DNA from: Sarcocystis neurona
Taxonomy: Eukaryota; Apicomplexa; Conoidasida; Eucoccidiorida; Sarcocystidae
Length of the DNA stretch: 64,000 nt
Reading direction: 5' to 3'
Assembly: GCA_000727475.1 (NCBI GenBank)
Contig: KL647290.1
Span: 2,841,534 to 2,905,533, forward strand
The notes beneath the pieces are model-generated. The model searched no databases. It was not told the origin of the DNA and was given only the letters and a program-made list of their open reading frames with translations. Below are positions 1-64,000 of this stretch, piece after piece (position 1 is the first letter of the stretch; every line of letters begins with the position of its first letter). The translations under genes were made by a program, and so were the position numbers.

Positions 1-35
<35 letters not shown>
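1..35. repeat. (TA)n microsatellite at window edge
   Basis: A pure TA dinucleotide run that continues to the window boundary, so its full length is unknown. Confidence 0.95.
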
Positions 36-37
<2 letters not shown>

Positions 38-739
38 ACGTACGTGATCACCCGCGCCGCTAGGAAGACCGTATACATATGTGGAAGACCGTATACATAT
101 GTGTGTACGTATATATATATATATATGTATGACCAAGTGCGCCTCTAAATATATATATATATATATGTGTATGTGTACATATATGTAGATATATGGGGCT
201 TGTACGACACCTCTGCCGGCCGCGGGAAGGGTCTTCAACGTGTGGGTGATTCTCTACCTTGGAGACGGTCACAGGAGCATCCTTGGAGACGCCAGTCTAG
301 AGCAACTTGGTTAGTTTTTACTTTCTCTTTGAAGAAGTAAGGGACGCATGTCTCTGTTGTGCGCGGCCGCGGACGGAAGTGAACTGTGCTGGCTGCAGGG
401 TAGTCGAGAAAGGAGGCGATGGAGAGAAGAGGCACAGAGACGCCTGCGGCCGTCGCTTGTTCGCGCGCAGCAGGTGAATCTACGGACAGCGGCTGCTGTT
501 GTCTACACATGCAGAAGGGTCTCTACGTATTCATTCCCGTAGGTCAGATGGAGGTCGTTGACTGCGGGCTGCCATATAGGGGAGTCCGGCGCATATTGGT
601 GTACGAACGCTGTCTACCACCGGATCACTTGTTCTCCCTTGCTCGGGCTGCAGGACCACCTCAGCAGATGTTCAGGGGAGGCAAAAAGTTGACAGAGGAG
701 TCGTCGTGGGCTGCTACCGTGCTGTGTTGCTGCGGCAGT

Positions 740-3700
740 AGGTGGCGGCTGCTGCTGCTCTGACTGCTCCTGCTGCTGCACCCCCTCCAGACCACAGGCT
801 CTGTGCTGGGGCGACGGCCTCACTGCTTCTTGCCGACCTGCGCCTGCTGCTGTTGGGAGCCGGCGGCCGGTCCTCCTCTGGTCGTCGCTGCTGCTGTCTT
901 CGTCCTGCGGCAGAGACGCTGCTGCCGCCGGTGCTTCTTCTGCGCGGAGGTCGCTCGCAAGTTCGCATCACCAGAGGAGACGCCAGCTGCGGCTGCAGAC
1001 GGAGGACTTTCCGACAGGTGCAAAGCGCCGCAGCTATACCGAGCAAGGAAGAAAGGAGGAAATTGCAGAAGACCCCGGCGCATGCAGCAAAGGTGCCTCT
1101 CTCCAGGGATGGATGTAGACGGTGCTGCGTCCCTGCCGAAGCGCTGTAGTTTTCCTAGGCCACATAGCAGCTCTCCTACGGAACCGCAGCGGCACCTAGG
1201 AGAGTCGGCTCTTTGCTGATCTTTCTACGGGTGCTGCTGAAGCAGCTGTTGCCCTCCAGACACCTTCCTGAGAGCCCGTGCTGCTGCTGCTGTTGCTGTA
1301 CGACAACTCACGCTGCTGTGTTACCTTGCTGCGCAGCTGCTGTGGCGGTAGCACACGCTGCTGCTGACGAGGCGCAGAAGACAGGCAGCTGCGGCTCTGT
1401 TGCTGCAAATACTTGTGCCGCTGCCACAGGTGCTCTTTGCCTGTGTGCTGCAGCGCTTTTCGAGGATGTTTGGACCGGCTTGAGAGAGCAAGCTATGCGG
1501 CCAGCAGGACGGTCGAAGCATGTTTTCCTTGGTGCTGCTTCGAACGTCACCAGAGCGTCCAGGAGAGCCGTGGGGCGAGAGGCACAGGCACAAATTCGTG
1601 TGCTTCTGCGGTGTATGTACACCGAGGAAAGCGTCTGACTCCGAGAGCTTTGCGGGATGCAGGAAGAACCAGAAGGCGGGAGAAGAAAAAAAGAGAGACG
1701 CGAACGCAGCTGGTGTGTAGCGCCGGCGAGGCGCAGGTACGCACCTGCGGGTAACGGATGCCGTGCTTTGCGGACGTGCTGCACGCTGCAGCAAAAGCAG
1801 CAGCAGGAGGAGCGAGAGCAGCAGAAGCAACAGACGATGTCCACTCGGCAGAAGCGCGCCGCTATTGCTAGCAGTGGCCTCCAGGATGCTGGCTGCGTCC
1901 TGCACACGCCTTGCTGCTATACGCTATTATTGACTCTTGCTGCAGAACCGGCGGCATGCAGGAGCGTCACGAATGATAGACTTCTTGCGTAAGAGAGGCG
2001 ACACATGGCACTCTCTTGTTGTTGGTAGACTGCTGCTAGGCTTGCGAGTCTGCGGCTTCTGTCGGGCCGTCGGGACTCTTCCTGGTCGAGTCCCGCTTCT
2101 GCTGCGGTCGACGACGCTTCTGCGACTCCTGTGGCAACCGCAGCAACTGGGCGACAGTGACGGTGCCTCACAACAGAGACAGAGAAGAACCATATGGAGC
2201 ACGAGGCCGACTGCCATATAAATACTATTTGTATCTATCCGTCGACACGTTCGCAGCGAAATGCTGCCGCTCTCGAGTAGCAGGGCGGCCGCGCATGCAC
2301 CATCACCCCATGGATGGAATGAGGCACGTGCAGCGAGAATTCCTCTTGACGCGCCGCTGCACTGCTGCCGCTAAAGCTGCTGCCGCCGTTCCTGCGGCGC
2401 CGGCGCACCCCCTCAACGCCTTTGCGCCATTCGCCAGCAGCAGGACTTCCCAGCGTGTGTGCGAGACAACGACGAGACATATACCACAAGAAAGACATGT
2501 CAAGGCGGTGAGGAAGAGACAGTAAGCTGGAAAAATGGAGACAGAATGCTCAAAGCACTTCGGTCTCAATCAAGTGTCACTTCGTTGCCACGGGTGCCGC
2601 TGATGCTGCTTGCGTGCCGTCGGTGATGCTTGACGGCTGTTGCTGCTGCTTGAGAGCCGGTGTTACGGCTTTCGCGCCGGTGCTGCTGCGTGTGCGCCCT
2701 TGCGGCTGCTCGTGCGCCGTTGCGGTCGCCCGGGTGCCGTTGCTGTTGCTTGCGCGGTGTTGCTGCTGGTTGCTTGCTGTTGCTGGTGCTTGCGTGCCGT
2801 TGCTGCTGCGGCATTGCTGCCGCTTGCGCGGTATTGCTGCTGCTTGCGCGGCGTTGCTGCTGCTCTGTGAGTTGGAGCTGCTACTCGTGCCGCGTTGCTG
2901 CTGTTTGCGCTTGTGCTGTTTTGCGTGTGCGTGCTGCTCTGTGCTCTGGGGCTGCGGCAGTTGCTGCTTCGCCTCGCATCCTGCTGCGACATAGCGGACG
3001 GCTCAGCATTGTCTCCGCGCTGGTGCAGGAAGACAGAAAACGCTGAAGCAGCAGCGGTGTCGGAGCGTTTGCGCTCCTGGGGTGTTGTTCCTGCGTTCCT
3101 GCTGCTGTGCTCTCGCGCTGTTGCTTTCCTGCTGCAGCTGCTGCTCACGTGTTACAGCAAAACCTCCGTTGTTGCAGCAGCTGGTCCAGCCAGCGCCTGG
3201 CATCAGCGCAGCCAGAAGCGTGTACACAAGGAGCGCGCGGGGGCTGCTGTGAGTTGGCATGCTGCAAACGATTGCCGATCGGCTGCAGCCCGTACTGCCC
3301 GCGCTATGAGCTTCTCCCACGGCAGCTCATGCCGCTGAATCTGCGGCTGTTGCTGCCATGTGTTGCTCTCGCAAATTTTTGTGCATAGGGGAACAACTGG
3401 TGCGTTCCGCAGCTTCTCCACTGGGCTTTATCGGCACTACGCAGCAGTCGCGGTTTGCACTGTCGGATACCTCAGCTGCTACGGCTGCTGCTGCTGGGGC
3501 TGCTGCTGCTGCGGCTGCTGCTCTTCTCGCCGAAGCTGCTGCTGCTCCCGCGGCTACCGGTTCTCTCACTGCAGGTGGTGGTGCTGTTGCTTTCTTCACT
3601 CACGTTCCACGCGTCCATTGCACCTGGCTGCGGCGGGCTCTGCATCCGGAAGAAACGCAGAAAGCGAATAGTTTGCCAAGCTGGGGCGTGCGTGCAAGAC

Positions 3701-3960
3701 CAACAAGGGCAGGTCAAGCAGCAGCAGCAAAAGCAGGTCGAGGAGCAGCAGCAACAGAGCACAAGATCAAACAGCAGCAGGCGCCGGTCGTCCAGCCCAG
3801 CAGTCCACGTTTCTATTGCCGCTGCGTAGTGCTGCAACGGAGCCGCCAACAAGCTGCCGTTGACACGCGCTGCAGCACACAACGCCGCTGCTGCTGCTGC
3901 TGGAGCTCACCAGTCGCAGACACTACTGCCGCTACTGAAGCTGGCGCCGCTGCTGATGGT
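740..3960. repeat. CTG-oriented triplet arrays (plus strand)
   Basis: Repeated short CTG/GCT/TGC runs, mostly 3-6 units, separated by non-repeat DNA. They translate as Leu, Ala or Cys runs on plus and Gln, Ser or Ala runs on minus. Confidence 0.85.
2585..2930. repeat. Degenerate 21-bp minisatellite
   Basis: Successive variants of a unit close to GCCGTTGCTGCTGCTTGCGC, best preserved at 2740-2870, with a period of about 21 bp. All frames on both strands remain open through it. Confidence 0.6.
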
Positions 3961-4223
3961 CTTGCTGTTGTGCCCCCCTGCAACGAGGACTGCTGCTCAC
4001 AGCTGTAGGTGGAGGGAGGACATATTGCCCTCGAGAGCTCCACCGCTGCTGGAGTCCACCTGCTGCTACGCGTGCTCCCACTGCTGCCATTGCTGCAGTT
4101 GTTGCTGCTGCAGACATAGCGCAGCTAGTCCTGCAGCAGCAGGATGCTCTGCGCTGCTCCACCAGCCCAGCGCCGTGGCCCGCACGTACTTTCGTACGTT
4201 CCAGAGTCGAGGAACAGGCAGCG

Positions 4224-4442
4224 ATGCGAAGCGAGGGCCCACCCATCGTAGCAGCAGAAGCGGCAGCAGCAGGTACCCGTACAGCCTCTTCGGAAACGGT
4301 GGGAGGGGCCACACCAGCAACACCACAGCAGCTGAGCAGGGGGACGGCGGAACGACCGCCAGCAGTGGCACGAAGAAGAGGCGGTTTTGTGTGGACGGCC
4401 AATTCATATGAAGATGCGCATACTGAGGGGAGCGTTTCGTGA
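4224..4442 (+). CDS. Possible upstream coding exon of gene 1 (weak)
   Basis: An open frame of 72 codons with an ATG at 4224, Ala/Thr/Arg-rich, ending VWTANSYEDAHTEG before a TGA. It lies just upstream of exon 1 on the same strand, has the CAG orientation of the coding exons, and holds a possible GTGAGG donor at 4439. It could be the real first exon of the phospholipase gene or a chance opening within a CAG array. No domain is seen. Confidence 0.2.
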   Translation: MRSEGPPIVAAEAAAAGTRTASSETVGGATPATPQQLSRGTAERPPAVARRRGGFVWTANSYEDAHTEGSVS

Positions 4443-4644
4443 GGGGAGTGTCTACGGGTGATTGTTCAGGCAACAGTAGGCTGCAACGTTTCCGCCGGCA
4501 GCATATATGTAGAGAGAGTGCGGTGGGACGTAGACGGGTGGATGAAGAAAGTTCCGGCCCCATATAGCAACAGCAGCAGCAGATCTCAAGCCTACGTCAC
4601 GTAGAAGGGCTGGCGGAGAAGACGAAAAAGGAAGCCCTGCAGCA

Positions 4645-6412
4645 ATGTATCTGCAGGCCGCGGTTGAGAAGTCGGGGAGAGCGGAGGGGAGAGCAGCAGC
4701 CGCAGCTGCTCCGAGGGGGATCACAGCAACTGCTAAAGAAAGAACAGCAGCAGGAGGACAGCGAGAAGAAGCAGCTGGAGGGGCAGCAGGAGGGGCGTCG
4801 CCAGCGGTGGAGGGTGAAGAAGAGCGAGCTGCAGCAGATGGCGTGGAAGACGACGGAGAAGGCGTCGCTGCTGACAGAAGTTTGGGAGGAGCAAGCGAGC
4901 CGGAAGAAATTTACACCGCGGCACCACCTGAGACGGGAGAAGACGAAGAAGGGGCAGTAACAGATACAGAGGTCGGCACTCATGGCGCTGCCGCAGCAGC
5001 AGGGGAGGAAGAGGAGGAGGCAGCAGCAGCAGTCGTCGATTTGCCTAACGTGCTTCGAGCAGCAGCAACGCATTCCCAGCAGCGCAAGGCAGCAGCAGCA
5101 GCACTAGCCCTGGCCGAAGAAGAGGCTGCGGCTGCGAGCCTCGCAGACGGTGTGATAACGACAGAAGCAGCAGCTGCAGCAGAAGGAGCGGCAGCAGAAG
5201 AAGAGGCAGCAGAAGAAGCAGCAGCAAAACCAGCCGCAGGCTTGGGGGAACCGGATGCTCCTGCTCGTGGGCGCTGTCATGCTGCTGCTGTGACGCCAGC
5301 TCGTTCTCCCATTTCCCGCAGAAGAACAGGGGAAGAAGATCGACAGTCTGCTGCAGAAGAAGCTAGGCGGCCCTGCGATGCAGCTGCTGCTGCGGAAGCC
5401 GTCACCGGAGTCTCCTTAGGGCCGAAGGCAGCGGCTGCTGGTGCTGCAGCTTCGGCAACAGGAGACGCAGGGGCAGCAGCTGCAGTCGAGGAAGGCGGGG
5501 GGTTCTCTGCTACAACAGCGTCTGCTGCAATGGCGCATGAAGCCAATCAAGCCTGGACTCGCCCAGCAGGAGGGAAAGGCAACAACTTCCCGCTGCATCG
5601 CCACGCAACACGGCAGTATCCAGGGGAAGGGGGAGGAGCGGCAGGACCCCGTCCCACAGAGCCCAGCAAGACCGACAGCAGCAGCGGGGACCGCAGCCGC
5701 AACAGCCCGCGTAGCAGCAGGTCCAGCAGCAGCGGGCTCAGCAGTAGCAGCTACACAGAGAGCAGGAGAGGCAGTTGTGGGGCGGAAGATTTTTTGCACG
5801 GGAGGGAAAAAAGCAGCACCGGCAGCGCGAGGACTGGTGCAACAGGAAGAACGGATGGCAGCATTAGCAGCAGCAGCAGGAGAAGCAGTGCCGCGCTTTC
5901 AAAGCGAAGCGACGACAGGGGGGTGCTGCCGTGGTTCTCGAGCAGCACCAGCAGCAGAGGTCTGGAGATCAGCAGCAGCAGTGGAGAGGTGCCGTCCAAG
6001 TGGAACCGAAGGAGCAGCCGAGTGGAGACCCAGGACCGGCAGCCACAGGAAGGGGCGGCAGCAGGAGGAGTGAAAGTGGACGACGAAGCTGCTGCTGCTG
6101 CTGCAGGGGAGGAGGAGGAGGGGGGAGGAGGAGGGGGAGGAGGAGGAGAAGCATCGACGTGGAAGGTGTTCACGTACAGAGGCCAGGACGAGCGCACGAG
6201 ACGGCTGCTGCAGGAGGAAGCAGCAGCGCTGATGCGGCAGGCCACTGCTAGTCGCAGCAGCAGCAACATCAGCAGCAGGAGCGGAAGGGGGAGTCAGCAG
6301 AAGCGCGCGACCACCGCACAGGACCCCGCCAAGCGACAGGAGGAGGCTGCTGCAGCGCCTTTGTCCGTACGAGAAGACGACGAAGCAGCAACGTCTACAA
6401 CAACTGCAACAG
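4645..6412 (+). CDS. PLC gene exon 1: Ala/Glu/Ser-rich N-terminal extension
   Basis: Open from the ATG at 4645 (frame open since 4546, after a TGA at 4543) to a strong ACAG/GTAAGC donor; ends in phase 1. About 589 residues. The first half is poly-Ala alternating with poly-Glu, the middle is Ser/Arg-rich, and a Gly run of about nine residues falls at 6118-6150. The only ordinary-looking stretch is [19 protein letters not shown] near 6155-6205. No domain is recognised. CAG arrays in the Ala, Ser and Gln registers explain the composition. The start codon is provisional because an acceptor in 4546-4645 could join an upstream exon. Confidence 0.5.
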
Positions 6413-9400
6413 GTAAGCATCTGTACTACTACTAGATGACTAGTAGGAATGGCAGGAGGTGCTGCATGAGAGGGAGCAGCAGCAGCGGCAGGAGGTAAAC
6501 AAGCAGCAGCAGCAGAGCCGAAGACAGCAGTTGCTGCACCGTTCGAGACACATACGGGGCGTTGGAGAATCTAGAGCAGGCCAGCAGCAACAGGGTACCC
6601 ACGGATGGGAGAAGTGCGACACAGGAGCAGCATGCCGATGTCTTTCGACCTGCGGCTGCTTCTTCCTGACGGCTGCTGCTGGTGCTACTTTCTCTTTGCT
6701 CGCAGATCCTGTTGCTGCTGCTGCTGCTGCGGCACTCGGTGGTCGAGGGTCTCTGCCCGGTCCAGGCAGCAGCCAGGTGCAACAGCAGCAACAGCAGCAA
6801 GGAAGCAGCGAAGTGGAAGACGACGCCGACGTGTTTCTCGCGGAGAGGCGGGGGGGGGGGCACTGGCGCGAACAGCAGGAGCAGGGGCAGCAACCTAACT
6901 CAAGGGAAGAACAGCAGCAGCAAGAGCGTGAGAAGCAGCGACGATATGAAGACTCTCTCTCATGTGCATCGACGGAGAGGCAGCACAGACAGCAGCAAAG
7001 GCAGCAGCAAAGGCAGCAGCCGAAGGAGCAGCAGGGTGCGTACGAGCTTCAGCGGCAGCAGGGAGAGCCTGAGTGTCAAGAGCAGGACAAGCAGCACCGG
7101 CAGCCGTCAGAGCGTGAGCTTTGACCCTAGCAGGCACCGCGGCAGCGAGGGCAGCAGCAGGGGCAGCAAGGACAGCAGCAGCAGCTTCTTAGTGAGACTG
7201 CCAGAAGCAGAGACACCGGGAGGCAAAACGGCGTACAAAGCGTGGGAGGCCACCGCGGGGGCAGGGCTCGAGAGACTTGCAGCGTTCATTTTCTCAGGGA
7301 CGCCTTTGGGCGAGCCGAGACGCAGCAGCAGGGAGAGCGTTGCCGCCGTCGGAAGCCGGGGTGCCACAGACGGCAGCGGCAGCTTCAAGACAGCAGCGGC
7401 CAGCAGCAGGAGCAGCAGCATCTCCGGCGACAGCACCAGCCGTGGTCTGCAGTTCTGGAGGAAGCTGGACGTGGGGCGTTACTTTTCTACCGCAGCAGCG
7501 GCTTCAGAGAATACGGACTCAGCGACTAGGAGGACGCGAAAGACGTCGCAGGAGAAGGAGCAGAACGCGTCTCTCGCGCACCCGCAGCAGGCGCAGCAAC
7601 AGGCACATTCGACTGCCCTGCAGCGCCGGGACACTCCTGCGAAGCAGCACCACCACCTGCAGGAAGTGCAGCAACGGCAGAGAGGGCACGCTGCACGGCA
7701 AGAGATGCAATCTGCAGAGGAGGAGAAGGAGGCGGAGACTGGGACGGAAGGAGACGAAGAGAAGAAGGAGAAAATTCTCGCCCATGCGCGCAGCAGAGCG
7801 GCTGGACCACGCGCAGTTGGTGGACGGGACGACAGAAGACGCCCTGCTGCGGAGACAGCGGCAGCAGCGCAAACATCAACGAGCAGAACTTCCCGTGCTG
7901 CTGCTGCTGCTGCACCGACCGTCTCGCAGCTGGAAGGAGCTGGCAATCGTCCGCCATCGGGTAAGCCAAGAAGAATCGCGAAGATCGCCGCATGTGCAGG
8001 AATGGAGATGGCTGTCTACCCCCAGGACAGGGCTCCAGCAGCAGCCGCTTGATGTGCGTGTCTGTGCCACGTAGCAGAGCGAAGGCTGGGGCTCGCCTGG
8101 CCCCCCAGCTATCCAGTAGATGTATGTGAGTGCAACGCAGAGATGAAAATCCACCACCTGGTGCTGCATGCAAAGGTGTTTGTGTCACCTTTATTGAATA
8201 TATCCATACGTATGTATATGTATGCGCCTGTTTATATAGGTGATTATAGCAGCCACCCGGTAGTCCGACCGCAGGACGCGTGCGTGTGTACCTACACTTG
8301 TGTGTCTGTGCGGCTGCAAATCTTCTAATAGTGAACGCAGTCTACACACCTATACAGGGAACTGCTGTATATGTACATATGTATACGTATGTCGGATGTA
8401 TGTATGGGTGTGTATATGGGTATTCGGTTATAGTGCGCCTTTCCTAACATGTTGTTGCTTTGCTCTGCGAGTTTGCTGGTGTCTAGTGCGCTGCTGTTTC
8501 TTCCCGGCGCTGCTGTTGCTGCTGCTACTCCTCTGACGCGTGTGTAACACGCAGATACTGCTGCCGCTGCGGCTTGAAGTGTCAGAGTCTTCGTCGTGTG
8601 AGGATGCTGGTTCTGGTGTTGCGGCGCAATGCTGCTGTAAAATTTGCCGCCACTTCCGTAGGCTGCCCCTGCCTCGTGGGGAGTCGCTCCTGCTGTTCCA
8701 CCGGTTTCTGGATTTTGCTGGAGGCAATGCTGCTGCAAGCGCTGCTGCCGCCATTGTGCACGCCGCTGCTGCTGTTGTGGGCCTTGCTGCTGCTGTGGTG
8801 GGAGCCGCTGCTGGTGCGGTGTGGGCGATTCTGCTGCTACGGTGGTCGTCGCTGCTGGTGTTGTGTCAGGCTGCTGCTGTTTTGCTGTTACGACTGCTCG
8901 TGAAAATGGTAGCAGCCGCTGCTGCTGGTGAGGAAGGATCGGTGCTGCTGCAAGCGTTGCTGCGAGACGCCCTGCTGCTCTTTTGGAAATATGCAGCAGG
9001 CTGCTGCAGCTGCCGGATGTGTTGTGCTCCTACAACGTCGTGCCGCTGCGATGGTTTGTGGGTTTTTTTTAAACGCGTATACCTCGTCTTGGTGCTAGTG
9101 CTGGTGGTGTTGCCCTCTGCAAAGCAGCTGAATTGCCGGGCGCTGAACGATTTGTGTCTGCTGCTGCCACTGCTAACACTGCGTCGCCTCATGGCTTCTG
9201 CTCCTGCTTCGTTTGATCTTCGACAAGGAAGGCACGGGAGTTCTACTCTTGCTCTGCTACGCTGTTGCTGCTTTTGGCTGCCGCCGTATGGTACTGCTCT
9301 TCTGTGAATGCCACTGCTGCCGCAGGTCGGGAATGCTGCTGCCGCCGCGGCTCTCGACTGCTGCTGCTGCGGCTCTCGATTGCTGCTGCTGCTGTTGCCG

Positions 9401-12400
9401 CGTTTGTCGACTGCTGCTGCTGCTGCGACTCGCGACTCTTGCTGCTGCTGCGCTCGTTCTCCGGCGCTGCGGCGAGCTGCTCTCATGTACTGCTGTTTGT
9501 CCTGCTCCTCCTGCATGGGGCGGCTGCTGCGCCCTGCAACTGCTTTGTCGCTTGTGCACGGCTCTGCTGCATTTGCGTGCGCTGCTGCTGTTGCTGTCTG
9601 TCGGGACAGGGTATCTGCGGTCGCGCAGCAGCCGCTCAGTGGGAAGTTGGAGCAGCCGCAGAGACGGCAGCAACGATAGCGACAGCAGGAGTAGCAGCGG
9701 CAGCTGCCGCAGCAGCGATAGCCGCAGTAGCAGCACTGCAGAGGAGTTCCTTGGACGTGTGGGGTCGAAGGCCCACTACAGTTGGCCGTCGTCAGCGTTG
9801 CATGGGTGGGCAGCAGCAGAAGAAGAAGAGAAAGCAACAGCTGCAACACTTGAACGAGCAGCAGCAGCAGCATACCAGAAGGAAGCCCGCACGGTGAGTG
9901 CTAGAGCAGGAGGGGAGGGCGAAGAAGGAAGACGAAGGCGAGCAGCAGCCAAGGCAATAGGCAAAGTACCCTACAGTCGCCTGCCGTCAAAGCAGCAGCG
10001 TATGCGCCGCCACGCAACCCGGTCGCTCTCACCGATGAAACGCAGCAGCAAACTGCGAGACAACAGGAGCCGCCGATTCGACAGCAGCAGCAGCAGAGGC
10101 AGCACCGCGAGCGGCGAGCCCTCTGCGGCCGACGTCGACGAGTCTGCAGAGGCAGCGTCGCTGCTGCAGCAGGACGAAGACTACGGGAAGCATCAGTTGC
10201 AGCAGCAGCTTGGAGCGGAGGCTGGCGAGTCTGCTGCTGCAGCAGCAGACTCGCCAAAGCGCAGAACTAGTGGCTCGGCGTATGCTGCTGCTGCTGCTGT
10301 TGAGCCGCTAGTGGCAGCAGCAGCAGCGTCGCGATCTCGGCTGCCCACGACCACGCCGAGAGCACAAGACAGAAGCCGGCGGCCTGCGGAGATGGGACTG
10401 CAGCACCAGCAGCGGGAGCAGCAGGAAAGTAGGAAGGAAGAGGAGACGCAGTGGGCGCGAGAGCAGCAGCAGAAGTTCGAGCCGCTGCGGTCGATGTCGT
10501 CTCTCGATTTTCTCTGTGTCGAGCAGTACCCGCGGCTGTTTTCTCCTTTCTCGCCGTTTTCTTCTCCAGAGGTGAAGGAAAGCAGCGACAGCGTCGCAGA
10601 GGCATCTTGGTCTATGTCGTTCAGCAGGAGCAGCAGCAGCCCAAGAAGCAGCAGCAGCGACAGCAGCAGCAGAAGCAGCAGCGTCAAGCGGCGGAGAGGA
10701 AGGATTCGCGAAGGGAAGGTTGTCGACAGCAGCACCGGCAGGGGAGCGAGCTCAGAGAGCAGCAGCAGCAGCAAACCCGAGAACCGAGGATACGACCCTA
10801 GCAGCAGCAGCGGCAAGATTTCTCTGAAGGATGATGGAATGCTGTTAGCCCGGGCAGCAGAAAATGCGTGTTCACATCGTGGCTACGGCCAGCCACCTTC
10901 GCGTCTGTTGCTGTTGCTGCAGAAGTGGAAACGCCGCTCGAGAGCCGCAGCGGCGGCGGCAGAGCATGCGGCTGCCGTGTCCGCGCCGGTGTTGAAACTG
11001 ATGCGTCGCCAGCTGCGAGCGTCGACAGCAGCAGGCAGAGGCAGACACGACAGCAGCAACGCAGCAACGGCGGTGAGCGGCGTCGTCGCTGCTGTCGCTG
11101 AAGAAGCAGCCAAAGAAGCAGAGCGCAGAGTCTTAGAAGCAGCGATCGTCGAAAGCGAAGTCAAATTTAGAGCGACTAAACTGCGACTATCGCGATGGAT
11201 GTCCCATCCTAGTATACCCAGTAAGCGCGTATGGGACGTCGTCTTTCCTGGTAAGCTACCGCGACACTCTCCATCAGCTGTCTGCCCGAACACCGAAGTT
11301 ATAAATGTACGTATACATATTTATATATATATGTACGTTCATACGTGTATCTATCTATCTGTATATATATGTGTGTGTAGTTGTGATAAGTGTGTGAATA
11401 CATATGTATATGTCTCTACGTTCACAAATGTATGCATACCCATATATGTATATATATATAGGTGCACTACTGTACTTACATATATGCCAGGCATTGATCT
11501 TTCTGTGCTCTCGTATATCTGCGTACATACACATCTGCGCGTACCTTCATCTATATATCTGTAGGCATGCTGGTGAGGCTCTGTATATGTCAAACATTCA
11601 TCCCTATGCTTCCCTACGCATACGTATCTGCGCGGTAATATATATGTATATGTATGTATGTATGTGGGTGATCGTGTAAGATGGCATGCGAGTATGTATG
11701 CTTGCATGTATTGGCTCATGTTTATATAGAGAGAGGGGAAGGGGTGAGCCATTTGGTCCGTCAGACGAAAGCAGCAGTTGCGCCAGTGAGCGAGCCACTG
11801 CCGTGTGTCTTCGCTCGCGTATGTTTAGAAAAAAAAACTGCGGACTTTTTCTGAGATATCGTAGCAGAGCTCTGTGTAGCTGCAGCGTGAGTGTCTGCCA
11901 GCAGAAGAAGGGATGGTCGGAACCTCTTCGTGGCGTACGAAGAACTCGCACCTGCTTGCGGACCAGCGGAGGAGAGTACACACATGTGTGTAGAAGTCCT
12001 GGTATACACATATATATACACGTCTACTTTCGTATATATATCTCTATCTGTTTCTGTAACCGCTTGCATACATCCTCCTGTGTATACATATGCATTGATA
12101 TATATATATACACGTATACGTACTTTCGAATCTATATATATGTATATGTACCTCTCGACGCGTGTATGTATGAACACGTTTCTGTGAACACACGTATATA
12201 TAAACTCCCTATTATATATATATATGGACTTCCGAATCTGCATGTATATGTAGATGTATGTACGTATACATGTGTATATATAGCTGTCTATGTTTCGTCA
12301 AACATGTGGAAATACACGCTTGACAGGTACGCATACACGCGCAAAGACATATCGAGGCCTGCGTCTGTCCCTCTCTCTCGATATATATATATATGGTTGT

Positions 12401-15400
12401 ATAGATCTTGGTAGGTATATAGAAGTGTAGGCGTGCAAGCATGTATATACGTGTAAGTATCTACCAAAGGACCTGCGTGCTTGTGCTTGTAACTACGAGT
12501 GCCCAAATTCGGTTTGTTCGTCTGCAAGGCATTGCTTGACGGTCTCTTGTAAAGAGACTGCAGGTTAGCAGCCTGTTTATGGACGCATATCTTTATCTAT
12601 CTCTCCCTCTATATATATGTTTATATATGTATATGAATAAGAGTATATATACAGACAGGCGGATCCTTTGAAAATCTGCAGGTATATACACGTGTGCATG
12701 TCTACGTGCGGTACACATGTTTCTCTACATGAATCTGAATTTATGTATATATACGTGTATACGCAGCCTTCTTCTCGAAGGGGCAACGCCAGCAACAGCA
12801 GCGCGACAGCAACAGCAGCGCGACAGCAACAGCAGCGGCAGCAGCAGCACCAGGAGCGCAGTAGCGGCAGACGCTCTGTGTTACACCCCCCCCCCAGCCA
12901 GCAGCAGCACGCGAGGAGCTGTTTCACACGAGAAGAGAAGCACGTGCATATTCAGGTGCCAGGAGTTAGAAGAGACGAACTTTTCCTACGTCCCTTTTGT
13001 AGAAGGAATGTGCTTCTCTTTGTTGCCACTGGTGCTGTGCGCCTCACTGTCCTGCTAATTCTGCTGCTGCTGCTGCTATCGCTCGTGCACCTGCCGCTGC
13101 TGTCGCTCCTGCAGCCGCTGCTGCTGTCGCTCCTGCTGATGCTGTGCGCCTACTCTTGCTCGCGCTCCTGCACGTGCCGCTGCTGTCGCTCCTGCTCCTG
13201 GTGCTGCTGCTGTCGTTCCTGCTCTTGCTGCTATTCCTGCTGTTCCCGTCCGTCTGCTACTGTGGGTGTTGGTCCTGCACGTATTACTTCTCCCTCTGCT
13301 GCTGCTTCTGGCTGCGCCTGGGTGAATACGTATGCAGCCACGCACAACAGCGCCTCATGGCGAATATCCAAGAGTAAATCCGGGAAGCGGGTGCTTCTCT
13401 CTCTGATCAAGAACTGGGTTGTCTGCCAGGCAAGTATTATCCACCGAGTCCCCTGCTCTTCGCTCCCCGACTGCCTGCCGCTGCTTCATTTCTTTCTCTG
13501 TTGCTGCCGGTACCTACGCGGCCTTCTGCTGCAGCCCTTAGGGGGGGGTGCTACTGCTTCTTCGCTGCTGCTGCTCTTCTCTCGTGTCGCTGCTGTCGCG
13601 CGAGCTCCCCACGGTGCTTCTGGCTGCTGGTGGTGACTCGTAGCTGCTGCTGCTGCTTCGTGTCTGCTGCTCCTGTTGCGCGTCGACAGCCGTTTAACTG
13701 CTGGTGCAGCGCATCGGGGGCGGCGTCTGTGTGTTCAGGCCCCCTTGCTGCTGCAGCTGCTTCCTCTCGCCTGCTGCTGCTCTGCAGGCCCTTCGTTGCT
13801 GCTACTCACTGACGGCGGAGCCTGAGTTCCTGTTGTCCTTCGTCTCCCGCGGGGACACACACGTCTTGACGCCTAGCTGCGAGACGGTGTGACTGCTGCT
13901 GCTACTTTTATGCAGTGCCATATGTGCTGCTCTGTCTGTTTGCTGCTTGCGCGTCTGCGTCGCGACGAAGCTCGTGCCACTGCTTCTCGGCTGCTACGCG
14001 TCTGCTGCCGCTCGCTGTTGGAGCTGTGACGCATCGGCCGCTGCGGGTCAAGCGCAGCTGTTGCAAGTCTGCGTCCGCACTTTACAAGCTGCGGCTATTC
14101 CGCTGCCGTTTCTTCGCTGCTGCTCGCCTCCACAGTAGGGCCCGACACTTGCTGCTGCGTAGCTGCTGCTGCTGCGTAGCGGCTGCTGCTGCATCGCCGC
14201 TGCGTGGTTTCCGCGACAGGCTACGTTTCGTCATTCTGCTCATGTTTCACGTGCGCGAGCAGCCAATGTCAGGAAGACGCGTTTCTTGCCGCCGCTATCC
14301 GCCGTTGATGGTGCTGCCGTCTTGTGGTGCACTTCGCTGCTGCTGCTTCTTGGCGCTGGCTGTCGGGTGCAGAACACTTTACTGAAGCGGCAGCGAAGTG
14401 GGCTACAGCTGCTTGTACAGAGTTTCTCCTGCAGCTGCTGCATGCGGACGTGCTACGACTTGCTGCTGTGCTCTTGCGCAGCGGGATGTTCGGTACTGCT
14501 TCCAACAGCTGCTTGTCTACTCCTGAGGGCAAAACGCTTCTGCGTGCGTGACTTCACGTGGGTTCCTCGGGGCAGGCAGAAGGGAAATGGACGGAGGTCG
14601 ATAGCTGCTGCGACTGCCGGTGCATCTCTTCTTGCTGCAGACGAACTGCTGCTGCTGCTGTAGCTTTGCAGCGGCTGTTTCTGTGGCGAGGCTGCTGCCG
14701 CGGCCACAGATGTAGGTTGCTGCTGCTGCTGCCGTAGACTCTTGTTGTTGTTGTGAAGCGACACCACAGCTGCCACTACCCTGCTGCTAGTCAGCAGCAC
14801 CTCGTCGTGGTGCTCACGCGCGTAGCAGCAGTGTAGGGCAGTTGAAACGGCTGGGCTTCGCCAGCTCTCGTTTTCCTGCTGCTGCTGCTTCGAAGACGTC
14901 GCCAGAGCTGTGTCTCTCTGCGTTTATTACCTTACTCCAGTACATACATGTATATACATATATATATATATATATGTATACATGTGTACACAAAAATTCC
15001 GACTAATGAGTGAGTATACTTCTGTACACATATATACATATATACATATATATGTGTGTGTGTGGGCTGCTTGATTTGCTTGTCCTGCCCGTGAGGCTTG
15101 GGGCGCCGAATGTTGCTGTTTGTAACATGCCTGCTGCCCGCCTCGGCATCCGGCGTAACGCTGGACGACGTGCTCCGCTGGCTGCGGCCTGCTCGTGCAG
15201 CTCGGGTGCTGCTGCGTTGTCGCATTCTCGCGTTTGCGGGGATGCAGAAAATTGCTGCCGTGCTGCTGGAGCTGCTGTGGTGTAGCGGCTTGTTTTTACT
15301 GCTGCTGCCGTCTGGTAGCTGGTGCTGCGCGTACGCTTGTCGGCTGCTGCTGCTGCTGTTGTGCGTTATGCGTGGCTTTGTTGCTGCTGCTGCTGTTGTT

Positions 15401-18400
15401 GCATTGCCGTCATTGTGGAGGCCCGGCTGCTACTGCGCGGCGGCGAGATGCCGCTGGGGCCGTGGTGACGTGTGGTGTGCGTCTGCAGCTGCCGTTGCTG
15501 TAGTAGGGATAAAGCTGCTTCTCCTACCATACGTCAGCGGCAACGAAGCCAAGAGTGCCTGCTTCGTGCTGCTCTGCGAGTGGGGCGGCTGTGCTGTGTG
15601 GGATGTCGAGGTGGTGCTGCTGGCGCTGCTGCGACGTAGATGCTGTCTGCGGTTTCGTCGCCGTTGATGCTGCGTTGCTGCAGCTGGAGCACATGAGCGA
15701 TGCAGCTGAATTGCCGCTGCTCGTTTGTGAAGCTGCTGCGGTTGCTAGTGCAGCGTAGCTGCCGCTGGCGCTGCTATCCTGCTCCTGCGGCTGCGGAGGC
15801 GTGGAGATTGCTGCGGCTGCTCCTTGCTGCCACGGCTGTCCCTCGGCTTAGCAGGTGTTGCTGCTTCTTCTGCGTAGGTGGCGGTGCGGCTGCGCTGCAT
15901 GCGCGTGGCGGCTGCTTTTCAGCTGCTGCCGCGTTGCTGCTGTGCGTATATGGCGTTGCTGTGTTTGGCTGCTGCTGGCGCTTCATCGAAGGCGACGTGT
16001 CTGCGCAGGTGACGACGCTGCTGCTGCTGCTAGTCGTGACAGATGCTGCTGCCCTTCTTTTCTGCTGCTCTGCGTCTCCCATGCACGCTGCGTACTTAAC
16101 CGGGTGCACGCCTGCTGCCGATGTTTGTCGGGTGCAGGAAGTAAATTTGTCAACGCAGCTGCGGCGCGGCATCCGCTGGTTGGATCTGCGGGTGTGCAAA
16201 CTGGCTGAACCGAAGAATCCCCAGCAGCGGCGCCAGCAGCAGCAGGCGGAAGAGGCGAGGAAGGCGGAGGCAGCGGCAGCTTCTAAAGCTGGTGCTGAAG
16301 AAGCAACAGCACCAGCAGGTAAAGCCTGTGGTGCAGCAGCAGGTGCAGCAGCAGCAGGTGCAGCAGCAGCAGGTGCAGCAGCAGCAGGTGCAGCAGCAGA
16401 AGCGGCGGGAAAACAGACGCCGCAACAGCAGCAAGCAACGGAGGCAAAGTGCCCGCAGTAACGCAGCAGGTGAAGCAGTAGCTGCAGCAGCGATGGGGAA
16501 AGCAGCAGAGGCCGGCCGCATTCAGCAGGACGGGCAGCGCACCAGCAACGTCAGTCCGCATGCAGCAGCAGCAGCGTGTGTGTGGCAGCAACGGCACCTC
16601 GAGTAGAAGCACAGCGGCAGCCACCAGTGTCGCTCAAGCAAGAGGCAGCAGAGTGGCAACTGTACGTCGAAGTGCTGCAGCACCATATAATGCCGCAGCA
16701 GGGAAGAAGGGGACAACAGAGCGCACATACATCAGGCGGACGGCAACAACAAAAAAGTGCCACACCAGGAGCGTCAGCAGCATAGTCTTCAGAAGCAGCA
16801 GGAGCAGCAGGAACTCCCGTCCCCCTTCCTCCACGTGCAGCAGCAGCTATAGCAGCAGCAAAAAGAATCGGACGAGGAGTAGCGGTGGCAGCAACAGCAG
16901 CAGCAGCCGCAGAGGAGCATCACGCCGCTGCGTTGTGTTGGAGACTCTTAGCCGACGTGTTGATTTCTTATTTCCCACCACGAATGTGTGCATTCCTGAA
17001 ACTACTGACCGATATAAATACGCACACATCTGTGCGCCATATATAGGTGTATATGGTTTGTATATATGTGTATGAAGGAATATGCGTACGCACACGCGTA
17101 CGCGCCATTATATATATATATATATGTTTGTATATTGATCTATGCAGGCATAACGCATATGCAGGTGTGTCACTACATAAAGGGAGGAATGAAACGAGAC
17201 GAGATACGGTTCTTCGTGTGTGGGGCTGTCCCGGCCCTCCTTCTGGTTGTTGCTGCAGCGCGTCCTTCAACCTTGTACACAGTCCTGAGGCGCTTTGCTG
17301 AACTTTCTGCTGCTGCTGCTGCCGCTAAATTCCCCGCGGGGGGGTCGCGCACTGCTGCTGCAGCTGCGTCTATGTTGTCGAAGAGGTGTAGTCACCGCCG
17401 CTGCGCCGGCCGTCGTTCTCTTGCTGCGGTGTGTGCGTGCGGTGCAGAAGCAGCTGCGACTGCTGCTGGTGTCACTTCAACTCGCGACCGCCCGGCGAAG
17501 CACGCAAGCAGCGTACTGGACGCCGCACCACATCCGCAGCAGCCCACAGGGAAAGAGCAGCAGCAGCAGCACGAGGAGGGGCAACTCGGCGCGCAGCAGC
17601 AGCCGCTGACAGTGCAAGCTGGGCAGCACAAGTCACCTCAGACGCACGGACATGCGAAGGCTACGAAGCGCAGCAGCAGAAGGCCGTCGGCGGAGAGGGA
17701 AACGCATGACGAGCATGCAGACCACGTGCATCAAATATCTGCAAGACACGCCAGCTCGCAGTCTCCCGTCTCTTCTTCTTCCTCGGTTGCTGCTGCGCGA
17801 GGGACGAGGCCTGCGCTGCTGCCCGCTGCTGCTGCAGGCGATTCCCGCGTCCGACTGGTGCCGCACTGCGCTCATGGTGGCGTCTGCACCGTGCCTCTGG
17901 TCAGCAGAAGAGTTGGTAACTGCTTCACGAGTCTTCCCCATTTTCATCTGCGTGGATTCTTCGACTCGTCTTTGCGCTGAAGACGCAAACGTTTCTCTTC
18001 CTTTCCTGTCGAATGCAGGAGCGTACGGACTCTATGACGTATCTGTGGACACATGTGTGTGCCTGCTAAGTGTACAGACTCCTACACATGTACACATACA
18101 TATGTATATATATATACATATGTATCTATACATATATATATATATATGTATATCTTGGTGAGTATACATACTGGAACGTGTATATACATATATATATATA
18201 TATATGCATGCAGTCTTTGTATGTACAGTCGTTTTTACATTATAGGAAAGAGTTTGCACGTTACACACACTCCCATCGGTGTATATATATATATATATAT
18301 AGGTTTCCATATATATAAATATATATATATATATACGAATAGCGAGTCAGTCTCCGTAGTCGTCTGTGAGTAGGTATACGTGTGTGTGTGTGTGTGTGTG

Positions 18401-19978
18401 TGTATATGGAGTGCATGTACAAGGCACATATGCTTCCGTGTTGGAAGGCGTGTAGGCCACTGCGGTGTCCACATGTCTCCGCGGATAAATGTGCCACGGC
18501 TCCCGCGTTAAATAATGCCTCTCAGCTGCTGCTGTTGTTGTGTGGTTTCGCTTTGCTTCGTGTAATAATGGCCCTGGTTTGCTGTTTTTGTGTGGGGTCC
18601 TCTCGCTACGTCGAGTAATGCCGCTGGAACGCTGTGCTGTCCCTCTGGGCTCCCTTTGGCTGCTGCTGCTGCTGGTGCTCTGTGCAGATTTCGGCGCTGA
18701 AGGAAGTGAGGCAGTTCCTGTACGCACACCCCACGGAGATCGTCGTGCTGAGTTTTGCTTCAGATGCTGGCGTCTGCCAAGGTGCCTTCCATGACACCCG
18801 CCCGCTGACGCCCAGCGAGACAGACTTCTACGTGGCGGCGCTCTTGAAGAACTTCCTGGGCTCGGCTCTGCAGCGCAGTACGACTGTGCGCGAGCTCCTG
18901 CAGCGGTAGGCGTGCGCCTTCCAGGTGCTGCTTCTGTCCCGGCTGCTGCTACTGCTGCTCGAGCGGCTTTTTGCTGCCCCCGCTCGAAGAAGCCCCCTCG
19001 CGTATGTGACAGTGAAGCTGCTTGTCTGCTCTGCTGCTGCACGCACGTCAACCAACTCCGAGTGTCTACATCTATGAAGCCCCTACGTGCATATACTGTG
19101 AGAACACCTCCGCCCATCCAAATATATCCACGAATCTCTTATATATATATATATGTTTGCCTACATGCACACGTGCGTATGCATTTGTATGGCGATACGA
19201 GCGAAGGAGATTTAGACAGTTCTTCCTCTCTTCCACGCCCTCTCTCTCGATGTAAACGTATACGTGGGCATGTGTATGTATGTAGGGAGGGAGACGAGAG
19301 GGGGACCTCCAGACAGCTTCAGCTGCAGGCCCGCATTTATACATATATATATATATAATCCTGTGCGTGATATACACGTAGAAGTGTCCCTGCTGCGGCG
19401 ACGTTAAGGATACGTGGAAATGCCTGCAATCTGCGCAACAGCTGTAAACTTTTGTGTTCGGGAATATATACATACCTAGACCTACATACATACATCTGTA
19501 TCTCGCTGGTCGGCGTAGATGACTCTGTACACACGGTAGAAACACTCAGAAGTGTACACGGGGTGGGCGAATATATATATGGATATAATGCAGCGTAATG
19601 CAGAGCGAACGAGTGTGTATATGCATACAGCACACGTACGTATATGTCTTAAGTATGCATATGTATGTAGAGAGAGGCACATTAAAGGATGAGTGTATAT
19701 ATATATATATGTATATGCGTGACAAGCTGACTACCAAATCTAGGCGTTCAAGATGAGTTAAGGCGCTGGTGACTCAGAGACAGAAAGACGGATAGATACG
19801 CGTGAGTGTATATACATATGCATGTGTGTGTATATATGTTTCCTCCATTTAGACGTATGTATGAGTGTGTACCTATCTGTCGCCTTCGTACTAAATATCG
19901 TTTTGAGACTCCTTTCTTGCTACTGTGGAGTCGTGTGCAACCTGAACTGTCCGGATACCACCAAGCATATCACATTCA

Positions 19979-20014
<36 letters not shown>

Positions 20015-23000
20015 TATGTGTGTATGAAGGTAGATATAGATGTAGATGTGAGATACTGTGAGGGTTCTTTGATGACAGACGCATGCGCTGATGTTGTGTT
20101 ACTTCCACCGTAGATGCGGATAGCATGCTGGCAATCCTGCTCAGCAAGTGTTTGTTGCCGGTCTTTTGCAGAAACCAGCGAGTGATTTACTTGTGGAATC
20201 ACCAGGAGCGATGTTTGCCCGAGGCAGCCGCATGCGACGCGTGCAGGCAGCGACAGCAGCAACAGCAGGGGACGCAACGCGAGCAGAAGGAAGGGACACA
20301 GCTGCAGAAGAGAGGTGCTCTTTCTTGGTTTTCGAAACCAGAAGAGGCAGGAGGTTTAACTGCGCTGGACCTGGAGGAGGAGCCGCAGCAGCGAGGCGAC
20401 GCGTCATGTACAAAGGAGGAGCGACGAGCCGTCGGTAAGGAGGCCTAGCTGCTGCACTTCATTCCCTAGAGAGCGACTGCAGAAGCTGCAGCTGCTGTGT
20501 GAGTAGGATAGAGCAGCAACAGCAGCAGCAGGGAAGCAGGGGAGGGAAAGGAGAAGAATGCAGCCGCAGCAGCAACAGCAGCATCATCAATGCGCTGAAA
20601 GAAGAAGCACCGGCAGCTGCCAGCGCTCGTCCAGAGAAGGGACGCACATGTCAGAAACCACAGCAGCAGAAAACAGAGCAGAAGAAGCGCCGCTGTTTCT
20701 GCAGGTGGTCGCAGCAGAAAGAAGAACAACTGCAGGGGTCGCAGTGGCAGCAGTATCACTCTGCACGGCGGTAACTGATACTTGTTATGACGGTTATACT
20801 CCTTCGAACAGCAGCAACCACACAGCAGTGGGTGCAGCAGCAGCACTCAGAAGTGCAGGATCAGCAGCTACAGCAGCAGCAGGTCACAGCGAGATCGGCA
20901 GCAACGGCGTGTGCAACACAGCACCAGCATCAGCGACGCGTAGCAGCAGGAGCGCGACAACAGCAGCTGCGCGACAGCAGCAGCCGCGCGACAGCAGCAG
21001 TCGCGCGAGAGCAGCAGCAACCAGAGTTGTGGCAGCGACAATAAGAGTAGCGGCATCAGAAGGGGGACCACCAGTGTCGTCAGCAGCAACAGCAACGGGA
21101 GGTACATTACCCGCAGTAGCAAGAGTGACAGCAGCAGCAATGGAGCAGTAGCGCCACGAGGAGCGACAAGGGCCGGCACGTGAGGGGCCGCTGCAGCAAC
21201 TTCTTAACCGGCTGCAGCATGCGGCTGCTTTTCTTGTTTGCTGCAGGTGCGGAGAAGTTGCTACGGCGTGACGGCGATTCTGCTGCTGGGGAAGAGGTCG
21301 CCCCGAGCGGCGGGAGTGGCAGCAACCAGCATGTCACACGGATCCAAGCGGCCGACGACGGCGCTGCGGCTGCAATGTCCTGCTGCTGCCAGCAGCGCCA
21401 GCGCTTGGAAGTGTGGCTGCAGCAGGCGTACCCGGTGAGAAGCAAGCAATTTCACATTGACAGGAGAACTTTTCCCAGACGGTTTCGCAGTACTTACGGG
21501 GACCCAGGAAAAGGCAGAGGGAGCAGCAGTGTCGCAGTGGAAGAGTTGCAGAGCGAGCAGCGTGACACAGCAGGGATAGCAGAGTGACAACCGCAGCAGT
21601 CGAAGAGCTGCAGCAGCACAGACGTGGAAGGGCAGCCAGCACTCCCACAACAGCAGCGCAGGAGCAGCAGTGTCGACAGTAGCCGTGGAAGTGGGCCCCA
21701 CGTGTTATTCTTCAAGAGGAGGCGCAGCAGCAAGTCTATCGGCAGGGAAACGGCAGCGACTGTAGCAATGGTTGTACATTACCAGCAACAGGAGCAACAC
21801 CAGCCGTAGAGGACGCAGGCGCAAAAAGGGGTATGGACGAAAGGAAAACAGCAACAACGTCAGCGCGGGGAAGACGATTAAACCAGGGCAATAGAAGCGT
21901 CACGAAGACAAGAGAAGCAGCTGCGGCAGTGTTCGTTGTTGTCTTGCATAGGAGGCCAGCCCGCCCAGGCAACTGAGAGAAAGGGGCAGCAGCACGTCAC
22001 ACTGAAGGCGACAGCAGACGACACGCACATATTTCATCAAGGGCAACATCGTCCCCGAACATTTACAGCAGCACGTCTGTGTTTTGTCCTTTGCGCGCGC
22101 TGCCAACACTAATGTGTCGCCATTCCAGCAGGTGAATCGTACAGACCGCTGCCACTTTTCCATTTGCTGCTGCCGAGCCACTGCGCGCTGCGACTTTTTC
22201 CGATGCTGCTGCTGCTGGTGCTGTTGCTGGGGCTCCTGCTGTTGCTGCTCCTGCTGCTGTCAAGGCACTTCTCCCCATTGGTGCTTGCGTGGCTGCGGCG
22301 GCTGCGGCTGTCGCGGTGCTGGCGCTGTCGTTGCTGCGACACTAGCTGCTGCTGCTGATTCCCCGTTCGGGGGGCCTGGCTGACATATAATACGTCTTCT
22401 TAGCAGCAGCTCCATCAGCAACACAACGGTCTGGAGACGGCAGGGAGCCGCCGTCTCCACGCTTGGCATGTCTGTGTAGATGAGAGGAGACTCTCTGCAG
22501 CGCAGCGTTTGATAGCAGGCAGCGGGGAGGAGCAGTCGGTCGAGCCAGAATAAGCAGCTCGACGATTCTTCAGGTATTGGCTGCTAGTCAACAATACAAC
22601 GACAGTGACACCAGCCTCGCTGGGGGAAAGCAGCAGCACACTTTTCCTGCTCTCCGACAGCATCAGGAACACGGCAAGGATGCTTGTATGTGTTTGCACC
22701 CATATGTATGTGTACGCACGTCTTTATCTTTGAAACAAAATTTTTCTTTCTGCATTACATGCTAAGTGAAGTGGAATACAATGTTCTAAGTGAGCAGCAA
22801 GTAGAAGAAGAGACACGGCGTACGGCCTTTGAAGATCCACGCATTTGTCTGCGTGAAGAGATTGAACCATACCCCGTGTGTGTGAGGGTACATGACACAG
22901 GTGTACACACGTGTATGTATTTATGTATGTATATGTATTTTCTACATTTGTGTGTCTTTCTTTGATTGTGTACGGAGGCGTTGTTGCAGTCTAACACATT

Positions 23001-26000
23001 TCTGTGTAAAGGTCATTGAATAGTACTACGGAAGCAGTAACGGGGACAGTGTGGAGCATTTGCAGCAGTGCGAGAGTAGCAGGAGCCGCAGAAACAGCTG
23101 TGCTGCGGTTTTCTCCGCTACAGCGCACATGCATAGGTGGGGGATGTGTATGTCGGCGGTGGGGTGTGTGTGTGTGTTTCAGTTCTTCTGCACCGACGCT
23201 TCCTCGCTGGAGAAGCTGCTGCAGCTGCGGACGTTTTCTCCTCAAGGAGCTTCGAAGCACCCGGCTGCTGCGCGTGAAGGCGGAGGACCAGCAGCCGCGG
23301 CGGGAGAGAAGGCTCCTGCGTCTGGTGTGCTACAGAAGCATCACCCTGCTACTAAAGGAGTCGACTCCCTTCCTGCAGCTGCCGGTGCTTCGTCGCTGCA
23401 GGGCAGTAGCAGCAGCAGCGGTGACGGCAGCAGGAGCCGCCGTAGCTTCGACAGCAGCGGCAGCGATAGAAGAGTTTTTAGCAGCAACGCGCGATGTAGC
23501 AGCAGCAGTAGCAGCGCGGAAGACAGTTTGCGTAAGGGCGGAGAAAGGAAGGAGTTGCACCAGCAGACAGAGAACTCAGCAGCAGATGAACCGGCACCAT
23601 CTATCATGGCAGATATGGCGCATTCAGATGCTGATGCAGGCACCAGCTATTCCAGCGAAACTTCGCTTGAAAATGTGCAGCGTCATGCGCGCGCACGCGC
23701 AGCAAGGCGGAGAAGGACGAAGAAACGCATCACAGTCGAAACTCCTGAGACAGCAAGTCCTGCTGACGCTCCTCCTGCTGGTGCTGCTGGCGCTGGTGGA
23801 GGAGGAGGAGGAGCGACACCTGCGGCGGGTGCTGCAGTGTCTGCTGCTGCCCCTTCCAAGAGCGCAGTCCGAAGCGAAGAAGCGGCAGGTTCTCATACCT
23901 CGTGTTCTGCTGCTGCTGGTTCGGCGTCTGGTGCTGCAGACGTTGCTGCTCCTGCGACAGCAGTCCACACCAGCGGCGTGACTGTGTTTGGCAGAGAGTA
24001 CCCGCGGAGTCCTTTTCTTGCAGGTCCTTCGACTCTGGTCAAAAGCTGGATAGACACACGGGCAATCACTCCCGATGTGCTGCTGGTCAATCTTGCATTG
24101 TGGTTGGAGAAGCAACAGCAGAGTTTCACGGCGGAGCAGCGACAGCAGCAGCAAGTGCTGCAGCTGCCGGAACAGCAACAGCGACAGCAACAGCGGAAAC
24201 ACGACAGGAAGAAGCAGCTGCAGGGGGAACAACAGAGCGATGCGTCGCAGCGGGTGCAGACCCACCAGGGGACGCAGCAGCGCGAGGATGGTCAACGGCA
24301 GCAGCAAGACCACCCTCGAGAGGAAGCAACACGGATGCGCAAGGAACAGAAGCGACAGAGACAAAGGGGAAAAGCCGAGAAGCAACAGCTGCTGTCAGAT
24401 ATGCACCTGAAGCCTTTCACCTTCTCAATGCTCTGCGGTAAGGCATAAAAAGCACAACACAGGATGGATTCTGGCCGCCCACGGAAGAAAAGACCTGCTG
24501 CACTGCAGTGCTACTCGATAACAATTGCGTTGGTAGCCGATATCCGACACTGTCATGCAGTGCACTCGTCTCTCTCCCTCTATATGTATAAATATATATA
24601 TATATATACAGAAGTACAGATGTTTCGATATGTGTATACGTGTATACACATATGTAAACGTGTATATGTAAACATGTGTACCGTTATACGTATGTGTACA
24701 ACTGTAACCTGCTCACCGATGTGTATACGCAGGGTAGTATATATATATATACATACGTGTGTTTCTACCTGTGTATGCACATACGCTTATTCAACTCGCA
24801 TTTTTGCAACCCATATATCTACATACGTATGTACATATGTATACCGTCTGTGTCTCGGTATGCCTACTGACGTCCGCGCAGCCGTAAATGTGATCGGCAT
24901 ACATGTGGAAGGACGTGTACACGTGCATGCGTATGTGAGTGGTATTTCTCCGAGTGAATATGAGACTGTAGACGAGTGAGTCAGATTTATATTCTCGCGT
25001 GGGTGGCGCAGAAGATGTAGAGAGGGGCTCACGCGCAGCCATTGCGCTCGGTCGACGTCCTCATCTGTATATTCCACTCGCTACTGCAGTAGGATGTGCG
25101 CCTGCGTGCTTTGAATACATATACAGATGTGTAAGCCTAAGCATGTATTCGTTTGTGCTGCTTGTCCGTGTTTGTTAGTGAATCTAGACACACGAAGACT
25201 TCCACGCACGCCTCTGCGGTTACTCGGACGATTATGTATCTGCGTCGATACAGAATGTATGCGTCGATATGTATGCGTGTGTACGTGGTTACAAATGGGT
25301 CACGCGTACGTGCATTACGTACGCACACACCTGCGAAGGTGTGCACGTGCATGTATATCTACATGTGTATATAAGTATATATTTGTATGCATATATATAT
25401 ATATATTTATGCCGACACAGAGACGAGAGCCAATATATACACAGGAAACGAAGAAAAGGAGACATGTGTTTATATCTGAGGTTTGGGTGCGTCTGAGACA
25501 GGCGAGGTAACGGCTCCTGACTACGTGGGATTGACAGTGCTGACGTACTGGACGACGCAGGCAGGTTGTGCGCTGCGGCAGATGCATGGCCTGCGCGTAG
25601 CAGGGAAGAAGACGAACAAGTTGCTGCTGCAGTTTCTGGTGCAGCAGCAGCTGCTTGCGAGACAGAGGCGGTTGCAGATGCTGTGGAAAAAGCGATGCAA
25701 GCAGCTGAGAAAGCCGAAGGAGCGAGCACCAGATTTGTCTGCTTCCAGCAATCCTGTGATTGAAACAGATGCTAATGCCGCCTTCTTGCAGGAGCCGGAC
25801 CTTTCTGATGTGCCTGCTGCTGCAGCTGCTCTTTGTGAGGAGGACTCTTCTTCTTATTCTCCCGCCTCCGGCGCTGCTCGAGATGTTTCTCTCTCCACTG
25901 CTGTTGCGGAAGCGGACGACTTCTCTTCTCCGGATGCTGCAGACGTGGATAACGCGACTTCGTCTTCTGCAAAAGCTGGTGATGCCTTGTTGGCGGCTGG

Positions 26001-34653: not shown

Positions 34654-37600
34654 CTCCTCCTGGTACTGTTCCACAGCTGCAGTTGCTACTTGCTGCTCTC
34701 CATTGCTCTGTGTGTATCGCGTGTGGAGCTGCTGGTACGCTATCGGACAGTATCTACGGAGATGCCACGGTCACTCCGCAGCGTGTCTTCCTTCACCCTT
34801 CTGCTACGCAGAATACACTCAATTTATAACGACTTCATGACTGAATACATACCATTCTCAGATTTCGTCTGCAGCTGCTGCAGCCCTTAGGGTGTTAAGT
34901 ATGCACATGGGCAATGTGCACTTTTTGGTCTTAGTGTACTTGCATCTCCTGAGGCGCGCATCTCTGTGCATCGGAAGTTGACTAGACCGGCGATCTGCGA
35001 GGCTGAGTCGTTTACGTACGGCTGTCAAATAAGAGGATGACACGGACAGCAAGAAATGGCATACTTCGAAGAAAAATGTTGGCTCGAAACTGAATATTCG
35101 ACTGTGTGCCTGATCATGACTTTCGAGCTTTAGTAGTATAACTATAATGGTGTATATGCGGAAAAAACTTGTTCGTTTGATTCGTGTCATCCATTGTGGA
35201 GACTGCAAGTGGAAAGAAGTATCCGGAAGAGGCAAGCAGGAAGATGTCATAGAGAGGCTGACAGCACAACCAGCGAGCTATGCTTGTCGAGTAGATCCGC
35301 ATTTAGACGTGTGCACAAACGACAGTGTACACGCGTCTACATATATGCACCTCTGATAGGATGTCTGATAACTGCCTCTATTGACTACTTCTTAGCGCAG
35401 TCCTTCTTTTTACTGTGAAGGCTCAAAAAAAGGAGCACGGTTTCTACTCTGACATAGGCACGTGGCAACCTTATAGACCCATATCACGCAAGCCTTACTT
35501 TCACCGGTGTATGCTGGTTGACACGGTTAAAAAGAAAGTTGTACAACGCATCATATATTTATGTACACGTATGTCCTCAAATATGTGTGTACATCGTGTA
35601 TAATTCACACGCTGGTAAGCGTACATACGACTATGTTGGTACCGCCTGGCGATGGTTCGCACGTAACTGAAGAGTAGCTGACAATGAGCAGACTCCACGC
35701 GCCCGCACCTCTTGATCTTTCTATGTAAGATAAGCCTAGCTGTAGAGCTTCGCGCTTTTAACTTGCTGAATCCTGCAGGAATATAACTTATCAGCCAGCT
35801 GTTTTGCCACTGATAAGCAGCTCTCGTTTGTCCGTGTGTGTCAACAAGAATGCGAAATTTAGCGTTACCGCAGGGAAGAGGCAAAGTTCCCTCGTTGTCG
35901 GCACTACTGCATTGCTACCTTCCTGTCCCTGTACAGCTGTACTCGGAGACTTCTTGAGGAGAATCATCTTAGAGGTCCTGACAGGCGTATCAGCTATTTC
36001 CACCTGTACCCAGATAAACACACGCGTACATACACGCTACCACCTGTGCATATTTTTTAAGGTAGAAATGAATATATGTATAACTGTGTACGCGTGCGTG
36101 AACGCATTCACACGTGCGTACGGGTGCACCTGAGTATTAGTGTATACGAATGTGTATATAGATGGGCGGAGTATAATTACAATAGAGAAGCGAAGTGTTG
36201 CACAGCACCTGTGTACCAACCCAGGTGCTGCGATGCTCTATAGCTGCTCGTACGTTTTTTCTGTCGTCTTGCCTGTGGTCGTTGTCTTTTACCTCTATGT
36301 GCGCTGAGAGATCACACGTACTTCTATTTCCAGAGATATTCAGATGTGTATTTGCAGAGGACACCCACAACTCCTCTGCCCACAGAACGGCAGCTTGCTG
36401 CCGCCGCTTCTGCCATGTGTTCCCTGTCTCATGTGACTTCTACTGACTGTATCTTCATCGAGAGAGGCGTCAGTATCGCCGTGCGGAGGGCATTTCACCT
36501 TTTTCCAGGTTGTCGTCTGCGAGCAAATTCAGCTGCAGCAATGGAGACACCGCTCAACAACGGTGGCTGCAGTTAACGATGGGTACGCAGTCAAGCCTAT
36601 ACTACGTCCCGCGTATAGCAACACTCTCAGAAACACTAAAGTGGGGGTCCCTGCCGGCGCATATTCCCCTCGCATTCAATTAGCCGGTACACAAGTCAAC
36701 TACAGTGCATACACATTTCTGTATACTCTTAGGTATAACCACCGCAGTTTCATTCTCTCTTGATACACGCGTCTGTCAGTGACACACAAGCACCACATCC
36801 GCTGTGTGTATAGCGTGATTAATATCGCGCAGCCGGAACCTGTTCGCTTGAAGACGGTATTTCATCCTCACTGACGGCTTTGTATCTGCCAATTCGTTTT
36901 AAATTCTGTACGGATGTGCGCTCACAACTACAAACGTAAATGTGTGTGCCACAGACGGGGGTCGTTCAATACAAATGTCTACATGTGTCTGCGTATCTGA
37001 GGGATGCTATGCGTTTCTGGAGGTTAAACACGTGTACGTTAAGTCCTTGTATATATTTTTCCAGCGCCCTGGAGATATATGCTTTGTGGACTCTTTTTTG
37101 AGTAACTACGTGCCCCTCGCCGCCCTGTACGTGCGTGTGCACACACACTGCAGTAATGCCGTGGCTCGTACTCTAAAAGACCATTGATATTCGTCCACGC
37201 CGCCGGAGGCAACTCCGCAGGTTAATTCTGCCTGCGCGCAGGCGCGCAGAAGCCCTACGAGCCGCCCTGTATTCTTGATTTCTGAAGGCGAATTAAGTGT
37301 TGCGTGTAAGCAGGTCTGTTCAAGATTTCTACCTACCGCACCCATGCAAGGTCTACAGTTGGTGTGCCTACACATATACTCTAACACTATACATACGGCC
37401 AAGCAGTTAGCCGTCCTGCAAGATTTGTGTATTCTGTATATGATTGCGCCTCTACAAGAGATATGTACTTTCCACGACTATACTTATATATATATATATC
37501 TGAACATGTATACACGGGAGCCTGAGTTCGTCTTCTTGCTACTGCAGCGACGTGTATGTGTGTTTTACGCGCTCAAGGTACGTGTTTTTCCTCTCACGTG

Positions 37601-38881
37601 GATGAACATTTACTTCCGCGTTCTTCCTTGAATATGGACGCGCACACATATGAATTCGTCGTCCAGTATACAAGCCCACGTGTGGTACATACGAGCCTCA
37701 ATGCTCCGTGTTCCGTGTAGACCTGGTTTGCTATTACCAGCTCATTGCACAGCCGCATCTCTGTTTCGCCCAGCCGAAACGTGAGAGACAACAAATTCTA
37801 CAGCAGGCGGCAAGTGAAAGCACCGGCTGCTAGAGGGTTACATTCGGCGACTCTCGGGACCCACAGAAAATATCATCGGCTACTGAGTATGAGTCACCTC
37901 ATGTAAATTAGGATCTGCAGAAGTCTACTCACATTGTGTATGGGACGACGATAGTCGTACACGTCTGGCTGCGCCTGCCTTCTACGGATACAATCATGCA
38001 CGCAGTGGGAAATGGAACTCGTCACCAGACTCCAGCATCGTAGATGCTGTCGTGCAAGTGGCCCTTCTGCAACGGGCCTCAGGTGCATATTTGGATTTCC
38101 TCTGTCTGCACGTGCATGTGCATGCGTATCTAATCACATTCGGATGCTCTGATGGCAACGTGTACGTCGTTCGCAAACACATTTACAACTGTAGTGTGAA
38201 TCACTGTGCATGCCTCGATTAGTGGCCTACTCTGCAAGTGAATATAAATCGAGAGAAGTATATAGTCTCGAACCCTTATCGTACCTGAACTGGTACATTT
38301 ATTTTCGTATACATTTCAACTCTCTACCTACGTGTGTCATCAACGTGTGCCTTTATACCAGCAGACCCTTTTTTGAACCCGTATCAATGAAGCTATATGG
38401 GTATTCACTACTTTCATAGAAAGCAGATACACACGTACATATACCTAGGGACGCACCACCGAATCTCTCACGTGTGTACGTGTGCAGCTGCGCATATGTG
38501 TTCGTACGTGTGTCTGTGGAACTTCTGATTTCATCGCCAGCAGAGACCTACACACTGTCCAAACCACCGCGCTTCCCGGTCATCCTTTTCACATTTTCAA
38601 AAGGATTGTTCGACACATCCGCAACCGTGGTAACCGTCTGTCTTCTATTGTAGAGCACCCCTCTAGAATTCTCTCAGGTACAGGGAAACATGGGTCCAGA
38701 CACGCCAGCATATCTCGGCTTCTGGAATCAGCTGCTCCGCGGAACGCTAAGGATACATTCCTCTCTTTCGGGCGGCAACAGCAGAGGGGCACGTTGTTTT
38801 TCATTCCTGCTGCCTTTGGCCCAAAGATTCTTTGTCTGCCGAACAGCATTGTATGCACCGGGAGCGCGCAACCGGGCCAAC

Positions 38882-39809
38882 ATGAGAAGTTCACCAAATA
38901 GCGTACTGTCTGCAAGAAAGCGGAGGCAAAGGTCTGTTACGCAGCGGCTCCTTGAGATTCTCCTTTCAATGCTGCTGCTGGTAAGCTTTCTAATCGGCGA
39001 ACCAGAGGCAGGCGCTGTTGCCCTAACAGCGGACAAAGAGAGGTCGTGTTTTGCAGGGGGAGAGCCGTCTCGTATGCGTAGTTCGGCTGTAAAAATTAGG
39101 TCAACGGCCGAAAAAACGGCAGCAGGGGCAGCAGCAGCACAAGCAGGCGTGAGAAAAGCCGTAGCGGCAGAACTTGTATCTGCGGTGCAGAACGTCACGC
39201 CTGCAGGAATACTCGTTTCGAGATCGGAGGGTTTCCTTAGCCTCAGGTGTGCTGGAGGAGTCTGCTCCGCGGCGGCAACTGGTGTGCCGGAGGTGCCCTC
39301 AAAAGAAGGTGAGGCAGCAGGAATGAAAGTGACGGGAGCAGAAGCAGCAAATCCTGTAAGAGGGGATTGGCCTGCAGCCCTAGCCGCAGAGGAGAGAAGC
39401 ATCGGCTTCAGAAGAACGCTGCAGGCAGCAGAGGTAGAAACAGCGACAGGACAAGGATGGATGCCTCTAGCAACTTATTATCGGTCTGGGTGGGACGAGT
39501 ATGTTCAACCAACCGTCCCGGGAGAAGACATTTCAACAGGAACCCAAGCGGCTTTTCTCGGCTTGGCTACAACCGCTGCGGCGTCCCCTGTCGTTTCTCC
39601 CTTCCAACGTGCCTTCGTTCCTTCCTCTTTCTTCCGTCCGTCGCTCGCTTCCGACGCTTCTCCTCTAACAGTAGCGTACACGCCGTCACCTGCGGATAAA
39701 AGCTTGATCCCAGCAGGCGGAGCAGCAGCAATACAAGAAGAGGAAAGGGAGCAAACTGGTAGAGAACTTGTACCTTTTGCAAACCTGCAGAAGAGCAGCG
39801 TACTGGGCC
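38882..39809 (+). CDS. Gene 2 exon 1: signal sequence and Ala-rich region
   Basis: The ATG at 38882 (context AACATGA) is preferred over the in-frame ATG at 38690 because it places a basic n-region and the hydrophobic core LLEILLSMLLLVSFLIG at the extreme N-terminus. About 309 residues. After AGAVA comes an Ala/Lys/Val-rich stretch with a short CAG array, then more ordinary sequence including GQGWMPLATYYRSGWDEYV. The exon ends at GGCC/GTAAGC, phase 1. If 38690 were used, 64 more residues would precede and the segment would become a signal anchor. Confidence 0.72.
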
Positions 39810-42800
39810 GTAAGCAGCTTTGACGCCTGTCCGGGTGTCTCGCTATCCATACGTATACACTTGTATACTAACAAAAATACATACATGTGTGTGTGTGTAT
39901 GTGGCTCCGTGTGGGTGTAGATAATGGGATCGACGTGACGCGTATCCTGTCGAGGACTGCGATACTTGCATGTGTGTGGACAGGGTAGCATACACGTGTG
40001 GCGCCTGAACTGGTTGTGTCCATTCGAATAATATGCCATCTGCCTGAGTATACTTGAGTTTATCCATAGATAGATATTTCGTTCAAAAAATCGTGCACCA
40101 ATAGCTGTCACTGTGCGAACGGAAGGCTTTAGTAGCTACGTATACATACGCGGTGAAGGCGATAATTATGCATGTGTGTGCAGGATGTGTAACAGCCAGC
40201 GGACGGGATTGACGTGTCCTGCGCATGAGAGTGAAACCCACTGGAAGTGAAGAGGTCGCGCGGACGATGATGCAGCATGCAGAAGACTTCATTACAAAAA
40301 CTTGTGTATCTGTTTCTGTCTCCGTTAGCATGAATTAAAAGAGAACTAATTATCTTTTCGTACGTGTCAACTTGCACACACATACAGAAAGGTAGATACC
40401 ACACGCGTCTGTCGACAGGCAACCCTGTGGAAGTGCATGTGTGGATTGAGACAAGTCAGTCGATTTGGACGTTTTTGGAGAGTTGTTCGGGCCGTGAAAA
40501 CTTTGTAGCCAGGGCGGCGCTCCTCTCTGAATCATGTGAATGCACACATCCACACATAAATGCGCTTATATAACTATATACTTTACATATACGTTTATGG
40601 ACAATACAGGTCTGTACGTGAATGTGTGCATCCTGTACACACGAATCTGGTGTGCAAATCTCGTCGTTGTATACAAAGGTGCACAAGCACATGCAAAAAA
40701 TTGTCTTCTTGGCTATCGTGTCTCTCTACATGTACACACACACACATATTCAAAAGTAGATATGCCTGCTTACTGGGCCTGGATATGGACGTATACATGT
40801 ACTGAGTAGACGAGACCTGCGATCCTCTCATAATGTTTATTGCAGGCATTGGTGCGAGTGTCGCGGGAGCGGGAGGGCGGATGGCACTAACTCTGACAGC
40901 AAGGGTCTGGAGACTCAGACGGAAAAACAAAAAGTTCTTCTTGACAAATGTCAAAGCCTACGTCGGCCACGGCCTGAAAAATGGTAAGCAACTAGGCTCC
41001 CCACAATAAAGGGGAAGGCACTGTGACCGGCTTCGTTTCGAAAAAGAGCTGTGGAGAGACTGCAACGCAGTTCCACAAGCGACACGGTGAGCAGCACTAG
41101 CGACAGCAGCAGCAACGTTACAATTGAAAAAGCAGCAGTCCACCTTTCTAACAACAGGAATAAGCAGGAGCAGCGAGGGCAGGCCTACGCCAACGGCAGC
41201 AGCATACCTGTAGCAGCAGCAGCAGTGGCACCAGCGACGGAAGCAGCCGAAAGAGCGCGAGCGACAGCAGTGGCGTCAACATCAACGCAACAAAATATCA
41301 GTGACACAGGCAATACCGCGACAGGAACAACTCAAACAACGATGCAGTCATGAGATCGAGCAAGAGAGTGAGTCAAAGCAGCTGCAGTAGGAATGACATT
41401 GCAGGAACTACAACGTCCACCAAAACCAACAGCAGCAGAATCTACGGGTAAGAATTCAGGGACGTAGTAGCCCCGACAGCAGGAGCAACAGTAGCAGCAA
41501 CACAGGCGCCATAAGGAGTAGCGTGGACAGGGTAGACGAGAGGTGTAGCTATGACTAGTTTCCCTCTGGTGTAGAGAGGCGTGCAACCATCGCATAGACG
41601 GAAGAAAATATACGCGAATGCAGATAGCGGTAGAGGTTGCCCCATACATTAGCAAATTGTTCTATGGTGCGCTTATGTTCGTGTGAGGTTGCAGAAGAAG
41701 TGACCGCGTCTCTAGAAAAAGAAACTGCTTAGATAGGTGCCACAGTGTCACGGGTGAAATATTTGATGTCAGTATACTGTCCGATGCAAATACACTCTTG
41801 TACATCCGGTATCAAATGAGATACAGATATATGAAGAGGGGCCTCAAAATAAAATAGCACATCCGTTAAGGCTCGTGTATGTGGACGTACATACTGTTAC
41901 ACATATATATATGTGTACACACGTATATGTGTGGTGAATCGTAGACGGCGCTAGAGCCGTAGTCGTGTGCAAATATTCCATACATGTGCTGGCGCCCCTG
42001 ACCATATCGATCTCACAGTATGCTATCTTCGAGTATGGTGTTCCGCTTGAAGACAATATCAGAAAGGGAAGCAGACCAAAGAGTTTTTCGTGTCTTGCTT
42101 GTAAGTCACAGAGTGCATAGAATATTTTTGCGGGTATTGTGTAGGATTGAATCTGGATCTACTGGTCCATTTTAGAGTAAGCGTTCCCTTATCGTACAGC
42201 AAAACCAAGTATTCACTTTGTGGCACGTACGCGTTGCATATCGCAGAGTACTCGTAGGCATTCGCATTCAGTCTGGGCGTGTTGTGAAGACACTTCGGGG
42301 TTTTCCACTGTCTACGAAGCAACCTTCTGGCCTTCAGATTGCGGAAACAAAGTCCATGTTCAATCTGACCCCACTACGACTGCCACCACGGTCTACGGCC
42401 TTTCATAGCACGCGCACACACCACACATGCGTCCCTCCTTAGAAAGTGCCCCTTCCGCAGGTCACGACCAGCAGGCGCTGCGCGCCTGCAAGTGTACCCC
42501 ACTTCTTCAGAATCTCCCTGTTCAGTCTGCTAAGCTCTCTTCTTCTTTCGTATATATACGTGTATCCCTAGACTCGTCAAACATTACATACACCCACGAC
42601 ACTGTGGAGCACTCAAGTTTGTCATTCTGCGGTGCAAACGACCCTCATGTTTCTCTCCGCAGTGTATAGTCTACCAGGTTGGAAACGCGCGTTGCAAGCT
42701 GTAGAGTACTAGGGTGTATATACCGACGACTAGACTTTCTCCTGACGAAGAAGTCGTGCGCAGCACCACAAATGAAGAGGACGTGTGCGGTTCAGCGTCA

Positions 42801-43132
42801 TGCGTCTTGCGTATGAAACAGCATGGACGTACACATGAGCATTCCCGTGCAGGTAAATGTTGCGTGAGCAGCTAAGGCTAAGTCCCATTTGTAGTGGTAT
42901 GGGTCTGCGGTTACACTTCTGTACATAGTTGTATATTGGCGTAGCGGCATCTACATGTGGGTGCGGATATTTCTGGGTGCGCGTGTTTCCTTACCAAAGA
43001 GACGCAAGTGCACACTTACATGAACATCTTCATTCGTATGCGTGTACCTGCCGTACATAAACCTACACACACAGAGCTATCCGGATTCATACCCTCAAGC
43101 ATATCTGCGTATCTGGAAATATGAGATGAACA

Positions 43133-43179
<47 letters not shown>

Positions 43180-46100
43180 GTGTGTGTGCGTCTGCCCTGT
43201 TTCTTCCTGTAGCATCAAAATATATTCTTTCGCACACGTACATCACTTCCATCTGTCACACAAACCCGCTGATGGCGGCGCTGACGACGAGCGTCTCCGA
43301 GAAACGGCGCCTCATCAAGCGCCTTAGCTCTCTCATTCAAAAAGAAAGTAAGCTGAAGTCACATCTACGTGCACGTGCATGCGTACGTGCACTACGTTCG
43401 CGAATCTCTCATGTTTGTATGCGTAAAGATATGTATCTAAAAATGCCCCCGTATATAATGAGAAGTCTCTGCATGGACAAAAAGGCACACACAAGCATGT
43501 AGCTGTAGTACACGGTTGCAGACATATGTAAAACTGTACGTATGCATACAAGAAGATAGGTGGTAATGTGTGTATAAATTACTGGTACACTTGAGCGCAA
43601 ACACGTTATACGCGCGCCCGTGTATGAACGCATGCGTAAACTCGTATCGGCATATATATATATATATGCAATGTTATGTGTGGGCCTTTGGGCAGGCGCA
43701 TAGAGGAGGCATACCGGGATACACATGTGCTAAAGGTTCTGTGAGAACACGTGTGTATGTATGGCATGTGGGAAGGTGCACACAGGAGGGATATAAAGAT
43801 CATCATATGCGAGAGTTTCAGCAATAACATGTGCGGGTGAACGATCGCACATATGTATCGGAGAGACAATCATATAGACGCACGGATACGGGGCCTGGTG
43901 GCACCATTTGGTGGCTCTGCCTTGCTTGTTACTGAAGGGCGTACTGCGCTATGCGGAATCTGCCGCTTACTCTTTTTAGTGACTATGTGAAGATGTATGG
44001 AAGGAAAACTTACACAAATATATCTCTGTGAAGAAGAGGAACTGGGGGAGATTGTTAGAGAGCTGAAGATTCTCAAAGGCTGTTGCGTTGCAGTTAGGTG
44101 CAGCTTGAAATGGCCGACACGTAGAGATTCTGAAAAACCCTTCACGTTGGCATCTTCGCTACACAGCAGCGAGAACGCGTACGAATTGCTACACATGTTA
44201 GTGGCTTCACTTCTGCACTTGCGTATGAGTACACCTGTCTTTCCCTGGATGTGAAACGTATATATATATATATATATATCTTTATGCGTGTACATTGTAA
44301 CATGTGTATACGGTTATGGTGTTTTAAGCTGAACAACGGGACTTGCACCTACGTATATGCACACGTGTATATACGCGTCTATGGCGTCTATGGGTACACA
44401 CGCAGGTCAATAATGCAGACTACCTTGCCTGCATTTTCCTAACCAAGCCATCTACACGTGCGATTACACACACATGTACACATGTATATATATATATATA
44501 TGTATATATGTGTAAATATATACATGGGAACACTCGTTCGTACGTTGACCCACGTACGCGTATGCATGTGAGTGTACATCTATGTGTCCGTACGTATGCG
44601 TCCTTCTTCACAAAAATTTACAAGCCAACAGCTTACGACCTACCAAAAGGATAGACCCGTGCATCCGCGACATACGCGGAGGCACGTACACATGCAGTTA
44701 CATACATCCGTACGCCTTCCGGTAGATATACACGCATGTGAACGTGTAATGCGTTAGGATTACTAGCTGTTGGACTGGTAAAGATAGTTGTGCAACAGAA
44801 AGGCGCCTGCAGCAGCAGGAGCCATCAGAAGCCTGGCTCTCGGCGTAGCCCCGTCCACATCGATCCACGTGTAAGTAACGCTCTATCGATCCGCATTCAC
44901 AGTTCACATGAGCCGTAGGCCCACTGCTTTTTTCTATGGCACACGGCGAAGGACAGTACCAAACAGTCCTTTCAGTTTGTCGCTTTACAAGTGCCTATGC
45001 ATTCGTACCTTCGTGCCCGCCGGTGAACGCATACGATTACCCACACACATGCGAATGTGTTCGTATTAATACAACTCTCTGTACGAGCGCTACGCGCCTA
45101 CCCACCGACACGTATACCTACATATATGCACACTAAGCTACGTGTATAGAAAGAGGTGTGCAGGTAGTCTGTACATAGGTCGGACTCTCTGGAGTTTTTT
45201 CTAAGCATAGTGGTTTCCATCCATATATACATGTATATTAGTATATTAAGTGTATCTGCATATTTAAGTATCTATAAGTGTAACCGCGTACGGATAATGC
45301 ATATAACTGCACACATATATACGCATATATGTAGAGGGAGGGAGGGGTAAACAGACGTATACAAGTAGGCACGGCTACACCTACACATGTGTATCTCTGA
45401 TCACATATATGGAGGAAGTCTAACTGATTTTGAAAGTCTCTCACCGGCATCGAATGGTGGACGAAGTTTAGGCACGTGGGTGAGTACACGTCAAAGTATA
45501 CACGTGAATACACAATTGTGTGGCGCACTACCACGGCATACAGGTGTGCGTTTTTACGCGAGATATAAGTTACGAGTGGGCGGGGAAGGGGAGTGCGGCA
45601 GCTGCTAAGTCAGCGTTGAGTGCTTTCCCTTCTTACAGCGAAGAAGGCAGAGTCAGCGTTTCTAAGCATCTGCGCCCAGAAAGCCGTACAACAGTAGATC
45701 CTTTTGTCTGGAGTGTGCATCCCTCTGTGTACAGACATAGACATACATATGCGAGCATATGTTTGTAGCTGCGCGTCTACAATACCTCTGTGCGGAAATA
45801 CAAGTAGAAGTATGCACGAGTATGTTGTGGCACGCGCGTGCATATATCTGTATAGGCGTAGGCACAAATATGTACAACTGTCGCTGCACACGTGGGAGTG
45901 TGTATCTGTGGGGTGCCTCCGCTGCGACTTCAGAGCCTACAGAGGCGAAGGACAGAGGCAAGGAACTCTTCAGAGTCCTGCGGGTGATGCGTAGCGCGCT
46001 CGACATTCGCGCCACCGTACCACAAAACAATCCCTACCTTGTGCTGTCCAGCCTCCACCTCATCGATAGCATACGTAGCAACAGAAGTGAGCGCCCTAAA

Positions 46101-49100
46101 ACGTACCGAGAAATACGTGTTTACACATACAACGCACCTCCTTCACGTTTCCACATTTGTGCTTCCGTCTGTGTGTGTGTGTGTGAATGTTTGTCGGCTG
46201 CGAAGAAATATTGTCGGTATCTAGTCATCTTGTAGAAATATATATATATATATATATGTATAGAAAGGCAGGAATGTCTGCACAAGACCCTCAATGTGTA
46301 GAACTTGTTAGAACCAGCGCGGCACAGGTCCACTCAAAACCTTGAGCGGTCCTCACAGGGAGTGTCTAAGATTCTCGTTTAGCGTCCCTGTGGTTGCCCG
46401 ACTGCTTGTCCGACGAGGTACAGAGCGACGTACACTTCGATACACAGAGAGCGAGAAAGAGAAAAAGGCACGAAGCGAGGGAGAGACAAAGGGGGAAGAC
46501 AATAATATTTTGTAGAACCAGCGAACCTGTGAAGACTGCACTTGAGCGAAATGTACATCACAGCATGCCGAAGCAGCGTTTGCCCCACCCCCACATATGA
46601 GTGTGCAGACGTCGCCTTCACTGTCTAGCGCCCCAGGCACACCTGTCACTCGTCTTCGTCTGTAGCTGCGCCTGTAAGTAGTAATCTCGTGCACCTCTTC
46701 ATGCCGCTTTCTGCAGTCTTGCACCAGCTTGAGCTCTCAGCGGCCTCTTCGGCCTCACAGATCGCAGCACTCGCAGCCGTTTTTCGCCACTGTCTGAAAC
46801 GTCGTCTTCCCCTCTTCTATCTGCTTGCGTAACCCTCACACACGTACGAGTGTCTACCCACGTCATTCTACATATGTGCACATACCACATACATAGATGC
46901 ATATGCACATATGCGTCCACCTATGTGTAGCTGCATGTGTATCCGTGGAGACACAGACGTTCACACCTGTTGAGTCACGTTCGAGTCCACAGATACGCGG
47001 CGACGTACACAATTGGGTCGTTGCAATTTTTGCGGGCACACGTGTAGCTCTAAGCGTGGGGGACACATATATATGAAAAGACGCTTTTAACCCAAGATGC
47101 ACGGACTACTGCCTCGTCTGCAGATGGAAACGCTGAACTTTAGCCCTCCGTTCTGCGTCACCAAGGTATTGAGAGCCAGGTGACGGGTATAAAACGAATA
47201 TGACAGACGCGTTTAAACAATGTTTCCCACGAGCCTCCACCTCGCCGCTGTACCTACACGTTCACAGACATGTATAGATTACCTGCGCAAATGTGTACAC
47301 ATGTACGCACATGACTACCCAGGTGACAAGGCTCCGCACCTTTTTCACTCTTTGCTGGCGCTCCGCGCCCACCTGCATGTACACCCGTGCCCTTAAACAT
47401 GCATGTGCAGTTAAAAGTCCATACACGTGTATATGTGTATGTACATACGTACAAACATATCAAATATGCATCTGTGTGTCCACGGCGCTACAAGTGTGAA
47501 GGTCAGAACAGGGTCATTTCTCCTCATGTTCCGCGAAACTGCGGTGCAGCTGCGGGTTACTGGAGCTTCTTCGACCTGCTGCGTCTACGTGGGGTGCTCG
47601 GACTGGTGACAGTGAGCCGCCGCGTGTACCAGGCTTACGTTGGGCCTTCGCTGGACCGAGCGATTGCTGGAGAACTTCACGTTTCCGAGTCGTGCCTCAG
47701 TGCGGTGCAGTCAGCAGTGCGCTACATAGGCCTCGGGCACCTGGTGCTGCCTGGAGGCCTCGTGGGCGCCTTCATTAAGTCAATGATTACCGCGTATACA
47801 ACGTTTTTCTTCGGGCCCGTGGCGGCGCTCACAAACATAGCCAGCATTGCCCTGGGCATCATCTGCGTCACCCGCGTCGACGAGCTCTTCGCGGATCTTG
47901 TGCGTGCAGCCAAACGCGGCCTCTTGAAGGGGTACCGCCAGCTCCTCGGTAAAATTCACGGTAAGACGGGCGCTCCCGTGAAGGGGGGGGGGAACAGCAT
48001 GTGGTGCGGCTACAGAGCCAACGCCAGAGAGAGAAGGAGGCAGAGCATGGCGGTGAGAGCAACGAAGGAGAGACATACGCATATTTTCCGCCATAACACT
48101 GAGGATAGTGTACGGATACCGCAGACTCCACAAAGAGATACAAACGCATACGTGCCACCTAGCTGCTTGAAGACAGACCAAAAAGAAGTCGACGAAAAGG
48201 AGCCGCAAGGTAGCGCAGAAGAAGAAGTAAAAAGCGTTACGAGGGAGCACCGGCAACAACGATAACAGAAAAGCACGTGGACACGAAGGTGCAGGTCTGC
48301 ATTGCTTTAGACAGTGCATCTAGAGTCAACAGGGTACCTCTTCTGCTTCTCTTATTACAAAAAGCTTACATACAGACATTCACACAGAAGCGCTGGCATG
48401 TTGTTTCGTCGATGCACTTCACACACCCTTCACAGGTACGCGTGAACGAAGGAGCAGGCCAGTCTTTTCCACCCTCGCGCCACGTCTGCTCAGAAAATTC
48501 AACATACGCGTGAACCTTCTCTAGTTATCAATATACAGGAGCGTGTATATATATATATAGTTACGCGCCCCCAGTTGCTGGCGCACTCTCTTGGAGGAAA
48601 TTTACGTCAAGAGATTGATCGCTCAAAATACATTTGTAAATATTGGGATGTGTTCCCTGGGGAAAAACACTTCGACAGCGTAAGCGCGCGTGTGCTGCGT
48701 GCTGCCCCCAGAAGACGCATTTACGGGCATGCACCATAAGTCTCTCCACACGCAGCCGCTGTAACCTCACAAATCCAACCGCCTACACACATATACATGT
48801 ATATGTTTATATACATATATATATATATTCTTCTGTGTGTAGTCACGACAAAACTTTTGTAAGGGAAAATGCGCAAGAGACGCCGGTGAATGCGGACAGC
48901 TTTAGAGATTATTCCGCAAGAGTACAATGCTGTATCGAGTTGATTTGACGAGGGCAAACTGGGAAGGAGCGTATTTTGTCACAAGCTACATGCAGGTGGA
49001 GATATGCGTACACATGTGTGATAACAAGGTGTACGTACTGGATTTGTAACCCTGCGTGTGTGCATATTGACATTTCCATATAATCCTGTCTCTCAATCTG

Positions 49101-52100
49101 TAGTCTCAAGTAGTTGCCTTTCTTCCCCCTTGTACACCTGCCCGTCAGTGTAGCTCTGTAGAGACACGTCCCTGCCAGTTGATGTCGCAGCGCCTTCCCT
49201 GCTTCGTCGACCTTTCCACCGACCCCAACGTCTGCCTCTGTCGAACTGTTCATCACTCAAATTCCCGCACACCTATTTCCACCTGCACCTTCGTCCTACG
49301 TCTTCCCTCCGTTTGTACGCACGACCTATCCAGCTCTCCTTTAATACCGTCACGAAAAACAGCATGCATGTGTACGAATGCACATGCTTGTGCGCGTCTG
49401 GGTGCCTTGTTTCCATCTATGCATACTATTTTCTCTCCTCATCTCGCTTGCGAGGTGCCGTCCCACTGCGCGTCGACAACCAGTCTGCTGATCTCGGCCA
49501 CACATGTATGCACCTACGTGAAAGTTGATCTGTGTTTGGTATACAGAGATATATACATGTACTCATACGCAAGTACGTATACTTATGTTTGTCCACACAT
49601 ATACACAAGACAGAGAGACACACACAAGTACACCTTTTAATTAGGTGTACCACGACATGCACGTCCGCCGACACACGTACACTTCTGCCTCCACAGGTCC
49701 ACAACGTGTGCATTTGTAGGGTCGTGCAGACATCGAAGACGGGAAGTACAGGACTCTTTCCACGTTCAATTCCACAAGCGTGTGTGCACGCATGCTAGAC
49801 ACACATCCTGCGCAGCTGTGAAAAAGAAACCCGGGTACCTCTTCATGCACTTGGGTGTACGCAGGTCTGAAGGTGCGAAAGGACCCTGCGGCTCGCGCAG
49901 TATTGCGGCAGGTGCTGCAGGGCGAGGGCCTGCTCCTGCTGTCGAACATGTGGCAGATGAAGAGCGTCAGACACGGCGAAATACACGCTTTCAAAGAAGC
50001 CACTCCAGTAGTATCTGCCATCTTCTTGGAACATGGAATTAGCGCCGGACTCCCGAACTTCACGCTGGGTATCGCGCAACTGATCGAGGCGGAATATGGG
50101 AGCCGCAAACCCGAGCTCCGCGATTGCTACGTGAGTTTCAAGACAAAATCCAAGAGCTCGACATTTTCGCAGAGAGACAGTACAGGCAGAAGAAAACGAA
50201 GCAGAAGAAGTGGATGAGGGAGGGGAAGAAAATGAAGAGGCCTCTGCAACAGCAGAAAGGAGGCACAGGCACGAAGAGCAGACGAAATGCGGAGACGAGG
50301 AAGAAGGAGGAGAATGTAAAGCGATAGTATTCCTGACACCACATAGTGTCAGATCCAGTGGGAGCAGATACTGACCGCTCCTGGCTTGAGCAGCACGCGC
50401 AGCAACAGCGAAGAGATACAACGCGAGGAGGGTCCACAAAATGCAATAGGAAGCTGCAGAGCACCCGTAGCAAGATCCCTTGGAAGGAAGAAGAATAATA
50501 GGGAGGATGCAGAAGAAAAGTAGCAGCAAGAGAAGCAGGAGAGTAGAATCAGCGAGCGCCGACTGTAGGTAGGAGGAGAACGTCACAGAGGAGCGTCCAG
50601 ACAAGGCAGCGGCATCAACAGCAGCTGCGAACAGACAACATCGACGTGATCAGGGAAGCAGAGGCAGCAATAGCAGCAGAGAAGTGGAAGTGACGACAAC
50701 AGCAAAAAGCTGACGAGGCACTCGCCGCACGAACGGAACAGAGGCAGGAAACGTTTTGCTGCAGAAGATGCTGGTGCTGCAGAGACACGGCGACGATACA
50801 CCGAAGAGACGTAATTACAAGTTTCGGGAGATAGAGGCGCCAGAAGCAGCGGCAGCAGCAGAGGTGAACATGCACCAGCAACAGGGCGGAATGCAGTCCA
50901 GCACCAGAAGACCAGGAGCCAAGAGAAGTATAGAAGCAGACGCGGGAGGCAAAGATATGCGCATAAGTGGAGAGCGAATATGAGGCAGCAGCGGAGAGAG
51001 AGGGGAAACAACGACAAACGGCGATAGAGAGCTCCAGGTAGCGGTGGCAACGGCAGCGAAAAAACCTGCACTGGTATCCCCGGCAATGGTTGGGGATATG
51101 GTCATATGAAAGGGGAAAAGCAGCACCGCTAAACTGCCGCTTCCGATCTCTCCGCTGCGCATATATGTAAGTGTACGTAATGTACAAATATATATACAAC
51201 GCATGCAAGCATAGGCAACTGCATGTGTGTATGTAAGCGCTCTCGTCCACGTGTACGCAGGTTCAGGTGCGCGCACGCACTCGTAGCTGCATGTGTAGAC
51301 GTACATGCACTGGTGGTATCGGTCGCGCCATTACGTACTTAACAGACAGATGGGTGGGAGAGGAGAAGGACGGAAAACAAGAGCTGCGCGGTGCATGCTC
51401 CAACTGACCCCCAAGGCTGCTGGTGCTCTCAAGCCCGCTCACACGTGCGAACACATACGTATATATATATATATATACATGTCTTTTTACTTACACGTAT
51501 CTGTCGATATGTGTATGGGTATATATATATATGTTAATATACACAAACATGTAGATAGATAAATACATGAATACACATATATATATATATATAGGTACAC
51601 CAAAGTGTATTTCTGCGGATGCTATTGCTGGGCCGTGCGTGCACTGTTTGCGTTGTGCAGACGGATGCGCCGATCTCAGAGGAGATAGAACTTCGGGTAA
51701 TGAGAGTTGCTGCAGCTTGTGGAGCAACAGGCTCTGCGACTTTTCCCCGCAGAGTGGGGACCGCAGCGTCCGGTACTGCGCCGTCCCCAGCTGCTCCTCC
51801 TGATCGGCCGCTGCTGCTTCATTCCGCTTTACTTCTGTTGCGTTGTCCTGTTGCCTTTGGTCCCCTCCTTGCGCGTCCTCTCGTTTTGAATCTGCTGCCA
51901 CTGGTCCACCTGCTGCTATTCAATTGTTTTTCTTTGTTCACCAGTGCCTACAGCCTGTAACGACCACTCATTTATATTCGGGGTCTGCGGCTGTGTGCCT
52001 GCTGCTGTCAGCCGCAACAAAACGCTTGTACACGTCTACACAAAGAGAAGGCGATAGTGAGGTTGCTAGAGAGATGAAGAGGTGCAAGCCTACGAGCTGC

Positions 52101-55100
52101 GAAACTGACTCCACTGTACTTGTGTGTGCTTTACATTTCACGTAGAAAGATGAACCTACCATACAACGTGCTCAGGAGGCGTGCACCTTCACGAATATAC
52201 ACGCATATATATATATGTGTATGTATACTTGAATATTCTGTACACCTGTAACGTGTTGAGGACGCGTGAATAATTGTGTCACTATGTGTGCCCGTTCGGC
52301 TGTGCACGAGAAGCCTTTCGAGCTCTAGCCACGCCCACTTCCGGACCGGACAAGTGCCCTGTTTTCCTATCCGTATGATATCCCCATGTTGCTGAAATAT
52401 GCAGAAATATGCGTTATCGTCAATATATATATGTGTCGTCTAAAGCGGAGGCGCAGCAGTCTCCTCTCTCAGCGTAACCTACAAGTGCAATTGTACGCTT
52501 ATGCATATATATATATGTATATATATATAGGGAGAGAGAGAGAAGGGAAAAAAGAAAACAACCAGGCGAGAAATAGTACTGCAAAGGGTGAACTATGATG
52601 CTGGAGTTACTGCTTCCTTTCCCGTTTCCCGAGTCTTCTGTATCTCCGCTTCGTTCTCCGTTTCTGCTACCATCGTCCCGCTGCGGGTACCTCTGGTGCT
52701 CTGCGCCTGCCTGCGTCAGTCAATGTTGCTGCTAGTACTGTGGCTTCTGAAAACCCTGCTGGTGCTGCGCCGCGCTGCCTGAATTTGCTGTTGCTGCATC
52801 ATTTGCTTGGTTGCTGGGCTGTCGTTCCGTAGTGCGACGGCGCGTGGCGTGACGTCGAGCGATTTGCTGGCAGCTTGACAAGCGTTCTTTCCTACGTCGC
52901 GCTGAGCTTCAGAAAATATGTCGCCGACATGCTGCTAGTAGCATACAACACAGCAACCCTCAATATGGCCGATCCCAGTGGCCAGTGGCAGAGCGGCCTT
53001 GAAGGCTTCGCAGCTGCGCACAAGACGCTTGAGGAGGCAACAACACGCGGACAGTTTCCGTCCGAGCTCTTCAGGAGACCGGAGCTCGGTAAAGACGTCA
53101 GGCGGCTCTCCGTGGGCATTATCAACACAGGTGTGATTTATGCGCTTGCCGACTACTGCCAGTCTCTCCGCAGCCTCCACTTTTCTCGTTCACTTGTATT
53201 CGTCTCTCTCTCGACACAGACAGGCATCTCTACATGTGTACGTAGAAGACGTAGCTGCCACAGACAAGCAGGTGATCAAACGGTGCTGCCAAAAAACTGC
53301 CAGCCCAAAGGATCCGGCTTTCCTCTGGGAATCAGGCACTTCCGGCAGCTTCACACATCAGCAGTCACTCAGCAGATAAAAATTTTTGTGGAAGTATGTG
53401 GACGCACGTAGATGTATATGCGTGCAACGTCTTGCCCCATCTCCGCCAGCAGCAACCACACTGCGTGCCCGCCCAGCTATATTCACATGTGCATATATAT
53501 ATGAGTCTGTTTGTGTACAAGTGTGTACGCACGCATGCAGACGCGTATTTCCGTATATATAAATATAAAGATGCACGTGTACATCTGTGGTATGTACGGG
53601 TAAACCGACACATGGTTGTCGCGTGCCAAGTGGCGGCATCTTGCGCAGCAACGGTGGTCTCCCGGCTGCAGAGACAGCATGAGAAGTTCCCGCCATCAGC
53701 TCAGCCGGCAAAATTTCGTTCCGTCCGCCTTCTGGGAGAGTCCCGCTTCCTCATTCGTGCATCGCTCTTCTATATTCGTGTTCACCTTTCTGCAGCGTGT
53801 GCCTTTTAGGGCTCACGACCTCTCACTTTCTTGTGCGGCAATCTCTTCCGCGCTGCAGGTCCTGCCAGAGCGAGGCACCCATCAGCAAACAGCGTCTTGC
53901 TCCTCTGAGCACGTAATTTGATACGCACGTGTTGAGAGAGGGAGAGGAAGACAGAGAGGGAGAGGTGGTTATATATAGATTTACAGCTAGATAGAAATAT
54001 GGAGAGATATACTACGTATATACATATATTTACGTACGCAGTCGGGCAAACATGCGTACGAAAAATCCCTTGACTCCTTCGAATCTTTTGTCAGTCAGAA
54101 ATGTTCTTCATACAGTTCTGTGTTCATTTGCTCCTGCAGCAATATTCTTCGTGCTTCAGAATCTGCATAACTGGCAGCCAGTTCCAGCAACAGACGGGCT
54201 CCAACCATCTTCGGTGGAGAGCCAGTTCAGGGTACGACGGCACAGACTTTTCGGGCAGCCCCTTCAACCCAAACTTGTCCTCACCGGCAATGTTGAGCCT
54301 TCTGCAGCTGTGTCATACCCTTTTCCTCCTCCTTTCTCTCCTTCTCACTCTTCACCGTCTGCTCCTTCTGGCGCTCCGCTTTCCATTCTATCTTCTCGGT
54401 CAGATCCCGACGAAGTAGCAGTGGCAGAAGGGATAACAGGTGGGGGGGGGGCACGTGAAGCTGGAGAAGGAAACGAGTCGTCAGAAGCAATAGCTGCAGC
54501 CCGTCTTCCCCTAACGCGAAGCACTTTCATTAGTTCAAAAGAATCCGCTCTCCAGCTCTCCCCCACCACACCATCGGCAGTAGCGGTGGCTGCTGCTGGT
54601 GCCGCCCGGCGTGGAGAAGGGTCACCTGCGCAGCTTTACCTGGAGGACGTTTCACCTGACAATCCTGGCATCACGACATTTCTGGACAAAGGCTGGTCGC
54701 AGGCGAGGCCGCTGCATGGAAAATTCGCCGCACCTGCTGCGTCGGGAGCAGCCACCGCAGCAGGTGTTGCTGCTGCTCCAAAACCGAACTGCCCAGCTAC
54801 AGCGGCTCCTCCTTCATCTACGCTGCTGCATTTCGGTCCGACGGCGGCCACGGTCCCCTCGGCCTTTGTGACATTCGCGCACACATTCTGGCCCAGGGCC
54901 GACGCCGTCGTTGGAGGCCGAGTCCCACCCCCCCATGCAGCAGCGGCAGCAGCTCCCCCTGCAGTACCGACGGCAGCTCCCTCTGTAACGGCGACGGCGG
55001 CTCCCCTTGCAGCAGAAGCTGCAGGAGCAGGACAAGCAGCGAAAGAGAAACAAGCAAGCAAAGTAGACACGGACGCGCTGAAAAAGTTGCGAGCAGCACG

Positions 55101-58100
55101 CGCACAGGTGATGATGAAGCTTCTCAACAGGGGAGTCGCGGGAATTGAACGGGGACTCAGCAGCATCCTCGGCCGCTTTGTGCTGCTGCTGACTGCTCTG
55201 AATCGCGGAAGACCCCCGCCCGCCTGTGCCGCTCCAAGGTGGGACACGCTGCCAGGGCAAGAGCCAGCGCCGCAGCTGCGTGTCTGTGCGCGGCCAGACG
55301 CCGTCAAAAAGGCTAAGGAAATGCCTATCAGGATCCTGGTGGCGACGTTTGCCGGGTTGTACCTGAAGTTAAACGGTACCTTCGCGGCAACTCAGGAAGA
55401 GATCCTGGATCTCTTTCTGCGTGCCTGCAAACCTCTCCTTCTTCCTGTACCCGTCCAGTCCTTCTGGCAGCGCCTGTTCCACCGCAGAGGCAGCAAGGGC
55501 CCTTCCCTGCTGCACAAGCTTGTAGCTCCCCTCTTCGAAAACGCCAAACGCTCGGACAAGCTGCCCTCTGTGGAGCAGCAGCTAGCTCTCATACGAGAAA
55601 TCGGTAGGCACCTCAAGAGAAAATGAGACTTTGTTCAGTACGATGGAGAAAGGACACATCCAGAGGCTCGAACAATTTCAAAATCAACAAGTTAGACGAT
55701 TTCCTGGAAACCTGTTGAGTTACATATATGCATACATATCTATATATATATGCATATATGTGTAGTCAGACACATATACAGTTCGCGTACACAAATATGT
55801 GTGCCCACGACCATGTGTTCTTGGATACTGGCTGGCGAAAGAAGGCCCGTCGAAGCGCAACCCGGGTGTTGGATATGGGGGGGGCACCCCTCTATTCCTT
55901 GCAACACCCGTGTACTATCCTCGCTTCGGACGAGCACGTGAGAGAGAAGCTTAAACCCCATGTCGAGAACCGTACGCGAATAAACAGGTCTATAAATGTC
56001 TATTCGTGTGTCTGCTTGCTTACAAACGGGTATGAATAGAGTCGTGCGGTGACACCCCCATGCGTAGACGTACACACACATATGGTTCAGAGGGGGGCCG
56101 CTTTGGATTTTTCTCCTGTCTTCTACCTCTTCTCGAGCGGGGGTGCCTGCACGAATATACACTTGCCCATGCATTTGTGGGATGGTATTTCTACGCGCTT
56201 ACGTGGCTTCTAGAACTTCAAGGAAATCCACCCACCGAAACTCCGAATAAATGTGAACGCGCGCCTACATTCACATCAACATGGAGGCGCGGCAGTCGCG
56301 CGGACTGCACGATCCGGATAGTCTGCTGCCCTTCAATGAAAACATATATATGTACATACATATATGTGTGTATACATATATATATATATATATATATACG
56401 GACAGTTAGGTACGCGAACAGACACACAGATGACAGTATACGTATCTAAAGGTCCACACACTGAGGCATACATGCTTTATCAATGTGTAATAGGTTAAAC
56501 GCTTGAATGTAGATATGATTGCACGCAACGGTGTGCAAGTATATATGGAGAGACGCATGCGCCTCTCTGTGATCCATTCACGTATGTATATATATATATA
56601 TACACATATACGTACGTTAGTTCGGAACGTACTCGTGTATGTACGTAAACATAATACATATATATATATACATATATGTTTGAAACGTAGCCGTATTTGT
56701 ACGTGAACGTATATCTATGTATCTATCTATCTACACAACTAGATGAGCATGCCTGTTTTGGAATTTTTAGGTAGGCTTCCGATGCACGCATCTCTACGCA
56801 GTAGTGGAATTTGTTTTTCTGAGCTCCTACAATGCTGTTTCTGCCTTTTCCGCTGCTGCGTTTGCTCTGCTGCTGCTGTCCTGCGTTATCCGGTCTGCTG
56901 TAGCGGCGGCGGAACTTCGCGCACTTTTTATCAACGTGGCGAACACTGTAAGTGCCCTTCTTCCATCCTTGCGTCACAGACAGCAATGTTCACACAAAGG
57001 TGTGCCGCGTAAACGTACGTCTTTCGCTCATCAGCTTCCCTTCAATCGTCCGCATATATATGTACATATACATACATGTAAATATACATCTATGGATATA
57101 CGCTTGTGTATGCGTTGACATAGGTGGCACTGAGCAGACGGATATAGACCAGAGAGAGCACAAAGAACAACGAAAAGGCAATCCAGAGACATACGACATT
57201 AGCTGCTATATAACACATACGCATAGGGACCTTCATACTTATTCACACATATATTTGTATAAATATATATATATATATACATTGGCAGGTGGATATATAT
57301 ATATATATACATATGTATGCCCGCAGTTGTGAAGCTCGTAGTAAACTGGGCTTGAACGGGAGAAGGGAGATATCCAATTTCACTGATTAATGCTGCTTCT
57401 GTGTGTACAGCCCAGTGCGTGGTGATATTAGAAACTGCGACAAAATATCTCAGAAAACAGTCGTAGCCTTGTACCAGTGCGGCATTATTCACTGATGGGT
57501 GCTGCTACCTAGGCTGATGCCATGACTACCCGAAACTCTCTGAACTCTCCTGCGTTCAAATTCGTAACCCCCACATCCCACTAGATGTGTCGCTGCCCCT
57601 CGTGGCTTCTGGTGGCCATGCATTATATTTGTTTTCATTTTGAGAGGGTGCCAACACATGTCGCTTCTCGCTTGTGTACTTACTGCTTTACTGAAAACCC
57701 CCAAGCTTGAATGCGCCTACCTGTCTGCATCCACCTCTGCGTCTAGGTCGATAACAGAATGCCCGCACAGCTGCGCGTCTCTCTGCAGACCTTTACATAA
57801 TGTGCACCTACCAGTATCCATATATGTGCATCTATCCGTGGCTATAGGATATCACACATATATATATATATATATATATACGCGTGTACAGATTTAGTCC
57901 CATGTATTCGTAACAATATTTACATATATATATATATTTATGTATTTGTGTTTGTGGGTGTTTCTGTGATGTACGGCGTGAAGCCTTTTTTCTAGTCGCA
58001 TGCAGCCCAGAGCAAGAATTTCCGTGCTTCGGTCGGTCGAAGTGGCTGCTGACGAAAAGATTCAATGTATCAGACTTCTCCAGCTCCATGTGGGATCGCC

Positions 58101-58699
58101 GACCACTAGTACTCTTTTTGGTCTCTTTGCAGCTACTATGAGCTCGACGATTCCTGCTCGTGCTACAGTCCCGCGACTGCTGCTGCATCTCCTGTGGCGT
58201 GGCTGGGGGCTGATTGCCCGGCGACGCGCTGAAGCAGAGTGCACTATTCCTTCCCCCATTTCTACTTTTGCCTACGCAGATGTGTCTCTATATGAAGTGC
58301 ATGCCTCACCGAAACGCAGGAAGTTAGCTGTCGCACCAGCACGCGCTGTCCTTAAATGGCCAACATTTTGGGACGGAGGGACAAGTATACACGCGTCGCA
58401 GGTCCTGTACACTATAACCGGTAGAACCTGAGGCTGCTAGTTTCCTTCCTTTCAGTCTCCTACTGCTCACGCCGCTGTGGCGTTCCCCTACAGTGAAACC
58501 ACTGCAACTACATGGTAGCAACTGTGTTAATTGATTTTTTCTGGCAAAACGTGGAAGGTGGGAGTGATGTAGGGGCTCTCTCAGTACGTGTTCGCGTTCT
58601 TTAGCTGTCACACAAACAGATGCGGACATCTCTGCAGGTACAAATATGCGTACTTGTGGTCGCTCTATGTCTGCGCATGTAGGGCGTATGCATGTACAC

Positions 58700-58739
<40 letters not shown>

Positions 58740-61700
58740 TCTCGAGCTTCAGCTCGATCTGTGAAGTACGCCTGTGCGTACTGCGTCGACGCATAGAGTC
58801 TGCTGGCCTTTTTCGGCCGTTTTCCTGTGCGTGTGCAAGACGTGGTTTTACGGATCTCCTCCCGTCGTGGAGCCCCCGCCCGCATGCCGTGGTGGTCGCG
58901 CTTGTCGAGTACCTAGTTGAGCCACAGTAATTCAGTACCGCACGCGCGCACCCAACCCTCTTTACACAGAAGCACCTATGCATTTTGCATGTCTAAGCAT
59001 ATATTTGTGCACACGCCGGCACGTCCACACACGTACATAAACGTGCGTACGTGTAGGTGTATCCGTATAATTCCAAAAGTAGTATTTCCAATGCGGTCGT
59101 AGGCCAAGACGAACAAGCCTTCACATACAGATGCTTTCACATACAGATGCCTTTACAGTTCCACGTGTGCCAACACGTTGACGTGTATCCGCGTGTGCGT
59201 AGATGCATAGGGTGTACACGTTTTACAAATACGACGAACTTCCATATTTATCAGTAAGAGTAGAGACATACGTACGACGACGTACGAGTACGTCCAACTA
59301 GGTGTGGAAGTGTGTATAGATGTTCAGACATCTACACATACAGGGAGGCCACAGCGCGCCTGGTGGTGCGGTGTCCGGCGCTGCTGCTGCAGACTCATTT
59401 CAAGCACCTTCGCTGTGGTGGTTCAACCAAAACGTTGGTTCTAACCGACTTCAACGGCGACACAGCTGTCTTTGTACCAGGTGAGGTGCACAGAGGGACG
59501 AGTGTAGTCCACAGGTCCCCGTGAACATACTTTTCTGCACATAATTTGCTCCCGTAGCACGGACCAGCACCGCAGACATTGGGTCAGGACGGGCTGCACA
59601 CAAGGGTTGTCCTTCATTCGTTACGTTTCTCACCTACGTGTGCGCTGCCTCTGTGGTAGCATATGAAGAAAAGAGAAGGCTGTCTATGTACACACCGCTC
59701 AGTGAGCACAGGAAGACCTGTGGATACAGAGTCAGAGAGACGTGCACATAGAGAGGGGTTGAAAGGCAGTGGGCTGTATCTGCAAGGAGATTTGTAAGGT
59801 AGGTGACGATCACAAAGACACCGCGAGGCTGAACTGTAAAAAGCGCTTCATGTCTCTCCCCCGTCGCGATGTGTGAATATGTATAAATACACATATATAT
59901 ATATACACATACATGTGTGTTCATCTATATATAGATACGAATCCGTCTTCATCCCTTAAAGAAATCATTGCAGAGACGGAGACGCATAGTCCGCAGAGGT
60001 ACAGCAAGGTCGCACATGTAGAGCTGAGTCGCTTGTAGAAACGTGTGCCGCTGTCCTCCTGCAGAACCAGCTCTTACGAACGACCAGCGCCTAAAGGCTT
60101 GCAAGGTGGAGTTCCAGGTGCGAGAAATTGAGGCTTCCTTTGAGATGACAGGCCCCGGAGAGGGACGCCTGCATATTCCACCGAGTTTGGTACTTAGCGG
60201 CTCCCTCTCTAAAGACCCTCAGCTGCTGACCGAAGCGGAGGAAGAGTCCGATATGCTGCTCGCTATAGAGGGCAGTTTTTGGCTGAACGGATTCCCTCTC
60301 ATTTCCTCAAAAGTTGTAAGTGTAGCTGCGCTGTTGGGCCGCTCCTGCTGCGGTGGTTGTCTCTGCCCTGGGTCCCGTCTCTGCTGCATTGGTGGCTGCG
60401 GATGGTGCTCTGGGGTGCATGTGAGCCCATGCAGCAGCAGATAGCAAAGATCGTCTGGACTAACCATCCGTGTACACGTCCTTCTGCGGACGTGAAATAC
60501 TTCTGCTCTTGTGAACGCCACAGCATGTGCGTGTCCTCCCGTGGTTTGTGTGGACGCGGGACAAGCATTCCAGGACGACGCTTTCAGTGAAGGACTCCTG
60601 CAGTCATTGCGCCCCTCACCTGCACATCTGTGTCTAACAATGAAGGTATCGCTGCTTCTTTTGACATATATCTGTCTGTGTGTCTGTGCACTCGTATATC
60701 GGATATGGATGGTATCCCACTGCTGCGAGTGGCGCCGACGCTGGCGCTGTCTGCTAACTCGAGTCTCTACTCTTTTTCGGCGTATCTGCCGTTGGTGTTG
60801 CCATACGTTTCCAGCTGCTGTTTGTTGGCCCTCTTCTTCCTCTGCAGCTTGCCACGCTTTTTTACAGGTACAAGATATCGAACGAAATTTCGTGGAAAGA
60901 CGTCTTCGAAACCGTGCAACCGGAGCACGTCCTGGGTTTCCCCGGTCTCCTGCCGAGCACTCCACAAGCTATGCGAGTCGGAGACGCAGAAAAGACGGGA
61001 CGGGAGGTGGCGAAGGAGGTGTTTGAGAACATGAACCGCAAGGCGGTATATAACTACCGTTTTTCACGTGAGTTAGTCGAGGACGTGTTGGCGGAGTCTG
61101 TCACTAACATCTTTCTCTTTGTGAAGCCGCAGGCCTTCTTCTCGCTCGATTTCGGCACACTCGTTGCCGCCAGCATCTTCTGGCCCATCTACCAGCGCCT
61201 GCCGCAAAAAAGCAAGCCCGTTGATATGCTGTACTATCGCTTCCAAACTATTGCGTACGAGGAACTACGGGCAACGGAAGGTCTCCAAAGGTGGCAGCCA
61301 TCTGGGGTTGCTCTGCAGCCTCAGGTTCCACCCGTCTTTGCAGAGCGCCGCGGGAACGATACAAACGTGTCCAGCCCTTTAGCCTCGAAGCGAGCAACGG
61401 AGTTCGTCGTCTCAGCTCCAGAAACCCGCACAACGCCCTTTGCTCCCGCGAACCCAGGCGTCGCTCCTGCCGATACATCAGCAACCCCGTCGACACGTGA
61501 AAGCTTTCGAACGTCAGCCTGTGCTCTCCTGAATACAAACGCCGAAAGGGTGGAGTTGCCGGGACTGGCGCCTATATCAATACAAGAGGAAAGAGCCATT
61601 CTTTGCAGTCTGCTGGTGTTTTTGGCCAGCGAATCGAAACCCGTGAGTCCTTCTCACGGGATTATACAGCTAGTCAGTGAGATGTCCGCGTCCACGCCTT

Positions 61701-63184
61701 ACACGTGAATACTTTATCTACGGCGGACGTGCGGTAGTCACGCGGTGTAAGCACACCGATAAATCACCACACACGGGAACGAAAGGTAGCTTGTGGATGG
61801 AAAATGTCTATAAAGACACGTGTATGCACAGCAAAGCCAAGGTGGCGCGAGCGGTCTCAGGGGGACCAAACGCGCGCCGGGATACACAGGACAGCGAATT
61901 CGGCAGTTAGGTGTTGTTGTAACCATACCTGCAGCATATGTGTATTAGCCTGCATGTGAACGCTTCAGCGCCATCAACATGTGGGATATGAAGAGGGGTG
62001 AGGTGGACACGCACGTTAACACCAAACAACATGTTCTTCGATGAAGGCGAGAGGAGACAGAGTGGTGCGCTAGTTTTCTGGTGGCATGCATGCCTGCTGC
62101 TGCTGCCGCGCTTCTTCGTAATTGGTGGGGGGGGCCGCTCAGTTGAAAAGAGCAACAGCGACAAGCACTCATTCAAGTGGTCTGTGTCACAGACTGTCGT
62201 CCTTCGTGGCAGGCAGACGCAGCCGCGTTTGTACGCACTGCTGCTGTATGCGCTCGTGCGGCCGTCCGTGCTGCAGATATATGTGCTCGCGGTGATATTC
62301 ACTCATCCACCCCTCTGCCGTTGCCGCTCTTATTGCCTCTGCTATCCCGTAACCCCCCTTTTGAAGTGGCAAATGTTGTTTTTGCCTGTGTGTATCACGT
62401 CTTTCCATATAGAAAAAATGTTGCGTTGTTGCCTCACCCCTCTGGCCTCTTTACTGTGACTAAGCCGAACACGCTGTAACACCAGCTCGACCGTACTGCT
62501 GCTCTCGCTGGCGTCACCTGCAGTATTGCTTTTACACCACTATCTGTAACCCGTGCACTAGCAAATTATGTATCTGCTGGCGGTGTTGTTGTTTCTTCTT
62601 ATGCCCCAATGATTGAGGAAGTGTTTCATTGCGGCTGCAGCTCGTGCTGCGGCCTCTGATGCTGCTCGGATTCTTCTCTTCTTAAATGAATGAGAAGCTG
62701 CTGCTGCCATCCTGACTGCGACTCATGTTGTTGATCCCGTCGCTGCCGTCCTTGTTGCAGTCGCTGGTGTTGCTGCTATATGCCTACCCTCTGGACTGAC
62801 TGCCACTGCTGCTGCCGCTATCCCTGCTGCCTGGGCTGATGCCGCGTGCAGAGTACTTTATTTTTGACGAAAATTCGCCAAGAAGCAAAGTCTGTGACTA
62901 ATTATTTGCACCGCGTGATCTTGGAGCTCCGGAGGATGAAAAGGAAGTCCCCCTCCTCTTCGTGGTTTTACTTCTTAAATGCCACTCCCCCAGCTCCCCT
63001 CTCTCGTGCGCCAACTTCCAAAGGCGTAGCCGCCAGACTTAAACGGCGCTTGCTTTCTTCCTGGACTGGAGGCGTCGCCCGTTTACGCCGAATGCCCGAG
63101 CGCTGGAGAAGAAGACTAGGGAAAAAAATTTTCAGGAGAAGGTACTGGTCAGCCTGTGAAGTCGCATCTCCTTCCCTGTACTAG
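38882..63184 (+). CDS. Large secreted multi-exon protein, unrecognised family (16 exons, 1,938 aa)
   Basis: Exons: 38882-39809, 40846-40983, 43213-43347, 45934-46086, 47550-47960, 49865-50130, 51661-51696, 52833-53088, 54140-55603, 56904-56947, 58006-58420, 59355-59480, 60065-60315, 60441-60526, 60868-61642, 62852-63184. Every junction agrees in phase, most being phase 1, and the total is 5,817 nt, an exact codon multiple with the only stop at the end. The N-terminus has a basic region then a hydrophobic core (LLEILLSMLLLVSFLIG) and an AGAVA cleavage-like site, so entry to the secretory route is likely. The middle is Ala/Ser/Pro-rich; the rest is mostly helical with one clear membrane-like segment in exon 5 and a Cys cluster in exon 14. 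No family is recognised. Length, signal and many introns would suit a coccidian rhoptry-neck-type protein such as RON5, but that is untested. Small exons 7 and 10 are the least sure. Confidence 0.65.
40846..40983 (+). CDS. Gene 2 exon 2
   Basis: Exon of 138 nt between TTTATTGCAG and AATG/GTAAGC, phase 1 in and out. Codes IGASVAGAGGRMALTLTARV then a strongly basic WRLRRKNKK and FFLTNVKAYVGHGLKN. Splice signals are near consensus on both sides and the frame is open only in the needed phase over its full length. Confidence 0.75.
43135..43189. repeat. (GT)n microsatellite
   Basis: An almost pure GT run of about 27 units with two C interruptions near its right end. It lies in intron 2 of gene 2, ending about 20 bp before the exon 3 acceptor. 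Confidence 0.95.
43213..43347 (+). CDS. Gene 2 exon 3
   Basis: Exon of 135 nt following TTTCTTCCTGTAG, phase 1 in, GAAA/GTAAGC donor, phase 1 out. Ends MAALTTSVSEKRRLIKRLSS then LIQKE, a charged amphipathic helix. The first 20 residues (SKYILSHTYITSICHTN) look less typical, so a shorter exon using a later acceptor is possible. A (GT)n tract ends just before the acceptor. Confidence 0.6.
45934..46086 (+). CDS. Gene 2 exon 4
   Basis: Phase 1 in after GCTGCGACTTCAG, phase 1 out at AGAA/GTGAGC. Codes PTEAKDRGKELFRVLRVMRS, ALDIRATVPQNNPYLVLSSL and HLIDSIRSNR, a helical segment. A second in-frame, phase-identical acceptor eight bases later (CCTACAG) would drop only part of the first residues. Other exons may lie in the 2.6-kb intron before it, but none is required by phase. 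Confidence 0.7.
47550..47960 (+). CDS. Gene 2 exon 5: hydrophobic, membrane-like segment
   Basis: Phase 1 in after GCGGTGCAG, phase 1 out at CACG/GTAAGA. About 137 residues: WSFFDLLRLRGVLGLVTVS, then SAVQSAVRYIGLGHLVLPGG, then the long apolar stretch FFFGPVAALTNIASIALGII ending CVTRVDELF. The last is long and hydrophobic enough for a membrane span or a buried hairpin. It is one of the largest clean exons in the gene. A donor at 47949 (GTAAAA) is an alternative in the same phase. Confidence 0.8.
49865..50130 (+). CDS. Gene 2 exon 6
   Basis: Phase 1 in after GTGTACGCAG, phase 0 out at CTAC/GTGAGT. Codes LKVRKDPAARAVLRQVLQGE, GLLLLSNMWQMKSVRHGEIH, then AIFLEHGISAGLPNFTLGIA and EYGSRKPELRDCY. 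Helical, with a hydrophobic turn-rich centre. Both splice sites are good and the frame is open only in the phase dictated by exon 5. Confidence 0.8.
51661..51696 (+). CDS. Gene 2 exon 7: 36-nt micro-exon (tentative)
   Basis: Twelve codons, TDAPISEEIELR, between GTTTGCGTTGTGCAG and CGG/GTAATG. Phase 0 on both sides fits between exons 6 and 8, which also join directly in phase 0. It could therefore be a cassette exon or a false one. Its content continues the charged helical character of the flanks. Confidence 0.4.
52833..53088 (+). CDS. Gene 2 exon 8
   Basis: Phase 0 in after GTCGTTCCGTAG; codes CDGAWRDVERFAGSLTSVLS, YVALSFRKYVADMLLVAYNT, then WQSGLEGFAAAHKTLEEATT and PSELFRRPELG. The donor GTAAAG at 53089 leaves phase 1. 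A second donor (ACAG/GTGTGA at about 53132) is also phase 1 and would add KDVRRLSVGIINT. The frame opens exactly at the acceptor, after a TAG at 52830-52832. Confidence 0.75.
54140..55603 (+). CDS. Gene 2 exon 9: Pro/Ala/Ser-rich region and helical domain
   Basis: The longest exon, about 488 residues. Phase 1 in after TTTGCTCCTGCAG, phase 1 out at ATCG/GTAGGC. It opens with IFFVLQNLHNWQPVPA, passes through Pro/Ser/Ala-rich sequence with a ten-G homopolymer (54442-54451) coding Gly and Ala runs, and ends with an ordered part: KKLRAARAQVMMKLLNRGVA, GLSSILGRFVLLLTALNRG, MPIRILVATFAGLYLKLNG and QSFWQRLFHRRGSKGPSLLH. An upstream in-frame ATG at 54052 would make this look like a gene start, but the phase-matched acceptor and the neighbours favour an internal exon. 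Confidence 0.78.
56904..56947 (+). CDS. Gene 2 exon 10: 44-nt exon (tentative)
   Basis: Phase 1 in after GTCTGCTGTAG and phase 0 out at ACT/GTAAGT, coding AAELRALFINVANT. It converts the phase 1 end of exon 9 to the phase 0 start needed at 58006. Without it, exon 11 would have to begin at a different acceptor (58133, after a strong pyrimidine tract), which is phase 1 and also open. Both routes keep the frame, so alternative splicing is possible. Confidence 0.5.
58006..58420 (+). CDS. Gene 2 exon 11
   Basis: Phase 0 in after CTAGTCGCATGCAG: PRARISVLRSVEVAADEKIQ then CIRLLQLHVGSP. From the internal acceptor at 58133 (CTCTTTGCAG) the frame continues TMSSTIPARATVPRLLLHLL, WRGWGLIARRRAEAECTIP and PKRRKLAVAPARAVLKWPTF. 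The donor GTAGAA at 58421 is weak, phase 1. Several alternative starts (58006, 58084, 58133) stay in frame. Confidence 0.65.
59121..59152. repeat. 16-bp direct repeat
   Basis: TTCACATACAGATGC-like sequence occurs twice back to back, in intron 11 of gene 2. Confidence 0.8.
59355..59480 (+). CDS. Gene 2 exon 12
   Basis: Codes RLVVRCPALLLQTHFKHLRC then TKTLVLTDFNGDTAVFVP, ending at CCAG/GTGAGG, phase 1. The donor and the reading frame are well supported by exon 13. The acceptor is uncertain: GGCCACAG at 59347-59354 gives the needed phase 1, while the better-looking CATACAG at 59337-59343 gives phase 2 and would need a different end to exon 11. Confidence 0.6.
60065..60315 (+). CDS. Gene 2 exon 13
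   Basis: Phase 1 in after GTCCTCCTGCAG, phase 0 out at AAAGTT/GTAAGT. Codes PALTNDQRLKACKVEFQVRE, IEASFEMTGPGEGRLHIPPS, then LLTEAEEESDMLLAIEGSF and WLNGFPLISSKV. The alternation of polar and apolar residues suggests strands, unlike the helical exons before it. Both splice sites are near consensus. Confidence 0.78.
60441..60526 (+). CDS. Gene 2 exon 14: Cys-cluster exon
   Basis: An 86-nt exon, phase 0 in, phase 2 out at GCAT/GTGCGT. Codes IAKIVWTNHPCTRPSADVKY then FCSCERHS. Three Cys within about 15 residues suggest a disulfide-held turn in a secreted protein. The acceptor is a triple CAG (60432-60440): any of the three gives the same frame and adds 0, 1 or 2 Gln. The phase 2 end matches exon 15 exactly. 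Confidence 0.65.
60868..61642 (+). CDS. Gene 2 exon 15
   Basis: Phase 2 in after CGCTTTTTTACAG: YKISNEISWKDVFETVQPEH, VLGFPGLLPSTPQ, then a helical KTGREVAKEVFENMNRKAVY and NIFLFVKPQAFFSLDFGTLV, AASIFWPIYQRLPQ. A Pro/Ser/Thr-rich linker follows, then EERAILCSLLVFLASESKP. It ends in phase 0 at CCC/GTGAGT. If this donor were skipped, translation would stop at 61708 after HGIIQLVSEMSASTPYT, giving a protein about 90 residues shorter. Confidence 0.78.
62852..63184 (+). CDS. Gene 2 exon 16: basic C-terminal tail
   Basis: Phase 0 in after GATGCCGCGTGCAG. STLFLTKIRQEAKSVTNYLH continues the helix left open by exon 15. The tail is very basic: LRRMKRKSPSSSW, ARLKRRLLSSW, RLRRMPERWRRRLGKKIFRR, ending ASPSLY at TAG 63182-63184. 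The join to exon 15 rests on phase and on continuity of the helix. Confidence 0.65.
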   Translation, partial: STLFLTKIRQEAKSVTNYLHRVILELRRMKRKSPSSSWFYFLNATPPAPLSRAPTSKGVAARLKRRLLSSWTGGVARLRRMPERWRRRLGKKIFRRRYWSACEVASPSLY

Positions 63185-63491
63185 ACAGACACCTCCATGC
63201 AGGCAGATATAGGTGGGCCTGTACGTGCGCACACGTAGGTAAGTAGATCTGTCAGGAAAGATAACTGTCTATGCGTCCAGATCTAAGGCAGTCACAGCAA
63301 CTGTCTATACGTGTGCAAAACGTGGGCTAAACCTGTGGGTGGTGACACCATGAGGAGCAAGTGACGGTCCAGTCTTATGGTGGTTCTTCAGTGCTTCACA
63401 TAGATTTGAAGAGACTCAGACTCCTCTAGCAACCTACATCGATGAGGAATCTTTCCTTGCTTCATATTTGTCAGATCCTGAGCCGTGGGCA

Positions 63492-63659
63492 GTAATTCAC
63501 TAGCCAAAGCGATCAGGTCCCGTAAAAGGAAGTCGAAAGCCAGCCAGTGTTACGAGAACGCTAGGTGGTTCACTACGCATTCGTATATATGCGTGCTTCT
63601 GACTGCTGCACTCTGTCACAGCAGTGAAGGAGCACCGAAGAAGAGGCGTGCCGACTTTG
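63492..63659 (+). CDS. Candidate exon with signal-like segment (weak)
   Basis: An open frame with no ATG at its left end, entered in phase 2 after GGGCAG and ending at TTTG/GTGAGC. It includes a basic stretch (SRKRKSK) and then the hydrophobic YICVLLTAALCHSSEGAP, which resembles a signal sequence with a cleavage site. It could be an early exon of a further plus-strand gene running out of the window. No family is recognised. Confidence 0.25.
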
Positions 63660-64000
63660 GTGAGCGCGCATGGCGGTGCTTGTATATGCATATATATATA
63701 TACATTGATACAAATGTAGACACGTAGATGGACGGATAGATAGATACGCATATCCATGCATATATATTTACATATATACATATATATGCGTGTACGTATA
63801 AAACTCCGGCGGGAGAGTGTTGAAGTGGTCCTGCCACTGCGACTCGTTTCCTGGATTGTCTCGGTGACCCAGAGCAGTTCAACCGCACCCGTATATGCAC
63901 GCGGACATCTGTATATGCATCCAGACGTATGTACATATGTATACAGATAGGAAGATGGACAGGTAGGTAAAAGAATATACACACACACACGTATGTATAT

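What the first reader, a model, noticed from the sequence alone, without database searches (positions are those of the whole stretch)
13338..26349. A PLC X domain scattered over 13 kb, with each catalytic element on its own small exon
The first His (13343), the LDLR Asp (16183), the second His (17873), the HPTEIV block (18688) and the closing LN strands (26200-26330) lie on separate exons, all in matching phase. Gln/Ala/Ser insertions fall between barrel strands, so a domain of about 300 residues is expanded to over 1,000. Low-complexity insertions are known in Eimeria proteins, but this many inside one catalytic barrel is striking. It raises the question of whether the enzyme still folds.
Basis: partly seen in the sequence, partly recalled or inferred. 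Interest (0 to 1): 0.8.

Follow-up and report, generated by a model that had tools for sequence, protein, structure and literature searches.

The report
Loop-swollen phospholipase C gene in coccidia
A parasite gene for a likely lipid-cutting enzyme (phospholipase C) is split into many pieces and padded with repetitive protein loops, but relatives in Toxoplasma, Besnoitia, Cyclospora and Eimeria carry the same enzyme with an almost constant core and some of the same padding, so it looks like a real and old gene rather than a broken one.

Summary
Nine exons (11.1-26.35 kb, + strand) join in matching phase; the quoted codons lie exactly at 13343, 16183 and 17873. Test without my exon model: the Toxoplasma ortholog's domain gives nine tblastn hits, all + strand and collinear; 0 hits in the reversed window or 20 Markov sequences.

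The domain is 1,042 residues here: 315 core plus 727 in five variable stretches. In the six orthologs the same stretches total 329-399; sites 1 and 3 are long in all six, sites 2 and 5 only in Toxoplasma/Besnoitia, and site 4 is long only here. The core is 311 in four of six. Motifs are invariant, which argues that it folds; AlphaFold was uninformative.

The N-terminal half resembles metal-free PI-PLC (top 25 of 29 PDB matches, best E 5.5e-5), not the delta-type PI-PLC elsewhere in the genome. The protein lies outside the Eimeria/Cyclospora clade. Scattered exons occur in other genes here. New member of a known kind; no paper found on the Toxoplasma gene under four locus tags.

The parts
6157..6240 (+). 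probable N-terminal exon block (YRG...) of the same gene; exon borders not modelled
   Evidence: [22 protein letters not shown] aligns to P0001 304-325 (E 0.001 against only six proteins); coordinates
10902..11250 (+). exon A, 3' part: KW block and WM...VVFP, proposed first barrel strand; donor G|GTAAGC, phase 1
   Evidence: tblastn of the Toxoplasma domain hits 11187-11252; KW block aligns to P0001 698-725, E 5e-7 against only six proteins
13338..13429 (+). exon B: (P)ATHNSASW, first catalytic His codon 13343; GC donor CAG|GCAAGT
   Evidence: tblastn 13319-13429
16138..16318 (+). exon C: GIRWLDLR, Asp codon 16183 and Arg codon 16189, then insert 1 begins
   Evidence: tblastn 16135-16206
17838..17899 (+). 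exon D (minimal): CAHGGV, second catalytic His codon 17873; may begin further upstream
   Evidence: tblastn 17858-17902
18688..18905 (+). exon E: helix and HPTEIVVL strand (18727-18750)
   Evidence: tblastn 18676-18906, E 8.6e-20
20172..20434 (+). exon [17 protein letters not shown], then insert 2
   Evidence: tblastn 20170-20244
21247..21434 (+). exon G: rest of insert 2 and the W373 block
   Evidence: no tblastn hit of its own, so the weakest exon of the model
23183..24437 (+). exon H: insert 3 (about 23210-23995), SPF...NLALW block, Gln-rich insert 4 (about 24113-24409), FTFSMLCG block
   Evidence: tblastn 23999-24130
25502..26349 (+). exon I: EVTAP, helix, insert 5 (about 25645-26232), VLNAISHDF...FIVLLN closing block with candidate catalytic Asp codon 26269; stop 26347-26349
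   Evidence: tblastn 25501-25620 and 26224-26313

Best explanation
This is an intact coccidian gene for an X-domain-only phospholipase C: a bacterial/PLCXD-like phosphodiesterase barrel in which two His act as acid and base and an Arg takes the place of the calcium ion. It would cleave a phosphatidylinositol-type lipid, or a GPI anchor, into diacylglycerol and an inositol phosphate without needing calcium. About 315 core residues fold into the barrel; loops between conserved blocks are swollen by low-complexity, probably disordered sequence that the fold tolerates and whose length drifts by lineage, here to about twice the total seen in the orthologs. Shown: one gene, exon order and phase, orthologs, invariant motifs, near-constant core length, two loop sites long in all six orthologs. 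Inferred: barrel fold of the C-terminal half, activity, substrate, calcium independence, disorder, translation of the whole of each insert.
For: Nine phase-matched exons with a closing stop. Toxoplasma domain: 9 filtered tblastn hits, all collinear on the + strand, 0 in controls. Six orthologs, E 6.9e-69 to 8.9e-36, motifs in one chain, 108 invariant of 471 gap-free columns in window + five orthologs, P0005 left out. Core 311 residues in four of six orthologs, 315 here. Profile A2 (window + 5 orthologs, variable loops left out) finds PI-PLC as the top 25 of 29 PDB sequences, E 5.5e-5 to 5.2e-3, many of them variants of a few bacterial enzymes; the shown alignments pair the His, D-x-R and HG motifs. 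PF00388 found in 6 of 6 members of A2 at E<=1, best E 2.6e-6. No Y, C2, PH or EF-hand family among Pfam matches at E<=1 in the joined window protein or the six orthologs.
Against: The window protein stays under Pfam's cut-off of 23.1 bits in every form tried (15.6, 19.1, 18.5 and 22.8). The C-terminal half has no PDB relative, so its barrel role rests on order and conservation only. Both AlphaFold models are of very low confidence (pLDDT 35.4 and 32.9). No transcript; some insert DNA in exons H and I, open in frame, could still be spliced out. Insert 4 is long only here, and sites 2 and 5 are short in the Eimeria/Cyclospora proteins. Insert 1 is shorter here (45) than in orthologs (102-204), so exon C or D may be incomplete. 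The first PDB search, with the low-complexity stretch left in, gave only four proteasome-subunit hits, which I take as spurious.
Confidence: 0.85

Rival explanations
1. It is the parasite's ordinary delta-type, calcium-dependent PI-PLC, with X and Y halves.
For: Both are PLC-X-like and lie in the same genome; hhalign pairs LDLR with the delta-type ELDC stretch and aligns the HG region.
Against: The delta-type gene is elsewhere (C14:766879-769169, three pieces, PF00388 150.4 bits when joined). The profile comparison with it is not significant (probability 0.1%, E 0.51), and where it has Asp (recalled as a calcium ligand) Arg stands here. No Y or C2 domain was found.
Confidence: 0.03
2. A decayed or non-catalytic (pseudo-enzyme) PLC kept as a scaffold, the barrel spoiled by the insertions.
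For: Inserts make up 727 of 1,042 residues; no activity data; Asn stands where bacterial PI-PLC has Asp after the first His (alignments).
Against: Frame intact over nine exons; THNS, LDLR and CAHGG invariant in the window and all six orthologs; core length nearly constant. A decayed enzyme should lose these first.
Confidence: 0.1
3. Real exons, but the long low-complexity stretches in exons H and I (and C/D) are partly introns; the mature domain is nearer the 640-683 residues seen in five of six orthologs.
For: The window's inserts 2-5 are about 2-7 times as long as in the orthologs; another reading frame is also open over much of exon H (23010-23978), so openness there proves little; five candidate acceptors for exon D passed my filter.
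Against: The frames run open through the whole of H and I with conserved blocks on both sides; sites 1 and 3 are long in all six predicted ortholog proteins, which are themselves gene predictions.
Confidence: 0.3

Closest known systems
Toxoplasma gondii TGRUB_315080 (UniRef name begins 'Phosphatidylinositol-specific') and its Besnoitia, Cyclospora and Eimeria counterparts
   Same: Same order of conserved blocks; core of 311 residues in four of six; sites 1 and 3 long in all six
   Different: Variable stretches total 329-399 residues there, 727 here; site 4 long only here; insert 1 shorter here
Bacterial PI-PLC (PDB 1aod, 2plc, 3ea1, 1gym and others; bacterial origin recalled)
   Same: His, D-x-R and HG motifs and the following NP(K/S)E block align in order, best E 5.5e-5
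   Different: About 270-310 residues in the PDB chains, no such loops; THD there, THN here; the C-terminal half found no PDB match
PLCXD family of eukaryotes (X domain only)
   Same: X domain only, no Y/PH/EF/C2 found; definition from PMC10296670, passages seen
   Different: No PLCXD sequence was at hand for direct comparison; low-complexity loops here
Delta-type PI-PLC of apicomplexans (TGME49_248830, described as a single essential gene in T. gondii: PMC10543664, passages seen)
   Same: PLC-X superfamily; Plasmodium homologs also carry large insertions
   Different: Separate gene in this genome, VELDCWD motif, strong PF00388 match
CAG-derived homopolymer repeats (HAARs) of Eimeria proteins
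   Same: CAG-type runs coding for Gln/Ala/Ser; reported to be translated seemingly without affecting structure or function (PMC7564333, passages seen)
   Different: This protein falls outside the Eimeria/Cyclospora clade

Membership tests
Bacterial/PLCXD-like PI-PLC X (PF00388 superfamily) | Two catalytic His in TH(D/N) and HG motifs | tested here: met
   H47 and H148 invariant in the window and six orthologs; aligned to PI-PLC motifs in the PDB matches shown
Bacterial/PLCXD-like PI-PLC X (PF00388 superfamily) | D-x-R (Asp and Arg in place of calcium ligands) | tested here: met
   LDLR in 7 of 7 coccidian proteins, aligned to (I/F)DIR in the PDB matches shown
Bacterial/PLCXD-like PI-PLC X (PF00388 superfamily) | Profile match over the curated cut-off | tested here: inconclusive
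   Window 15.6, 19.1, 18.5 and 22.8 bits against 23.1; best member of A2 E 2.6e-6, its bits not shown
Bacterial/PLCXD-like PI-PLC X (PF00388 superfamily) | Complete TIM barrel | tested here: inconclusive
   First half by homology; second half without PDB match; AlphaFold pLDDT 35.4 and 32.9
PLCXD | X domain only; no Y, PH, EF-hand, C2 | tested here: met
   None of these among Pfam matches at E<=1 for the joined window protein or the six full orthologs; two upstream window frames also empty at E<=0.01
PLCXD | Closer by sequence to animal PLCXD than to bacterial PI-PLC | not tested
   No PLCXD sequence retrieved
Delta-type PI-PLC | Calcium-ligand motif E-L-D and X+Y+C2 architecture | tested here: not met
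   D-L-R instead of E-L-D (alignment); no Y/C2 among Pfam matches
Any PI-PLC | Enzyme activity | not testable with these tools
   Needs an assay
Eimeria gene | Falls within the Eimeria/Cyclospora clade of orthologs | tested here: not met
   Clade of P0003, P0004, P0006 without the window has support 100; identities 36.3-38.0% against 48.6-48.8% to Besnoitia/Toxoplasma; one gene, unrooted, six sequences

The most novel reading that the evidence does not exclude
Coccidia share a second, calcium-independent phospholipase C beside the well-studied delta-type enzyme, and have carried disordered loops at fixed places in its barrel since their common ancestor. Two of the five sites are long in all six orthologs, and one of these two lies between the catalytic Asp/Arg and the second His (45 residues here, 102-204 in the orthologs), where a length-variable loop could gate or target the enzyme.
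Probability: 0.3. Interest if true: 0.6.

Novelty: new member of a known kind. Interest (0 to 1): 0.38.

Why it matters
A review describes a single essential PI-PLC gene in Toxoplasma (PMC10543664, passages). A conserved X-domain-only PLC whose active-site motif lacks the usual calcium ligands would be a second possible source of diacylglycerol and inositol phosphates, or a GPI-cleaving enzyme, in these parasites. It is also a natural test of how much low-complexity sequence such a domain can carry: nearly the same core, with totals outside it from 329 to 727 residues.

Tried and rejected
A first join with exon A in the wrong frame gave stops and was corrected. Homolog one search (401 aa, low-complexity included) found nothing at E<=0.001 among 7,998 scored candidates; one search (region 137-250 of the same 401 aa) found nothing at E<=10 among 150 candidates; one search (1,079 aa, region 17-250) found the six orthologs among 7,989 scored. 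The PDB search with the low-complexity stretch gave four proteasome RPN10/S5a hits; with that stretch masked, 13 of 13 hits were PI-PLC but not significant (E 1.1-1.7). NCBIfam: nothing. Paralogs: besides the six exon hits in the window itself, five weak matches in this genome (E 0.047-3.1); I saw no PLC motif set in their translations. Prokaryotic relatives: 4 stretches matched a peptide pattern, none confirmed. Two AlphaFold jobs on full ortholog proteins were too poor for a fold search, which was therefore not run. The idea that [12 protein letters not shown] (7264-7299) is an N-terminal block failed BLAST. The species was not determined: the rRNA search did not complete. Print on the Toxoplasma gene: 0 papers for four locus tags (TGME49, TGGT1, TGRH88, TGVEG; TGRUB itself was not searched); PLCXD with Toxoplasma: 2 papers, judged unrelated from title and abstract start; GPI-PLC with Toxoplasma: 2 papers seen in the listing only. 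Passages of PMC6851018 on PLCXD3 and PMC8785600 on Eimeria proteins were also seen.

Full report
What is there. Reading the + strand from 10.5 to 31 kb and testing splice sites gives nine exons: A (to 11250), B 13338-13429, C 16138-16318, D 17838-17899, E 18688-18905, F 20172-20434, G 21247-21434, H 23183-24437, I 25502-26349. All eight junctions keep phase (1,0,1,0,2,1,0,1); all eight acceptors are AG, seven donors are GT and one is GC (CAG|GCAAGT at 13430). The joined protein from 11118 has 1,079 residues without an inner stop. A GT-donor alternative at the B/C junction, read by eye from the sequence, would give a protein of the same length that differs in two residues; the GC donor fits the consensus better.

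That it is one gene and not chance. The joined region found six proteins among 5.8 billion (7,989 candidates scored): Toxoplasma gondii TGRUB_315080 (E 6.9e-69), Besnoitia, two Cyclospora models, Eimeria necatrix and Eimeria stiedai (sequences). All six carry [24 protein letters not shown](T/S)E, GEVTAP and SHD(F/Y) in one chain, in the same order. As a test that does not use my exon model, the Toxoplasma domain (residues 801-1480) was compared with the raw window with the low-complexity filter on (E<=0.01): nine hits, all on the + strand, all in order. Of the nine hit edges that lie near a predicted splice site, seven are within 3 bases of it and two run over by 12 and 19 bases. The reversed window and 20 second-order Markov sequences gave none. 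Exon G alone has no hit of its own there and is the weakest exon.

Hints on intron age. The two Cyclospora models differ by the four residues VSCQ at the place of the window's B/C junction, which is the GC-donor intron here; the Eimeria necatrix model holds an extra 54 residues exactly at the H/I junction. I read both as gene-prediction slips at introns that lie at the same place as in the window. This is inference; no ortholog DNA was available.

Insertions. From W27 to N1068 the domain has 1,042 residues here, against 675, 683, 673, 764, 669 and 640 in P0001-P0006. Taking five variable stretches, whose borders I set on the window protein, out of the count leaves 315 here and 311, 311, 311, 365, 307 and 311 there; the 365 and 307 are the two gene-model differences just named. 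The five stretches total 727 here and 364, 372, 362, 399, 362, 329 there. Site by site (window; six orthologs): site 1, 45; 102-204. Site 2, 125; 64 and 58 in Toxoplasma and Besnoitia, 29 in the other four. Site 3, 262; 77-114. Site 4, 99; 16-25. Site 5, 196; 68 and 82 in Toxoplasma and Besnoitia, 29-37 in the other four. So sites 1 and 3 are swollen in all six orthologs and must be old; sites 2 and 5 are swollen only on the Toxoplasma side; site 4 only here. This lineage has the longest stretch at four of the five sites. The stretches here are rich in Ala, Gln, Ser, Glu, Arg and Gly, and the rest is rich in Leu and Val. Insert 1 is shorter here possibly because exon D begins upstream of 17838.

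What family. Pfam's PI-PLC-X model finds the window protein only below its cut-off (15.6, 19.1, 18.5 and 22.8 bits against 23.1), but finds 6 of 6 members of alignment A2 at E<=1, best 2.6e-6; of the six full-length orthologs it finds 5, best E 0.013. The profile of A2 (window plus five orthologs, variable loops left out) against PDB sequences gives 29 matches at E<=1; the first 25 (E 5.5e-5 to 5.2e-3) are all named PI-PLC or 1-phosphatidylinositol phosphodiesterase, many being variants of a few enzymes, and the other four (E 0.085-0.98) are unrelated. The three alignments shown put LDLR on (I/F)DIR and HGG on HG, and THNS on TH(D). That the enzymes are bacterial and that these are catalytic His, Asp/Arg and His is recalled knowledge. 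No delta-type PLC was among the matches. The genome's own delta-type X domain is elsewhere, in three pieces, scores 150.4 bits when joined, and is not significantly similar to A2. The C-terminal profile A3 found no relative in the PDB, so calling the FTFSMLCG and VLNAISHDF blocks strands 7 and 8 of the barrel, and D1054 (codon 26269) the partner Asp, is inference from order and invariance. Two AlphaFold runs on ortholog proteins with 6 and 5 sequences gave mean pLDDT 35.4 and 32.9 and settle nothing.

Is the scatter unusual? In the same genome, triosephosphate isomerase, a barrel of about 250 residues, is found in four pieces over 4.4 kb on C1, and a second TIM-like gene in two pieces over 6.3 kb on C6; the delta-type X domain is in three pieces over 2.3 kb; two aldolase genes are one piece each. 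So small exons with long introns are common though not universal here. Three families were looked at as controls, not a genome-wide sample.

Which organism. The window protein is 48.8% and 48.6% identical to Toxoplasma and Besnoitia over 471 columns and 36.3-38.0% to Eimeria and Cyclospora. In the unrooted tree the Eimeria/Cyclospora clade (support 100) excludes the window and hangs on a branch of 1.23, while the window (0.50) and the Toxoplasma/Besnoitia stem (0.42) are closer to the shared node; midpoint rooting would join these two. With 123 Mb in 74 contigs the genome is large for the group; Sarcocystis calchasi is reported at 113.89 Mbp in 75 contigs, about twice Toxoplasma, like S. neurona (PMC12132954, passages seen). 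If so, the CAG-repeat richness here is notable, because the literature seen ties it to Eimeria (PMC7564333, passages seen).

How it probably works. By analogy with bacterial PI-PLC (recalled): the first His deprotonates the inositol 2-OH, which attacks the phosphorus; the second His protonates the leaving diacylglycerol; Arg stabilises the charge in place of calcium. The swollen loops would lie outside the barrel core. Activity, substrate and calcium independence are untested. A review treats T. gondii as having a single PI-PLC gene (PMC10543664, passages); no paper in the library searched names 315080 under four strain tags.

Verdict. The striking reading (can it still fold?) is answered, as far as sequence can, by a near-constant core, invariant motifs and two loop sites swollen in every ortholog: very probably yes. 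It is a new member of a known kind with a moderately interesting twist.

Noticed in passing
window 1-64000: CAG/CTG-type triplet runs (3 or more units) fill 267-423 bp per 4 kb in 1-24000 but 18-102 bp per 4 kb in 24001-64000: a repeat-rich to repeat-poor change near the 3' end of the PLC gene, like the R/P segments described for Eimeria.
   Followed up: partly
13430: GC-AG intron (CAG|GCAAGT) at the B/C junction; the difference between two Cyclospora gene models (P0003, P0005) at the same place suggests a non-canonical donor there too.
   Followed up: partly
G000:C14:766879-769169 (L001-L003): The genome's delta-type PI-PLC X domain, in three exon pieces.
   Followed up: partly
G000:C1:2290788-2293719 (L016): Two aldolase genes side by side in the same direction, each found as one piece; the first has one TGA inside its match.
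   Followed up: no
P0004 (Eimeria necatrix protein): The public model carries an extra 54 residues at the H/I junction, probably a retained intron.
   Followed up: partly
window 53995-55626 and nine other open frames examined: Long open frames in the window, two of them upstream of exon A, without any Pfam match at E<=0.01 (0 of 10 frames); no Rfam match in the window.
   Followed up: no
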